Source: Olsenella sp. An188 (GTDB lineage: Bacteria > Actinomycetota > Coriobacteriia > Coriobacteriales > Atopobiaceae). From it: a stretch of DNA of 64,000 bases. The stretch is taken from contig NZ_NFKF01000007.1 of NCBI RefSeq assembly GCF_002160255.1, positions 1 through 64,000 on the forward strand, written 5' to 3'. Made by a program: the position numbers and the translations under genes. The notes under the pieces were generated by a model. The model was not told the origin of the DNA, searched no databases, and saw nothing but the letters and a program-made list of their open reading frames with translations. Shown here piece by piece: positions 1 to 64,000 of this stretch; position 1 is the stretch's first letter, and every line of letters starts with the position of its first letter.

Positions 1-109
1 TCGCAGTATCCGGTTCTCAAGGTGCTCCCGCGCAGGTCGCGGGACTCGCCTGCGTCGCTGCGCGGGGATTAACTATACGCACCCGAGGGGCCGGCGGGGG
101 CGGGAATCC
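1..109 (-). promoter_or_regulatory. Leader and promoter of a second rRNA operon (left of the window)
   Basis: These 109 bases are identical to 6600-6708, the promoter and early leader of the complete rRNA operon in this window. They include the -10 hexamer TATAGT (minus strand, complement of 72-77) and the CTTGAGAAC element seen in rRNA leaders. Identity stops at base 110. The simplest reading is that another 16S-23S-5S operon runs leftward out of the window, so two rRNA operons lie in tandem on the minus strand. The 16S gene itself is not visible. Confidence 0.85.
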
Positions 110-1525
110 GCATGTTCACGCTTCCTCCACAACTGGGTCGGGGCGGGGGGGCCGACGGGGCCGCGCCGGGGACGGAAGCTGTCGGGCAACATCTGCCTTT
201 GGACTCCATGAGGCGAGCCTAGTCCGCAGCGCCTCTCATGGGACGCATATGCCACGACCGCTCCCAGGCAACCCAAAACTAAAGTGCAGGCTAACCGCGA
301 CGCTCCTGTCGCAATCGTCAGTCTCAATTACCCTAACGACACATAGGGTGCGAAGCGGCGTCGGACACCACTCATCGGGACCGGCTTCGAGGCGCTGTTT
401 TCCGCGATCAAAACGTTAGCCCACCCGAAAGACCAATGCCGTTGATCGGCGCACACGAATACAGGGCCGGACCGCATCTGAACCTCGCGAAGCGACTGGA
501 CAATGCGCCCTCGAAGGCGGGGCCTGCCTGCAAGGCAAGAGATTCGGGTGCCTCGACGCCCAATCACCTCGCCGCAACTGAATCCGAGCAAAACGCAAGA
601 CGCTGTCAAGACATACGTAATGCGCTACTTTCTCGGAAACACTTTGATAGGGAATAGCGGGACGAAATACGCTCCGATGCACAACCTCGTTTCAGCGACC
701 GCGTGAGCTCATCGCATGATGAACGATTCGCCCAAAGGCGCACAGGACCCTAGCGTGAACAAAGACAAACAACAAGCCAGCGGTGAAGCCGGGACCTCCA
801 GCTCGCCCCCTAGCATCCCACGGGGCCCCGAGGCAACTAAGCGCAAGGCACATCAAGCAAGACGCATCAAAGTTGATGAAGCCGAACGCAGTAGAGCTTC
901 GCATGCGTTAACGGTAAGCCAACGTCAGGCGCAGTGCATTGCAGGTCGCCCCCCAGCATCTTCGAAACGGCTCGCACAACCCGAAGCGAATACCGTATCG
1001 CATTCAGAAAACAGTGCGCCAAGTCACGGGACCGTGACAGACAGCACGCCGGGCGCTCCGCTCACACGCCGCACCCCTAAGACCCAGGGGGCAAACTGGG
1101 GACACACGCCTAACTTGTCGCTCGACCCAACGCACCGCCCAGCCCTGACAGCCGGTCGAACCAGCGGCACCCCACCTCAGGCGCCCCTCAAAGCGACGGG
1201 CGATGGTCTCGAGCGCGGGAAGGCAGCCGGCATCAAGTACCCCTCTCCCGCTTCAAACCTCTTCAAATCGTACGTCGCATGCGCCCTTCGGGCATGCTTT
1301 GGCGAGAACGCGCGGAGCGGCTGTAGGAACGCCCTACGCGAGGCAAGGGTCGGCCTCCCGGGCGATTTACGCCCGCCTCCCCCTCTAAAGAAGCGATCCG
1401 GGGCATAGCCAACCCAAGACCTTTCCACCGCATGGCATGAGAAATAATCACCCGCTAATAAGGCGGGAAGAATGCTGGACAAAGGGAGCATGGCGCAAAG
1501 CCGACGGCCCCTCGCCCCGTACGCC
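110..1525. other. Gene-poor spacer between tandem rRNA operons
   Basis: I find no supportable gene here. Base composition is clearly less GC-rich than in the neighbouring genes and the open frames lack the strong third-position GC of genuine genes. The longest frame (716-1408, plus) has no convincing ribosome binding site and mixed codon use. Several short inverted repeats lie at 1275-1400 (for example GTAGG-AACGC-CCTAC near 1324 and GGGCG-ATTTA-CGCCC near 1360). They could mark an RNA or the decayed 3' trailer of the rRNA transcript. No tRNA cloverleaf was recognised. Confidence 0.5.
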
Positions 1526-1565
1526 GGAGGCCCCCTCCCCGGCCGCTGCCGGGGAGGGGGCCTCC
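1526..1565 (-). terminator. Terminator hairpin of the rRNA operon
   Basis: A perfect 18-bp inverted repeat (arms 1526-1543 and 1548-1565, loop of 4) lies about 20 bases beyond the 5S gene in the transcribed direction. The stem is entirely G/C apart from two positions. No long T run follows. Position and strength make it the likely terminator or 3' processing hairpin of the rRNA transcript. Confidence 0.8.
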
Positions 1566-1586
1566 GCGCGCGAAAATGCCCCTTGT

Positions 1587-1705
1587 TGGTCAGCGACGTC
1601 CTGCTCTCCCACGGACTGACTCCGCAGTACCATCGGCGCTCGGGGGCTTAACTTCCGGGTTCGGAATGGGACCGGGTGTGCCTCCCCTGCCATGGTCGCT
1701 GACCA
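1587..1705 (-). rRNA. rrf: 5S ribosomal RNA
   Basis: The minus strand reads as a typical bacterial 5S rRNA. The closing helix pairs GGTCAGCG with CGCTGACC, the CCCATTCCGAACCCGGAAGT loop region is present, and the length is about 119 bases. It is the last gene of the 16S-23S-5S operon, about 100 bases after the 23S gene. The outer stem extends several pairs further on both sides (ATGCCCC / GGGGCAT), so the ends are good to a few bases only. Confidence 0.93.
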
Positions 1706-1807
1706 ACAAGGGGCATTCTGCTGAAGGGGGCGCGTCGCCGTGCCCTCAGGGCCGCACAGCGTGACGTCGATCCCCCCGATCGCTCGGGCAAGTGATGCCG
1801 ATGAAGA

Positions 1808-6452
<4,645 letters not shown>

Positions 6453-6720
6453 ATGAGAGACGGCGTGAGCCGTCTTCGCTTCGTGTGGTCGGTCCGTCCC
6501 GTCCATAGATCCCGCTGATCTCGGATTCAGTGAAATTGACGTTCTGACATGTGAGTCAGATTTCGATTTCGCTAAAGTCTGTCTTCGTCGATCTTTCGAT
6601 CGCAGTATCCGGTTCTCAAGGTGCTCCCGCGCAGGTCGCGGGACTCGCCTGCGTCGCTGCGCGGGGATTAACTATACGCACCCGAGGGGCCGGCGGGGGC
6701 GGGAATCCTGCCCTCCACAG
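6453..6720 (-). promoter_or_regulatory. rRNA operon promoter and leader
   Basis: On the minus strand a -10 hexamer TATAGT (complement of 6671-6676) is followed by about 215 bases of leader before the 16S gene. The region 17 bases further upstream is GC-rich with no TTGACA-like -35. The leader carries the conserved element ACCTTGAGAACCGGATA (near 6605-6625), shared with the spacer. Bases 6600-6708 are repeated exactly at 1-109, which supports a conserved rRNA promoter. The promoter lies only about 50 bases beyond the stop codon of the upstream pgm-like gene, with no terminator between. Confidence 0.75.
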
Positions 6721-6747
6721 AGTCTTCACATTCGGTGCCCGATGAGG

Positions 6748-8151
6748 CTAGAAGCCGGATCGGACGAGGCCGCAGGCGGCGGAAAGCAGCTCGTCTCTGT
6801 CACGCGCCGTCGCCGCCTCCGCGTAGACCCTCACGACCGAGCTGGTTCGCGAGGGGCGCACGAGCACCCAGGAGTCGTCCTCAAACTGCACCTTGAGACC
6901 GTCAGCGTGCGAGACCTCGACCGGCTCGCGCCCCGCGAGGGCGCCGGGGTTGAGACCGGGCAGCACGTTTCTGAAGGCCTGGCTCGTCGCCGACTCGAGG
7001 CGAAGGTCACGCCTTGCGTAGGACATCGACCCAATCGCCCCCTCGAGCTCGCTGACCATGCTCGAGAGCGTCTTTCCCGAGCGGGCAAGCATCTCGACGG
7101 CAAGCAGGCACACCAGAAGTCCGTCGCGCTCGCGCAGGTGATCCGGAACGCAGACTCCGCCGTACTCCTCGACGCCCATGACCACGTCCGACTCGAGCGT
7201 CTCGCGGTAGATCCGCGAGAATCCGACGGGTACGCGCGTCACCTCGCAGCCGAGGCGCTCGGCCTCGCGGTCGATGCAGGCCGAGCAGGTGAGCGTCGTC
7301 ACGACGCGCCCGCGGGACCCGTGCGCCATCACGAGGTCGCCCAGGACCATCGGCACGAGCACGCGCGCCGGCAGCAGGACGCCGCGCTCGTCCACGACGC
7401 CGGCGCGGTCGCCGTCCCCGTCGAGGAGCACACCCAGCTGCGCGCCGTGGGCGACCACGGCCTGCTCGCACGCGTCCGCCCAGGGGTCCCGCGGGTCGGG
7501 GTGGATGCCGCCGAAGTCCTCGCGCTGCTCGACATGTATCTCGACCGCGTCGCAGCCCGCCTCCGTGAGCAGACGCGCAAGGTGCCCCGAGGCAGCCCCG
7601 TACATGGCGTCGACCACGACCCTGGGGCGGGCGGAAGAGATCGCGCCTCGGTCGACGCGGGCGAGAAGTGCCTCGAGGTAGGGGCTCACCAGGTCGCTCT
7701 CCTCGAAGGCCCCGCGCCCGCTCGGCGGGGTGAGCGAGATCGCTCGCTCGAGGGCGTCGATGAAGTCGCGCGTCGCCGGACCGCCGTCGGCGCCACGCAC
7801 GAGCAGCCCGCCGTACTCGCAGGACAGCTCGCTTGCCGTGATGACAACGGAGCCCACCGCCGCGGGGTCGTTAGCGCAGGCCCACGCGACCACGGGGGTC
7901 GGGCAGGGAGCGTCGGAGACCCTCACCACGAGGCCGTACGAGGCGATGACGCCGGCGGCGAGACGCGCGAGCTCGACGGAGTCGTGACGCGTGTCATACC
8001 CCACGTAGACCGTCGCCCCCGGGGCGTCATCCGCCCACAGGAGCCCGAGCGCGTCGGCGACGCGTGCCACCGAGTCGGCGTCGAAGCCGTCGTCGAAGCG
8101 CGCTCGCCAGCCGTCGTTGCCAAAGCGGATGATGTCGCCGCGCCTATCCAA
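6748..8151 (-). CDS. Phosphohexomutase (phosphoglucomutase/phosphomannomutase-like)
   Basis: This 467-residue alpha-D-phosphohexomutase family enzyme moves phosphate between C1 and C6 of hexose phosphates in the cytoplasm. The metal-binding DGDGDR loop is at 244-249, the catalytic Ser107 lies in TASELS, the sugar-binding loop is GVEEYGG at 326-332, and the phosphate-binding loop is RPSRTSS at 432-438. The catalytic loop is normally TASHNP and the sugar loop GEESGG, so both are altered here and substrate preference cannot be assigned. The start is TTG with a GGAG site, and the gene overlaps the end of galU by 8 bases. Coupling to galU suggests glucose-6-phosphate to UDP-glucose supply for envelope glycans. 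Confidence 0.85.
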   Translation of the reverse strand: MDRRGDIIRFGNDGWRARFDDGFDADSVARVADALGLLWADDAPGATVYVGYDTRHDSVELARLAAGVIASYGLVVRVSDAPCPTPVVAWACANDPAAVGSVVITASELSCEYGGLLVRGADGGPATRDFIDALERAISLTPPSGRGAFEESDLVSPYLEALLARVDRGAISSARPRVVVDAMYGAASGHLARLLTEAGCDAVEIHVEQREDFGGIHPDPRDPWADACEQAVVAHGAQLGVLLDGDGDRAGVVDERGVLLPARVLVPMVLGDLVMAHGSRGRVVTTLTCSACIDREAERLGCEVTRVPVGFSRIYRETLESDVVMGVEEYGGVCVPDHLRERDGLLVCLLAVEMLARSGKTLSSMVSELEGAIGSMSYARRDLRLESATSQAFRNVLPGLNPGALAGREPVEVSHADGLKVQFEDDSWVLVRPSRTSSVVRVYAEAATARDRDELLSAACGLVRSGF

Positions 8152-9049
8152 GGAGCTCCGCGTCCTTCTCGCCGAGCGCCTCCCTGAACGCGCCGACCTG
8201 GGAGGGGTCCTCGAGGGCCATGCGGGCGTTGGTGGCCGCCCAGGCAGCCGGGGTCCCGGTGTCGCAGCCCTCGGCGGGGTCGACGACGAGCGCGTACATC
8301 TCCTCCTCGGCGAGCAGGCGCTCCATGGCGTCGGTCAGCTGGATCTCGTTGCCGGCGCCGGGACCCTGCGTGGCAAGGAGCTCCATGATGCGCGGCGAGA
8401 GCAGGTAGCGGCCCACGATGAACAGGTGCGACGGGGCGTACTCGGGGCGGGGCTTCTCGACGAGGCCCGTGACCTTCCAGACTGCGCCCTCCTGCTCGCC
8501 GGAGGCGTCGGTGCCCGGCAGGCACCCGACGCACTCGCCCGCGATGATGCCGTAGCGGCTCACCTGGTCGGCAGGCACCGGGGCCACCGCGATCACGGAC
8601 GCGCCGTTGTGCTCGCGCGAGACCTCCGCCATGCGCACGCACATCTTGCGGTCGGGCACGAAGTAGTCGCCGAGAAGGACGAAGAAGGGCTCGCGGTCGA
8701 TCTCGTCGGCGGCCTGCAGGACCGCGTGACCGAGGCCGCGCGCCTCGTCCTGGTAGACGAAGGAGACCGGCAGCGTGGAGGCCTCGTGCACACGGGCCGC
8801 CTCGGCGGTCTTGCCGCGCTTGCGCAGCATGGACTCGAAGGTGTGGTCGACCGAGAAGTACTGCTCGATCTGGGGCTTCTCGTGAGAGTTGACGATCACG
8901 ACGCCGTCGACCCCCTCGGGCTCGAGCGCCTCCTCGACCACGTACTGGATGACGGGCTTGTCGAGGACCGGAAGGAGCTCCTTGGGGGTGCACTTGGTTG
9001 CGGGGAGGAAGCGCGTGCCGAGGCCGGCGGCGGGGATGATTGCCTTCAT
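8144..9049 (-). CDS. galU: UTP-glucose-1-phosphate uridylyltransferase
   Basis: GalU (301 residues) makes UDP-glucose from UTP and glucose-1-phosphate. The nucleotidyltransferase signature GLGTRFLPATK is at 9-19, followed by the KELLPVLDKP segment and a GLGHAV motif, all typical of bacterial GalU. The length fits the family (about 290-300). The start at 9049 was chosen because the conserved MKAIIPAAG begins there with a GAAAGGGA site a few bases upstream; an earlier in-frame start would add an unconserved N-terminus. It is followed with overlap by the phosphohexomutase, an operon that makes glucose-1-phosphate and then UDP-glucose. Confidence 0.93.
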   Translation of the reverse strand: MKAIIPAAGLGTRFLPATKCTPKELLPVLDKPVIQYVVEEALEPEGVDGVVIVNSHEKPQIEQYFSVDHTFESMLRKRGKTAEAARVHEASTLPVSFVYQDEARGLGHAVLQAADEIDREPFFVLLGDYFVPDRKMCVRMAEVSREHNGASVIAVAPVPADQVSRYGIIAGECVGCLPGTDASGEQEGAVWKVTGLVEKPRPEYAPSHLFIVGRYLLSPRIMELLATQGPGAGNEIQLTDAMERLLAEEEMYALVVDPAEGCDTGTPAAWAATNARMALEDPSQVGAFREALGEKDAELLG

Positions 9050-9163
9050 GATCGTTTCCCTTTCGGTAGGTTCGCTCTGGTTCGCCACGCATGCGCGGCG
9101 GCACTCAGAACATACCCCAACGGGCGGGCGTCGTTTCGCACGCGCCGACAAGCGGACGAAGAA

Positions 9164-9192
9164 GCGCGCCCTCCGTCATGGGGAGGGCGCGC
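9164..9192 (-). terminator. Terminator after the MntR-like gene
   Basis: An inverted repeat (GCGCGCCCTCC at 9164-9174 pairing with GGAGGGCGCGC at 9182-9192) lies 40 bases beyond the stop codon of the regulator at 9233-9658, followed on the minus strand by a CTTCTTCG stretch. It separates that gene from galU. Confidence 0.7.
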
Positions 9193-9232
9193 CATCACAG
9201 GTCGTTCACATGTGGGGGAGGGGGCTGAAAAA

Positions 9233-9658
9233 CTAGTCGGGGACGACGATTCCCTGGCGCTCCAGGTAGCCGATGAGCCGCTGCATGGTGTCCTCGGACA
9301 GGACGTGCTCCATGAGGCAGGCCTCGCCGTCCGCGACCTCGGGATCGACGCCGAGGTCGGACTCGAGGAAGGTCCGCAGCGCGCGGTGCGCGCGCCAGAC
9401 GAGCGCGGCGTAGCTCCTCCCCTCCTCGGTGAGCGTCACGCGGCCGTAGCGGCTCTGCGAGACCATGCCCGACTCCTTGAGCGTGGAGAGTGCCTTGTTC
9501 ACGCTCGCCTTGGAGACCCCGAGCTGCTCGGCAACGTCGACGGAGCGCACCGAGCCGTCGCCGTCAGCGCCCTCCAGGGAGATGCGGTAGATGGCCTCGA
9601 GGTAGTCCTCGCCGGCCCGGCTCAGGGCGTGGCTGTCCTGTGCGCACGCGTTGGTCAT
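9233..9658 (-). CDS. DtxR/MntR-family metal-dependent regulator
   Basis: A 141-residue protein with an N-terminal winged helix-turn-helix (residues about 12-75, including EDYLEAIY and a VSKASVNKALSTL recognition region) and a metal-binding, dimerisation domain with LMEHVLSEDTMQRL. This is the architecture of short manganese/iron-sensing DtxR proteins such as MntR, which repress metal uptake genes when the metal is bound; the SH3-like third domain is absent. No metal transporter gene lies nearby, so the ion is not settled. The start ATG at 9658 has a GAGGGGGAG site. It is 35 bases downstream of murA and may be cotranscribed with it. Confidence 0.85.
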   Translation of the reverse strand: MTNACAQDSHALSRAGEDYLEAIYRISLEGADGDGSVRSVDVAEQLGVSKASVNKALSTLKESGMVSQSRYGRVTLTEEGRSYAALVWRAHRALRTFLESDLGVDPEVADGEACLMEHVLSEDTMQRLIGYLERQGIVVPD

Positions 9659-9693
9659 GGTCTTCTCCCCCTCTGCGGTGGTCGGCGACGCCG

Positions 9694-10974
9694 CTACAGG
9701 ACGTCCTCCTCGTCGGGCAGCTCCGCGCGCCTGATGCGGGCGCCGAGCGCGGAGAGCTTCTCGACGAAGCCCTCGTAGCCGCGGTCGATGTGGTGGATGT
9801 CGGACACCGTGGTGATGCCGTCGGCCACGAGGCCCGCCATCACGAGCGCGGCGCCCCCGCGCAGGTCGGGCGACTTGACCTGCGTGCCCGAGAAGCCGTC
9901 GACGCCGTGCACGATGGCGTGGTGCCCCTCGATCACGATGTCGGCGCCCATGCGGGAGAGCTCGCTCGCGAACATGAAGCGGTTCTCGAAGACGTTCTCG
10001 GTGATGACGCAGCTCCCCTTGGCAAGCGCGAGCAGGCACATGGTCTGGGCCTGCATGTCGGTCGGAAAGCCGGGGAACGGCAGGGTCTGGATGTCAGTGG
10101 GTGCGAGCGGGCGGTCACGCCACACGGTGCAGCACCGCTCCCCGCGCTCGACCGAGGCCCCCATCTGCTCGTACTTCTTGAGGACGAGGCCGAGGTGCTT
10201 GGGGTCGAAGCCGCGGACCGTGACCGGGTCGCCGGCGAGCGCGCCGATGGCGAGGAAGGTCCCGGCCTCGATGCGGTCCCCCACCACCTTGTGCGTGACG
10301 GGGTGGAGCTCAGAGACGCCCTCGATCTCGATCACGGGCGAACCGGCGCCGGAGATCTTGGCGCCCATCTCGTTGAGCATGAGGGCGAGGTCGACGATCT
10401 CGGGCTCGCGCGCGGCGTTGTCGATCGTGGTGGTGCCCTTGGCGAAGACCGAGGCCATCATGAGGTTCTCGGTGGCGCCGACGCTCGCGAAGGAGAGCGT
10501 CACCGTGTCGCCGACCAGGCCGTTCGGGGCACTCGCGTGGATGTTGCCGTGGTCGACCCTGAACTCGACCCCGAGGGCCTCGAGGCCGAGGATGTGCATG
10601 TCGATCTTGCGGGCACCGATGTTGCAGCCGCCCGGCATGGCCACGACGGCGCGCCCGAAGCGCGAGAGCAGGGGGCCGAGAACCGCGGTGGAGGCGCGCA
10701 TCTGCGCGACGAGGTGGTAGGGGGTCTCCCATGAGTCGACCGTCGAGGTGTCGATCTTGAGCTCGTGCTCGTTGACGACCTCGATGCGCGCCCCGATGTT
10801 CTTCAGGACCTTGCCCATGACGTGGACGTCAGCGATGTTGGGGACGTTGGTGAGCGTGGTGACCCCGGGCGCCATGATGGTCGCCGCCATGAGCTTGAGC
10901 GCCGAGTTCTTGGCTCCCTCGACGCGCACCTCGCCCGTGACGCGGTGTCCGCCCTCTACCTGAATGACGTCCAT
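9694..10974 (-). CDS. murA: UDP-N-acetylglucosamine 1-carboxyvinyltransferase
   Basis: MurA (426 residues) transfers enolpyruvate from phosphoenolpyruvate to UDP-GlcNAc, the first committed step of peptidoglycan synthesis. The active-site cysteine that fosfomycin modifies is present (Cys117 in PGGCNIGAR), as is the substrate-binding Lys-Asn pair in GAKNSALK (22-23). The length is standard. It sits directly after atpC on the same strand (12 bases), so it probably shares a transcript with the ATP synthase operon; the atp-murA order is common in Gram-positive bacteria. Confidence 0.95.
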   Translation of the reverse strand: MDVIQVEGGHRVTGEVRVEGAKNSALKLMAATIMAPGVTTLTNVPNIADVHVMGKVLKNIGARIEVVNEHELKIDTSTVDSWETPYHLVAQMRASTAVLGPLLSRFGRAVVAMPGGCNIGARKIDMHILGLEALGVEFRVDHGNIHASAPNGLVGDTVTLSFASVGATENLMMASVFAKGTTTIDNAAREPEIVDLALMLNEMGAKISGAGSPVIEIEGVSELHPVTHKVVGDRIEAGTFLAIGALAGDPVTVRGFDPKHLGLVLKKYEQMGASVERGERCCTVWRDRPLAPTDIQTLPFPGFPTDMQAQTMCLLALAKGSCVITENVFENRFMFASELSRMGADIVIEGHHAIVHGVDGFSGTQVKSPDLRGGAALVMAGLVADGITTVSDIHHIDRGYEGFVEKLSALGARIRRAELPDEEDVL

Positions 10975-10986
10975 GAAACCTCCGTG

Positions 10987-11421
10987 CTAGCGGGGGGCCG
11001 AGGCGGCACTTCCCCTCACCTGCTTGAGCAGGAGGTTGCACCACCTTATCTTGCTCTCATAATATGCGCGCCGGTGGTCGCCCTCGTCAATCTCCTCGAG
11101 GTGCTCGATCGCCTCGTCGCGCGTCTCGCGGACGACGTCCTCGTCGATGTCGTCGACGAGGCGGGCGTGGTCGGCGAGGATGATGACCTCGTCGTTCTCG
11201 ATCTCGGCGTAGCCGCCGGAGACGACGACGTCGTACTCCCCGCCCCCGTCGGCCGCCGTGCGCGTGATGCGGACGACGCCGTCGCCGAGCGCCACGATCT
11301 CCGCGGCGTGGCCGGGCCACACGCCCAGCTCGCCGGCGTAGGTGACAAGGACGAGGCTCGCCGCCGGCCCCCGGAAGAGCTGGCGGTCGGGCCGCACGAA
11401 CTGGCAGGTGAGCTCAGCCAT
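10987..11421 (-). CDS. atpC: ATP synthase F1 subunit epsilon
   Basis: A 144-residue epsilon subunit, part of the central stalk that couples rotation to catalysis and can restrain ATP hydrolysis. The N-terminal beta-sandwich is recognisable from TYAGELGVWPGHAAEIVAL and GGYAEIENDEVIILAD, followed by a helical C-terminal hairpin with an ESKIRW segment. The start at 11421 is chosen as the only plausible start after atpD; the gap is 8 bases. It is the last subunit gene of the operon. Confidence 0.92.
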   Translation of the reverse strand: MAELTCQFVRPDRQLFRGPAASLVLVTYAGELGVWPGHAAEIVALGDGVVRITRTAADGGGEYDVVVSGGYAEIENDEVIILADHARLVDDIDEDVVRETRDEAIEHLEEIDEGDHRRAYYESKIRWCNLLLKQVRGSAASAPR

Positions 11422-11429
11422 GACGCTCC

Positions 11430-15480
<4,051 letters not shown>

Positions 15481-15484
<4 letters not shown>

Positions 15485-15954
15485 TTCTCCTCACCTCCGA
15501 TGAACGAAGAGGAAAGCGTCTTTCTGATGTTGGCGAGCTGGGCGCGCACGGAGGCGTCGTAGCGCTTGCCGCGCACCTCGAGCATGATGCCGCCGATGAT
15601 CTTGGGGTCAACGCGCTCGACGAGGTAGACGGGGGCGCCGAGGTCCTTCTCGGCCTTGGCGCGCACCTTGGCGCGCAGGTCGTCGTCCATGGGGACGGCG
15701 GTGGTCACCGTCACGGAGACGGTGGTGTCATGCGCGTCGAGAAGCTCCTTGTAGTGCTTGGCCACCTCGGCGACGAGGTCGAGGTCGTCCTCGCGCTGCA
15801 TGGCGGCGAGGGTCTCCAGCACCTCGGGGGAGAACTTCCGGGCGTGCTGCCACTGGACGAGGTCGGCGTTGGCACGCCCCTCCGAGCGGGCGGCCTCCAT
15901 GAGGGCCCGCGTGTACGCCTCAACCTTCTCGGCGTCTGCGCGCTTAGTTGCCAT
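15481..15954 (-). CDS. atpH: ATP synthase F1 subunit delta
   Basis: A 157-residue delta subunit (the OSCP type of the peripheral stalk). The conserved C-terminal segment [26 protein letters not shown] is clear; the N-terminal helical domain is less conserved, as usual. It is shorter than the typical 175-180 residues. Its start overlaps the end of atpF by 11 bases and its stop overlaps the atpA start, consistent with tight coupling. Confidence 0.9.
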
Positions 15955-16555
15955 CTGAGCTGCCCACTTCCGCCAGGTACTTCTCGGCGAGGCGACGCTG
16001 GTCCTCCTCGCTCAGGCTGTCGCCGATGATCTTGGTGGCGATCTCGACGGAGAGGTCGACCACGGAGCTGGAGAGCTCGATCATGGCCTTGTGACGCTCG
16101 GACTCGAGCGCGCCGTGGGCCTTGGCGATGACGTCGGCCGCCTCGTGCTGTGCCTTGGCGAGGATGCGGGCGCGCTCCTCCTCTGCCTCCTTCTTGGCGC
16201 GGGCGACGATGGCCTCGGCCTCGTGGCGCGCCTCGACGATCTTCTCGTCGTACGCGCGGGCCTGGCTGGCCGCCTCGACCTTGGAGCGCTCCGCCTCGTC
16301 GAGGTCGGACTGGATCTTCTCCTGGCGCTTCTCCATCATCGAGAGGACCTGCGGCCAGACGAGCTTGGCCAGCACCGCCCAGATGATGAGGAAGGCGATA
16401 AGCGCGGGGATGAACTCGGCGGGCTTGGGGATCAGGATGTCCGCACCCACCGCAGACTCCTCGGCCAGCGCCACCGTAGGCAGCGAGCAGGCGAGAAGCG
16501 CCGAAGCGCCGACGACTCCCACCCCGGCCAGAAGCCTTCTCGAAGTGTTCTTCAT
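15944..16555 (-). CDS. atpF: ATP synthase F0 subunit b
   Basis: A 203-residue peripheral stalk subunit: one membrane segment (about 48-70, FIPALIAFLIIWAVLAKLVW) followed by a long charged helix typical of subunit b, ending in the delta-binding region. The oddity is an extra N-terminus of about 30 residues that looks like a signal peptide: Lys/Arg start, a hydrophobic core and ALLAC at 21-25, close to a lipobox. Cleavage or lipidation would place this end outside the membrane, as expected for subunit b topology. The ATG at 16555 is chosen because GGAGG lies just upstream; an in-frame TTG exists 12 bases earlier. Confidence 0.92.
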   Translation of the reverse strand: MKNTSRRLLAGVGVVGASALLACSLPTVALAEESAVGADILIPKPAEFIPALIAFLIIWAVLAKLVWPQVLSMMEKRQEKIQSDLDEAERSKVEAASQARAYDEKIVEARHEAEAIVARAKKEAEEERARILAKAQHEAADVIAKAHGALESERHKAMIELSSSVVDLSVEIATKIIGDSLSEEDQRRLAEKYLAEVGSSDGN

Positions 16556-16585
16556 GCTTGCCTCCAACTCGCTCGTGCGACAGCC

Positions 16586-16789
16586 CTACTTGACGATCAG
16601 GCTGACGACGAAGCCGATGAGGGCGAGGGCCTCGACGAAGGCCGAGCCCAGGATGAAGACCGTGAACAGACGGCCCTGGACCTCAGGCTGACGAGCCATG
16701 CCCTGCGCGACGCCACTGGCGGCAAGGCCAATGCCGATGCCAGCGCCAATGACACCGAGACCATAACCAACGACACCGAGAGCTCCCAC
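16586..16789 (-). CDS. atpE: ATP synthase F0 subunit c
   Basis: A 67-residue proteolipid with two membrane helices joined by the polar loop ARQPEVQG. The ion-carrying acid is Glu53 in GSAFVEALALIG. The position that holds Gln in sodium-binding c subunits is Ile, and the residue after the Glu is Ala rather than Ser/Thr, so a proton ring is predicted (inference from known sodium signatures). The start is GTG with a strong AAAGGAGG site. Subunit c is needed in many copies, and the strong site fits that. Confidence 0.94.
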   Translation of the reverse strand: MGALGVVGYGLGVIGAGIGIGLAASGVAQGMARQPEVQGRLFTVFILGSAFVEALALIGFVVSLIVK

Positions 16790-16901
16790 TGTTCCTCCTT
16801 TGACATTCGCCCCGGGCTCCTTGTTTGCCGGCGGCGAGTTTCAAACCAACGTTTATGCACGGCGGGCAGACGCCCGCGAGTTGCCTGATAGCAGCGGCCG
16901 A

Positions 16902-17711
16902 CTACTCCTCGTCGGACTCGGCGATCTGGATGTAGACGGCGGTGAGCAGCGCGAAGACGTACGCCTGGATGGCCGCGACCATGATCTCCACGACGTAGAT
17001 GACCAGCAGGATGCCCACCCACAGAACCGAGGCCCCGGCCTGCGCGGCCGTGGCGAGCGAGAAGGCCTGGACCATCGGCTCGAAGAAGAGCGAGGCCAGG
17101 ATTGCGAAGGTGCCCATGACCACGTGGCCGGCGAAGAGGTTGCAGAAGAGTCGCACGGCCAGCGTGATGAGGCGCAGGATGGTGGAGAAGACCTCGATCA
17201 GCCACACGAGGGCATTGAGCGGGAAGGCAACGCCGGCGGGAGCGAGGCTCTTGGCGTAGCCGAGGGCGCCGTGCTTCTTGATGCCGCAGGCGATGAAGTA
17301 GACAAACGAGCAGACGGCGAGGGCCGCCGTGGTGGAGATGGTGCCCGTGCCGGGCTTGCATCCCGGGATGATGCCCACGATGTTGTTGGCGAGCACCACT
17401 AGGAAAATCGAGGCGATGAAGGGGAAGTGACGCCTCCAGGACTCGCCGAGCAGGCCCTTGCACATGTCATCACGCACGAACTCGACGAGGTACTCCATGC
17501 CGTTGACGAAAAAGCCCTGCGGAACGAGGCTCTTTGCCTGCTTGCTCTTGAAGACGAAGAGTGCCACGAGCATCAGCGCCACGGCAACGGCGAACCAGAA
17601 CATGTACTGAGTGAAGCCCACGCCGTCCAGGGTGCCGAAGATGGGCTGGGACGTGAAGCTCGAGACGAGCTCGTTGACCTCGCTGCCCAGGCTGTCCAGA
17701 GGATTGCCCAC
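16902..17711 (-). CDS. atpB: ATP synthase F0 subunit a
   Basis: The 269-residue membrane stator forms the proton half-channels. Five to six hydrophobic segments are visible, with the essential arginine (Arg187) in LAVRLFCNLFAGH and the conserved C-terminal LLTAVYIQIA. The start is GTG with a GAGAGGGGG site. It is followed by about 110 bases before atpE, part of which may hold mRNA structure that adjusts c-subunit synthesis. Confidence 0.95.
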   Translation of the reverse strand: MGNPLDSLGSEVNELVSSFTSQPIFGTLDGVGFTQYMFWFAVAVALMLVALFVFKSKQAKSLVPQGFFVNGMEYLVEFVRDDMCKGLLGESWRRHFPFIASIFLVVLANNIVGIIPGCKPGTGTISTTAALAVCSFVYFIACGIKKHGALGYAKSLAPAGVAFPLNALVWLIEVFSTILRLITLAVRLFCNLFAGHVVMGTFAILASLFFEPMVQAFSLATAAQAGASVLWVGILLVIYVVEIMVAAIQAYVFALLTAVYIQIAESDEE

Positions 17712-17724
17712 GCTTGTCCCCCTC

Positions 17725-18027
17725 TCAAGCCCGACGCCTGCCGTTGGCGGCGCGCCAGGCCCTTATCGCCTCAACCGCCCAGAAGAGCAGGAAGAGGGCA
17801 ACCATAGAACACGCGAACGCGAGGAAGGGCCTCCCTGCGCCCGCGACCGCGTACGCCACGGCCAACGCCACCGTCATCATGAGAAACGACGCCATGACTC
17901 CGGCCATGCCCGCGGCGATGCTCACCTTTGCTCCCGCGCGAAGGGCCCCCTCGAACGGCACGGCCAGCGGTACGCATCCCGCGAGCCCCGCAAGCGCTCC
18001 GGCAAGCACCGCTGACGTGACATCCAT
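17725..18027 (-). CDS. AtpI-like small membrane protein, ATP synthase assembly
   Basis: A 100-residue protein with four hydrophobic stretches and a basic C-terminus (RAWRAANGRRRA), placed first in the atp operon, 13 bases before atpB. Size, topology and position match AtpI, a poorly conserved protein that helps c-ring assembly in other bacteria. Sequence alone is weak evidence, so the role rests on context. The start at 18027 has an AAGGGGAG site; a longer reading frame upstream would run through the promoter. Confidence 0.6.
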   Translation of the reverse strand: MDVTSAVLAGALAGLAGCVPLAVPFEGALRAGAKVSIAAGMAGVMASFLMMTVALAVAYAVAGAGRPFLAFACSMVALFLLFWAVEAIRAWRAANGRRRA

Positions 18028-18065
18028 GGGCGCTCCCCTTCGGGCGATTTGCAAAAGTACGGAGT

Positions 18066-18093
18066 AGTCTAGTCCAATTCGAAACGCGGTCAA
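18066..18093 (-). promoter_or_regulatory. Probable promoter of the ATP synthase operon
   Basis: On the minus strand TTGACC (complement of 18088-18093) and TAGACT (18066-18071) are spaced by 16 bases, about 40 bases upstream of the AtpI-like gene. This is the closest match to a housekeeping sigma promoter in the gap between upp and the atp operon. Confidence 0.65.
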
Positions 18094-18137
18094 GGGCCGC
18101 GCGCGAAGGCGCGCCCCCGTTTCTTCACAAACGCGAA

Positions 18138-18190
18138 GCGCCCGGCTGGCCCTCCGGGGGCCGCGCGCGACCCCCGGGGCCGCCGGGCGC
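18138..18190 (-). terminator. Terminator after upp
   Basis: A long, interrupted GC inverted repeat (GCGCCCGGC near 18138 with GCCGGGCGC near 18182, plus an inner GGGGGCC/GGCCCCC pairing region) lies 17 bases beyond the upp stop codon and before the atp promoter. A short T-containing stretch follows on the minus strand. Confidence 0.65.
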
Positions 18191-18206
18191 GAAGGGGGCG
18201 TCTGGC

Positions 18207-18854
18207 CTACTTGGTGCCGTAGATGCGGTCGCCCGCGTCGCCGAGGCCGGGCAGGATGTAGGCGTGGTCGTTGAGCTGGCGGTCGAGCGCGCAGGTGTAG
18301 AGGCGCACGTCGGCGTCGAAGTCGAGCACGGTGCGCACGCCCTCGGGCGCGGAGACGAGCGTGAGCGCGCGGATGTCGCGCACGCCGGCCTCGCGCAGGA
18401 ACTGGATGGCGGCGGTGAGCGAGCCGCCCGTGGCGAGCATCGGGTCCACGATCAGGCAGGTGCGGTTCTCGATGTCGTCGGGGAACTTGCAGTAGTACTG
18501 GTGCGGCTCGTGGGTCACGGGGTCGCGGTACATGCCGACGTGCCCCACGCGCGCGGAGGGCACGAGCTGGAGGATGCCGTCGACCATCCCGAGGCCGGCA
18601 CGCAAGATCGGGATGATGGCGACCTTCTTGCCCGCGAGGCGCTTGCAGGTGGTCGTCTCGAGCGGGGTCTCGACCTCGACGTCCTCGAGCGGGAAGTCAC
18701 GCATGGCCTCGTAGCCCTCGAAGATCGCGAGCTCGGTCACGAGCTCGCGGAACTGCTTGGTGCCCGTCGCCTTGTCACGCAGGATGTGGAGCTTGTGCTG
18801 GACGAGCGGGTGGTCGATGACGACGAAGCGGCTGGGGTCGAACTGGTTCTCCAT
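18207..18854 (-). CDS. upp: Uracil phosphoribosyltransferase
   Basis: Upp (215 residues) makes UMP from uracil and PRPP, the pyrimidine base salvage step. The PRPP loop [14 protein letters not shown] is at about 137-150, the N-terminal [18 protein letters not shown] segment is typical, and the uracil-binding C-terminus [17 protein letters not shown] is intact. The length is about 6 residues over the usual 209. It lies 50 bases after glyA on the same strand. It could also use bases freed by the nucleoside hydrolase encoded at 49520-50503 (inference). Confidence 0.96.
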
Positions 18855-18904
18855 GGTTGCTCCTTCTCAGGGCCTCGGCGCGCCGCGCGGGCGGCGCGCG
18901 CCTT

Positions 18905-20158
<1,254 letters not shown>

Positions 20159-20224
20159 GGGAACCCCCTTCTTACGCGCGCGCCCGCACGAGGCGGGCGC
20201 TGCTGAGACGTTGCTCCAGGGACG

Positions 20225-20698
20225 CTACATCCCAAAGTCGGCGGGCACGCCGGCAAATCCCGGGTCGTCCTCGCGCATCATCTTGGCCACGCGGTCCGTG
20301 TGGCGACCGCCGGCGAACTCGGTGGTGAGGAACGTGTCGAGAATCGCCTGGTTGTCCATGAGGGAGACGAAGCGGCCGGAGAGGCCGATCACGTTGGCGT
20401 TGTTGTGCTCGCGGCACAGGCGCGCGAACTCCACGGTCTGGATCGGCACGGCGCGCACGCCGGGGACCTTGTCGGCCGTCATGGCGATGCCGAGGCCCGT
20501 GCCGCAAATGAGCACGCCGCGCTCCACCTCGCCGGAGGCGACGAGGCGCGCGACCTTGTCGCCGAAGTCGGGGTAGTCGCAGCGCGCGTCGGTGGCGGGG
20601 CCGCAGTCCACGACCTCGTGGCCCTGGGAGCTCAGGTACTCGGCAAGCGGGGCCTTCTGGAGGAATCCGGCGTGGTCTGAGGCGATGGCAATGCGCAT
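20225..20698 (-). CDS. rpiB: Ribose-5-phosphate isomerase B
   Basis: A 157-residue RpiB-type isomerase (ribose-5-phosphate to ribulose-5-phosphate) of the LacA/RpiB fold. IASDHAGF at 4-11, the catalytic cysteine in ICGTGLGIAM, and EHNNANVIGLSGR are the family motifs. The start at 20698 is chosen because MRIAIASDHAG begins there with a GGGGAG site; a longer frame upstream is unconserved. It would accept ribose-5-phosphate made by the ribokinase-family enzymes elsewhere in this window (inference). Confidence 0.94.
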   Translation of the reverse strand: MRIAIASDHAGFLQKAPLAEYLSSQGHEVVDCGPATDARCDYPDFGDKVARLVASGEVERGVLICGTGLGIAMTADKVPGVRAVPIQTVEFARLCREHNNANVIGLSGRFVSLMDNQAILDTFLTTEFAGGRHTDRVAKMMREDDPGFAGVPADFGM

Positions 20699-20775
20699 GA
20701 GGTCTCCCCTCTCGTGTGCGGTCCTGACGCTAGCTCGCTCTAGGGTACCACGTGGCCCTTCTCGCCGTGAGGGGC

Positions 20776-21420
20776 TCACCGCGCGGCGAGAAGGACCTCG
20801 GACTCGGGGAGGGCCCCGGCGCGCAGGACGCGCGGGACGTCCCCCGTGGCGTCCACGATCGTGGATGCCACGCCCACGGGCGCGGGCCCGGAGTCGAGGA
20901 CGAGGTCGACGGCCTCCACGATCCCCGGCTCGACGCCGTGGCCGGAGGTCGCCGCGGGGGCGCCGTGCGTGTTGGCGCTCGTCTGCGCGAGCGGGTGGCC
21001 GACGGCGCGCACGAGGGCGCGGCAGAGCGCGGACCCGGGCACGCGCAGGGCGATCGTTGGGCCGTCCGGGCCATCCTGCGCGTACTCGGGCGGCACGACG
21101 GCCGAGGCGCGCACCACAAGGGTCAGCGCGCCCGGCCAGTGGGCGGCGGCGAGGCGGTGGGCCCAGGCGGGAACGCCCTCGCCGAAGACGTCGAGGTCCT
21201 TCTCGTCCGCTATGAACCAGGGCAGCGTCTGGGAGCGGTCACGGCGCTTGATGGCAAAGATGCGCGCGTGGGCGGGGTTCTCCGGCGTTGCGGCGCAGGC
21301 GAGGCCGTAGACGGAGTCGGTGGGGAGCACGAGCACGCCCCCCGCGCGCGCAACCTCCGCGGCGCGCGCCACCACCCCGGACTCGGGGCTCATCTGATTG
21401 ACGGAGACGACGGCTCCCAC
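20776..21420 (-). CDS. Threonylcarbamoyl-AMP synthase (Sua5/YrdC/YciO family)
   Basis: A 214-residue Sua5/YrdC-domain protein. It makes threonylcarbamoyl-AMP from threonine, bicarbonate and ATP for the t6A37 base of tRNAs that read ANN codons. Family features are VLVLPTDSVYGLAC near the N-terminus, the KRRDRSQTLPWF loop (normally KxR...P), WPGALTLVV and AQTSANTHG. It starts with GTG two bases after the prmC stop codon; the prmC-sua5 pairing is widespread. The C-terminal SEVLLAAR is read from the inverted copy of the over-represented 9-mer at 20785. Confidence 0.92.
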   Translation of the reverse strand: MGAVVSVNQMSPESGVVARAAEVARAGGVLVLPTDSVYGLACAATPENPAHARIFAIKRRDRSQTLPWFIADEKDLDVFGEGVPAWAHRLAAAHWPGALTLVVRASAVVPPEYAQDGPDGPTIALRVPGSALCRALVRAVGHPLAQTSANTHGAPAATSGHGVEPGIVEAVDLVLDSGPAPVGVASTIVDATGDVPRVLRAGALPESEVLLAAR

Positions 21421-21421
21421 G

Positions 21422-22348
21422 CTACCCCTCCCTCACGGCGACGAGGACGCGCGGGCGATGCGTGAGGTCCTCGCGCACCTCGACGAGCGACCAGCCGCCC
21501 TGCGCGCGGGCGAGCTCCGCGGCCTGGTCGAGCGCCCCCTCGAAGAGCTCGACGGCGAGCGTGCCGCCCGGCTCGAGCGCGGCCGGCGCGAGCTCGAGCA
21601 GCCGGCGGAACATGTCAAGCCCGTCGGGGCCGCCGTCGAGCGCGAGCGCGGGCTCGTGGTCGCGCACCTCGGCGGGGACCTCGTTCGCGAGGACCGCGGT
21701 TGGTATGTAGGGCGGGTTGGAGACGAGCACCGAGAAGGTGCCCATGAGCTCCGGGGAGACGCCAGACGCAAGGTCGCACTCGACGAGCTCGACGCGCTCC
21801 TCGAGGCCGAGCGCCTCGCGGTTGCGCGTGGCGAGCGCGACGGCGCGCGGCGAGAGGTCGGTAGCCGTGACGTGCGTGCCGGGGCGCTCCGAGGCAATGG
21901 AGAGCGCAATGCAGCCGGTCCCGGTGCCCACCTCGAGCACGCGGACGGGGGCGAGCGCGGCGTCCGGGTCCTTCTCGCCGGCGGACCTCCTGCCGACCGC
22001 GGCGTCCACGCCCTCCAGGGCGGCGTCCACCAGAACCTCGGTCTCGGGGCGCGGGATGAGCACGCCCTCCTCGCAGCGCAGGACGATGTGGCGGAAGGGC
22101 ATCTCGCCGGTCACGTACTGGAGCGGCTCGCCGGCCGCGCGGCGCTCGATCGCGGCGTGCATGGCGGCGAGCTCGTCGGCCTCGAGCGGCTTGTCAAAGT
22201 TGACGTAGAGCTCCACGCGGGAGAGGCCGCAGACGTTGGCGAGCAGCCACTCGGCCGAGAGGCGCGGGTGCTCGTCCCCCTTGCGGCCCAGGTAGCCGCT
22301 CGTCCAGTCCAGGATGCGCTTGATGGTCCAGGGCTCGGCTGCCGCCAC
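21422..22348 (-). CDS. prmC: Release factor glutamine methyltransferase
   Basis: PrmC (308 residues) methylates the glutamine of the GGQ motif in release factors RF1 and RF2. The substrate-binding NPPY is at 211-214, the SAM-binding VLEVGTGTGCIAL at about 137-149, and a helical N-terminal domain precedes them. An insertion around 120-131 (RRSAGEKDPDA) carries a copy of the GGCGAGAAG 9-mer in frame. The start is GTG with a GGGAGGAA site. It lies downstream of prfA, its substrate gene, but 396 bases of repeat-bearing DNA separate them. Confidence 0.94.
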   Translation of the reverse strand: MAAAEPWTIKRILDWTSGYLGRKGDEHPRLSAEWLLANVCGLSRVELYVNFDKPLEADELAAMHAAIERRAAGEPLQYVTGEMPFRHIVLRCEEGVLIPRPETEVLVDAALEGVDAAVGRRSAGEKDPDAALAPVRVLEVGTGTGCIALSIASERPGTHVTATDLSPRAVALATRNREALGLEERVELVECDLASGVSPELMGTFSVLVSNPPYIPTAVLANEVPAEVRDHEPALALDGGPDGLDMFRRLLELAPAALEPGGTLAVELFEGALDQAAELARAQGGWSLVEVREDLTHRPRVLVAVREG

Positions 22349-22434
22349 GTCTTCCTCCCTCGTTCGTCGGTCCCCGCATCATAGCGCAAGCCGCGGGGCG
22401 TGCCGACGCTCTTCTCGCCGCTGCGTTGCGAGGC

Positions 22435-22735
22435 TGGCGAAAAACCGCCGCGATTGTGCGTCTGGGCCTCAGCGCGCTCCCGGAAGGCCCCCTTCTGCCA
22501 AGAAGTCCCCTCGGTTGGGCGCGATGTTTGATGCGGTTGCGCTGCACGGCGCGTCCGTTTGTGGAGCGGACGTGGATTTGGCCACGTTTTGCATGAGAGT
22601 GGGTGGCAAGTTTGATGCGCGCCGCGAGGGCACATCAAACTTGCCACCCAATCGTGCGCGATTTGCGCGGCAGGGGCGAGAAGGGCCGTCCGACGGGGCA
22701 GACGGCGAGAGGGGCTGGCGAGAAGAACCGGCGGG
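22435..22735. repeat. Intergenic inverted-repeat element, copy 1
   Basis: This fills the gap between prfA and prmC. A perfect 18-bp inverted repeat TGGGTGGCAAGTTTGATG (22600-22617) and its complement (22633-22650) enclose a 15-base loop. A weaker direct copy of the same motif (TTGGGCGCGATGTTTGATG) lies at about 22513-22531. Two GGCGAGAAG 9-mers (22675 and 22717) sit on the right flank. The same arrangement (two direct motifs, one inverted, conserved flanks) recurs near 44790 and 57600. No open frame is credible. This copy is the most diverged of the three. Confidence 0.8.
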
Positions 22736-22744
22736 GCGAGCGCC

Positions 22745-23809
22745 CTACACGGCCTGCGCGAGCTTCTCGGCGCGCTCGGCGGCGGCCAGTGCCTCGATCA
22801 CGGAGGGCAGGGCGTCTCCGAGCAGCACGCCGTTGTAGGTGCCGTTGAAGCCGATGCGGTGGTCGGTCACGCGATCCTGCGGCTGGTTGTAGGTGCGGAT
22901 CTTCTCGGAGCGGTTGCCGTGGCCGATCTGGGAGAGGCGCGCGGCGCCCTGCTCGGCCTGCTGCTTCTCGAGCTCCATCTCGTAGAGGCGGGCGCGCAGC
23001 ATCTGCATGCAGACCTCGCGGTTCTGGATCTGGGAGCGCTGGTCCTGGGACTGCACCACGGTGTTGGTGGGCAGGTGCGTGATGCGCACGGCCGAGTACG
23101 TGGTGTTGACGCACTGGCCGCCGGGGCCGGAGGCGCAGTAGGTGTCGATGCGCAGGTCGGACTGGTCGATCTGGATGTCGATCTCGTCGGCCTCGGGCAG
23201 GACCGCCACGGTGGCCGTGGAGGTCTGGATGCGGCCCTGGCTCTCGGTCTTGGGGACGCGCTGGACGCGGTGCACGCCGGACTCGTACTTGAGGACGGAG
23301 TAGACCTTGTCGCCCGCGACCTTGAACTCGATGGTCTTGAAGCCGCCCGCCTCGCTGGGGCTCGACGAGAGGACCTGGATCTTCCACCCGCGGCTCTCGC
23401 AGAAGCGCTGGTACATCTTGTAGAGGTCCCCGGCGAAGATGGCAGCCTCGTCGCCGCCCACGCCGGCGCGGATCTCCACGATGGTGTCCTTCTCGTCATT
23501 GGGGTCGGCCGGGATGAGCAGGAACTTGATATCCTCCTCGAGGGCCGGGAGCTTGGCCTCGTTGGCGGAGATGTCCTCCTGGAGCATGGCCTTCTCGTCG
23601 GCGTCGGCCTCGTGCAGCATCTCCTTGGCGGCGTCGATGTCGTCGAGCGCGCCGAGGTACTCGCGGGCCTTGGCAACGAGCTCGGCCTGGCCGGCGTGCT
23701 CCTTGGCCAGGCGCGCGTACTCCTTGGGGTCGGACACGACGGCCGGGTCCATGAGCTTCTTCTCGAGCTCCTCGTAGGCCTGGATGATCTTGGTGAGCTT
23801 GTCTCGCAT
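22745..23809 (-). CDS. prfA: Peptide chain release factor 1
   Basis: RF1 (354 residues) reads UAA and UAG stop codons. The peptidyl-hydrolysis GGQ is at 230-232 and the stop-codon reading P-x-T is PKT at 186-188, which marks RF1 rather than RF2. The N-terminal coiled region and GVGGDEAAIFAGDL are typical. The residue after GGQ is Cys where His is usual (GGQCVNTT), a minor deviation. Length is normal. It lies upstream of prmC, whose product methylates it. Confidence 0.97.
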   Translation of the reverse strand: MRDKLTKIIQAYEELEKKLMDPAVVSDPKEYARLAKEHAGQAELVAKAREYLGALDDIDAAKEMLHEADADEKAMLQEDISANEAKLPALEEDIKFLLIPADPNDEKDTIVEIRAGVGGDEAAIFAGDLYKMYQRFCESRGWKIQVLSSSPSEAGGFKTIEFKVAGDKVYSVLKYESGVHRVQRVPKTESQGRIQTSTATVAVLPEADEIDIQIDQSDLRIDTYCASGPGGQCVNTTYSAVRITHLPTNTVVQSQDQRSQIQNREVCMQMLRARLYEMELEKQQAEQGAARLSQIGHGNRSEKIRTYNQPQDRVTDHRIGFNGTYNGVLLGDALPSVIEALAAAERAEKLAQAV

Positions 23810-24036
23810 GTTGTCTCCTCGCGGTGGGGGTGGGCACGGCTGGCGGGCGCCTGCGCATCCGCGCGGCGCTGCGTGCGCAGCTAGAGCATGTCGAACCTCA
23901 GGTACATGAGTCCCCCACCCGTCTTCCGATCGAACCTTTTCATAATACCCCGAATGCGGCGGCGCCGAACGGCCGCGACGGCACGCGCGGGCCCCGTGAT
24001 GTGCGAAACTGTGAAAAGGCCACAGAAGGAGCGAGC

Positions 24037-25557
24037 ATGGCAGAGCCCAGGGACACGGCGGACGAGAAGAACGAGGCGCTCGCGGCGGTGCCGGAAGGCG
24101 CGACAGACGAGACGCCGGCGGAGCCCGGAGCCGACGAGACCATCGCGGGAGAGACGGCCGCGCTCGAGGGGCGCGCGGGCGAGGAGCTCGGGACCGCGGA
24201 CGCGGACGCGCCCTCCCCCGAGCCCGACGCCACGGTCGAGCGGCCCTTCGTGACCGCCGACGAGACCGAGCGCCTCCCCGAGGGCGCGGGTGCGGACGCC
24301 CCCAGGCTGCGCGACGTCACCGGGACCCTGGGCGACTACGTGCGCGCCCGGCTCTCCGAGGCGGGCGGCTTCGTGCGCTCCCACCGCGTCGCGAGCGCGG
24401 CGCTCGCAATCCTTGCCGTGGCGGCCGTGGCGCTGATGGCCATGGCCTTCGCGAGGGCAGGCTCGCTCCCCTCCGCCCAGCAGGTCGAGCAGGACGCGCG
24501 CGGCGCGCTCTCGGCCCCCCGCTACTCCGGGGGCACCTACGGGCCCGACGACATCGTGGTCCTGCGCTCGGTGGACGTGCGCTCGACCACGCGCTCGGCG
24601 AGCGCCCCCGAGGGCGCGCAGGGACGCTTCGGGGCCTCGGGCTACGCCGTGGCCGAGGTCGTCCTGAGCTACTCGGGCTCCTCGGTGAGCGCCGACCAGG
24701 CGGCGACGCTCCAGTACGCCAGCGTCGACGGCGCCTGGGAGCTCATCGGCGGGGCCGAGGGCGCGCGCGTTGCCTGGCAGGCGGACGCGGGCGTGGACGA
24801 GCAGAAGGTCCTGCGCAACGCCCACCTGCTGCTCGAGCGCGCGGACGAGCAGGCCGCCTCGGACGACGCCACCGCGAGCCTCGCCTCGCTCTACGAGCAG
24901 GCCGACGTCGAGGTGACGTCCTCGTCCTTCGACGCCGAGGCGCAGGCCTGCACGGTCGACGTGCGCTACGTCCGCGCCGGGGCGTTCGAGTCCTACACGT
25001 GCAACCTCACGGCGGACTTCTCCTTCGACGCGCAGTCCGGCCAGTGGGCGCTCTCGGGCGTCGAGGTCGGCGAGGGCTCCTACGAGCGCAGCCTCGAGGG
25101 CGTCCTGGGCACCTGGCAGGGCACCTTCGTGAGCCAGGAGACCGACGGCACCAAGTGCCTGGCCGCGCGCGACGCCGGCCTGAGCGTCACCGTCACCTCC
25201 GCCGAGGGCAACGCGATCTCCGGGACGGTCTCCGGCGTGGCGCACTACCACGGGCACCCCTCCGACGACGCGCAGTCCTGCCCGGGCGACCTCGTCTTCG
25301 AGGACGTGCCCTTCGAGGCCCGCCTCGTGGACGAGCCCGACGAGCAGACGGGAAGCGACCTCACGTTCGCGGCCACGCTGCCCGAGGACGTGGGCGGAAC
25401 GGTGAGCCTCAGGCTGGGCTTCGGCACCTCCGAGGACCCCGCGCAGGCGGTGGCGCTCGTGGAGACCTCCTACCCCCACACCGGCTCGTTCCTGTTCTTC
25501 CCCGTGGACGAGACCCTCACGTACACGGACCGCCTCACGCTCTCCCGGGCCCAGTAG
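24037..25557 (+). CDS. Membrane-anchored protein of unknown function
   Basis: A 506-residue protein I do not recognise. Residues 1-90 are acidic and low in complexity (Ala, Glu, Asp, Thr, Pro), a single membrane helix spans about 118-139, and the remaining 365 residues look extracellular: many Ser/Thr/Gly, repeated patterns such as WELIGGAEGARVAW, GQWALSGVEVGEGSY and GTWQGTFVSQ, and a few cysteines (AQACTV, SYTCNL, KCLAARD, QSCPGD) that may form disulfides. The order cytoplasmic tail, helix, outer domain suggests a type II surface protein. The start ATG has an AGAAGGAG site. It stands alone between prfA and rpmE. Confidence 0.8.
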   Translation: MAEPRDTADEKNEALAAVPEGATDETPAEPGADETIAGETAALEGRAGEELGTADADAPSPEPDATVERPFVTADETERLPEGAGADAPRLRDVTGTLGDYVRARLSEAGGFVRSHRVASAALAILAVAAVALMAMAFARAGSLPSAQQVEQDARGALSAPRYSGGTYGPDDIVVLRSVDVRSTTRSASAPEGAQGRFGASGYAVAEVVLSYSGSSVSADQAATLQYASVDGAWELIGGAEGARVAWQADAGVDEQKVLRNAHLLLERADEQAASDDATASLASLYEQADVEVTSSSFDAEAQACTVDVRYVRAGAFESYTCNLTADFSFDAQSGQWALSGVEVGEGSYERSLEGVLGTWQGTFVSQETDGTKCLAARDAGLSVTVTSAEGNAISGTVSGVAHYHGHPSDDAQSCPGDLVFEDVPFEARLVDEPDEQTGSDLTFAATLPEDVGGTVSLRLGFGTSEDPAQAVALVETSYPHTGSFLFFPVDETLTYTDRLTLSRAQ

Positions 25558-25596
25558 CGCCCGGTGCCCGCACGCCGGGCACGCCTCTCGGGCCAC

Positions 25597-25632
25597 GAAA
25601 AGAGCGCCCCGCGAAACCTCCGCGGGACGCTC
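25597..25632 (-). terminator. Terminator after rpmE
   Basis: On the minus strand GAGCGTCCCGCG pairs with CGCGGGGCGCTC across a 7-base loop (arms 25621-25632 and 25602-25613), followed by TTTT. It lies 35 bases beyond the rpmE stop codon and could also act on the convergent gene at 24037-25557. Confidence 0.8.
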
Positions 25633-25667
25633 GTTCTTCTCGCCTTGCCTTGGGCGGAATCAGGTTG

Positions 25668-26081
25668 CTACTCGGCAGCCTCAGTGGTCTCGGGCTCGGC
25701 AGCGGCCTCCTCGGCGGGAGCGGCGGCAGCCTCGGCCTCGGCCTTCTTGGCGTACTCGGCAGCGCGCTTGGCCTTCTCGGCGGCCTTGGCCTCCTTGGCG
25801 GCCTTCTTGGCAGCGGCCTCCTCAGCAGCCTTGGCGGCACGGGCAGCCTTGGCCTCCTCGGCCTTCTTGAGCTGGGCGGCAGCGGCGCCACCGAACTTGT
25901 CGGCGAAGCGCTGGACGCGACCGCCGGTGTCGACGAGCTTCTGCTGGCCGGTGTAGAACGGGTGGCACTTGTCGCAGAGGTCGACCACGATCTCCTTCTT
26001 GGTGGAGCGGGTCTTCCAGGTGTTGCCGCAGGTGCAGCGGACGGTGCACTCCACGTAGTCGGGGTGGATACCTTGCTTCAT
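25668..26081 (-). CDS. rpmE: 50S ribosomal protein L31 with an Ala/Lys-rich tail
   Basis: The first 70 residues are L31: MKQGIHPDY, the zinc-binding pattern C-x-C with a C-x-x-C ([19 protein letters not shown]), and [15 protein letters not shown]31 is a small protein of the large subunit that bridges to the small subunit. The remaining 67 residues are an Ala/Lys/Glu-rich segment of helical heptad-like character that ordinary L31 (about 70 residues) lacks. The start at 26081 fits the conserved N-terminus and a GAGGAG site. Two hairpins in the leader suggest autoregulation. Confidence 0.95.
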
Positions 26082-26101
26082 GGCAGGACTCCTCTTCTTC
26101 G

Positions 26102-26150
26102 GCCCTGGTTTCCGACCAGGGCAGGGGTTCGTCTTGGTTCCGACCAAGAC
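26102..26150 (-). promoter_or_regulatory. Tandem hairpin leader of rpmE (candidate L31 leader)
   Basis: The rpmE mRNA leader holds two stem-loops with the same head: GTCTTGGT-CGGA-ACCAAGAC (26131-26150) and GCCCTGGT-CGGAA-ACCAGGGC (26102-26122). Stem sequences differ while the GGTCGGAACC head is kept, as expected if a protein binds it. Leaders regulating L31 genes are known in several bacterial groups; I infer that L31 binds here to repress its own synthesis. A -10 hexamer TATACT with an upstream TG lies at 26165-26170. Confidence 0.7.
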
Positions 26151-26164
26151 ACAATAGCCGTTGG

Positions 26165-26170
26165 AGTATA
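26165..26170 (-). promoter_or_regulatory. Extended -10 promoter of rpmE
   Basis: The minus strand reads TGATATACT, an extended -10, 15 bases upstream of the first leader hairpin. No good -35 hexamer is seen, which is usual for extended -10 promoters. Confidence 0.55.
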
Positions 26171-26245
26171 TCAGAAAGCTCGTGGCGCATCTGTGAAGAA
26201 TCGAGAAGTAAGATAGGTCGCATGCAACCGTACACGGGAGGCCCC

Positions 26246-27025
26246 ATGTTCCTTGCCATCGACGTCGGCAACACGCAGTCCACCCTCGGGCTCTTCGACG
26301 AGCGCGGGGCGCTCGTCCGGGGCTGGCGCATGTCCACGGACGTCAGCGACACCTCAGACATGCTGCACGCGCGGCTCTACTCGTTCTTCATGAAGGACGG
26401 CCTGGAGCTCTCCCGCGTGACCGAGGCGGGCGTGGCCAGCGTGGTCCCCGCCCTCGAGCGGGCCTGGCAAAAGTGCCTCTCCGCCCACCTCGACCACGCG
26501 CCGCTGCTGGTGCGCGGAGGGGTCGACTACGGCATGCCGATCGACATGCCCGACCCCCGCCAGGTGGGCGCTGACCGCATCGCCAACGCCATCGCCGCAC
26601 GGCAGGACTACGGGACGCCGGTCATCGTGGTGGACTTTGGCACGGCGACCAACATCGACGTGGTCGACCAGCGCGGGGCCTATCGCGGGGGCGCCATCTC
26701 GCCGGGGCTCATGCTCTCCGCGGGGGCGCTCTTCGAGCGCGCGGCGCGGCTCGCGAGTGTGCCCATCGTCGCGCCCGAGCGCGCGCTCGGGGACTCGACG
26801 GAGCACGCGCTGCAGTCCGGGCTGGTCGTAGGGGCGGCAGCCCAGGCCGAGGGGCTCGTCGCGCGCATCCGCGCCGAGCTCGGCGCACCCGAGGCGACCG
26901 TGGTGGGCACCGGCGGGCTCGCGCGCACCGTGGCGGCGGCGACCGACCTCTTCGACGCCGTGGACCCCACGCTCACGCTGCGCGGCATACGCGAGATCTG
27001 GCTCTGGGAGCAGGCGCGGGCGTAG
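26246..27025 (+). CDS. coaX: Type III pantothenate kinase
   Basis: CoaX (259 residues) phosphorylates pantothenate, the first step of coenzyme A synthesis. Typical features are the N-terminal phosphate loop [38 protein letters not shown] and GGAISPGL, all of the type III (ASKHA-fold) enzyme. An in-frame ATG 24 bases earlier exists, but the GGGAGG site and the conserved [10 protein letters not shown] fix the start at 26246. The leader is shared divergently with rpmE. Confidence 0.94.
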
Positions 27026-27104
27026 ACGGCCGGCCGGCTGGGCGGAACCGCCGCACGCACCTGACGCGCGCGCCCGCCCGCCGCGCGCACCCGCCCGCCG
27101 CGCG

Positions 27105-27357
27105 CTTAAGAAATCGGGGTTATGGCAGCCGGAATCTTTTGGCTGCTTAACAATCCGGGGTTGTCCCGGACAAGGCGGATTGCGACGCTTAGGAAAACGG
27201 GGTTATGGCGAGAAGAACCGCGTCGCTGCTTAACAATTCCGGGTTATGGCAGGACCTGACGTCGCCCCGAGGTCCTTCTCGCCCCGTGAGCGGCGGGACG
27301 ACCCCGGATTGTTAAGCATGCCCTGGGCGCTGGCTGCCATAACCCCGATTTCCTAAG
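27105..27357. repeat. 253-bp intergenic inverted-repeat element
   Basis: This lies between the convergent coaX and BPL-like genes (the 27026-27381 gap). Its ends are 26-bp inverted repeats with one mismatch (27105-27130 and 27332-27357), with the core CGGGGTTATGGCAGCC. A third copy of the same module starts near 27188. A second module, GCTTAACAATCCGGGG, occurs at about 27144, 27227 and inverted at 27302-27318. Three GGCGAGAAG 9-mers lie inside or just beside it (27207, 27275 inverted, 27369). No coding frame is credible. It could be a small mobile repeat, a bidirectional terminator or a protein-binding array. Confidence 0.75.
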
Positions 27358-27381
27358 CGCGGCGCTCCGGCGAGAAGGACT

Positions 27382-27903
27382 TCAGCGCGCCGGTCGCAGC
27401 GTGGCCTGCTCGGGCGCGAGCTCGAGCTCCTGGGCGCCGCCCTCCAGGCGCACCGTGGCGCGGCCCCACACGTCCACCCCGGCGAGCTCGCCGCGCGCGA
27501 TCGCGCGCCCGCCGCGCACGACCTCGACCTTCTCCCCCATGCCGAGAAGGGCGTCAAAGTAGTCGCCGAGCGCGGGCGCGAGCGGGCCGGCGCACGCGCG
27601 GCCCGCGGCCACGTCGGCGGCCCAGGCGCCCACCGCGTCCTCGACCGCGCGCTCGAGGGCCGCGGCGTCGAGGTTCTTCTCGGCGTCCCACGCGAGGTCG
27701 CAGCGGACGAGGAGGCCGCCCTCGTATCCGGCGCGGGCGTCGACCGAGACGAGCGGCTCTCCCGAGCCCGTCACCACGGAGTGCGGCCAGGCGACGCGCT
27801 CTCCCAGCTCGCGGGCGACGGCGAGCGCCGCCACGTACGGCACGCCGCCCACAAAGCCCATGGGCACGTCGGGGCGCAGCGTGAGCGAGGTCCCTACTCC
27901 CAT
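27382..27903 (-). CDS. Biotin-ligase-like domain protein, N-terminal part missing
   Basis: A 173-residue protein resembling the middle and C-terminal parts of biotin-protein ligases. LTLRPDVP matches the usual SLLLRP segment, AWPHSVV the KWPND segment, and the last 60 residues (ALLGMGEKVEVV...GVDVWGRATV) match the small SH3-like C-terminal domain. The biotinyl-AMP loop GRGRRGR, which lies before these segments in true ligases, is absent, and the WPN core is WPH. Catalysis as a normal ligase is therefore doubtful. It starts inside the last codons of the FolP-FolK gene (10-base overlap), so the two are probably made together. The family call is an inference from motifs. Confidence 0.5.
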   Translation of the reverse strand: MGVGTSLTLRPDVPMGFVGGVPYVAALAVARELGERVAWPHSVVTGSGEPLVSVDARAGYEGGLLVRCDLAWDAEKNLDAAALERAVEDAVGAWAADVAAGRACAGPLAPALGDYFDALLGMGEKVEVVRGGRAIARGELAGVDVWGRATVRLEGGAQELELAPEQATLRPAR

Positions 27904-29393
27904 GCGATCTCCCCGAGGTCGGCGGTCACGTGTCCCACGCGCTCGTCGCGCGCCACGACCGGCACGCCGGCGTGCGCGAGGAAGCGCTCCGGGTCGTGCA
28001 TGAGGTCCTCCATCGGGACGAGCACGTAGTCGCGCTCGCCGAGGCGGGGGTGCGGCAGGGTGAGGCGCGCGCCGGCGTGGCGCTCGCCCTCGACCCACAT
28101 GAGGTCGCAGTCGATGGTGCGCGGGCCGCTCCCGGGCTCCTTGGGACCGCGAGCGGCCTTGGCGGCGCTCTTCTCGCCGGCCCCGCGCGCGTCGTCCTTG
28201 GGGCGGATGCGACCGAGCTCGTCCTCCACCTCGAGCAGCTTGCCCATGAGCACGAGCGGGTGGAGCTCGGTGCGGATCTCGGCCACGGCGTTGGCCACCG
28301 GCGTGGCGATGCCGTAGGCGGGCTCGGTCTCGTAGGCGTGGCTCACGTTGACCACGCAGGTGAGCGGGATCTCGTCGATGAGCTGGGTCGCGCGGGCGAG
28401 GTTGGCCACGCGGTTGCCCACGTTGGAGCCCAGGCTCACGAACCCCTGGCGCGCGTCCTTGTGCGAGACGGCCCAGTAGGCGTTCACGGCCTGCGAGACG
28501 GCGGCGACGTCGTGGACGCGCAGGATGCGGGCGCCGTTCTCGATGGCGGAGATGCAGACGCCCGCCGTCGCCGCGTCGCGCATCGGCGCCTCGGCCACGC
28601 CGGAGACCGCGCCCACGAAGCGCTTGCGCGAGACCGCGCAGGCGAGCGGGTAGCCCATCGAGGCCATGGAGCGCGTGGCGCGCTGGATGACCACGTCCTC
28701 GTCGGCGAACTTGTCGAAGCCCGCGCCCGGGTCCATGCAGATGCGGTCGTGCGAGACGCCCGCGCGCATGAGGGTGCGCGCCTGGTCGCCAAGAAAGCCC
28801 ATGACCTGGCGCATGATCGGCGCCTCCTCGGGCAGGGTGAAGCGGCGCTGCGAGGTCACGGGGCGCGGGACCGCGCTGCCGGTGGGGCGGGACTCGTCGA
28901 GCACGACCTGGCGGCGCGCCGGGGCGCCCGCGTGGGTGCCGAGGCCGTCGTGCTTCCAGTGCATGACGATGCAGCCGCAGGAGGTGTCGGCCGCCACGCG
29001 CACCATCTCGGGGTCGGTGAAGCCCGAGACGTCGTTGACGATGGCCGCGCCCAGGCGCACGCACATGCGAGCCACGTCGGCGTGACGGGTGTCCACGGAG
29101 ACCACGGCGCCCGCCTCCACGAGCGCGCGGACCACCGGGACGATGCGCTCGGCCTCCACCTTGGAGTCGACCGGCGTGTGGCCGGGACGCGTGGACTCGC
29201 CGCCCACGTCGATGATGTCGGCCCCCTCATCGAGCATGGCAAGGCCACGCGCGATGGCGGCCTCGTGGTCGAGGTTCTCCCCGCCGTCCGAGAAGGAGTC
29301 CGGGGTCACGTTGAGGATGCCCATGATGCGCGGGCGCGCGAGGGAGATCTCGTGCGAGCCGCAGTGCCAGGTGCCGAAGTTGTCTCGTAGCAT
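27894..29393 (-). CDS. FolP-FolK fusion: dihydropteroate synthase with pterin pyrophosphokinase
   Basis: A 499-residue bifunctional folate enzyme. Residues 20-310 are dihydropteroate synthase (ILNVTPDSFSDGG 26-38, GGESTRPG 64-71, VSRKRFVGA about 254-262, LRVHDV 291-296), the sulfonamide target. Residues 318-490 are hydroxymethyl-dihydropterin pyrophosphokinase (FVSLGSNVGNR, PRTIDCDLMW, PHPRLGERDYVLVPM). The two catalyse consecutive steps. A linker of about 25 residues inside the FolK part (401-424) carries an in-frame GGCGAGAAG 9-mer read as GEK. The order FolP-FolK is the reverse of the common eukaryotic HPPK-DHPS fusion. The start at 29393 has a GAGGAGG site. Confidence 0.92.
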   Translation of the reverse strand: MLRDNFGTWHCGSHEISLARPRIMGILNVTPDSFSDGGENLDHEAAIARGLAMLDEGADIIDVGGESTRPGHTPVDSKVEAERIVPVVRALVEAGAVVSVDTRHADVARMCVRLGAAIVNDVSGFTDPEMVRVAADTSCGCIVMHWKHDGLGTHAGAPARRQVVLDESRPTGSAVPRPVTSQRRFTLPEEAPIMRQVMGFLGDQARTLMRAGVSHDRICMDPGAGFDKFADEDVVIQRATRSMASMGYPLACAVSRKRFVGAVSGVAEAPMRDAATAGVCISAIENGARILRVHDVAAVSQAVNAYWAVSHKDARQGFVSLGSNVGNRVANLARATQLIDEIPLTCVVNVSHAYETEPAYGIATPVANAVAEIRTELHPLVLMGKLLEVEDELGRIRPKDDARGAGEKSAAKAARGPKEPGSGPRTIDCDLMWVEGERHAGARLTLPHPRLGERDYVLVPMEDLMHDPERFLAHAGVPVVARDERVGHVTADLGEIAWE

Positions 29394-29493
29394 GGTTCCT
29401 CCTCGAGGCGTCTGTATCTCGTCCATTGTACCCAGCGCGGCCGAGAAGGGCGCGTGGCCGGGCTCGGCGGGCGGCACGTGGCGGGGCGGGCGC

Positions 29494-30231
29494 CTAGAAG
29501 TCGAAGGCGGCGGCGATGTCGCAGGCGCAGACGAGGTCGGCGGTGGCGTCCGCCGGCGTGGGATCGCGGTTGACGACCACCACCTCGTCGCCGCCGAAGT
29601 AGCTCACGAGCCCCGCGGCGGGATACACCACGAGCGAGGTTCCCCCGATGACGAGCAGGTCCGCCTCCCGGATGGCGCGCACGCTGGCGAGAAGAACCCG
29701 CTCGTCGAGCTGCTCGCCGTAGAGCACGACGTCGGGCTTCACAAGGCCGCCGCACTTCTCGCAGCGCGGGACGCCCCCGTGCGCGAGCACCCACTCGGCC
29801 GGGTAGACGGCGCCGCAGCCCCGGCAGACGTTGCGGTGGACCGACCCGTGCAGCTCGTGGACCTCGCGCGAGCCCGCCATCTGGTGCAGGCCGTCGATGT
29901 TTTGCGTCACGACCGCGGCGAGGTGCCCCTCGCGCTCGAGCTCCGCGAGCTTGAGGTGCGCCTGGTTGGGGCGCGCCGCGAGGCAGATCATGCGCTCGCG
30001 GTAGAAGTCGTAGAACTCCGCGGTGTGGGAGACGAAGAAGTCGTGCCCGAGCATGGTCTCGGGCGGGTATCTGAAGTGCTGGTGGTAGAGGCCGTCGGCG
30101 CTGCGGAAGTCGGGGATGCCGCTCGCCGTGGAGACGCCGGCGCCGCCGAAGAAGACGGCCCTTCTCGCCCGCGAGAAGCGCTCCGAGAGCTCCGAGGCGG
30201 CCTGGGCCGCGTCCGTGACCGTGCGTGACAT
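29494..30231 (-). CDS. NAD-dependent protein deacylase, sirtuin family
   Basis: A 245-residue Sir2 protein that removes acyl groups from lysines using NAD. The NAD loop is FFGGAGVSTASGIPDFRS (normally GAGxSxxSGIPxFR), QNIDGLHQMAG and the catalytic His in HELHGS are present, four zinc cysteines occur as CRGC and CEKC, and GGTSLVVYPAAGL is conserved. The start at 30231 was chosen for the GGGAGG site; a longer frame upstream lacks similarity. It is monocistronic by appearance, about 100 bases from the folate gene. Confidence 0.93.
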   Translation of the reverse strand: MSRTVTDAAQAASELSERFSRARRAVFFGGAGVSTASGIPDFRSADGLYHQHFRYPPETMLGHDFFVSHTAEFYDFYRERMICLAARPNQAHLKLAELEREGHLAAVVTQNIDGLHQMAGSREVHELHGSVHRNVCRGCGAVYPAEWVLAHGGVPRCEKCGGLVKPDVVLYGEQLDERVLLASVRAIREADLLVIGGTSLVVYPAAGLVSYFGGDEVVVVNRDPTPADATADLVCACDIAAAFDF

Positions 30232-30388
30232 GCGCCCTCCCATCGTCGACACGCTCTCATGGTAGTGCCGCGACGGCCCGAACGAGATGGAGAATCCGTC
30301 TGGTTTGGTTTGAGACGCGATATTTGGGGAACAAAGTCCTCTATCCGTGCGTTTTCGTCGCACCATACCGAGCGCAGAGGAGGCCGCC

Positions 30389-31342
30389 GTGGAGACCCTA
30401 GAGAACAACGTGTTTGACTGTGCCCTCGTCTTTGAGGGCGGCGGCTACCGCGTGAGCTACACCAGCGCCCTTGCCAACGTGCTTCTCGAGCAGGGCATCT
30501 ACTTCGAGTACGTGTGCGGCCTCTCGGCCGGCGCGAGCACCTCGATCAACTACCTCTCGCGCGACCGCGAGCGCGTGCGCCGCTCCTTCATGACCGACGG
30601 CCCCATGCGCGAGCACGTGGGCCTGCGCTCGCTCGTGCGCGGCCACGGCTACTTTGACGCCGACGCGCTCTACGGCGGCGCGATCCAGGACGGGACGCTC
30701 CCGTTTGACTGGGAGACCTTCCAGGCAAACCCCGCGCGCGTGCGCATCCAGGCGTTCGAGCGGGACACGGGCCGCACCGTGCGCTTTGGGCGCGAGGACA
30801 TGACCGACCCGACGCGCATGGTCAACCTCGTCCGCGCCAGCTCTACGCTCCCGGGCATGATGGAGCCGCTGCCCGTCGACGGCAAGACCCTCTACGACGG
30901 CGGCCTGGGCACGGGAGCGGGCATCCCCGCCTGCATGGCCGAGGACGACGGCTTCGAGCGCTTTGTCTTCGTGGCGACGCGGCCGCGCGGCTATCGCAAG
31001 AAGGAGCCCTCCGCGCGCGACCGCCAGGTCTACAAGCACCTCGCCAAGGACTACCCCTACCTGAGAAACGCCCTGCTCACGCGCTGGGAGCGCTACAACG
31101 CCGCGGCCGAGCACGTGGAGGAGCTCGAGCGGGCGGGCAAGGCGCTCGTGCTCTACCCCGACGAGATGCCGGTGGAGAACAACACGGTCAACCCGCGGCG
31201 CCTCGCCGCCGCGCACGAGATGGGACGAGCCCAGTACCTGCGCGAGCTGCCCCGCCTGCGCGAGTTCCTCTTCGGCGCCGCAGACGCCGGCCCCCGGCCG
31301 GACGACCCCGACGAGGGGACGGGCTACATCACGCTCGGCTAG
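30389..31342 (+). CDS. Patatin-like phospholipase
   Basis: A 317-residue patatin-fold acyl hydrolase of the bacterial YjjU/RssA-like type. The oxyanion loop is EGGGYR, the nucleophile elbow GLSAGAS, and the catalytic Asp in DGGLG. It probably hydrolyses lipid acyl esters in the cytoplasm; no signal peptide is seen. The GTG at 30389 is preferred because a GGAGG site lies in front of it; an in-frame GTG 42 bases earlier has no such site. It is divergent from the sirtuin, and the 157-base gap must hold both promoters. Confidence 0.9.
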   Translation: METLENNVFDCALVFEGGGYRVSYTSALANVLLEQGIYFEYVCGLSAGASTSINYLSRDRERVRRSFMTDGPMREHVGLRSLVRGHGYFDADALYGGAIQDGTLPFDWETFQANPARVRIQAFERDTGRTVRFGREDMTDPTRMVNLVRASSTLPGMMEPLPVDGKTLYDGGLGTGAGIPACMAEDDGFERFVFVATRPRGYRKKEPSARDRQVYKHLAKDYPYLRNALLTRWERYNAAAEHVEELERAGKALVLYPDEMPVENNTVNPRRLAAAHEMGRAQYLRELPRLREFLFGAADAGPRPDDPDEGTGYITLG

Positions 31343-31366
31343 GCGCGTGCGGGCGCGCCGGGGCCG

Positions 31367-32146
31367 CTACAGCTCGATCGTGAGCTCCACGGGGCAGTGG
31401 TCGGAGCCGTAGACCTCTGAGAGGATCGAGGCGCCGGTCACGCGGTCCGCGATGTCGTTGGAGACGAGGAAGTAGTCGATGCGCCAGCCCGCGTTGTTCT
31501 TGCGCGCGTTGAAGCGGTAGCTCCACCAGCTGTAGGCGCCGGCGAGGTCGGGGTGGCGCGCGCGGAAGGTGTCGGTGAAGCCGGCGTCGAGCAGGCGGGT
31601 GAAGCTCTCGCGCTCCTCGTCGGAGAAGCCCGCGTTGCCGCGGTTGGGGCCGGGGTTCTTGAGGTCGATCTCGTTGTGGGCCACGTTGAAGTCACCGCAG
31701 GTCACCACCGGCTTGCGCTCGGCCAGGCCGCAGAGGAACTCGCGGTAGCACGCGTCCCAGGCCAGGCGCGTCTCGATGCGCGCGAGCTCGTTCTGGGCGT
31801 TGGGCGTGTAGACGTCCACGAACCAGTAGCCGGGGAACTCGAGCGCGCAGACGCGGCCCTCGTCGTCGGCCTCCGGCGCGCCGATGTGGTTGATCACCTG
31901 GAGCGGCTCCTCGCGGGAGAACACGGCGGTGCCGGAGTAGCCCTTGCGCTCGGCGTAGCTCCAAGTCTGGTGGTAGCCGGGCAGCTCGAGCTCGATCTGG
32001 CCTGCCTGGAGCTTGGTCTCCTGCACGGCAAAGACGTCGGCGTCGCACGCGGCGACGACGTCGACGAAGCTCGGGTCCTTCTTCATGACGGCGCGCAGGC
32101 CGTTGACGTTCCAGGAGACGAGGCGCAGCTCGCGGGCGTCTGACAT
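31367..32146 (-). CDS. xth: Exodeoxyribonuclease III / AP endonuclease
   Basis: A 259-residue exonuclease III family enzyme that cuts DNA at abasic sites for base-excision repair. Motifs are LRLVSWNVNGLRA at the N-terminus, the metal-binding Glu in FAVQETKLQ, VYTPNAQN, TCGDFNVAHNEIDL, the WWSYRFNARKNNAGWRIDYF segment and the terminal SDHCPVEL. The start at 32146 fits the GGAGG site. It converges with the patatin gene, with 24 bases between stop codons. Confidence 0.95.
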   Translation of the reverse strand: MSDARELRLVSWNVNGLRAVMKKDPSFVDVVAACDADVFAVQETKLQAGQIELELPGYHQTWSYAERKGYSGTAVFSREEPLQVINHIGAPEADDEGRVCALEFPGYWFVDVYTPNAQNELARIETRLAWDACYREFLCGLAERKPVVTCGDFNVAHNEIDLKNPGPNRGNAGFSDEERESFTRLLDAGFTDTFRARHPDLAGAYSWWSYRFNARKNNAGWRIDYFLVSNDIADRVTGASILSEVYGSDHCPVELTIEL

Positions 32147-32388
32147 GGGCTTCCCTCCGGAGGATCTTGCGGGCGGCACGGTCTTTGGGCCACGGCGCGG
32201 GGGCCTGCAGGAGGCCGGGGGCGCCGAAACTTGATTGTAAGCGGTTTTTGGTCAACGCCTTGAGCGCCGGGCACTTCTCGCCCGGAAAAGCCGCAGGTAC
32301 AGAAATGCTACAAAATAGGTGATACTTCACGCGCCGCGCGAAAACCGCTGACAACCGGAAAAGGGCGGCGGGCGGGCGACCGCGCGGG

Positions 32389-32394
32389 TACAAT
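32389..32394 (+). promoter_or_regulatory. Possible -10 element of the aminotransferase gene
   Basis: A TACAAT hexamer lies 33 bases before the aminotransferase start codon. The region 17 bases upstream is GC-rich with no -35 match. The rest of the 280-base gap between xth and this gene holds one inverted GGCGAGAAG 9-mer at 32274 and no other feature I can name. Confidence 0.35.
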
Positions 32395-32426
32395 ACGTGC
32401 AGCTGACACCACGGAAAGGGGCCGCC

Positions 32427-33611
32427 ATGAGCATCAACGAGGCAAGCCGCGCCTACGGCGCGCAGAAGTCGTCCATCCGCGAGATCTCCGCCTACGCCGG
32501 TGCGCGCAAGGCCCAGATCGGCGCCGAGAACGTCTTTGACTTCTCGCTCGGCAACCCCTCCGTCCCGGCGCCGGACGCGGTGCGCACCTCGATCGAGCGC
32601 GCCCTGGCGCTGCCGGCCACGCAGCTGCACGGCTACACGCCGGCAAACGGCCTTCCCGCCGCGCGCGAGGCCGTCGCCGCGAGCCTCTCGCGCCGCTTTG
32701 GCGAGGGCACGGCGTCGGCGGACGACCTCTACCTCACCTGCGGGGCCGCGGCCTCGCTCTCCATCACGTTCCACGCCGTCGTGAACCCCGGCGACGAGGT
32801 CATCGTGATCGCGCCGTACTTCCCGGAGTACCGCGTGTGGATCGAGACGTCGGGTGCCACCTGCGTGGAGGTGCTCGCGGACCCGGCCACGTTCCAGGTA
32901 GACGTTGCCGCCGTGGCCGCCGCCGTCACCGAGCGCACCAAGGCCGTGGTCATCAACTCGCCCAACAACCCCGTGGGCTCCGTCTACTCGCGCGGGAACC
33001 TCGAGGCGCTCGCAGCGGCCCTGCACGACGCCGAGAAGCGCCTCGGCACCATCATCTACCTGGTTGCCGACGAGCCCTACCGCGAGATCACCTACGGCGC
33101 GGAGGTCCCCTGGGTGCCGGGAGTCTACGACCGCACGATCGTGTGCTACAGCTACTCCAAGAGCCTCTCGCTGCCGGGCGAGCGCATCGGCTGGGTGTTC
33201 GTGCCGCCCACCAACCCCGAGCACGACGACCTGGTGCTCGCGGTGGCCGGTGCCGGCCGCAAGCTGGGCTTCGTATGCGCCCCGGCGCTCTTCCAGCGCG
33301 TCCTTGTGGACTGCGTGGACTGCCCGAGCGACGTGGAGGCCTACGCCGAGAACCGCCGCGCGCTCACCGAGGGCCTCAGCCGCCTGGGCTACGAGTTCAT
33401 CGAGCCCGAGGGCGCGTTCTACCTGTGGGTCAAGGCGCTCGAGCCGGACGCCAACGCCTTCTTCGAGCGCGCCCGCGCCCTCGAGCTGCTGCCCGTGCCG
33501 TCCGACTCCTTCGGCTGCCCGGGCTGGGTGCGCGTGGGCTACTGCGTGAGCCACGAGACCATCGTGAACTCCATGCCCGCCTGGGAGAAGCTCGCCGCGA
33601 GCTACCGCTAG
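32427..33611 (+). CDS. Pyridoxal-phosphate aminotransferase, class I/II
   Basis: A 394-residue fold-type I aminotransferase of the aspartate/aromatic group. The cofactor lysine is Lys245 in SYSKSLSLPGERIGW, the Asn/Asp/Tyr cofactor contacts are in INSPNNPVG and VADEPYR, and FDFSLGNPS is the N-terminal substrate region. Proteins of this subgroup are common in Coriobacteria and Clostridia. The amino donor cannot be read from sequence. The start is the ATG behind GGAAAGGGG. It is followed 46 bases later by the PHP gene on the same strand. Confidence 0.92.
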   Translation: MSINEASRAYGAQKSSIREISAYAGARKAQIGAENVFDFSLGNPSVPAPDAVRTSIERALALPATQLHGYTPANGLPAAREAVAASLSRRFGEGTASADDLYLTCGAAASLSITFHAVVNPGDEVIVIAPYFPEYRVWIETSGATCVEVLADPATFQVDVAAVAAAVTERTKAVVINSPNNPVGSVYSRGNLEALAAALHDAEKRLGTIIYLVADEPYREITYGAEVPWVPGVYDRTIVCYSYSKSLSLPGERIGWVFVPPTNPEHDDLVLAVAGAGRKLGFVCAPALFQRVLVDCVDCPSDVEAYAENRRALTEGLSRLGYEFIEPEGAFYLWVKALEPDANAFFERARALELLPVPSDSFGCPGWVRVGYCVSHETIVNSMPAWEKLAASYR

Positions 33612-33657
33612 GCCAGAGCCGGCCGGGGCCCGCCCCGGTCACCGCAGGAGGGAAGCC

Positions 33658-34485
33658 ATGCTCCAGAACCGCTGCGACGTCCACACGCACACGCTCTACT
33701 CGCGTCACGCCTACTCGACGCTGCGCGAGAACGTCCTCGCCGCGCGCGAGGCGGGGCTCGAGCTGCTGGGCGTGACGGACCACTTCTCCGACATGCTCTT
33801 CCCGCGCACGGACCTCGAGCACGCCGACCTGCGCGACTACCAGCACTTCATCAACATGGGCGTCTGGCCGCGCTCCTGGGAGGGCGTGCGGCTGCTGCAC
33901 GGCGCCGAGGCGGACGTCCGCACGCTCGACGGCCGGCTCTTTGGCCAGGACGTCGAGGTCACGACCGACATCACGGGCCGCCCCCTGCGCGAGGCCTGCT
34001 CGCTGTACGACCGCGTGGCCGCCGGCTGCGACTACGTGATCGCGAGCGTCCACTACAAGGAGTTCGCCGCGGGCGCCCCGGTCGCGCAGACGACCGAGAT
34101 GTACCTCCGCGCGCTCTCCCAGCCCAAGGTGCTCGTCCTCGGGCACACGGGCCGCGCGGGCGTGCCCTTCGACGTGCGCGAGGTCGTGGGCGAGGCCGCG
34201 CGCCAGGGGAAGCTCATAGAGATCAACGAGCACAGCCTCGAGACGCGCGGCCCCGGCGGGCGCACGTGGGCGAGCTGCCGCGCGATCGCGGAGACCTGCG
34301 CGGAGCTCGGCTGCCAGGTCGTCGTGAACACCGACGCACACGTCTGCTGCGCCGTGGGCCGCACGCCGCACGCGCTCGGTATGCTCGAGGAGATCGGCTT
34401 TCCGCAGGAGCTCATCGCCACGCGCTCGGCGGAGGCGTTTCTCGCCGCGATGTCGGCGGCGGGCCTGCGCACGCCGGGCGTCTAG
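33658..34485 (+). CDS. PHP-domain metal-dependent phosphoesterase (YcdX-like)
   Basis: A 275-residue PHP-superfamily protein. Metal ligands are recognisable as HTHTLYS at 8-14, GVTDHFSD, the Glu in GAEADV, ASVHYKE, LGHTGR and the final NTDAHV. This set matches the YcdX/histidinol-phosphatase-like branch, trinuclear zinc or manganese phosphoesterases; substrate unknown. The start ATG has a GGAGGG site. It may be cotranscribed with the aminotransferase upstream; histidinol phosphate would be one fitting substrate for that pair, but no histidine gene is near. Confidence 0.85.
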   Translation: MLQNRCDVHTHTLYSRHAYSTLRENVLAAREAGLELLGVTDHFSDMLFPRTDLEHADLRDYQHFINMGVWPRSWEGVRLLHGAEADVRTLDGRLFGQDVEVTTDITGRPLREACSLYDRVAAGCDYVIASVHYKEFAAGAPVAQTTEMYLRALSQPKVLVLGHTGRAGVPFDVREVVGEAARQGKLIEINEHSLETRGPGGRTWASCRAIAETCAELGCQVVVNTDAHVCCAVGRTPHALGMLEEIGFPQELIATRSAEAFLAAMSAAGLRTPGV

Positions 34486-34542
34486 GGGCGCACGGGGCGA
34501 GAGGTGCAGGCGCCCGGCCCGGATGAGACGGCCTGCCCTGCC

Positions 34543-36474
34543 CTAATCGTCTTGCTCGCTCGCGACGTACTCGTCCCAGCGCCCGTCGAGAAGCGCGTCC
34601 ACCGCGTCGCCCTCGACGGTCTCGCGCTCAAGCAGGACGCGCGCCATCGTATCCATCTGGTCGCGGCGGGCGCCGAGCACCTCGCGGGCCCGCTCGTGCC
34701 CGGCGCGCATGATGCGCTCCACCTCGTCGTCGATGCGCTTTGCCGTCTCGGCGGAGTAGTCCTGGTGGTTGGCGTAGTCCCGGCCGAGAAAGACCTCGTG
34801 CTGCGCCTCGCCGAAGACCTGCGCGCCGAGCTCCTCGCTCATGCCGTAGCGCGTGACCATCGTGCGCGCGAGCTTGGTGGCGCGCTCGAGGTCGTTGCTG
34901 GCGCCGGTCGTGACGTCGTCGCAGAAGAGCTCCTCGGCGGTGCGGCCGGCGAGCAGCACCGCGATCTGGTCGAGCATGCCGTCGCGCGTCTCCAGGAAGT
35001 GGTCCTCCTCCGGAACCTGCAGCGTGTAGCCGAGCGCCTGGCCGCGACTCACGATACTGATCTTGTGGATCGGGTCGGAGTTCTCGAGCACGTGGCCCAC
35101 GAGGGCGTGGCCGGACTCGTGGTAGGCGATGACGCGGCGCTCCCCCTCCGTGATCACGCGGCTCTTGCGCTCGGGGCCGGCAACGACGCGCTCCATGGCC
35201 TCCTCGACCTCGGCGGTCCCGATCAGCGAGAGGTGGCGGCGGGCGGCGAGAAGCGCGGCCTCGTTCATGAGGTTGGCGAGGTCGGCCCCCGTGAAGCCCG
35301 GCGTCACCTTGGCGAGGCGCCCGAAGTCGACGTCGTCCGCGAGGGGCTTGCCCTCGGCGTGCACGGCGAGGATCTTCTCGCGGCCGCCCACGTCGGGCCG
35401 GTCGACGGTGACGCGTCGGTCGAAGCGCCCCGGCCGCAGTAGGGCGGGGTCGAGGATGTCGGGGCGGTTGGTTGCCGCGACGAGGATGACCGACGAGCTG
35501 TCCTCGAAGCCGTCCATCTCGACGAGCAGCTGGTTCAGGGTCTGCTCGCGCTCGTCGTGGCCGCCGCCGAGGCCCGCGCCGCGCTGGCGGCCCACCGCGT
35601 CGATCTCGTCGATGAACACGATGCAGGGGGCCGCCTCCTTGGCCTGCTTGAAGAGGTCGCGCACGCGCGAGGCGCCCACGCCCACGAACATCTCCACGAA
35701 GTCCGAGCCGCTTATCGAGAAGAACGGCACGCCCGCCTCGCCGGCGACCGCCTTGGCGAGCAGCGTCTTGCCCGTGCCCGGCGGGCCCACGAGCAGCACG
35801 CCGTGCGGGATGCGCGCGCCCATCTTGTGGTAGCGCTCCGGGTCGGAGAGGAAGTCGCGCACCTCCTGGAGCTCCTCGACGGCCTCGTCGATTCCCGCCA
35901 CGTCGTCAAAGGTGACCTTGGGCCGCTCGGCCTCCGTGGTGAGAGCGCGGGTCTTGGAGAACTGCATCGTCTTGTCCTGCTGCCCGGACATGCGGCTCAT
36001 GTAGTACACGAAGACGCCCACCAGAAGCAGCGTGGGCACGACGGAGACGAGCACGGTCTCGAGCAGGCTGGAGTCCGAGGTGTCGATGTTGTAGGTGACG
36101 TCAGGATGCGCGGCCATGAGCTCGGCGAGCGAGTCGGACCCCACGTAGACGCTCGTGTAGTTGGTGAGCTGGTCCTCGTTGCCCTTCTCGGCGCCCTCCG
36201 CCCAGTACGTGCCCGAGACCGACCCGTCCGAGGTCCGGTAGGTGACCTCGGAGACGCGGCCGCCCTCGACCGCGGAGACGAACTCGTTGGTTGCGAGCGC
36301 GTCGGTCCCCTGACGGGGCCCGAAGAAGCTCGAGCCCAGCGTGTAGGCGACGTACGCCGCCACGACCACGAGGATGAGCGTGGAGATGGCGCTGGCGCGA
36401 GGGCGCTGGCCCCCGGGAAATCCCGGCCCGTGCGGTCCGGACGGCTCTCTGTCTGGGGTGTTGTTCTCTGACAC
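34543..36474 (-). CDS. ftsH: ATP-dependent zinc metalloprotease FtsH
   Basis: FtsH (643 residues) is the membrane-bound AAA protease that degrades misfolded and regulatory membrane proteins. Membrane helices at about 30-50 and 143-160 enclose an extracytoplasmic domain; AAA Walker A GPPGTGKT is at 230-237, Walker B in [13 protein letters not shown], the second region of homology includes [18 protein letters not shown], and the zinc site HESGH is at 452-456. The start is GTG behind AGGAG. It ends the tilS-hpt-ftsH cluster, a conserved order in Gram-positive bacteria. Confidence 0.96.
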
Positions 36475-36522
36475 TCGGGCTCCTAGCGTCTTGTCGGGCG
36501 AGAAGAACGGCGTGCCCGGGGC

Positions 36523-37074
36523 CTACTTCTCGTAGACCTCCGGCTTGAGGACGCCGATGTAGGGCAGGTTGCGGTAGCGCTCGGCGAAGTCGAGGCCGTA
36601 GCCCACGATGAACTCGTCGGGCACGTGCGTGCCAACGTAGCGCGGGTCGATGGCGGGACGGTTGCCGGGGACGTCCTTCACCAGGAACGCCGCCACCTCG
36701 ACGGAGGCGGGGTTCCTGTTCTGGAGCATCCTGATGAGGTAGGAGAGCGTGAGGCCCGAGTCGAGGATGTCCTCGACGATGAGCACGTCGCGGCCCTCGA
36801 TCTTGGTGTCGAGGTCCTTGACGATGCGCACCACGCCCGAGCTCTTGGCCCCCTCGCCGTAGCTCGAGACGGCCATGAAGTCCACGGAGAGCGGGCAGGA
36901 GATGGCGCGCATGAGGTCGGCGGTGAAGACCACCGCCCCACGCAGCACCGCCACGATCAGGGGGTTCCTGCCGGCGTAGTCGGCAGAGATCTGCTCGCCC
37001 ATGCGCTTCACGATTCCACGGATGTCCTCCTCGGAAAGCAGGACCTCCTTGACGTCCGGGTGCAGCTGCTCCAT
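36523..37074 (-). CDS. hpt: Hypoxanthine phosphoribosyltransferase
   Basis: A 183-residue purine salvage enzyme that makes IMP (and GMP) from the free base and PRPP. The PRPP loop VLIVEDILDSGLTL is at about 96-109, the VLRGAVVFTADL flexible-loop region is typical, and the GYGLDFAERYRNLPYIGVL C-terminus is well conserved. The start at 37074 has a GAGGAGGAG site. It lies between tilS and ftsH, 41 bases after tilS, and would recycle purine bases from nucleoside hydrolysis. Confidence 0.95.
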   Translation of the reverse strand: MEQLHPDVKEVLLSEEDIRGIVKRMGEQISADYAGRNPLIVAVLRGAVVFTADLMRAISCPLSVDFMAVSSYGEGAKSSGVVRIVKDLDTKIEGRDVLIVEDILDSGLTLSYLIRMLQNRNPASVEVAAFLVKDVPGNRPAIDPRYVGTHVPDEFIVGYGLDFAERYRNLPYIGVLKPEVYEK

Positions 37075-37115
37075 CGCTTCTCCTCCTCGTCCGTGGCGGG
37101 CGGCGCCCGCCCCAC

Positions 37116-38618
37116 TCACCTCTGTACGAGCGTCAATTCTAGCAGCCACCTCGTGGCCGAGGTGCAGCGGACCCGCTCGTCCGCGCGCAGGGGCGCGACC
37201 CACACGACCGAGCCGGTGGGCGAGACGTGCACGACGGGCGTGGCGGCGCGCTCGGCCAGCGGGACGCGGGCCTCCCCGAGCAAGTCCGAGAGCTTCTTGG
37301 ACTGGCCGTGCATGCCGAGCGGGCAGAGCACCTCCCCGGGGTGCGGGGCGTCGACCCACAGGCGCCCCCCGCGGGCCGGGTCCACGCCCGCGGCCTGCGC
37401 GTCGAGAAGGACCGACTCGCCGTCCCACTCGCGCGCGTGCGCGCGTGCGCGACCGACCGGGTCGGACCCGGGCTCGACCGGCAGCAGCCGCGCCACGAGC
37501 TCGCGCGACCCCGAGAGCGCGAGGCGCCCCGGGACCTCGAGCCAGGCGGCCGACGGCGCCGGGGCGGCCCGGCGCGCCCTCATGACGAGAAGCCCGTGCT
37601 GGACGCGCACGTCGACGCCGAGCGAGACGGTGACCGACCCCTCCCCCGCCGCCACGATCGAGAGGGTGGCGGCCACGTGGCGCGCCTCGAGCCGGGCGTC
37701 GGGGCAGACGGACAGCAGCGCCTGGCGCACCACGCGCCGCGCGATGGCGACCTCGAGCGCCGCCAGGCGGCCCGCGTCGAGCACGACGAGACCGTCCTTC
37801 TCGCCGCGCGTGAGGTCGCGCAGGGCACGGGAGGCTACGGAGGTGAGGTAGGCATCCTCGTCCGAGAGGATGTCGCAGGTCGAGGCGAGGCTCGCCGTGA
37901 CGCGCGGGTTGCGACGCTCGATCACGGGCATGAGCTCGTGGCGGACGTAGGCGCGCAGGTAGCGGGTGTCCGCGTTGGTGTCGTCCTCGCGCCAGACGAT
38001 GCCGCGCATCCGCAGGACCTCGCAGAGCTCCTCGTGGGTGCGGTCGAGCAGCGGGCGGACGATGCGGTTGCGGCGGCGCGGGATGGAGGAGAGCCCGGAG
38101 GCGCCGGCGCCGCGGATGGCGTTCATGAAGAAGGTCTCCGCGCGGTCGTCGGCGGTGTGGGCCGTGACGATGCGCGCGGCCGAGCGCGGCGTCCCGAGCT
38201 CGCGCGAGAGCTCGTTTGCGAGGCGCGCGGCCTCGGCGTAGCGCACGGTGCGGCCGGCGTTCTCGACGTTGCCGTCCGTGCCCGCGGCAAGCGCCGAGAC
38301 GTCGACGCGCCGGATCGTGCAGGGGATGCCGTAGCGGGAGGAGAGGTCGCGCACGAACTCCTCGTCCTCCTCGGCGTCGATGCCGCGGAGCTGGTGGTTG
38401 ACGTGGAGCACGTGCAGCCGCTCGCGGGCGATGCGCGCCGTGCCGCGGCCGTCGTCGATGTCGAGGGCGGAGGTCGCCGCCAGGACGAGAAGCGCCGTGG
38501 AGTCCGCCCCGCCCGACACCATGAGCACGACGGGGGCGAGCAGCCCCTCGTCCGCCTGGCCGCTCGGACGGTCGAAGCGGCTGCGCGGCGTGGCGTATCG
38601 GCGAGAAACGCTGGGCAT
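37116..38618 (-). CDS. tilS: tRNA(Ile)-lysidine synthase
   Basis: TilS (500 residues) converts the wobble cytidine of the AUA-reading tRNA-Ile to lysidine. The PP-loop VSGGADSTALLVL is at about 33-45; LHVNHQLRG and TAHTADDRAETFFMN follow; the C-terminal third contains the tRNA-binding domains (PHPGEVLCPLGMHGQSKKLSDLL). The length is at the upper end for the family. The gene precedes hpt and ftsH in the same direction. Confidence 0.93.
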   Translation of the reverse strand: MPSVSRRYATPRSRFDRPSGQADEGLLAPVVLMVSGGADSTALLVLAATSALDIDDGRGTARIARERLHVLHVNHQLRGIDAEEDEEFVRDLSSRYGIPCTIRRVDVSALAAGTDGNVENAGRTVRYAEAARLANELSRELGTPRSAARIVTAHTADDRAETFFMNAIRGAGASGLSSIPRRRNRIVRPLLDRTHEELCEVLRMRGIVWREDDTNADTRYLRAYVRHELMPVIERRNPRVTASLASTCDILSDEDAYLTSVASRALRDLTRGEKDGLVVLDAGRLAALEVAIARRVVRQALLSVCPDARLEARHVAATLSIVAAGEGSVTVSLGVDVRVQHGLLVMRARRAAPAPSAAWLEVPGRLALSGSRELVARLLPVEPGSDPVGRARAHAREWDGESVLLDAQAAGVDPARGGRLWVDAPHPGEVLCPLGMHGQSKKLSDLLGEARVPLAERAATPVVHVSPTGSVVWVAPLRADERVRCTSATRWLLELTLVQR

Positions 38619-38707
38619 GGGCTGACCCCCTCGACGGGTTATCCTAGATGCTTGGGCTCGAGAGCTTCGGCGCCCATGAACAAGTGTACGCCATCGAGAG
38701 GAGCCCC

Positions 38708-39520
38708 ATGACCCCCGAGATTCACCTGCACGTGCTTGCCAGCGGCTCGAAGGGCAACGCCGCCGTGGTGGAGGGGCCCGAGGGGCTCGTGCTCGTGGAC
38801 TGCGGCATCTCGCGGCGCGCCCTGCTCGCCCGGGCAGATGAGCTCGGGCTGGACATGGGGCGCGTCTCCGGCGTGATTCTCACGCACGAGCACTCCGACC
38901 ACGTGGGTGGGCTCACGGTCTTCTGCAACCGCTTCGACGGCCCGCTCTTTGCCACGGCGGGGACCGCCGGCGCGCGGCCCTACCTGGCCGAGCTCCCGTT
39001 CACGCTGGTGGGGAGCTCCGACGAGTTCGAGCTCGCGGGGATGCGCGTGCGGACCTTCCCCACCTCTCACGACGTGGCCGAGCCGATGGGCCTGCGCTTT
39101 GAGACGGCAGACGACGCCCTCGGCTACTGCACGGACACCGGCGAGCTCGGCCCCGAGGCGCTTGACGCGCTCGCGGGAGCGCGCATCCTCGCGCTCGAGT
39201 CAAACCACGACGAGCGGATGCTGGCGGGTGGCCCCTATCCCGCCCACCTCAAGGCCCGCGTTGCCGGCGCGCGGGGCCACCTCTCAAACGCGCAGGCGGC
39301 AGCGGCGCTGCGGGAGCTCGTGGGGCCGGACACCGAGACGGTGGTAGCCATGCACCTCTCGCAGGAGAACAACCGGCCGAGCGTGGCCGTCCGGGAGCTC
39401 GCGGCCGCCGTCGGCGCCGAGCCCGCGAGCGGCGAGGACGGCCGTCCCGAGGCGCGCACGCCCGACGGGCGCCTCACGATCTGCTGCGCCGCGCAGGACT
39501 GGCCGCTCAGCGTCTGGTAG
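38708..39520 (+). CDS. MBL-fold metal-dependent hydrolase (WalJ/YycJ-like)
   Basis: A 270-residue metallo-beta-lactamase-fold protein. The zinc motif is THEHSDHVGGL, LASGSKGNAAVVE is the usual N-terminus of the YycJ/WalJ group, TSHDVAEPMGLRF, ALESNHDERML and HLSQENN complete the ligand set. Relatives are linked to cell-wall signalling in Firmicutes and to nuclease activity; here function is inferred from family only. The start at 38708 is chosen for the GAGAGGAG site; an upstream ATG at 38648 has none. It is divergent from tilS. Confidence 0.88.
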   Translation: MTPEIHLHVLASGSKGNAAVVEGPEGLVLVDCGISRRALLARADELGLDMGRVSGVILTHEHSDHVGGLTVFCNRFDGPLFATAGTAGARPYLAELPFTLVGSSDEFELAGMRVRTFPTSHDVAEPMGLRFETADDALGYCTDTGELGPEALDALAGARILALESNHDERMLAGGPYPAHLKARVAGARGHLSNAQAAAALRELVGPDTETVVAMHLSQENNRPSVAVRELAAAVGAEPASGEDGRPEARTPDGRLTICCAAQDWPLSVW

Positions 39521-39530
39521 CGGGGCGCGG

Positions 39531-39557
39531 GGTTCTTCTCGCCGGGCGAGAAGAACC
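39531..39557. repeat. Inverted pair of the GGCGAGAAG signal
   Basis: GGTTCTTCTCGCC (39531-39543) and its exact complement GGCGAGAAGAACC (39545-39557) form a 27-base palindrome with a one-base centre, 10 bases beyond the WalJ-like stop codon. It could be a terminator stem, though no T run follows. Inverted pairs of uptake sequences behind genes are well known in Neisseria, and this is the clearest such arrangement here. Confidence 0.7.
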
Positions 39558-39610
39558 GTTTGCTCGTACATAACTCAGAGTTTGCGTGCGGAAGCCCCGC
39601 ACTGGCCCGC

Positions 39611-39642
39611 AAAAAGGGGCCGGCCCCGAAGGACCAGCCCCG
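39611..39642 (-). terminator. Terminator after hsp20
   Basis: On the minus strand GGGGCTGGTCC-TTC-GGGGCCGGCCCC is followed directly by TTTTT (complement of 39611-39615), 24 bases beyond the hsp20 stop codon. A classic intrinsic terminator. Confidence 0.88.
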
Positions 39643-39665
39643 CTGGAAGGTGACGTAGCCGTACG

Positions 39666-40097
39666 CTAGTCGATGGAGACCTTGGTGACGTTGGCCTTCT
39701 CCTGCTGCTTGGGGACGTTCACCGTGAGGATGCCGCCCTCGAGCCGGGCCGTGAGGCCGGAGACCGCCGCGTCCTTGAGGAAGACGCCGCGCGTGGCGCT
39801 CCACTCGCCGGACTCCTTGTAGAGGTAGTTCTTGCCCTTCTCCTCGTCGGACTCCTTCTTGTCAACGGAGACGGACAGGCGCCCCTCGTTGAGCTCGACG
39901 TCGATCTGCTCGCGCGTGACGCCCGGGAGCTCGGCGGTGACGACGTAGCGGTCGCCGGCGTCCTCGACGTTCATCTTGAAGCCGGCGTTGCCCGTGGAGA
40001 GCGCGGCGAACGGCGCGTCGAAGAAGCGGTCGATCTCGTCGAACGGCCAGTTGCGAAGAGCCCTCGAGTAACGGTCATACGGAATCATGCTTGCCAT
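39666..40097 (-). CDS. hsp20: Small heat-shock protein, Hsp20 family
   Basis: A 143-residue alpha-crystallin-type chaperone. The alpha-crystallin domain spans about 38-130: FKMNVEDAGDRYVVTAELPGV, the LSVSVDKK strand, and the conserved GxLxV-like end as GGILTVNVPK. The N-terminus (WPFDEIDRFFDAPF) is of the usual oligomerising type. The ATG at 40097 is chosen for the GAGGAG site; other in-frame starts up and downstream lack one. Heat-shock control is likely, but I do not find the repeat shared by clpB and dnaK in front of it. Confidence 0.93.
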   Translation of the reverse strand: MASMIPYDRYSRALRNWPFDEIDRFFDAPFAALSTGNAGFKMNVEDAGDRYVVTAELPGVTREQIDVELNEGRLSVSVDKKESDEEKGKNYLYKESGEWSATRGVFLKDAAVSGLTARLEGGILTVNVPKQQEKANVTKVSID

Positions 40098-40281
40098 GGT
40101 TATCACTCCTCTTTCTGTGGTGGGCGCCTCCCCGGGCACCCTGTCGCTCATGGTTAGTTATTCCCTCGCACGCCGCTTTTATGCCCGTGTCGCAAGATTT
40201 TCTTAGCGTCACATACTCATCATATATAAGTGCCTATGACTTAAGTTTGTTGAAGCGAGGTGACGTTCTCCTTACGTTTTG

Positions 40282-40287
40282 TATAGT
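40282..40287 (+). promoter_or_regulatory. Possible -10 element upstream of the small membrane protein
   Basis: A TATAGT hexamer lies 83 bases before the start at 40370 in an AT-richer stretch. A TATATAAG-like string near 40219 on the same segment may serve the divergent hsp20 gene. No -35 is clear for either. Confidence 0.35.
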
Positions 40288-40369
40288 CTTTGGCGGGGGG
40301 CTCCCTAACGCCCGTGAGCTGCCCTATCATGAGATGCACTGCCGGGCACGACCGCCATCGGAGGCATGC

Positions 40370-40804
40370 ATGAGCACTGACCACGAGCTCGACCGCGAGG
40401 CACCCGCCGCGCCCGATGAGGGGACGGCCGCGCAGGGCTCCCCCGCTCCCTACATCCGCCAGCGCCCGGCGCACCGCAGCGTCGAGCCCATCGACGACTT
40501 CGCCCTCGAGGAGGGCGAGCCCGAGTACGTGGCGCACGACTCCGACTTCACCACGCGCGGGAGCGCCTTCTCCGGCCGCGCCTACCGCAGGTCGCGCTCC
40601 GAGGGCGCCCAGCTCCGCCGGGACCTCCACTACGGTCAGTACCTCGAGATTCCCAAGGGCCGCCGCGACATCTTCGCCTCGCGCGAGCGCAAGACGCGCA
40701 TCAAGACCGCCATCGCCCTCATCGTGGTGCTGGCGGTCCTGGCCGTCGTCGTCTTCTTCGTCTGGGAGTACATGCAGACCAACTGGGGCTCCACGGCCCG
40801 CTAG
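40370..40804 (+). CDS. Small single-pass membrane protein, unknown function
   Basis: A 144-residue protein I do not recognise. Residues 1-110 are hydrophilic and rich in Ala, Glu, Pro and Arg with an Arg-rich stretch (RAYRRSRSEGAQLRR), one membrane helix follows at about 112-133 (IKTAIALIVVLAVLAVVVFFVW), and about 10 residues remain on the other side. The positive-inside rule places the long N-terminus in the cytoplasm. The start at 40370 has a GGAGG site. It stands alone between hsp20 and an HAD gene. Confidence 0.7.
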   Translation: MSTDHELDREAPAAPDEGTAAQGSPAPYIRQRPAHRSVEPIDDFALEEGEPEYVAHDSDFTTRGSAFSGRAYRRSRSEGAQLRRDLHYGQYLEIPKGRRDIFASRERKTRIKTAIALIVVLAVLAVVVFFVWEYMQTNWGSTAR

Positions 40805-40843
40805 GCCCGCCCGGCGAGAAGAACCTCGCCGCGGCAGGCGAGC

Positions 40844-41650
40844 CTAGGCCCAGGGGTCGCGCTCGAAGAGCGGCTCCGGGTCCGGACGGCGGTCCGAGTA
40901 CGGGTCGTACCCGTCGTCGTCCTCGTTCTCCGCGCGGATGAACTCGTCGCGCGGGGCCGCGGGGGCCGCGCTCGCGACGGAGGCGGAGGGTCGGCGCGCC
41001 TCGCCCAGGACGGCGCCCGCAAGCTCGTGCAGGCTTCCGAGCACCCCCTCGCACAGAGCGGTGACCTCGGGCGTCGCCTCCGCCCACTCCGGCACCATGT
41101 AGGTGCGCATCCCCGCCGCGTGCGCCGCGCGGACCCCATTCACCGAGTCCTCGACGGCAACGCACGACGCGGGGTCCACGCCCAGGCGGCGGGCGGCCTC
41201 GAGGTAGATGTCGGGCGCGGGCTTGGCGTGCTCGATCTCGTCGCCGAAGGTCATGGTGGCAAAGTAGGGCGCCATGCCAAAGCGCTCCATGAGCGGAAGC
41301 GCGTGCTCGCGCACCGTGGTGGTCGCCAGCGCGGCCGTCACCCCCGCGTCGACGACGGCGCGGATGGCCTCGAGCGCACCGTCGCACGGCTCGAGGCCCT
41401 CGTCGCGCAGGGCGCGGAAGATCTCGAAGTGGCGGGCAAAGAGGCGCTCGGTGAGCGCGGGGTCGCCGAATTCGGCGTCGATCATGGCGCGCGCGTTGGG
41501 CATGCTGCAGCCCACGAAGGCGTGCCAGATGCGCTCGGGGACGTCGAGGCCCAGGTCGGCCGCCGCGCGGCGCCACGCGGTCTGGCTCACGCGCTCGGTG
41601 TCGACGAGGGTCCCGTCCATGTCAAATATCACGGCCTGCGGTGCGCTCAC
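40844..41650 (-). CDS. HAD-family phosphatase (beta-phosphoglucomutase-like)
   Basis: A 268-residue haloacid dehalogenase hydrolase. Motif I is FDMDGTLVDTE with both catalytic aspartates, motif II lies in ALATTTV, motif III is the KPAPDIY lysine, and motif IV is VAVEDSVNGV. The helical cap (residues about 20-85) places it with beta-phosphoglucomutase and related sugar-phosphate phosphatases. About 45 C-terminal residues (after 222) are an acidic, Pro-rich tail not normal for the family. The start is GTG with a GAGGAGGAG site. Substrate unknown. Confidence 0.88.
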   Translation of the reverse strand: MSAPQAVIFDMDGTLVDTERVSQTAWRRAAADLGLDVPERIWHAFVGCSMPNARAMIDAEFGDPALTERLFARHFEIFRALRDEGLEPCDGALEAIRAVVDAGVTAALATTTVREHALPLMERFGMAPYFATMTFGDEIEHAKPAPDIYLEAARRLGVDPASCVAVEDSVNGVRAAHAAGMRTYMVPEWAEATPEVTALCEGVLGSLHELAGAVLGEARRPSASVASAAPAAPRDEFIRAENEDDDGYDPYSDRRPDPEPLFERDPWA

Positions 41651-41775
41651 GATGCTCCTCCTCTCGGCTCAAACGCACCGTATTGTAGCGCGGCGCGCCG
41701 GCGAGAAGAACCTCGTCGGCGCGCGGTCATGACGCGCCCGGCACGCCGGAGGTCCCGGCGCGCCGGGCGGCGGCG

Positions 41776-44445
<2,670 letters not shown>

Positions 44446-44514
44446 GGTTGCCCCCTTCTGGGTCCGCTGTTTGTCAACGGATATTGTTCCCGGTTGAGGG
44501 CGCGCTGAAACACA

Positions 44515-44539
44515 AATCTAAGTCTCCACATGATAGATT
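44515..44539 (-). promoter_or_regulatory. Candidate heat-shock operator before clpB
   Basis: AATCTAA (44515-44521) and ATAGATT (44533-44539) form an inverted repeat with an 11-base spacer, GTCTCCACATG. The site before dnaK at 62265-62289 has the same half-sites and a spacer differing in two bases. The HspR repressor encoded at 57803-58297 is the natural candidate ligand, but the half-sites differ from the published HAIR consensus CTTGAGT-N7-ACTCAAG, so this is inference. Confidence 0.65.
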
Positions 44540-44559
44540 TTCTCTGCGTGACAACCGAA

Positions 44560-44995
44560 GGCCTGGCGAGAAGGACGCGCGGCGCGGCGGTGGCGCGGCC
44601 CGAGGCCGGAGGCGCCGCAAGCCGGGCCCACCCGAGGCCGGCGCACCGGCAAAACGGGAGCTTCCCGAGGCCGGCGCACCGGCAAAACGGGAGCTTCCCG
44701 AGGCCGGCGCTGCCACAAAACGCGGGCGGTTGGGTGTTTGACCCTCCCCGCGCTCGGCGCGAGGTCCTTCTCGCCAGAAACCCCGTGCGATTGGGTGGCA
44801 CGTTTGATATGGGAGGCCGCGAGTGGGCGTTCTTCTCGCCAGATTTCCGCGCTTTTGCTGATATTGGGTGGCATCCTTGATGGGTTGCGCGCTCGCATAT
44901 CAAACATGTCACCCAATCGCTGGCCGTTTTGGCCGCGGCGGGCAGAGGCGGGCGGCGAGCGGGCCCGCGGCGGGCGAGAAGAGCGAGCGGGCCGC
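44560..44995. repeat. Intergenic inverted-repeat element, copy 2
   Basis: This fills most of the clpB-MFS gap (44446-45101). Direct copies of the terminal motif are at 44790-44810 (ATTGGGTGGCACGTTTGAT) and, weaker, at about 44862-44880; the inverted copy is at 44897-44917 with two mismatches to the first. Flanks on both sides match copy 3 near 57600 over more than 100 bases, including GGTCCTTCTCGCCAGAAA. Left of it are two exact 33-bp tandem repeats (44634-44666, 44667-44699) and a partial third. Four GGCGAGAAG 9-mers lie inside. No gene is seen. Confidence 0.8.
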
Positions 44996-45020
44996 GAGCG
45001 GGAGGAACCGCGTCGTCGGA

Positions 45021-45060
45021 AAACAGAGCCCGCCGCCCAGCGCAAGGCTGGACGACGGGC
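45021..45060 (-). terminator. Terminator after the MFS gene
   Basis: On the minus strand GCCCGTCGTCCAGC pairs imperfectly with GCTGGGCGGCGGGC, followed by TCTGTTTTCC. It lies about 40 bases beyond the transporter stop codon and closes the minus-strand array. Confidence 0.78.
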
Positions 45061-45101
45061 CAGGGGAGAGCCCCCACGAGGCATGGCGACTCGCGGGAGG
45101 T

Positions 45102-46541
45102 TTACGCCTCGTCCTCGGCAGCGCGAGAACGGCTGTAGATCATCTTCATGGAGAGGATGAAGATCACTAGGCCGCCAAGGATAACCAGGCCGCCGATGAA
45201 GAAGACGTTGGCGTAGGTGGAGGCGGCGCCGGCAGCGGTGCCGAAGATGCTGCTCTCGGGCATGAAGCCGTTGGCCATCATCTGACCGAACAGAGCAACG
45301 CCGATGGAGCCGGTAAGCGCCTGGATGAGGTCGTTGAAGCCGAGCGCGCGACCAGACTCCTCGGCGGAGACCGTCAGCGTTGCGGTATCAACGATCGGCT
45401 GATAGAAGAACGAGGTGCCGAAGTAGTAGACGCACGGGGCGATGCAGATGGACCAGATGGCACCCGCCTGGACGGTCGCAGCGGTAAGGATGAGGCCGCC
45501 ACCCATGCAGGTAAGGGCGAGAATGACCGACGCCTTGCGACCCATACGCTTGATGATGGGGCCAGCGCCGATGCCGACAATCGCGGCAACGATGCTCGAC
45601 CAGACGAGCAGGTTGGAGACCTGCGAGGAGTCGAGGCCGTAGACGTTCATACCGATGTTGTTGGCGCCGGAGCTGATGGTGTAGCTGAAGAAGTAGCCAA
45701 CGAAGATGACGATCATGGTCATCGCGAAGGCGGGGTTGGTGAGCATCTTCGGGGTGATGAAGGGGTTCTTGGCCTTGTTGATGTAGACGATGAAGGCAAT
45801 GAGGGTCACGAAGATGGCCACGAGCCAGAACGTGCTCATGTCAGTGAAGTACATGGTGATGGAGCACGCAAACAGGCCGATGAGCGTAAAGCCGACCCCG
45901 TCGATGGTGGCGCCCACGGCGTGGTTGTCCGGGAGGTTCTTGGACAGGAACGGCAGCATGGGAATGGCGATGAGGCCGACTCCGAAGATGATGCGCCAGT
46001 CGATGAGCGTCACATAGCCAGCGAGAAACACGCCAAGGGCGGCGGCGATGCGGAACACGGCAACGAACAGGCCGTACCACACGACACGGTTCTTCTTCTC
46101 GATGTACTTGGACACGAGCACGAGGAAGATGGAGCCAGAGACCTGCCAGCCCGCAGACTGAATCACGCGCGCGGCGATGACGATCCAGATGCTGAGGTTG
46201 CCGAGAAGGCCCAGCGCGGAACCGATGATGAACACGACGGTTCCGACGACGATCATCTTCTTGAGAGAGAGGAAGTCACCGAGTGAGCCGTAGATGACGC
46301 AGACAATGCCCAGCACGATGCCGGGGATCGACGTGATGAGCGGCGCAAGGCCAGGCTGGCCGAGCTGGTCGCCGATGTTGACGTAGATCATGTTGAACGC
46401 CTGCTGCATGAAGACGCCCAGCGTGAAGATGACAAGCACCAGCGGCACGGAGACGCGCGCCATCTTGTTGAGCTTCAGCCACTCCTCCGATCCCTCTTCG
46501 GGAACGGGGATGCCGTTCTGCTTCTCCAACTCTTCTGCCAT
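45102..46541 (-). CDS. MFS transporter, drug:H+ antiporter-like
   Basis: A 479-residue major facilitator with about 14 hydrophobic segments, as in the DHA2 group. The loop after helix 2 reads YGSLGDFLSLKKM (the MFS G-D-R/K signature), and AARVIQSAGWQVSG resembles the RVIQG motif of DHA2 proteins. It sits at the end of the ribosidase/kinase gene array but behind its own terminator (46587-46612), so it may have a separate promoter. It could import a sugar or nucleoside or export a toxic product; neither can be told from sequence. The codon use is less GC-biased than nearby genes. The start follows AAGGAG. Confidence 0.88.
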   Translation of the reverse strand: MAEELEKQNGIPVPEEGSEEWLKLNKMARVSVPLVLVIFTLGVFMQQAFNMIYVNIGDQLGQPGLAPLITSIPGIVLGIVCVIYGSLGDFLSLKKMIVVGTVVFIIGSALGLLGNLSIWIVIAARVIQSAGWQVSGSIFLVLVSKYIEKKNRVVWYGLFVAVFRIAAALGVFLAGYVTLIDWRIIFGVGLIAIPMLPFLSKNLPDNHAVGATIDGVGFTLIGLFACSITMYFTDMSTFWLVAIFVTLIAFIVYINKAKNPFITPKMLTNPAFAMTMIVIFVGYFFSYTISSGANNIGMNVYGLDSSQVSNLLVWSSIVAAIVGIGAGPIIKRMGRKASVILALTCMGGGLILTAATVQAGAIWSICIAPCVYYFGTSFFYQPIVDTATLTVSAEESGRALGFNDLIQALTGSIGVALFGQMMANGFMPESSIFGTAAGAASTYANVFFIGGLVILGGLVIFILSMKMIYSRSRAAEDEA

Positions 46542-46586
46542 TGAAAACTCCTTCCGATCTTGTTCGAGACAGACAGAATATGCATG

Positions 46587-46612
46587 GGACCCGCCGCCTC
46601 CCCGGCGGGTCC
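46587..46612 (-). terminator. Terminator after the second PfkB kinase gene
   Basis: GGACCCGCCG (46587-46596) pairs perfectly with CGGCGGGTCC (46603-46612), about 50 bases beyond the kinase stop codon. It ends the main array before the MFS gene. Confidence 0.7.
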
Positions 46613-46659
46613 GGTGCACGCAACGTGTTGCGCGGGACAGCACCCGCGCGGTCGGGGCG

Positions 46660-47604
46660 CTAGGCCATGGCCCTTAGCAGCGAGCCAGAGTCAGCCCGCT
46701 CGGTGCTCCCGAGCAGCTCCTCGACCTCCGACCTGACAGGGATGGACGGAGCGGCACCCTCACGGGAGACCGCGATCGCCGAGGCGGCCGAGGCCACTCG
46801 CAGGGCCCCGGGGGCATCGTGCCCCTTGGCGCGCTCTGCCAGGTAGTAACCAGTGAAGGTGTCCCCCGCCGCCGTGGTATCAACGGCGTTGACCCTAAGG
46901 GCGGACTGCAGGAAGACCTCGCCGGAGCAGCGGCACATCGAGCCCTCGGACCCGATCGTGAGCACCGTATCAGCGCGCGGAAAGCGCTCCCCCATGGCCG
47001 CAAGCAGCCTCTCGGGCGTGCTCCGCGCAACATCGAGCCCCACGATGCGCGCCGCCTCCCCCTCGTTGAGGATGAAGCAGTCAACGAGCTCGAGTGGGCA
47101 CCCGAGCAGCACGTCGTCCACAGGGGACGGGTTGAGCACGACGCGCATTCCGCGGTCCTTGGCGGCGTGGATGGCGTAGGAAAGGCTTCCGGTCTCGTTC
47201 TGGAGGAGCACCCAGTCATCGGGCGAGAAGGACGAGAGGACCTCGTCGACAAAGGCCTCGTCGACCATCCGGTTGGCGCCCCCGTACAGGATGATGCAGT
47301 TGTCACCCTCTGCGTCGCGCTGGATGATGGCGTGGCCTGAGGGGCAGTCTTCGACCTCGCGCACCCACTCAACGTTGACGCCGGAATCCCTCAGCAGGTC
47401 GCGGAGAAATGCCCCCTCGCGCCCGACGAGACCCGCGTGGAAGACCTCGACGCCGGCTCGCCCGAGCGCAATCGACTGGTTCAGGCCCTTGCCTCCCGCA
47501 AAGGCGCTCCGCCCCTTGGATGAGATAGTCTCGCCTTTTTGGACGAAGTGATCCACGTCGTAGACGAAGTCCACGTTGAGCGAGCCGATGTTAACGATTC
47601 TCAT
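46660..47604 (-). CDS. PfkB-family carbohydrate kinase (ribokinase-like)
   Basis: A 314-residue ribokinase-family enzyme. GSLNVDFVYDVDHF at the N-terminus, FAGGKGLNQSIALGRAG (signature 1, 35-51), and DTTAAGDTFTGYY (signature 2 with the catalytic Asp, 242-254) are all close to true ribokinases. It probably phosphorylates ribose or a related pentose at O5. It is one of three ribokinase-type domains in 11 kb (the others are 50516-51472 and the C-terminal half of 55552-57438). It lies 10 bases after the dehydrogenase gene, in the same operon. Confidence 0.9.
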   Translation of the reverse strand: MRIVNIGSLNVDFVYDVDHFVQKGETISSKGRSAFAGGKGLNQSIALGRAGVEVFHAGLVGREGAFLRDLLRDSGVNVEWVREVEDCPSGHAIIQRDAEGDNCIILYGGANRMVDEAFVDEVLSSFSPDDWVLLQNETGSLSYAIHAAKDRGMRVVLNPSPVDDVLLGCPLELVDCFILNEGEAARIVGLDVARSTPERLLAAMGERFPRADTVLTIGSEGSMCRCSGEVFLQSALRVNAVDTTAAGDTFTGYYLAERAKGHDAPGALRVASAASAIAVSREGAAPSIPVRSEVEELLGSTERADSGSLLRAMA

Positions 47605-47614
47605 GAGTTCGCTC

Positions 47615-48808
47615 CTATCGTTCGGCCTCGATGGCCATCTCGAAGATGGCGCGACAGTCCTCGCGGGTCAGGCGCCTGACCGAGCCGATGGCGTGATCCT
47701 CGCCAAAGTACTCGATGGCGTCGAGCATGGCGTCGACGCGCTCCCCGTCCACACCGAGCTCGGCGAGGGAGACTGGCATCCCAAGACTCCTGAAGAAGTC
47801 CTCGGTCGCCTCGATTCCCGAGAGGGCAAGGCCCTCGACGCTCATCTCCTCGTTGCGCAGGCCAAAGACCTCCCGGGCAAAGCGGGCAAAGCGTCGCGGG
47901 TTGGAGCGGTAGACGTAGCGCATCCACGAACCCATGACCGCCGTGATGGTGGCGCCATGGGCGATGTCGTACTGGGCGGAGAGCTCGTTGGAGAGGGCGT
48001 GGGTAGCCCAGTCCTGGTTGCGACCCATTCCGATCGAGTTGTTCTGCGCCACCGTCGCCGCCCACATGATCTCTGAGCGCAGCTCGTAGCTGTCAAGGTT
48101 CTCCATGAGGCGCGGGCCCACGTTCACGATGGTGCGCAGAACGCCCTCGCTCATGGCGTCGAGGATGCCGAAGTCCGCGTCATCGGTGAAGTAGCGCTCG
48201 CACACGTGGCAGAACATGTCGGCAAGGCCGCACGCAGTCGGACGTGCGGGCAGCGTCAGGGAGAGCTCCGGGTTCATGACGGCAATCGCGGGACGAACGA
48301 CCGGATGGCTCACGAGCAGCTTGGCGTGCTCGGCCTCGTTGTTGACTACGGCCACCTGGCTCGACTCGCTCCCGGACGCCGGGCAGGTGAGAACCGCAGC
48401 GACGGGAAGCGTACGCTCGGGCTCGGCTACGCCCGTGAAGAAGTCCCAGACATCTCGCTGCGTGGCGGCGCCAAGGCCGATCGCCTTGGACGAGTCGATC
48501 GCGCTGCCCCCTCCGATGGCGACAACCGCGTCAACGCCCTCGCGACGGCACAGGGAGATGCCCTCCCTCACGAGCTCGAGACGAGGGTTTGGCTGAACCC
48601 CTCCCAGCTCGAGGTGCCTGAGCCCAGCCCCCTCAAGACTTCCGACGACCCTGTCGAGAAGACCGCTCTTCTCGAGGTAGTCGCCCCCATCGTAGTGGAC
48701 GAGGACCGTCGTGGCCCCAAGGCCTCGGAGCGCCTGCCCGACGCGCTCCTCCGCGCCGTGGCCGAAGATGAACTTCGTGGCTATCTGTATCTCAAAGTCA
48801 TTAAGCAT
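47615..48808 (-). CDS. Iron-type alcohol dehydrogenase with altered metal site
   Basis: A 397-residue group III (iron-dependent) alcohol dehydrogenase of the YqhD/BDH branch. The NAD(P) motif GGGSAIDSSKAI is at 99-110. Of the four metal ligands, Asp197, His201 and His284 are present (ADMFCH, DIAHG) but the third, in the usual GHEL segment, is Asn274 (ALSNELS). The codon is AAC, so this is a real substitution. Metal binding or specificity may be altered. Likely substrates are aldehydes derived from sugars. Its start overlaps the HAD gene stop by 8 bases. Confidence 0.88.
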   Translation of the reverse strand: MLNDFEIQIATKFIFGHGAEERVGQALRGLGATTVLVHYDGGDYLEKSGLLDRVVGSLEGAGLRHLELGGVQPNPRLELVREGISLCRREGVDAVVAIGGGSAIDSSKAIGLGAATQRDVWDFFTGVAEPERTLPVAAVLTCPASGSESSQVAVVNNEAEHAKLLVSHPVVRPAIAVMNPELSLTLPARPTACGLADMFCHVCERYFTDDADFGILDAMSEGVLRTIVNVGPRLMENLDSYELRSEIMWAATVAQNNSIGMGRNQDWATHALSNELSAQYDIAHGATITAVMGSWMRYVYRSNPRRFARFAREVFGLRNEEMSVEGLALSGIEATEDFFRSLGMPVSLAELGVDGERVDAMLDAIEYFGEDHAIGSVRRLTREDCRAIFEMAIEAER

Positions 48809-49496
48809 CTCTTGAACTTCCCAACAGTATTTCTCGTAGCTGTTCGACGTTCTCGGCCACCTGGTCGGGCTCCTCGCAGAGGAGCCTGTCCACGTCGCCG
48901 TCCCCGTAGGTCACGGCGACGCTGTGCACGCCCGTCGCACGCGCGCCCACGACGTCACCCCAGGAGTCGCCCACCATGACACACTCGTCAGGCGACGCCG
49001 ACTCGGCATTCATGGCACGGGCAGCCATCTGCGCCTTGCTGAGCTCGACCCCATCGTCCGAATCGGCACAGACCCATCCGTCAAAGAGTCCCCTCCATCC
49101 CTTGAGGTCAAGTATCCGGAGAAGGGCTCCCTGGGGCTTGTTCGTGACGATCCGGCTGCGCACTCCCCGGGTGCGGAGCTCCTCGAGGAGCTCCCGCATC
49201 CCGGGGTAGAGGTCGGTCTCGGGATGCGCGCTTATCGAGCGATAGTGCACGCGCACGTCCTCCTCGAAGGAGGGGAGCGCCGCGGGGTCGGGCGAGGGAC
49301 ACAGGCTCGCGTATATCACGTCCATCGGAAGGGCGAGGTTTTCGTCACGCTCGTCAAAACCCCCGACGAACGATCCTCCCCTGCGGCCCGCCGCATAGCG
49401 CAGCGAACCCCATACATCCCCGCTCGTGTTGGCAAGGGTACCGTCAAAGTCCCACAGCACCACGCGCCAGCGCGCGCCCTCCTGAAGTCCCGTCAT
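48801..49496 (-). CDS. HAD-family phosphatase (phosphoglycolate phosphatase-like)
   Basis: A 231-residue HAD hydrolase. Motif I is LWDFDGTLANT, motif II RIVTNKPQG, motif III the lysine in LSKAQ and motif IV MVGDSWGDVVGA, with a helical cap between motifs I and II as in Gph and nucleotidases. In this operon it could remove phosphate from a sugar phosphate or nucleotide. The ATG at 49496 is preferred because AAGGG lies at proper distance; a GTG 15 bases earlier is possible. Its stop overlaps the dehydrogenase start. Confidence 0.86.
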   Translation of the reverse strand: MTGLQEGARWRVVLWDFDGTLANTSGDVWGSLRYAAGRRGGSFVGGFDERDENLALPMDVIYASLCPSPDPAALPSFEEDVRVHYRSISAHPETDLYPGMRELLEELRTRGVRSRIVTNKPQGALLRILDLKGWRGLFDGWVCADSDDGVELSKAQMAARAMNAESASPDECVMVGDSWGDVVGARATGVHSVAVTYGDGDVDRLLCEEPDQVAENVEQLREILLGSSRDA

Positions 49497-49519
49497 CTCC
49501 CCGCCCTTCACTAGCGGCC

Positions 49520-50503
49520 CTAGTCGTAGTTCTTGAGCGTCGAGTACAGCAGCTCCATGAAGCCGGGGAAGTCGAGCTCGAGGGCGCCCTCGGCGTTAGG
49601 CTCCTCGCCGCGGTAGCTCATCTGAGCGTCGCGCTCGATGTCCACCTTGGGGTCAACGCCGCGCAGGTGACGGTAGTCACACACGGTCATGCCGCGGGTG
49701 AGGGCCCCGTTCAGCTCCACGTCGATGTGCATCGGGGCGGCGACGATGAGCGACGGGTCGATAATCCAGGCGACGGCGCACGCGTCATGCATGCAGGCAA
49801 TGGGGGGCTCGCCTTCCTTGATGTCCTGCTGGATGAAGAAGTCGGTGAGGTCGGCGGCAAAGTTGGCCGCCTTGGTCCCGATCTTGCGGAACTCCTCCAT
49901 GTGCTCGATGCCAATGCAGCACTGTCGCGTCAGGTTGATGCCCGTCATCTTGACGTGCGCCCCGCAGTTGAAGACGCGATAGGCAGCCTCGGGATCGACG
50001 AAGATGTTGAACTCGGCCGCCGGGGTCCAGTTGCCAAACGTGACCGAACCTCCCATGACGCAGATCTCGGAGACGCGCTCGGCGATTCTCGGCTCGCGGT
50101 TGAGGGCGGCCGCGACGTTGGTAAGCGGACCCGTGGCGATGATAGTCACGTCGTCGTTGGCCATCACGGTGTCAACGATGAAGTCAACGGCGTGCTGCTC
50201 GCGAGCCGTGTGAGTCGGCTCGGGAAGCACCGGGCCGTCCAGGCCCGTCTCGCCGTGGAAGTTGGGGGCGGTCACCAGGGGCACCGCCATGGGGCAGCTG
50301 TGGCCGGCGTAGACGCCAATCTCATCTGCCTTGCCCAGAACCTCGAGCGTCTTGATCGCGTTGCGCGTGACGTTCTCGAGCGTGCAGTTGCCGCCGATTG
50401 TGGTGATGCCCAGCACGTCCAGGTGCTGGACAGCAAGCATGATGCCGAACGCGTCGTCGTGGCCGGGATCGCAGTCGAGAATGACCTTCTTCTTGGTGCT
50501 CAT
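49520..50503 (-). CDS. Nucleoside hydrolase (IunH/Rih family)
   Basis: A 327-residue ribonucleoside hydrolase that cleaves the N-glycosidic bond to give free base and ribose. The calcium-binding DCDPGHDDA is at 10-18, IIATGPLTNVAAAL, VMGGS and EFNIFVDPEAA are conserved, and MHDACAVAWIIDPSLI carries the C-terminal catalytic His. Base preference (purine, pyrimidine or a modified base) cannot be read with certainty. In this operon it defines the chemistry: the imported compound probably contains a ribosyl bond. It lies 12 bases after the upstream kinase gene. Confidence 0.94.
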   Translation of the reverse strand: MSTKKKVILDCDPGHDDAFGIMLAVQHLDVLGITTIGGNCTLENVTRNAIKTLEVLGKADEIGVYAGHSCPMAVPLVTAPNFHGETGLDGPVLPEPTHTAREQHAVDFIVDTVMANDDVTIIATGPLTNVAAALNREPRIAERVSEICVMGGSVTFGNWTPAAEFNIFVDPEAAYRVFNCGAHVKMTGINLTRQCCIGIEHMEEFRKIGTKAANFAADLTDFFIQQDIKEGEPPIACMHDACAVAWIIDPSLIVAAPMHIDVELNGALTRGMTVCDYRHLRGVDPKVDIERDAQMSYRGEEPNAEGALELDFPGFMELLYSTLKNYD

Positions 50504-50515
50504 CGTGTTCCTTTC

Positions 50516-51472
50516 CTAGATCTGGTGGTCTTTCATGAACGAGACAAGCTCGTCGGAGCTGGGGGTGTTGCGCGCGCCCTTGCGAGCGACCGAGTAGCCG
50601 GAGACCGCATTTCCGAGCCTCAGCGCATCCCGGAGGTCCCCGCCATCGAGAAGCGCGAAGATGAAGCCCGCGTTGTAGACGTCGCCGGCGCCGATGGTGT
50701 CCTCGACCTCAACGCGATAGGCACCGGCTCGGACAACCTCGCCGTCGCGCATGCCAATCGAGCCGTTGGCACCGTCGCGGGCGACCACCGTGCGACCGCC
50801 CGTGGCAAGCGAGAGGGCGTTCTCCTCCCAGGTCCCGCTACCGAGGTAGGCGAACTCCTCGGGTCCGGAGCCCAGCAGGTAGGTAACGTCGCCCATGATG
50901 GCGTCGAGCGCCTCGGCAAAATCGGGATCTAGGACGCCCTCGTCGACGCGCAGGTTAAGGTCAAACGACGTGGGCACGCCCGCCTCGTGTGCCTCGTGGA
51001 AGATGCGAGTGATGGTGGAACGGGCCGAGGTGTCATAAACCAGGGACATGCCCGAGGAATGCACCCATGAGGCGGAGCGCACGCGGTCAAAGTCCACGCG
51101 CTTCTCGTCAAGGACGGTGAACGACCTCTTTTCGCGCGGCCAGCCCCATAGGTAGCGCTCGCCCCTCTCGTCAACAAACGCGAAGACTCCCACGGTGTTG
51201 AGCTCGGGGTCGACCACGAGCCCGGAGACGTCCACGCCAAGGCTGGCAAGCTCGTCGCGCGCAAAGCGACCGTTGGCGTCGTCGCCGACGGTGCCAACAA
51301 AGGCACAGCCTACGCCCAGGCGCGCAAGCGCTGCCGCCGTGTTGGACGAGGTGCCGCCCCCCAGAACCTCGGGGTTGGGCCAGACGACGCGCGTGCGCTG
51401 CTCGTCAAGGAAGCGCGGGTACTGGACGACGATGTCAACGTTGGCGTCGCCAACGACGATGACCTCACGCAT
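50516..51472 (-). CDS. PfkB-family carbohydrate or nucleoside kinase
   Basis: A 318-residue PfkB kinase. VVGDANVDIVVQYPRF, LGGGTSSNTAAALARLG (37-53) and DTIGAGDVYNAGF (258-270) give the fold and the catalytic Asp. It differs from ribokinase (GGTSSNTA in place of GGKGANQA, DTIGAGD in place of DTTGAGD), so the substrate is probably not ribose itself; nucleoside or modified sugar kinases have such variants. It overlaps the TrpF-like gene upstream by 8 bases and is followed by the nucleoside hydrolase, so the pair may act in series. Confidence 0.9.
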   Translation of the reverse strand: MREVIVVGDANVDIVVQYPRFLDEQRTRVVWPNPEVLGGGTSSNTAAALARLGVGCAFVGTVGDDANGRFARDELASLGVDVSGLVVDPELNTVGVFAFVDERGERYLWGWPREKRSFTVLDEKRVDFDRVRSASWVHSSGMSLVYDTSARSTITRIFHEAHEAGVPTSFDLNLRVDEGVLDPDFAEALDAIMGDVTYLLGSGPEEFAYLGSGTWEENALSLATGGRTVVARDGANGSIGMRDGEVVRAGAYRVEVEDTIGAGDVYNAGFIFALLDGGDLRDALRLGNAVSGYSVARKGARNTPSSDELVSFMKDHQI

Positions 51473-52166
51473 TCTTGGCCGCCTTCACGAAGGCCTCGAC
51501 CTTCTCGGGGTCCTTGCAGCGCAGCGTGTTGGCGCGCTCGTCGGCGTAGTTGGTGCAGGTGAAGGAGTCCACGCCGTAGGGGTGCGTCTCGTGGATGGCG
51601 TCGGCTACGTTCTTCTCGTCAAGACCGCCGGCGATGATGCAGGGAACGTCGGTGGACTCGACAATGACGCGGTCGATGGAGCGGTCGTGCGTGAGGCCCG
51701 TGGCGCCGATGTCCTCGGCGTCGACCGCCTTGGTGTCGATTAGGAAGAAGTCAGAGACCCCCTCGTAGGAGCGGACGTAGTCAAGGACCTTCTGCTCCTC
51801 GATCGGGACGCCAGCGAGCACGGGAAGCGCCTGCATGATCTTGAGGCCCGGGAAGCGGCCCTTGAGCTCGGCCACCTGCTCGGGACTGATGCCGTCGATG
51901 TCGCCGGAGAGGTGCAGTACGTCCGGCAGGGCAGCGCGGAGGTCCTCGGAGATCTCGTCGATGTCAGTGGCGCAGGTAAGCCCGATGCGGACCGCCTCGG
52001 GCTGAACGCCCTCGAAGATCTCCTTGGCCTGCTCGCAGGTAAGCTGGCCCGGGGTGTGCTTGACGTGGCCGTAGGACACGCCGATGTGCTCGGCGCCCAT
52101 TCCCACGACCATGCGGGCGTCCTCGACGGTGCGAATTCCGTAAATCTGAACGATCATGCTGTTCAT
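51465..52166 (-). CDS. TrpF-like TIM-barrel protein lacking the catalytic Cys
   Basis: A 233-residue relative of phosphoribosylanthranilate isomerase. The strands and phosphate loops match (HLSGD, GATGLTHDRS 154-163, CIIAGGLDEKNVADAI 176-191, PYGVDSF, CKDPEKVEAF), and the catalytic Asp is kept (Asp144 in LIDTK). The general-base Cys of the KICG motif is Tyr9 (QIYG). No trp gene is nearby. I infer an aldose-ketose type reaction on another phosphoribosyl or sugar phosphate compound. Its ATG overlaps the TGA of the ATPase gene (ATGA); a second ATG nine bases on is also possible. Confidence 0.8.
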   Translation of the reverse strand: MNSMIVQIYGIRTVEDARMVVGMGAEHIGVSYGHVKHTPGQLTCEQAKEIFEGVQPEAVRIGLTCATDIDEISEDLRAALPDVLHLSGDIDGISPEQVAELKGRFPGLKIMQALPVLAGVPIEEQKVLDYVRSYEGVSDFFLIDTKAVDAEDIGATGLTHDRSIDRVIVESTDVPCIIAGGLDEKNVADAIHETHPYGVDSFTCTNYADERANTLRCKDPEKVEAFVKAAKNA

Positions 52167-52972
52167 CCCCTTCTCTGTTCGTTGATAGAGCTAACGAGCC
52201 CGTCGACGTCAAACGCAACTCGCCTCATGCCTGCCGCCCGGGACACGCGCGCCACGGGAGGCGGGATAACGTAGGACTGCTTGAGGACGTCCACGTGCGT
52301 GAAGACCTCCTCGGTGGGACCCTGGTCGATGACCTTGCCCTGGCAGAGCACCATGGTCCTGGGAAAGTTCCTAGTCACGAACTTGGTGTCGTGCGAAATC
52401 GTGATGCACAGCACCCCCTGGTCGCGCAGGACCTTGATCGCATGCGAGAGCCGACGCTCGCCCTCCATGTCCTGGCCGCAGGTGGGCTCGTCGAGAATCA
52501 CCGCCCCGGGGTTCATCATGACGACGGTTCCCATGGCGCAGAACTTCTTCTCAACCGACGAGAGGTCGGCGGGGTTGACGTCAAGCTTCTTCTCGAGACC
52601 CATCAGCTCTGCGACCCAACCCATGCGCTCGGAAATCTCTCGATCGCTCATTCCGAGCTGACGGGGCCCAAACTCGAGCTCGTTGCGAACGCTCTCGAGG
52701 AAGAGCTGGTTGTCGGGATTCTGGAACACGTACCCCACGCTCGCAGACCACTGGGCGGTCGTACGCTCCCCGATGTCAATGCCGTTCACGACAACACGTC
52801 CTGAGGCGGGGCGCAGGATGCCGTTGAAGTGCTTGACGAGCGTAGTCTTGCCAGCGCCGTTCTGCCCAACAATGGCGAGCGGCTCGTTGCCCTCAATCGC
52901 GAGGCTCACCCCATCGAGGGCGCGCTGGCCAGGCTGATACTCGTGAACTAGGTCAATCGTCTCTATCCTCAT
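52163..52972 (-). CDS. ECF transporter ATPase, degenerate signature
   Basis: A 269-residue ABC ATPase of the energy-coupling-factor type. Walker A GQNGAGKTT is at 36-44, the Q-loop YVFQNPDNQLF at about 81-91, and Walker B VILDEPT at 158-164. The ABC signature, normally LSGGQ/E, reads LSSVE (137-141), and the following RVAIA-like helix is changed too. In the ATPase pair this subunit therefore probably forms one non-hydrolysing site with its partner. It overlaps the genes on both sides by four bases (ATGA), so equal synthesis is likely. Confidence 0.88.
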   Translation of the reverse strand: MRIETIDLVHEYQPGQRALDGVSLAIEGNEPLAIVGQNGAGKTTLVKHFNGILRPASGRVVVNGIDIGERTTAQWSASVGYVFQNPDNQLFLESVRNELEFGPRQLGMSDREISERMGWVAELMGLEKKLDVNPADLSSVEKKFCAMGTVVMMNPGAVILDEPTCGQDMEGERRLSHAIKVLRDQGVLCITISHDTKFVTRNFPRTMVLCQGKVIDQGPTEEVFTHVDVLKQSYVIPPPVARVSRAAGMRRVAFDVDGLVSSINEQRRG

Positions 52973-53823
52973 CGTCCAAGCGCCTCCCTCACGCGATCGA
53001 CGGTGGGCTCCTCGGTCAGCTCCACCTCTCCCGGCGCAAGCCCCGCCCTGTCGAGCGCTCGAGTGATGCGCACGTAGTCCGGCACGTCGACGCCGTGATC
53101 GGTGATGTGCTCGTCACCGAAGACCTCCCGTGGCGTTCCGAGCGCAACCTGGTTGCCCCGCTCGAGGGCGAGAACCGTGTCCGCGCAGCGCGCGACACGC
53201 TCCATGTCGTGGTCAACCATGACGATGGTCATGCCGTCAGAGTTGAGCCGCTTTACGATGTCGAAGATCTCCTCGCTGCCGAGCGGGTCGAGCTGGGTGG
53301 TGCACTCGTCGAGAACAAGAATCCGGGGGTTGAGAATGAGGGTCGATCCGAGCGCGACGCGCTGCACCTGCCCGCCGGAGAGCTCGAGGGGATTTCTGTC
53401 GAGCAGCCCCTCGAGGTGAATGGCGCGCGCCACTTCGATCACGCGGCGCTCCATCTCATCGCGGGGAACGCCACGGTTGCAGAGTCCATAGGCAAGCTCC
53501 TCGGCCACGGTGTCCGTGGTATACGAGAGCTGGTTGAACGGATTCTGGAACACGAAGCCAACCTCGCTCGAGGTCTCGGCGACCGAGCGCTCCGCCACGC
53601 TCTCTCCGAAGACGCGCACGCTCCCGCGCGACTTTCCGCGGAAGTGGTGCGGAATCAGTCCGACAAGGGCGTTGCACAGGGTCGACTTGCCCGAGGCGTT
53701 CGAGCCGACCACGCAAAGGAAGCCGCCCTCCTCGACCTCGAAGCTGAGGTGGCGCACCGCGTAGCCCTTCGCCTCGCGATATCGGAAGGAGAAGTCGCTC
53801 ACGCTGATTGCGGTCTGTGCCAT
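52969..53823 (-). CDS. ECF transporter ATPase, canonical partner
   Basis: A 284-residue ECF-type ABC ATPase. Walker A is GSNASGKST (40-48, normally GxNGxGKST), the Q-loop FVFQNPFNQLS, the signature LSGGQVQRVAL (148-158) intact, Walker B ILVLDECT (168-175) and the switch His in VDHDM. It drives import with the neighbouring ATPase, T and S proteins in the cytoplasmic membrane. About 45 residues after the switch region form a C-terminal extension. It lies 12 bases after the T gene. Confidence 0.9.
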   Translation of the reverse strand: MAQTAISVSDFSFRYREAKGYAVRHLSFEVEEGGFLCVVGSNASGKSTLCNALVGLIPHHFRGKSRGSVRVFGESVAERSVAETSSEVGFVFQNPFNQLSYTTDTVAEELAYGLCNRGVPRDEMERRVIEVARAIHLEGLLDRNPLELSGGQVQRVALGSTLILNPRILVLDECTTQLDPLGSEEIFDIVKRLNSDGMTIVMVDHDMERVARCADTVLALERGNQVALGTPREVFGDEHITDHGVDVPDYVRITRALDRAGLAPGEVELTEEPTVDRVREALGR

Positions 53824-53835
53824 GACCTTCCCTCC

Positions 53836-54639
53836 CTAGAGCGACACAAGGCCGAGCGCGGTGACGACACAGGCCACTACAGACAGGACGACAAGGGTCA
53901 CGGCGGCCATGACGAGAGGCGCGTCCGCACGGGAGCGCCGGACGGCACGATAGGTCGTATGGCGCGCCCCCTTGAGGTGGAAGCCGTGGGTCTCGAGCGT
54001 CATCGAGCGCTCCTGGGCATCAGTGAGCGAGGACATGACCACCGGCCCGAGCAGGGGCAGGGCCGCGCGAAGTCGCGAGACCACGCCACCGCTGAGCTCA
54101 AGCCCACGCGCGGTCTGCGCCTCCTGGATGGTCGCCATGCGGCGACGCATCTGAGGAACCACGTTGAGGCTCGCGAGAACGAGGTAGCCCGCTTCCGGGG
54201 AGAGACCGCGCTCGGTGAGGTCGGCAACGAGCTCGCTCGGGGTGGCCGTGCGGTTCATCAGGAAGAACCCTCCCAGGAACACGAGCACCGTACCCACGGT
54301 CTTGAGGGCGGCAAGCACCCCCTCGAGCCCAAGGCGCGCGAACCCGAAGTCCGCGATGAAGGTCGCGTTGGACGAGCCATAGAATCCCTGGATGAACACG
54401 AGGATCACCGAGGCGGGGACGCCAAAGCCAAACATGACCTTGGCGAAGCTCCCAAGCGCGCCCGCCCCGGCCGCAACCGCAAACAGCACGAGCACGAGCA
54501 CGCCGGCGAGGGCGGGTCCGGGAAACACGAGGGCGGCCACGCCCAGCAGCAGCGCCACGAGCAGCTTTGCACCCGGGTTCAGCGAGCGCAACCAGCGATC
54601 GAGCCGCGGAGCCTCCCTTTCGTCAATTTCGTTACCCAC
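53836..54639 (-). CDS. ECF transporter transmembrane protein T
   Basis: A 267-residue EcfT-type scaffold with about five to six membrane segments. The two coupling motifs that contact the ATPases are visible as AQTARGLE (X-R-G type) and AQERSMTLETHGF. It joins the substrate-binding S protein to the ATPase pair. The start is GTG with a GGGGAGG site. A dedicated T gene in the same operon as S and two ATPases marks a group I (single-substrate) ECF transporter. Confidence 0.9.
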   Translation of the reverse strand: MGNEIDEREAPRLDRWLRSLNPGAKLLVALLLGVAALVFPGPALAGVLVLVLFAVAAGAGALGSFAKVMFGFGVPASVILVFIQGFYGSSNATFIADFGFARLGLEGVLAALKTVGTVLVFLGGFFLMNRTATPSELVADLTERGLSPEAGYLVLASLNVVPQMRRRMATIQEAQTARGLELSGGVVSRLRAALPLLGPVVMSSLTDAQERSMTLETHGFHLKGARHTTYRAVRRSRADAPLVMAAVTLVVLSVVACVVTALGLVSL

Positions 54640-54671
54640 AGCACACCTCCCCGGAGTCGCGACAGCGCGTC

Positions 54672-55316
54672 CTACGCCTCGTCATCGACGTCGTCCACGT
54701 CGTCGTCATCGTCATCGGCGCCGTCGGAGGCATACTGGCTGATGAAGCGCCGCGGAATCTTGCGCCAGATCAGGTAGGCGATAAGAACCGAGATGCCCTT
54801 GTCGATGAGGCTCTCGATGAACGACGACGAGAGCACTGAGACGAGTACGTCCTGCATCGCCACGATGAGCGCGGCCGTGAGGACGGAGGTCCCATTGATA
54901 CCCGTCGCACCTCCGAAGACAAAAGTGGTGATCAGCGAGGCGGAGACGGAGTTGACCAGGGTGACGGCAAGCCAGATCACGACGACACCCCAGATCTTGT
55001 TGAAGAGACCTGCCTTGGCGAGGTAGCCGGCAGTCAGGCCAACGAGAACGCTCACGACGGCATAGGGAAGGTTCACGGGGTTGGCGACGATGGCGAGAAA
55101 CACGTTGGTGATGAGGCCGGTGAGCGCAGCGACCCACGGGCCCGACAGAGTCGCCACGATGAGCGTGCCGATGGTGTCGAGGAACAGCGGCAGCTTGAGC
55201 ATCGAGCAGAGAGTCCCGCCCACCAAGTTGATGCCCACCGCAATGGGGATGAGGACGAGCGACTTTGTCGTGAACTGGGACTTAAGCCCTCCGCCCCCAC
55301 GCTTTTCTCCCGACAT
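54672..55316 (-). CDS. ECF transporter substrate-binding S component, substrate unknown
   Basis: A 214-residue membrane protein with about six hydrophobic helices (residues 17-185) and an acidic Asp-rich tail. The pattern LPLFLDTIGTLIVATLSGPWVAALTGL followed by NPVNLPYAVVSVLVGLTAGYL is typical of S components, and the helix-1 small-residue face fits docking onto EcfT. I cannot match it to a named substrate family. Operon partners (nucleoside hydrolase, PfkB kinases) point to a nucleoside, riboside or base. The start follows AAAGGAG and the promoter region is shared divergently with the regulator. Confidence 0.85.
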   Translation of the reverse strand: MSGEKRGGGGLKSQFTTKSLVLIPIAVGINLVGGTLCSMLKLPLFLDTIGTLIVATLSGPWVAALTGLITNVFLAIVANPVNLPYAVVSVLVGLTAGYLAKAGLFNKIWGVVVIWLAVTLVNSVSASLITTFVFGGATGINGTSVLTAALIVAMQDVLVSVLSSSFIESLIDKGISVLIAYLIWRKIPRRFISQYASDGADDDDDDVDDVDDEA

Positions 55317-55369
55317 TGAAGCTCCTTTCTCCGGTCCTATTCCAAAACCTATTTCTCTTTATTTATTAA

Positions 55370-55383
55370 GGAAAACATTTTCC
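55370..55383. promoter_or_regulatory. Candidate LacI-type operator
   Basis: GGAAAA-CA-TTTTCC is a 14-bp palindrome with a two-base centre, resembling LacI-family sites apart from CA in place of CG at the centre. It lies 54 bases upstream of the S-component start. An AT-rich TTAATAAAT stretch next to it (minus strand) is a possible -10, so a bound repressor would cover the promoter. The regulator gene starts 169 bases to the right. Confidence 0.6.
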
Positions 55384-55385
55384 GA

Positions 55386-55405
55386 ATGCTTTTTCCTAAA
55401 AGCAT
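55386..55405. promoter_or_regulatory. Second palindrome in the divergent promoter region
   Basis: ATGCTTTT and AAAAGCAT flank a four-base centre, forming an exact inverted repeat two bases from the first palindrome. It may be an additional regulator site or an mRNA hairpin. Two GTTTTCCC strings further right (near 55425 and 55463) could be half-sites. Confidence 0.5.
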
Positions 55406-55551
55406 GTTAGAAGATAGCACGAAGTTTTCCCCTTGTCTCGGCAAGCGGCGCAAACAAGCCCCTCAACGGAGTTTTCCCGTTCGGGCGCTGGCAGCCATGG
55501 TTTATCGTGTAGTAGAGTGAGCGGCTTAAACTGACCGTGGGAGGGCACGAC

Positions 55552-57438
55552 GTGGACATAAGCGACATCGCGAAGCTCGCGGGAGTCTCGCCCTCTACCG
55601 TCTCAAAGGTAATCAACCACAAAGACGAGGGAATCAGTGACCAGACGCGCGAGCGCGTCAGAAGAATCGTGCGCGAATACCATTACGTCCCCTACTCGCG
55701 CTCCCGCGCCCCCAAGGAGTGGCTGATAGGAGTCCTCTTCCGCTCGACCATTTCAATCGACTCGACGCTTGACGGCATTCTCGCCACAGCGCAGGCGCAC
55801 GGTTACGCCACCATCGTCTTCAGCAGCGACAACGACTCCGACCAAGAGCGTAAGAACCTCGCCGCGCTCAGGAGCGCGGGGGTGACGGGCATCATCTGGG
55901 AGCCTGTGAGCATGGAGAGCCTCACCCTGCGTGACGAGCTCGTTGCGCAGGGTGTCAAGCTCGTCACCATGGGGCCCTACGGCGGCGACCGGTCGTTTCT
56001 GCTCCCCTACGAGTCCGCGGCCTATGACATCACGACCGAGCTTGTGGGCCGCGGGCACGAGCGAATTGCGTGCCTCGTTCGGGAGGGGCGTCGAACGACG
56101 GACTTCATCAGGGGGTTTCGCAAGGCGCTCTTTGAGAGCGGGATGGCCTTCGACGAGTCCCTCGTGTACCACGAGTCATGCGAAACCCTACTCGACAAGA
56201 TCGGAAGACGTGACATCACGGGCGTTGTCTGCTCGCACTACCACCTGGCCCGTTCGCTCTTCTCGCGCCTCGCCGCCCTTCACTACCACACCCCCGAGGA
56301 CTACTCGCTCGTCTCGCTGCGAAACGACGCGGGCAGTTCCTGGAGCGAGGACACCGACGAGGCCATCTCCACCTACACAATCAGAAACGCGGAGTTCGGG
56401 CGCATCGCCTGCAGGAGCCTCGTTCAAAAGATTGAGAACCGCGAGGAGGCGCTGAGCTTTGCCCAGATGCTCGCGCTCGATAACGAGAGCTCCCTTGGGG
56501 CTCCCCCGTCGAGCGGCTCGAAGCGCGTCATCGTAGTGGGGAGCATCAACATAGACACGCGCCTCGAAGTAGCAAGCCTGCCCGTGAGCGGGGCCACGGT
56601 GAGCGCCCACACGTCCCTGGAGTACTTGGGGGGCAAGGGCGCAAACCAGGCCATCGGAGTCTCGAGACTGGGCAACCCGGTGACGCTCGTTGGCAACGTG
56701 GGCTCCGACCCCTTCTCTGACCTCGTCTACCGCGACCTCGAGCGCTGGAACGTAAACGCGGAGGGCGTCTACCGCAGCACTGGGAAGGAGACGGGAAGGG
56801 CCTTCATCTTCGTGAGCCCAGCGGGCGAATCAATGATCACCATTCTGTCCGGAGCCAACGCGAGCCTCCACGCAGACGACATCGTCTCACGAGAGGCCTT
56901 CTTCGAGGGAGCGAAGTGCTGCCTCGTCCCGTCCGAGGTTCCCATGGACGCCGTCGTTGCCGCCTGTCAGCTGGCAAGGCGACACGGGGCGCTCACCATC
57001 GTCAAGCCATCCGCGTGCGACCGCCTTCCGTCCGAGCTCCTGCCCCTGGTGGACATACTCGTCCCCAACGAGCTGGAGCTCGCAACCATCTGTCCCGAGG
57101 GAGAGGACGTCGAGGGCAGGGCGCGGACTCTCAGGGGGCGCGGCGCCGGCACGGTCATCGTCACGCTCGGGGAGCGTGGTTGCTACCTGTGCTCGGAGGG
57201 CCTGGAGCGCCACCTTTCCGCCCCGTCCATGAACCCCGTCGACACCACTGGCGCCGGAGACGCCTTCATCAGCGCCCTGGCCTCATGCCTGCTTGGAAAC
57301 GACGACCTGGTTACCGCGGCACGAAAGGCAAACTACGCCGCGGCGTACAGCATCACACGCTTCGGGGTGGCCAGCTCGCTCATCGACCGCTACTCACTTG
57401 ACCGTGCCTTCCAGCAGGGTCTCGCGGAACGCGAGTAG
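55552..57438 (+). CDS. LacI-family regulator fused to a ribokinase domain
   Basis: A 628-residue fusion. Residues 1-50 are a LacI helix-turn-helix ([20 protein letters not shown]), 55-310 a periplasmic-binding-like sensor domain (GYATIVFSSDNDSDQERKN, RGHERIACL), and 324-622 a full ribokinase: VVGSINIDTRLEV, GGKGANQAIGVSRLG (360 onward), and DTTGAGDAF at 564-572 with the catalytic Asp. Both halves look intact. I infer that it represses the divergent ECF/ribosidase operon and releases it on binding a sugar or sugar phosphate, while phosphorylating ribose. The start is the GTG behind GGGAGGG. One frame without interruption supports a real fusion. Confidence 0.92.
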   Translation: MDISDIAKLAGVSPSTVSKVINHKDEGISDQTRERVRRIVREYHYVPYSRSRAPKEWLIGVLFRSTISIDSTLDGILATAQAHGYATIVFSSDNDSDQERKNLAALRSAGVTGIIWEPVSMESLTLRDELVAQGVKLVTMGPYGGDRSFLLPYESAAYDITTELVGRGHERIACLVREGRRTTDFIRGFRKALFESGMAFDESLVYHESCETLLDKIGRRDITGVVCSHYHLARSLFSRLAALHYHTPEDYSLVSLRNDAGSSWSEDTDEAISTYTIRNAEFGRIACRSLVQKIENREEALSFAQMLALDNESSLGAPPSSGSKRVIVVGSINIDTRLEVASLPVSGATVSAHTSLEYLGGKGANQAIGVSRLGNPVTLVGNVGSDPFSDLVYRDLERWNVNAEGVYRSTGKETGRAFIFVSPAGESMITILSGANASLHADDIVSREAFFEGAKCCLVPSEVPMDAVVAACQLARRHGALTIVKPSACDRLPSELLPLVDILVPNELELATICPEGEDVEGRARTLRGRGAGTVIVTLGERGCYLCSEGLERHLSAPSMNPVDTTGAGDAFISALASCLLGNDDLVTAARKANYAAAYSITRFGVASSLIDRYSLDRAFQQGLAERE

Positions 57439-57444
57439 CCCACC

Positions 57445-57765
57445 GCAAGCCGGGCGCGACGACGCCGAGGTTGCCGCAAAACGCGGACGCCCGAGGCCGG
57501 CACTGCCGCAAGGCGGGCGCTGCCACAAAACGCAGGCGGTTGGGTGTTTGCCCCTCCCCGCGCTCGGCAAGAGGTCCTTCTCGCCAGAAAACCCGTGCGA
57601 TTGGGCGGCACGTTTGATACCCGCGGCCTCTCTCGGCAGCATTTTGCCAGGAAACGGGGACGGCTGGGCGCCCCATGCCGCCCCGGACGCGCTCGCATAT
57701 CAAACGTGCCACCCAATCGCGGGCCGTTTTGGCCGCAGCGGGCAGAGGCAGGCGGCGAGAAGAAC
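57445..57765. repeat. Intergenic inverted-repeat element, copy 3
   Basis: This fills the gap between the LacI-ribokinase gene and hspR (57439-57802). ATTGGGCGGCACGTTTGAT (57600-57618) and the complement of ATTGGGTGGCACGTTTGAT (about 57699-57717) form the ends with one mismatch. Flanks match copy 2 (44700-44960) closely, including CACAAAACGC, GGTTGGGTGTTTG, GGTCCTTCTCGCCAGAAA and GGCCGTTTTGGCCGC. Two GGCGAGAAG 9-mers lie at 57577 (inverted) and 57754. No coding frame is credible. Confidence 0.82.
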
Positions 57766-57802
57766 GTTCTCCTCGCCGCCCGCTTGGCACATCCCGCGCC
57801 CG

Positions 57803-58297
57803 CTACTCGGACTCGCCGGCGCCCTCCTCGGACGCGGAGCCCCCGAGCAGCAGGCGGCGCATGACCTGCTCGGGGCTGCCCTCGGAGTCGTAGCGGGCGA
57901 GCGCGGTGATCTTCTCCTGCATGCGGAACTCGTGCACCTCGTCCTCGAGCTCGCGCACGCGGCGGCGCAGCTCCTCGAGCTCGTCCTCGCGCTCGAGCAT
58001 CCGCTCGCGCATGTCGAGGATGCGCACCACGCCGGCGAGGTTGATGCCCTCGTCCGTGAGCTTTGAGATGAGGTTGAGCCGCTCGATGTCGGACTGCGAG
58101 TACAGGCGCGTGTTGCCGCGCGAGCGCCCGGGCGTCACGAGGCCCTTCTGCTCGTAGACGCGCAGCGTCTGCGGGTGCATGCCTGTGAGCTCGGCGGCAA
58201 CGCTGATCATGTAGAGGGGCTTGTTCCGGTCTCGTCCGCCGCGCTCCTCGCGACCGTCCCGCTCGCGCCCCCTGCCCTCGCTAGCGCCCAGTGCCAT
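57803..58297 (-). CDS. hspR: Heat-shock repressor HspR, MerR family
   Basis: A 164-residue MerR-type protein. The winged helix lies at about 28-75 ([28 protein letters not shown]), followed by [13 protein letters not shown] and a long coiled coil rich in Glu/Arg (95-130). This matches HspR, the last gene of the dnaK operon in actinobacteria, which represses heat-shock genes together with DnaK as co-repressor. The N-terminal 26 residues are an extra charged segment. It overlaps dnaJ by 17 bases. Its candidate targets here are the repeats before dnaK and clpB. Confidence 0.93.
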
Positions 58298-59252
58298 AGC
58301 GGTTGACCTCCTCGCGATAGTCGCGCGTATCGGCGTCGCGCAGCGCCGTGAGGGCGTCGCGCTCCTTCTTGGTGAGCATCGTCGGGACCTTCACGCGCAC
58401 CGTCACGTAGAGCGCACCGCGCGTCCCCTTGCGCTTGACGTTGGGGGCGCCCAGGTCGCGGAAGCGGAACGTCTTCCCGTCCTGCGTCCCGGCCGGCACC
58501 TTGAGACGAACCTCGGTGCCGTCGGGCGTGGGGACGTCCACGGTCGCGCCGAGCGTGGCCTCGAAGATGCTGAGCGGCAGCTCCATGCGCACGTCCGCTC
58601 CGTCGCGCTTGAACAGCGGGTGCTCGGCCACGTTCGTGGTGATGACGAGGTCGCCGCGGTCGCCGCCGTTGGTCCCGTACTCCCCGCGCCCGCGGTAGCG
58701 GAGCTTGCCCCCGTTGACCGCGCCGGCCGGGATCTTGATCGTGAGCGTCTGCTCCTCGCCCGTCGAGGGGACGCGGTAGGTCGCCTTGCGCGTTGCCCCG
58801 CGGAAGGCCTCCTCGGCCGAGACGTCCACGGACATGGTAAGGTCGCCGCCCTTGGTGGGACGGTTCCCCGCCCCGCGCGCCCCCGCGGCCCCGCCGAAGA
58901 TCGACGAGAAGTCAAACCCGCCGAAGGCGCCGTCGCCGCTGCGCATGTTGTTGAAGATGTCGGACCAGTCTCCGCCCACGTTGGTCGTGTAGGCGTAGCG
59001 CCCGCGTCCGCCGGAACCCCCGAAGTCAGCCCCGGGGATGCCGCCAAACATGAGCAGCTGATCGTACTCGCGGCGCTTCTGGGGGTCGGAAAGCGTGGTG
59101 TACGCCTCGCTGACCTCCTTGAACTTCTGCTCGTCCCCGCCTGCGTCCGGGTGGTACTTGGCGGCGAGCTTCCTGAACGCGCGCTTGATCTCGTCGTCGG
59201 AAGCGTCGCGCTTCACGCCCAGGACGTCGTAGTAGCTCCTCTTGGTTGCCAT
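58281..59252 (-). CDS. dnaJ: J-domain co-chaperone, DnaJ without zinc fingers
   Basis: A 323-residue J protein. The J domain is at 5-70 with HPD ([13 protein letters not shown]); a Gly/Phe-rich stretch follows (80-135) and then two beta-barrel substrate domains (from about 140). There is not one cysteine, so the zinc-finger domain of type I DnaJ is absent, making it CbpA-like (type II). It stimulates the DnaK ATPase. The gene sits in the dnaK operon between grpE and hspR, as in other actinobacteria that carry two J proteins; a type I copy may lie elsewhere. Confidence 0.92.
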
Positions 59253-59327
59253 GGCCTCTGCACGAGCCCCCTTTCGCTCATCTCGTCGAGAAGAACCCCC
59301 TCACGGGACTCTCCCCCATCCAAAGGT

Positions 59328-59355
59328 CGCGCCCGGGCCACCGGGTCCGGGCGCG
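59328..59355 (-). terminator. Intercistronic hairpin between grpE and dnaJ
   Basis: CGCGCCCGG and CCGGGCGCG (arms within 59328-59355) form a strong stem just 5 bases after the grpE stop codon. No T run follows, so attenuation or mRNA stabilisation is more likely than full termination. It may lower dnaJ-hspR expression relative to dnaK. Confidence 0.55.
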
Positions 59356-59359
59356 GTCG

Positions 59360-60175
59360 TTACTGCTCCTTGGCCTCGGCGTCGGGCGCGTCGTGCCCGT
59401 CCTTATCGCCGTCGCCCGCGGGCGCCCCCTCGGGCTCGACGGGACGCTTGGGCCCGCCGTAGGTCACCGTCACCATCGCGGTGCGGATGACCTTGTCGCC
59501 CATCCGGTAGCCCTTCTGGTAGACCTGGGCCACCGTCTCGTCGAACGCCTCCTTGTCCTCCACGCGACCCACCGCCTGGTGGGACAGCGGCTCGAAGGGC
59601 TCGCCGGCCGGGTCGATGGGCTCGACGCCCTCCTTGGAGAGGACGGCGAGCATCTTGGCATGCACGGCCTCGACGCCCTCGACGAACTGCTGCATCTGCG
59701 TGTCGCCCTCGGTGGCCCCGGCGTGCTCGATGGCGCGCTCCATGTCATCGATCACGGGCAGCAGGCTGCACACGAGCTGCTCGGCAGCGCGCTCCTTCTC
59801 GGCCAGGCGCTCGGCCGCGGTGCGGCGGCGGTAGTTGTCCCAGTCCGCCTGCAGGCGCAGCATGCGCTCCCGGGCGTCGGCGGCCTCCTTCTTGGCCGCC
59901 TCGATGTCGTCCTCCACGGAGGCGAGCTTCTTCTGGAGCTCGTCGCGCTCGGCGCGCAGCTTGCCGGCGTCGGCCGCCAGCTCGCGCTCCGCGGCCTCCT
60001 CCCCGGCGCGGATCGCGGCCTCCACGCGGGCGCGCTCCTCCTCCGGGTCAAGCTCGGCCGCCTCGGCGCCGTCAGCGCCCTCGGGAGCCTGCTCGCCGGC
60101 CTCCGCCTCGCTGGCCTCCGCGGCCTCGTGTCTCTCGTCGTCCCTCTCGTCCTCGACCTCGATGGGCACCTTCAC
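59360..60175 (-). CDS. grpE: GrpE nucleotide exchange factor
   Basis: GrpE (271 residues) releases ADP from DnaK. Residues about 70-140 form the long coiled coil (KLRAERDELQKKLASVEDDI, LRLQADWDNYRRRTAAE), and 140-235 the beta-wing domain with VIDDMERAIEHA, GVEPIDPAGEPFEP, and VAQVYQKGYRMGDKVIRTAMV, all family signatures. Low-complexity acidic N- and C-terminal tails make it longer than usual (about 200). The start is GTG behind GGAGG. It follows dnaK after an 83-base gap that contains a hairpin. Confidence 0.94.
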   Translation of the reverse strand: MKVPIEVEDERDDERHEAAEASEAEAGEQAPEGADGAEAAELDPEEERARVEAAIRAGEEAAERELAADAGKLRAERDELQKKLASVEDDIEAAKKEAADARERMLRLQADWDNYRRRTAAERLAEKERAAEQLVCSLLPVIDDMERAIEHAGATEGDTQMQQFVEGVEAVHAKMLAVLSKEGVEPIDPAGEPFEPLSHQAVGRVEDKEAFDETVAQVYQKGYRMGDKVIRTAMVTVTYGGPKRPVEPEGAPAGDGDKDGHDAPDAEAKEQ

Positions 60176-60198
60176 GTCACCCTCCTCGACGTTACCGG

Positions 60199-60224
60199 GG
60201 AGGCGGCCCCGCAGAGCCGCCTCC
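60199..60224 (-). terminator. Intercistronic hairpin between dnaK and grpE
   Basis: GGAGGCGGC (60199-60207) pairs perfectly with GCCGCCTCC (60216-60224) over an 8-base loop, 35 bases beyond the dnaK stop codon. No T run follows. Partial termination or protection of the dnaK mRNA 3' end would explain the usual excess of DnaK over GrpE (inference). Confidence 0.6.
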
Positions 60225-60258
60225 GGTCAGACTTCCCTGCGCGAGAAACCCCGCGCGA

Positions 60259-62157
<1,899 letters not shown>

Positions 62158-62255
62158 GGCTGCTCTCCTTCGTTGTGCGTGGGACGGGCGTCGCCCGGCC
62201 CTTCGCGTGATTCCACGTTGCTGTACGGTGGAGTTTATCCCCCATGCGCTTCGAT

Positions 62256-62289
62256 TCTATACATAATCTAAGTCTCCACACATTAGATT
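62256..62289 (-). promoter_or_regulatory. dnaK promoter and candidate heat-shock operator
   Basis: AATCTAA (62265-62271) and TTAGATT (62283-62289) form a perfect 7-bp inverted repeat around an 11-base spacer, GTCTCCACACA. A TATAGA hexamer (minus strand, 62256-62261) is a plausible -10; the -35 region would fall inside the repeat. The same repeat with two spacer changes and one half-site mismatch lies before clpB (44515-44539). HspR, encoded in this operon, is the likely ligand. Confidence 0.68.
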
Positions 62290-62339
62290 TTTTGAAGTGT
62301 GGATTTGAGGGGGTCACGCGGCGGCGAGAAGGGCAGGGC

Positions 62340-62500
62340 TGGGCGGCAGCGCGGCTTTTGCCCGCACTTCTCGCCCGCACTTCTCGCCCGCACTTGAGGA
62401 GTGCGGGCATCCGGCGGCTACCACGGCATCGAATGCGGCGTCCTTCTCGACGTACGTACGCAAGTGCCCGCTCGGGGCCATCCCAAGCGGGCACTTATCA
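62340..62500. repeat. Tandem CCCGCACTTCTCG units and hairpins between dnaK and the phosphodiesterase gene
   Basis: In the gap 62158-62544 a 13-base unit CCCGCACTTCTCG is repeated from 62361 (two full units and a partial third), overlapping two inverted GGCGAGAAG 9-mers at 62367 and 62380. The partial third unit pairs with AGTGCGGG at about 62398-62405 to form a hairpin. A second hairpin, AAGTGCCCGCT / AGCGGGCACTT (62462-62472 and 62486-62496), lies 50 bases beyond the stop codon at 62545 and is a likely terminator of that gene. No coding frame. Confidence 0.65.
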
Positions 62501-62544
62501 GGTGCGGCCATCTAGTGCGGGGCAAGCGGCCCCGGCACATCGCG

Positions 62545-63087
62545 CTACAGCGCCCGGTGCTCGAAGCGGCCACCCTCGTACACGCCGAAGCTCGCGGAGC
62601 CGTCCTTGGGGATGCCCACGGAGCCGGGGTTGAAGGCCCACGTGCCCGGGCGTCCCGCCGCAGGCTCGCTCACCTTGATGTGCGTGTGGCCGTAGACGAT
62701 CGCGGAGCGCTCCGGCAGCGCGGGCCACGCGTCCACGCTGTTGTGGTAGCCGGGCCCGTAGACGTGCCCGTGCGTGAGGAAGAGCGTCATGCCCGCGGCC
62801 TCGTCGAGAAGCACGTTGTGGTCGGCCATGCAGGGGAAGCCGAGCACCATCTGGTCGACCTCGGCCTCGCAGTTGCCGCGCACGGCGATGATCTGCGGCG
62901 CGATGGAGTTGAGCATCTCGATGACGCGCTTGGGGGCGTAGTCGGCCGGGAGGTCGTTTCTCGGCCCGTGGTAGAGCAGGTCGCCGAGAAGGACCACTCG
63001 GTCGGGGCTCTCGGACTCGATGGCGAACATGAGGCGCGCGCACGCGTCGGCAGCGCCGTGGATGTCCGATGCGATGACGAGCTTCAT
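62545..63087 (-). CDS. YfcE-type metallophosphoesterase
   Basis: A 180-residue calcineurin-like phosphodiesterase of the YfcE/MJ0936 group. Metal ligands: SDIHG (8-12), LLGDLLYHGPRND, VRGNCE, FLTHGHVYG and YGHTH. Such enzymes hydrolyse phosphodiester model substrates; the natural substrate is unknown. The start at 63087 follows GAAAGGAG and fits the conserved MKLVIASDIHG. It is probably cotranscribed with the two small genes upstream (33-base gap). Confidence 0.9.
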   Translation of the reverse strand: MKLVIASDIHGAADACARLMFAIESESPDRVVLLGDLLYHGPRNDLPADYAPKRVIEMLNSIAPQIIAVRGNCEAEVDQMVLGFPCMADHNVLLDEAAGMTLFLTHGHVYGPGYHNSVDAWPALPERSAIVYGHTHIKVSEPAAGRPGTWAFNPGSVGIPKDGSASFGVYEGGRFEHRAL

Positions 63088-63119
63088 GGGGGCTCCTTTC
63101 GTCGCGCCGTCAGCTGGGG

Positions 63120-63572
63120 TCATTCTAGCGTCGAGAGGGCGTGCGCGACGACGAGCTCCCGGACGGCGGACAGCTCGGAGAGCGAGTGCGGCCAGGGGGT
63201 GACGAACGTCCCCGAGGCGCGCAGGCGTCCCGCCAGGCCGGCGAGCACGTCACGGCGGGCGTGCGTCCCGAGCGCCATGAGCAGCGGGGCGAGAAGGACC
63301 TCGCCCTCCGCCCTTGCCTCGAGCAGGCCGGGGAGGGACTCCGGGGTCCCCACGACGACGTCCTTCCGGCCGAGCCCGGCGAGCGCCCGGCCAAGCTGGT
63401 CGAAGGCGGCGGCGCACTCCCTGCCGCGGTGCCCCGCGAGGGCGACGACGCGCCCGGGGCGCGCCGGCAGGGCCCGGTCAAGGGCGGACGCCACGACGAG
63501 CCGGTCCCCCGCCCCGGCGAGCAGCGCGGGCGCGAGGCGAAGCGACTCGAAGCCGGGGGCCGCGTCGCGCAC
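63120..63572 (-). CDS. Half-length CbiK-like cobaltochelatase homologue
   Basis: A protein of about 150 residues that resembles the C-terminal half of the anaerobic cobaltochelatase CbiK. Metal-site motifs are kept: the His in ALAGHRG (normally MGHGT), the Glu in VGTPESLPGL (normally GTVEGYP), and the His in ALGTHARRD (normally VAGDHAxND), then SLSELSAVRELVVAHAL. The N-terminal half (about 110 residues in CbiK) is missing, and no other cobalamin gene is in view. The start is uncertain: GTG at 63572 has only a weak site, and the frame stays open upstream without ATG. It may be a homodimeric relative or a remnant. Confidence 0.5.
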   Translation of the reverse strand: MRDAAPGFESLRLAPALLAGAGDRLVVASALDRALPARPGRVVALAGHRGRECAAAFDQLGRALAGLGRKDVVVGTPESLPGLLEARAEGEVLLAPLLMALGTHARRDVLAGLAGRLRASGTFVTPWPHSLSELSAVRELVVAHALSTLE

Positions 63573-63604
63573 CGCCTCGGCGCACAGGCGCGTGAGGCGC
63601 CCGT

Positions 63605-63967
63605 CTAGTGGTGGCAGGCGTTGTCCGCCGTCATCTCGGGCAGCTCGCCGGCGGCGGCCATGCGCGCGACGTCACCCACGCCCGGCGTCTGGTTCTCAAA
63701 GAGCACGCGAATGCCCGCCTGGGCAAAGCCCATCATCGGGCGCATGCCCATGCCCGCGGCCACGATCGCGTCGATGCCGTTCTCGGCGAGAAGCGCCACC
63801 GGGCGCATGCAGCCGCCCTCCTCGTGGGGCGGGTTGTCGATGACGCTCACGGCGCCGAGCTCTCCGTCCTCCACCTCGACCACGGTGAAGCAGTCGCAGT
63901 GGCCAAAGTGGCCGGAGCGCTCGCAGTCGAGGCCGCCCCTGCCGAGGGTGGGGATGGCAACCTTCAT
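63605..63967 (-). CDS. NifX/NifB-C-terminal-like dinitrogenase cofactor family protein
   Basis: A 120-residue single-domain protein of the NifX/NafY/DUF family related to FeMo-cofactor carriers: MKVAIPT, SGHFGHCDCFTVVEV, NPPHEEGGC, the IDAIVAAGMGMRPMMGFAQAGIRV core and a His/Cys-ending tail (NACHH). Small members occur widely in anaerobes without nitrogenase and probably bind or traffic iron-sulfur or other metal groups; no nif gene is here. The start at 63967 follows GAAGGGAG. The next gene is the CbiK-like one, so this may be a small metal or tetrapyrrole handling operon. Confidence 0.85.
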   Translation of the reverse strand: MKVAIPTLGRGGLDCERSGHFGHCDCFTVVEVEDGELGAVSVIDNPPHEEGGCMRPVALLAENGIDAIVAAGMGMRPMMGFAQAGIRVLFENQTPGVGDVARMAAAGELPEMTADNACHH

Positions 63968-64000
63968 GGGACTCTCCCTTCGCGGCGCGCGGCGGGTGCC

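Follow-up and report, generated by a model that had tools for sequence, protein, structure and literature searches.

A probable ribonucleoside-scavenging operon joining an ECF importer to a TrpF-like protein in Olsenella sp. An188

Known ECF importers carry chiefly vitamins and other micronutrients. The locus described here, from a window of 64,000 nucleotides (positions 1 to 64,000 of contig NZ_NFKF01000007.1 of Olsenella sp. An188), raises the question of what such an importer does beside a nucleoside hydrolase and a TrpF-like protein, and which reaction the latter may catalyze. Eleven genes lie on the minus strand at 45102-55316, next to a divergent gene at 55537-57438. Every ORF of the cluster is open at the coordinates below, and family assignments hold by Pfam/NCBIfam for all its genes:

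45102..46643, minus strand: MFS transporter; nearest models are those of drug efflux (Tet38-like, 152.8 bits, far under the cut-off of 925)
46660..47604, minus strand: ribokinase-type PfkB kinase (TIGR02152, 213.9 bits; cut-off of 299.65 not reached)
47615..48808, minus strand: iron-containing alcohol dehydrogenase (Fe-ADH), butanol dehydrogenase/YqhD type, with D197, H201, H270 and H284
48801..49511, minus strand: HAD phosphatase, nearest to phosphoglycolate-phosphatase models; catalytic residues present
49520..50503, minus strand: nucleoside hydrolase (NH), IU_nuc_hydro family, pyrimidine type, nearest to UriH/RihA; every checked active-site residue present
50516..51472, minus strand: PfkB-family kinase PfkB1, accompanying the TrpF-like gene in 18/18 sister loci
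51465..52166, minus strand: TrpF-like protein P0005 (PRAI fold), QIY clade; Tyr9 in place of the catalytic Cys, Asp144 retained
52163..52972, minus strand: ECF ATPase A2, degenerate signature motif DLSSVEKKFC
52969..53823, minus strand: ECF ATPase A1, canonical LSGGQ signature
53836..54639, minus strand: ECF T component (CbiQ family, 68.7 bits)
54672..55316, minus strand: ECF S component, substrate-binding membrane protein, CD3073-like, PF12822 (by Pfam/NCBIfam and structural model)
55370..55383, no strand: palindromic operator GGAAAA-CAT-TTTCC between the divergent units, putatively bound by the regulator
55537..57438, plus strand: LacI-type repressor fused to a ribokinase domain (ribokinase and RbsR-type models)

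From the S component to the MFS gene, the successive junctions measure +32, +12, -4, -4, -8, +12, +8, -8, +10 and +16 bp. The genes overlap at four of these ten junctions (by 4, 4, 8 and 8 bases) and are separated by short gaps at the other six, in agreement with the tight packing with 4- and 8-base overlaps described in an earlier, sequence-only reading. Since the MFS ORF was called from an upstream GTG start, has its first Met at residue 35 and, in several of the 10 loci with an MFS gene, aligns only from query residue 30-44 onward, the true start is probably 46541, in which case the last gap would be 118 bp.

The gene set recurs in 18 other loci from Actinomycetota and Bacillota, and the 8-base overlap between the TrpF-like and PfkB genes is present in 15 of them, which argues against a chance assembly. 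The sequence-only reading had proposed that these genes serve to take up and break down a riboside, with a group I ECF importer of their own. Co-occurrence in relatives, run as a check, bears this out, the set being conserved as a unit across sister loci. PfkB1 and NH are found in all 18 loci, S in 17 (L047 is truncated by a contig edge), Fe-ADH in 17 and HAD in 16, HAD being absent from two and Fe-ADH from one; neighbor genes come from a simple ORF picker that may miss short genes. The transporters are exchanged between clusters: an MFS protein is encoded in 10 loci, a YddG-like EamA protein in seven and at least one of them in 16/18, and the distant locus L071 carries a MatE gene. An apparent MFS-NH fusion in L044 (an 848-aa ORF) was rejected, as 264 Ns (14362-14625) separate the two genes. 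The spread of the set is patchy, as would be expected of transfer. No relative was found in viral contigs; phage records gave six matches of 28-33% identity. Transketolase is encoded in 12/12 cluster-bearing genomes tested, so ribose could enter metabolism without the cluster.

What does the importer carry? S, T and two ATPases lie in one operon in the window and in 17/18 sister loci (L047 starts inside A1). The A1 signature is the canonical LSGGQ in the window and 16/18 loci, the other two not having been extracted by pattern. A2 has DL(S/T/R)xx(E/Q)K(K/R)FC in the window and 18/18 loci; LSGGQ is therefore not in both ATPases, a feature typical of group I ECF transporters but not defining. 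The sole Pfam match of the S component is the general ECF_trnsprt family (PF12822), and its sole NCBIfam match is NF045596, the CD3073 family, at 105.3 bits versus a cut-off of 180, the model itself being named a "putative" ECF S component. Hence, the S component matches no vitamin family of known substrate in Pfam or NCBIfam, which was also run as a check on the sequence-only reading and agrees with it. The pLDDT of its model is only 69, and a VIA-align comparison with structures gave solved S components as best matches (Z 15.5, 2.9 A over 159 residues), the top 19 all being ECF S components (Z 11.2-15.5). Furthermore, among 13 loci that harbor distant S relatives without TrpF, six (L123, L124, L125, L127, L133 and L134) have an NH gene near the ECF genes and seven have none in view, as raw counts taken without a background rate for NH beside S. 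In L123, 1.2 kb separates the NH and ECF genes and a nucleoside phosphorylase is also present; L125 additionally carries a PfkB kinase and an MFS protein. Because of these six loci, the S family probably carries nucleosides. A literature search of titles and abstracts, with most subscription papers out of its reach, returned no description of this gene set or of a nucleoside ECF importer, and the term CD3073 returned no paper.

The motif residues of NH, HAD, Fe-ADH and the kinases are intact. In NH, the Asps of DxDxxxDD, N39, H83, N158, E164, N166 and D240 are kept in 28-29 of the 29 aligned hydrolases (in one row, Ns cover the first motif); we take the conserved DxDxxxDD, N, E, N and D to be the active-site residues of the superfamily, including ligands of ordinary ribose. 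H239 is kept in the window and the 18 sister loci and varies in distant hydrolases. The modified nucleoside formerly suggested as substrate is thus not favored, as the residues for ordinary ribose are conserved and no sign of a modified base or sugar was seen. The UriH model scores 290.6 bits on NH against an equivalog cut-off of 450. D197, H201, H270 and H284 of Fe-ADH are presumably metal ligands. Other equivalog models also stay under their cut-offs: ATP-R1P kinase (130.8/330 bits), RuBP phosphatase (35.2/330) and glycolaldehyde reductase (26/550). The best NCBIfam model for PfkB1 is IolC, a kinase that works with a TIM-barrel aldolase.

The regulator matches a ribokinase model at residues 331-616 (260.3 bits) and an RbsR-type model at 6-307 (84.1 bits), both under cut-off, and the UriR model gives 49.7 bits versus a cut-off of 550. 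The operator is found within one mismatch in 10/11 clusters with a LacI-type regulator and in 0/7 other clusters. In the host genome, the pattern at one mismatch gave ten strand-hits at seven places and the reversed-pattern control gave six, and the action of the regulator looks local. A wider regulon was considered and rejected: two further palindromic sites (L138 and L141) lie near ORFs that, by eye, have no evident nucleoside link.

The TrpF-like protein clearly has the PRAI fold (PF00697, 45.4 bits versus a cut-off of 22.7). Its AlphaFold model (pLDDT 91) superimposes on 4aaj with Z 27.2 and 1.7 A over 197 residues and, among the matches shown, only TrpF structures stand well above other barrels; on this model, the best match to TrpFs is uninformative about a new reaction. 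It shares with TrpF the fold, Asp144, Asp200 and the GGL phosphate loop. Asp144 is invariant in the aligned copies, and its position is presumably that of the strand-6 general acid Asp126 of TrpF. However, the position aligned with the TrpF catalytic Cys, which we take to be the strand-1 Cys7 of T. maritima TrpF, is Tyr9 in the window, Tyr in 18/18 core copies and in the second L051 copy; one of the two scan peptide patterns contains QIYG and so favored Tyr copies, neighbor gene sets not having been selected for. The close matches found without this pattern also have Tyr (4/4). The partner genes are quite different too. That P0005 is the host's real TrpF, placed by accident in a nucleoside operon, is hardly credible. 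It is indeed the only PRAI-family protein of the genome, but IGPS was not found in this genome (completeness 99.94) and is positive in 14/14 control genomes, and the best NCBIfam TrpF model reaches only 102.9 bits versus 216. Since the catalytic Cys is Tyr in 19/19 copies and the host has no other TrpF or IGPS, the protein is, judged from sequence, not TrpF. In the database records consulted, QIY-clade members are annotated as phosphoribosylanthranilate isomerase, which is probably a mis-annotation hiding another reaction. The riboside system of the sequence-only reading is supported; its modified nucleoside is not, nor is its "TrpF-like isomerase", an activity that is an assumption given the replacement of the catalytic Cys in every aligned copy.

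Distant relatives indicate with which genes this clade travels. It usually lies beside a PfkB kinase, the two genes directly adjoining in seven of 12 distant QIY rows (L070-L073, L076, L089 and L098). L097, from the same genome as L044, was counted once; L008, L011, L018, L074, L075, L092 and L094 (canonical in the tree), L099 (KVCG start) and L100-L102 ("KICAN" copies) were left out, and L085, whose annotated start lacks the QIY stretch, is outside the tree. For instance, a plasmid of the haloarchaeon Halostella (L089) carries TrpF, PfkB and NH genes in the order of the window near a Bmp-type importer, HAD and Fe-ADH not being among the genes typed beside this triad, and L071 also combines a QIY TrpF with NH and a Bmp-type importer. 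Around L070, L072, L073, L076 and L098, the sequence read showed no NH; in L073, the QIY TrpF gene adjoins Fe-ADH. Three rhizobial loci have PfkB in a divergent operon, a sugar importer and no annotated NH, one of them (L084) also carrying a Met-gamma-lyase-like gene. The second L051 copy adjoins HAD and Fe-ADH instead of PfkB, and L087 has no annotated PfkB. As five of the 12 rows are not directly beside PfkB and have differing neighbors, the substrate may differ between hosts. A TrpF-like fragment on an L. mucosae plasmid was rejected as a QIY copy, the match covering residues 63-233 only with no upstream QIY start, and this plasmid was used only for its neighboring split Fe-ADH genes. A "QVAG" group (Cys to Ala) is separate in the tree and was left out of the QIY count; it adjoins upp-like genes in Corynebacterium, Streptomyces and Agrobacterium, with pseudouridine-5'-phosphate glycosidase-like and EamA genes also present in the first two genera.

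We consider it somewhat probable that the operon is a transferable ribonucleoside-scavenging system in which a phosphorylated pentose is the substrate of a kinase/TIM-barrel pair, PfkB1 and the TrpF-like protein, by whichever reaction. A nucleoside, most likely an ordinary ribonucleoside, would be imported by the ECF complex (S, T, A1 and A2), the case for a nucleoside being strong, and NH would split it into base and free ribose. The base would leave through the MFS protein, as we hold with moderate confidence, or through the EamA protein in sister clusters and perhaps the MATE protein in the distant one; import is another conceivable role of the MFS protein. The ribokinases would phosphorylate the ribose. 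Our best guess for the pair, a tentative one, is a "pentose glycolysis" in which PfkB1 would make a pentose (bis)phosphate and the TrpF-like barrel, whose reaction we can only weakly suggest, would cleave it by a retro-aldol reaction, giving a triose phosphate together with glycolaldehyde or glycolaldehyde phosphate as the C2 aldehyde. A phosphate would be removed by HAD, and Fe-ADH would turn the aldehyde into an alcohol, thereby serving as an electron sink. Repression of the operon by the LacI-ribokinase fusion through the predicted operator at 55370-55383 has moderate confidence. The earlier order of steps (isomerization, dephosphorylation, reduction) is a possible one among several.

Neither a conserved Lys in the barrel core nor an evident metal site was seen in QIY alignments, which leaves neither a class I nor a class II aldolase mechanism with a recognizable catalytic residue. 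Isomerase or epimerase chemistry is easier for such a barrel than aldolase chemistry, and within a nucleoside system the protein might be a pentose-phosphate aldose-ketose isomerase or epimerase using Tyr9 and Asp144, after which PfkB1 would make ribulose bisphosphate. This is conceivable but doubtful: acid-base isomerization requires neither Lys nor metal and the fold, Asp144, Asp200 and GGL loop match TrpF, but Fe-ADH is left without a role, ribose-phosphate isomerases are already general enzymes, and the bisphosphate would require an aldolase, the class II (FucA-type) enzyme being found in 10/12 cluster genomes but not in the host (G000) or G401 at E 1e-10. An Amadori-type or reverse Amadori step on an N-riboside 5'-phosphate would place the protein in the degradation of a modified or glycated riboside, close to the idea of the sequence-only reading, and has in its favor that such a phosphate is also the substrate of TrpF. 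The kinase partner in L073 is nearest to pseudouridine kinase (208.7 bits) and PfkB1 has a fructoselysine-kinase match (77.3 bits), but all these kinase matches are under cut-off. Moreover, NH would already have removed the base, its presumed ribose ligands are conserved and, in most core-family members, the position of TrpF Arg36, which we take to bind ligand, holds R, H or G, making this step unlikely. These probabilities do not sum to one, as the isomerase/epimerase and Amadori-type explanations share part of the main one.

A salvage of queuosine type by a QrtT-kind S component and a QueK-like hydrolase is very improbable. In the available text of PMC11130926, QrtT is reported in PF12822, like the S component of the window, and queuine is said to be released by the nucleoside hydrolase QueK. 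TGT is encoded in 12/12 cluster genomes but also in 14/14 controls, and thus does not discriminate; no TGT or queuine-specific gene is among the typed neighbor genes, which are a sample only. The window adds sugar-kinase, TrpF-like, Fe-ADH and exporter genes, and queuosine salvage leaves the ribokinases, Fe-ADH and TrpF-like gene unexplained.

The scavenging system preferred here resembles two other known ones in part. The uridine-utilization operon of Corynebacterium glutamicum (uriR-rbsK1-uriT-uriH) likewise has a LacI-type regulator, a ribokinase, an MFS transporter and a uridine-type NH, whereas the window has a regulator-ribokinase fusion and a group I ECF importer, plus the TrpF-like protein, PfkB1, HAD and Fe-ADH. 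The haloarchaeal non-carboxylating pentose bisphosphate pathway, as given in the available text of PMC9700705, uses a phosphorylase, an R15P isomerase and a FucA-type aldolase. There, a kinase, a HAD phosphatase, a C-C cleaving step and an aldehyde reductase convert nucleoside ribose to triose phosphate plus ethylene glycol (PMC9700705). The window might act likewise, but it encodes a hydrolase and a TrpF-like barrel instead, and a search of the host genome gave no FucA-type aldolase.

More speculatively, QIY proteins would be pentose-phosphate aldolases of a new class, or equivalent C-C cleaving enzymes. Together with PfkB, they would convert nucleoside ribose to triose phosphate and a C2 aldehyde without transketolase, by a route that Actinomycetota and Bacillota share with one or more haloarchaea and that, in bacteria, a previously unassigned nucleoside-specific ECF family would supply. 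According to the available part of PMC9700705, the genomes of 19 halophilic archaea give no clue to their route of nucleoside degradation, and a FucA* homolog is proposed as a lead for part of them. The Halostella QIY copy beside NH and a Bmp-type importer bears on this question and, if true, a QIY aldolase route would be one answer for the archaea left without a clue in that text (PMC9700705). Furthermore, an ECF family tied to nucleoside hydrolases would, if true, represent a new substrate class and give a testable assignment for CD3073-like S components. Since the operon is carried by genera known from the gut, mouth and vagina of humans, it may influence which microbes use nucleosides as food at these sites.

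In the near-complete host genome (completeness 99.94), where the window lies on contig C14, the genes for riboside use are arranged as an operon with intergenic junctions of -8 to +32 bp and a divergent regulatory gene:

55316 to 45102, minus strand: 11-ORF operon, in the order ECF S, T, ATPase A1, ATPase A2, TrpF-like protein, PfkB1 kinase, nucleoside hydrolase (NH), HAD protein, Fe-ADH, ribokinase, MFS transporter
55537 (start), divergent from the operon: LacI-type regulator fused to a ribokinase
55370-55383, between the operon and the divergent LacI-ribokinase gene: palindrome GGAAAA-CAT-TTTCC

Elsewhere in the window are 5S, 23S and 16S rRNA genes (1588-6451) and an L31-Coriobacteria ribosomal-protein leader (26089-26122); this leader, taken with shared-genus kinship to genome G262, puts the host in the Coriobacteriia.

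The gene set is real, as the sequence-only reading had described it, and it recurs as a unit. A scan for the TrpF-like protein, using a four-orthologue alignment and two peptide patterns (one containing QIYG) against one genome per species, recovered 18 sister loci with best-segment identities of 64-88%. Their hosts are Atopobium, Collinsella, Bifidobacterium, Gardnerella, several Clostridia-type bacteria, Enterococcus and Oceanobacillus; Bifidobacterium colobi and Collinsella phocaeensis (L037, L038) are among them. Besides the TrpF-like gene, present in 18/18 by selection, all 18 loci encode PfkB1, A1, A2 and an NH of some kind; the NH shows at least 65% identity in 16 of them, and L044 and L048 carry only an NH of a second type (37-38%). 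S and T are each found in 17 (locus L047 begins inside A1), Fe-ADH in 17 and HAD in 16, and an 8-base overlap joins the TrpF and PfkB1 reading frames in 15/18. The cluster takes two main forms: one with the LacI-ribokinase fusion and MFS (10/18, plus the window), the other with a GntR regulator (6/18, five of these with a YddG-like EamA protein). Both MFS and EamA are present in L040, and EamA in L047, which is truncated by a contig end; neither transporter was seen in L053, and neither transporter nor either regulator type in L049. The palindrome, the presumed operator, occurs with at most one mismatch in 10 of the 11 LacI-type intergenic regions (two mismatches in L052) and within one mismatch in none of the seven others.

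The TrpF-like protein is matched at E 1e-8 in 36 of the 396 genomes sampled from the host's class. Four of these, one being the host, reach at least 71% identity; identities in the remaining 32 are 29-38%. The 12 of these 32 weaker matches that are readable in frame start with KICG or KVCG, as does true TrpF. In the tree, the window copy groups with those of Atopobium UBA1382, Collinsella and two Bifidobacteriaceae (support 99/99), and the copy of Atopobium oral taxon 810 falls outside, within an unresolved set with Bacillota. This placement of the Atopobium copies and the patchy distribution point to spread of the operon by horizontal transfer.

The S component has only one NCBIfam match, below cut-off, to the putative CD3073 family, and its modelled structure (pLDDT 69) has the S-component fold (Z 15.5, 2.9 A over 159 residues against 4huq_S). 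When a profile built from 18 S proteins was searched at E 1e-12 against 291 genomes from the class of genome G399, 29 of them proved to have relatives. Among 13 distant S loci, taken from the best-ranked matches with two ranks skipped, an NH gene adjoins the S or other ECF genes in six by raw count (L123, L124, L125, L127, L133 and L134), and no NH was found in the other seven; in L123, 1.2 kb separates the NH from the ECF genes and a PNP/UDP phosphorylase gene lies on its other side. No ORF in these 13 loci has the TrpF-like protein as best BLAST hit. Since some distant S genes adjoin NH genes without such hits, the S family is probably tied to nucleosides independently of the window operon. 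The two ATPases are a consistently asymmetric pair: A2 (52163-52972) lacks the LSGGQ signature, with DLSSVEKKFC in the window and the same kind of motif in 18/18 sister loci, and the signature is intact in A1 of the window and of 16/18 loci (two not extracted).

The window NH is closest to pyrimidine-type enzymes (6ba0, RihA). An Asp motif and N, E, N and D residues, which we take to be the calcium and ribose ligands, are kept in 28-29 of 29 aligned NHs (in one row Ns cover the first motif). This conservation suggests that the family most likely cleaves ordinary ribosides. The proposed riboside uptake and breakdown system is supported; the further suggestion of a modified nucleoside is not. 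The conserved ligands make a modified sugar less likely. A second NH gene lies outside the operon, elsewhere in the host genome (G000:C13:5175-6071).

The nearest known operon is presumably the uridine operon of C. glutamicum. The window operon fails some features tested for that operon and for the haloarchaeal non-carboxylating pentose bisphosphate pathway of PMC9700705. That paper reports 19 halophilic archaea in which it saw no hint of how nucleosides are degraded, and offers a FucA* homologue as one candidate lead; its main text makes no mention of Halostella. The search of the host genome gave no FucA-type aldolase, so that the known haloarchaeal Ru1P route cannot simply be assumed.

By structure comparison with 4aaj (Z 27.2, 1.7 A over 197 residues), the TrpF-like protein is of the PRAI fold. 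The strand-1 Cys, in TrpF presumably the general base, is replaced by Tyr in the window and in 18/18 sister copies (the scan patterns partly favour QIYG), and the strand-6 Asp is retained. Neither a further PRAI protein nor any IGPS was found in the host genome. In the tree, the protein falls in a wider clade (QIY) of 31 rows, on a branch supported at 100/99 against canonical TrpF and the QVAG group (bootstrap not quite settled), with L087 and L089 as long branches. In L051 a second, divergent QIY copy (14506-15192) has HAD and Fe-ADH as its neighbours within the operon itself.

A PfkB gene directly adjoins 7 of the 12 QIY rows outside the core set of window and sister copies, the second L051 copy being one of the 12 (L070, L071, L072, L073, L076, L098 and L089). 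L073 has a PfkB-TrpF-Fe-ADH trio; L071 further has a pair of NHs, a MatE protein and a Bmp-type binding protein accompanied by an ABC ATPase, and in this Bmp/NH operon a LUD-domain protein (10159-10815) follows TrpF-PfkB. The haloarchaeon Halostella pelagica (L089) has TrpF-PfkB-NH in the window order; its other flank carries a sugar-type binding protein and Gfo/Idh, enolase-superfamily and aldehyde dehydrogenase genes, which suggests that oxidative sugar metabolism is also close by. An opposed ADP-ribosylglycohydrolase gene (11669-13075) lies between its NH and a Bmp-type importer.

Facing the rhizobial QIY genes of L084, L086 and L088 is an operon that encodes a sugar importer and PfkB. In these loci and L085, all on rhizobial plasmids, the TrpF-like gene adjoins an RpiR regulator, and the divergent operon (sugar ABC importer, PfkB kinase) includes a gene annotated 'aminotransferase', whose L084 copy scores nearest methionine gamma-lyase; these genes may encode an undescribed sugar pathway, perhaps for a thio-sugar. 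No annotated PfkB lies near the Mesorhizobium gene (L087, plasmid MesoLjLa4), which sits amid beta-RFAP-synthase-like, purH, SAICAR-synthase, BtpA/SgcQ, Rieske and amidohydrolase genes, to our eyes a C-nucleoside biosynthesis cluster. In the QVAG group, where Ala replaces the Cys, the genes at L090 (8992-9672), L093 (5992-6681) and L096 (5869-6549) each adjoin an upp-like gene; L090 and L096 carry further genes for EamA, a tautomerase and a pseudouridine-5'-phosphate glycosidase, and we take this arrangement to resemble indigoidine/minimycin clusters.

The protein families present suggest that the operon would work by import, hydrolysis, efflux and ribose phosphorylation. Besides PfkB1, the set already has two ribokinase-type proteins, the LacI fusion and P0010, the ribokinase of the operon. 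PfkB1 is nearest to IolC, KDG kinase and similar kinases, each known to feed a TIM-barrel aldolase; PfkB1 and the TrpF-like barrel might thus provide an aldolase step, and an aldolase is our tentative choice for the barrel. In the alignments, no aldolase-typical Lys or metal site is conserved in it, for which reason an isomerase or epimerase, itself rather unlikely, stays a close rival. Amadori-type chemistry seems improbable. Whatever its reaction, the TrpF-like protein, the key enzyme of this operon, is probably mis-annotated.
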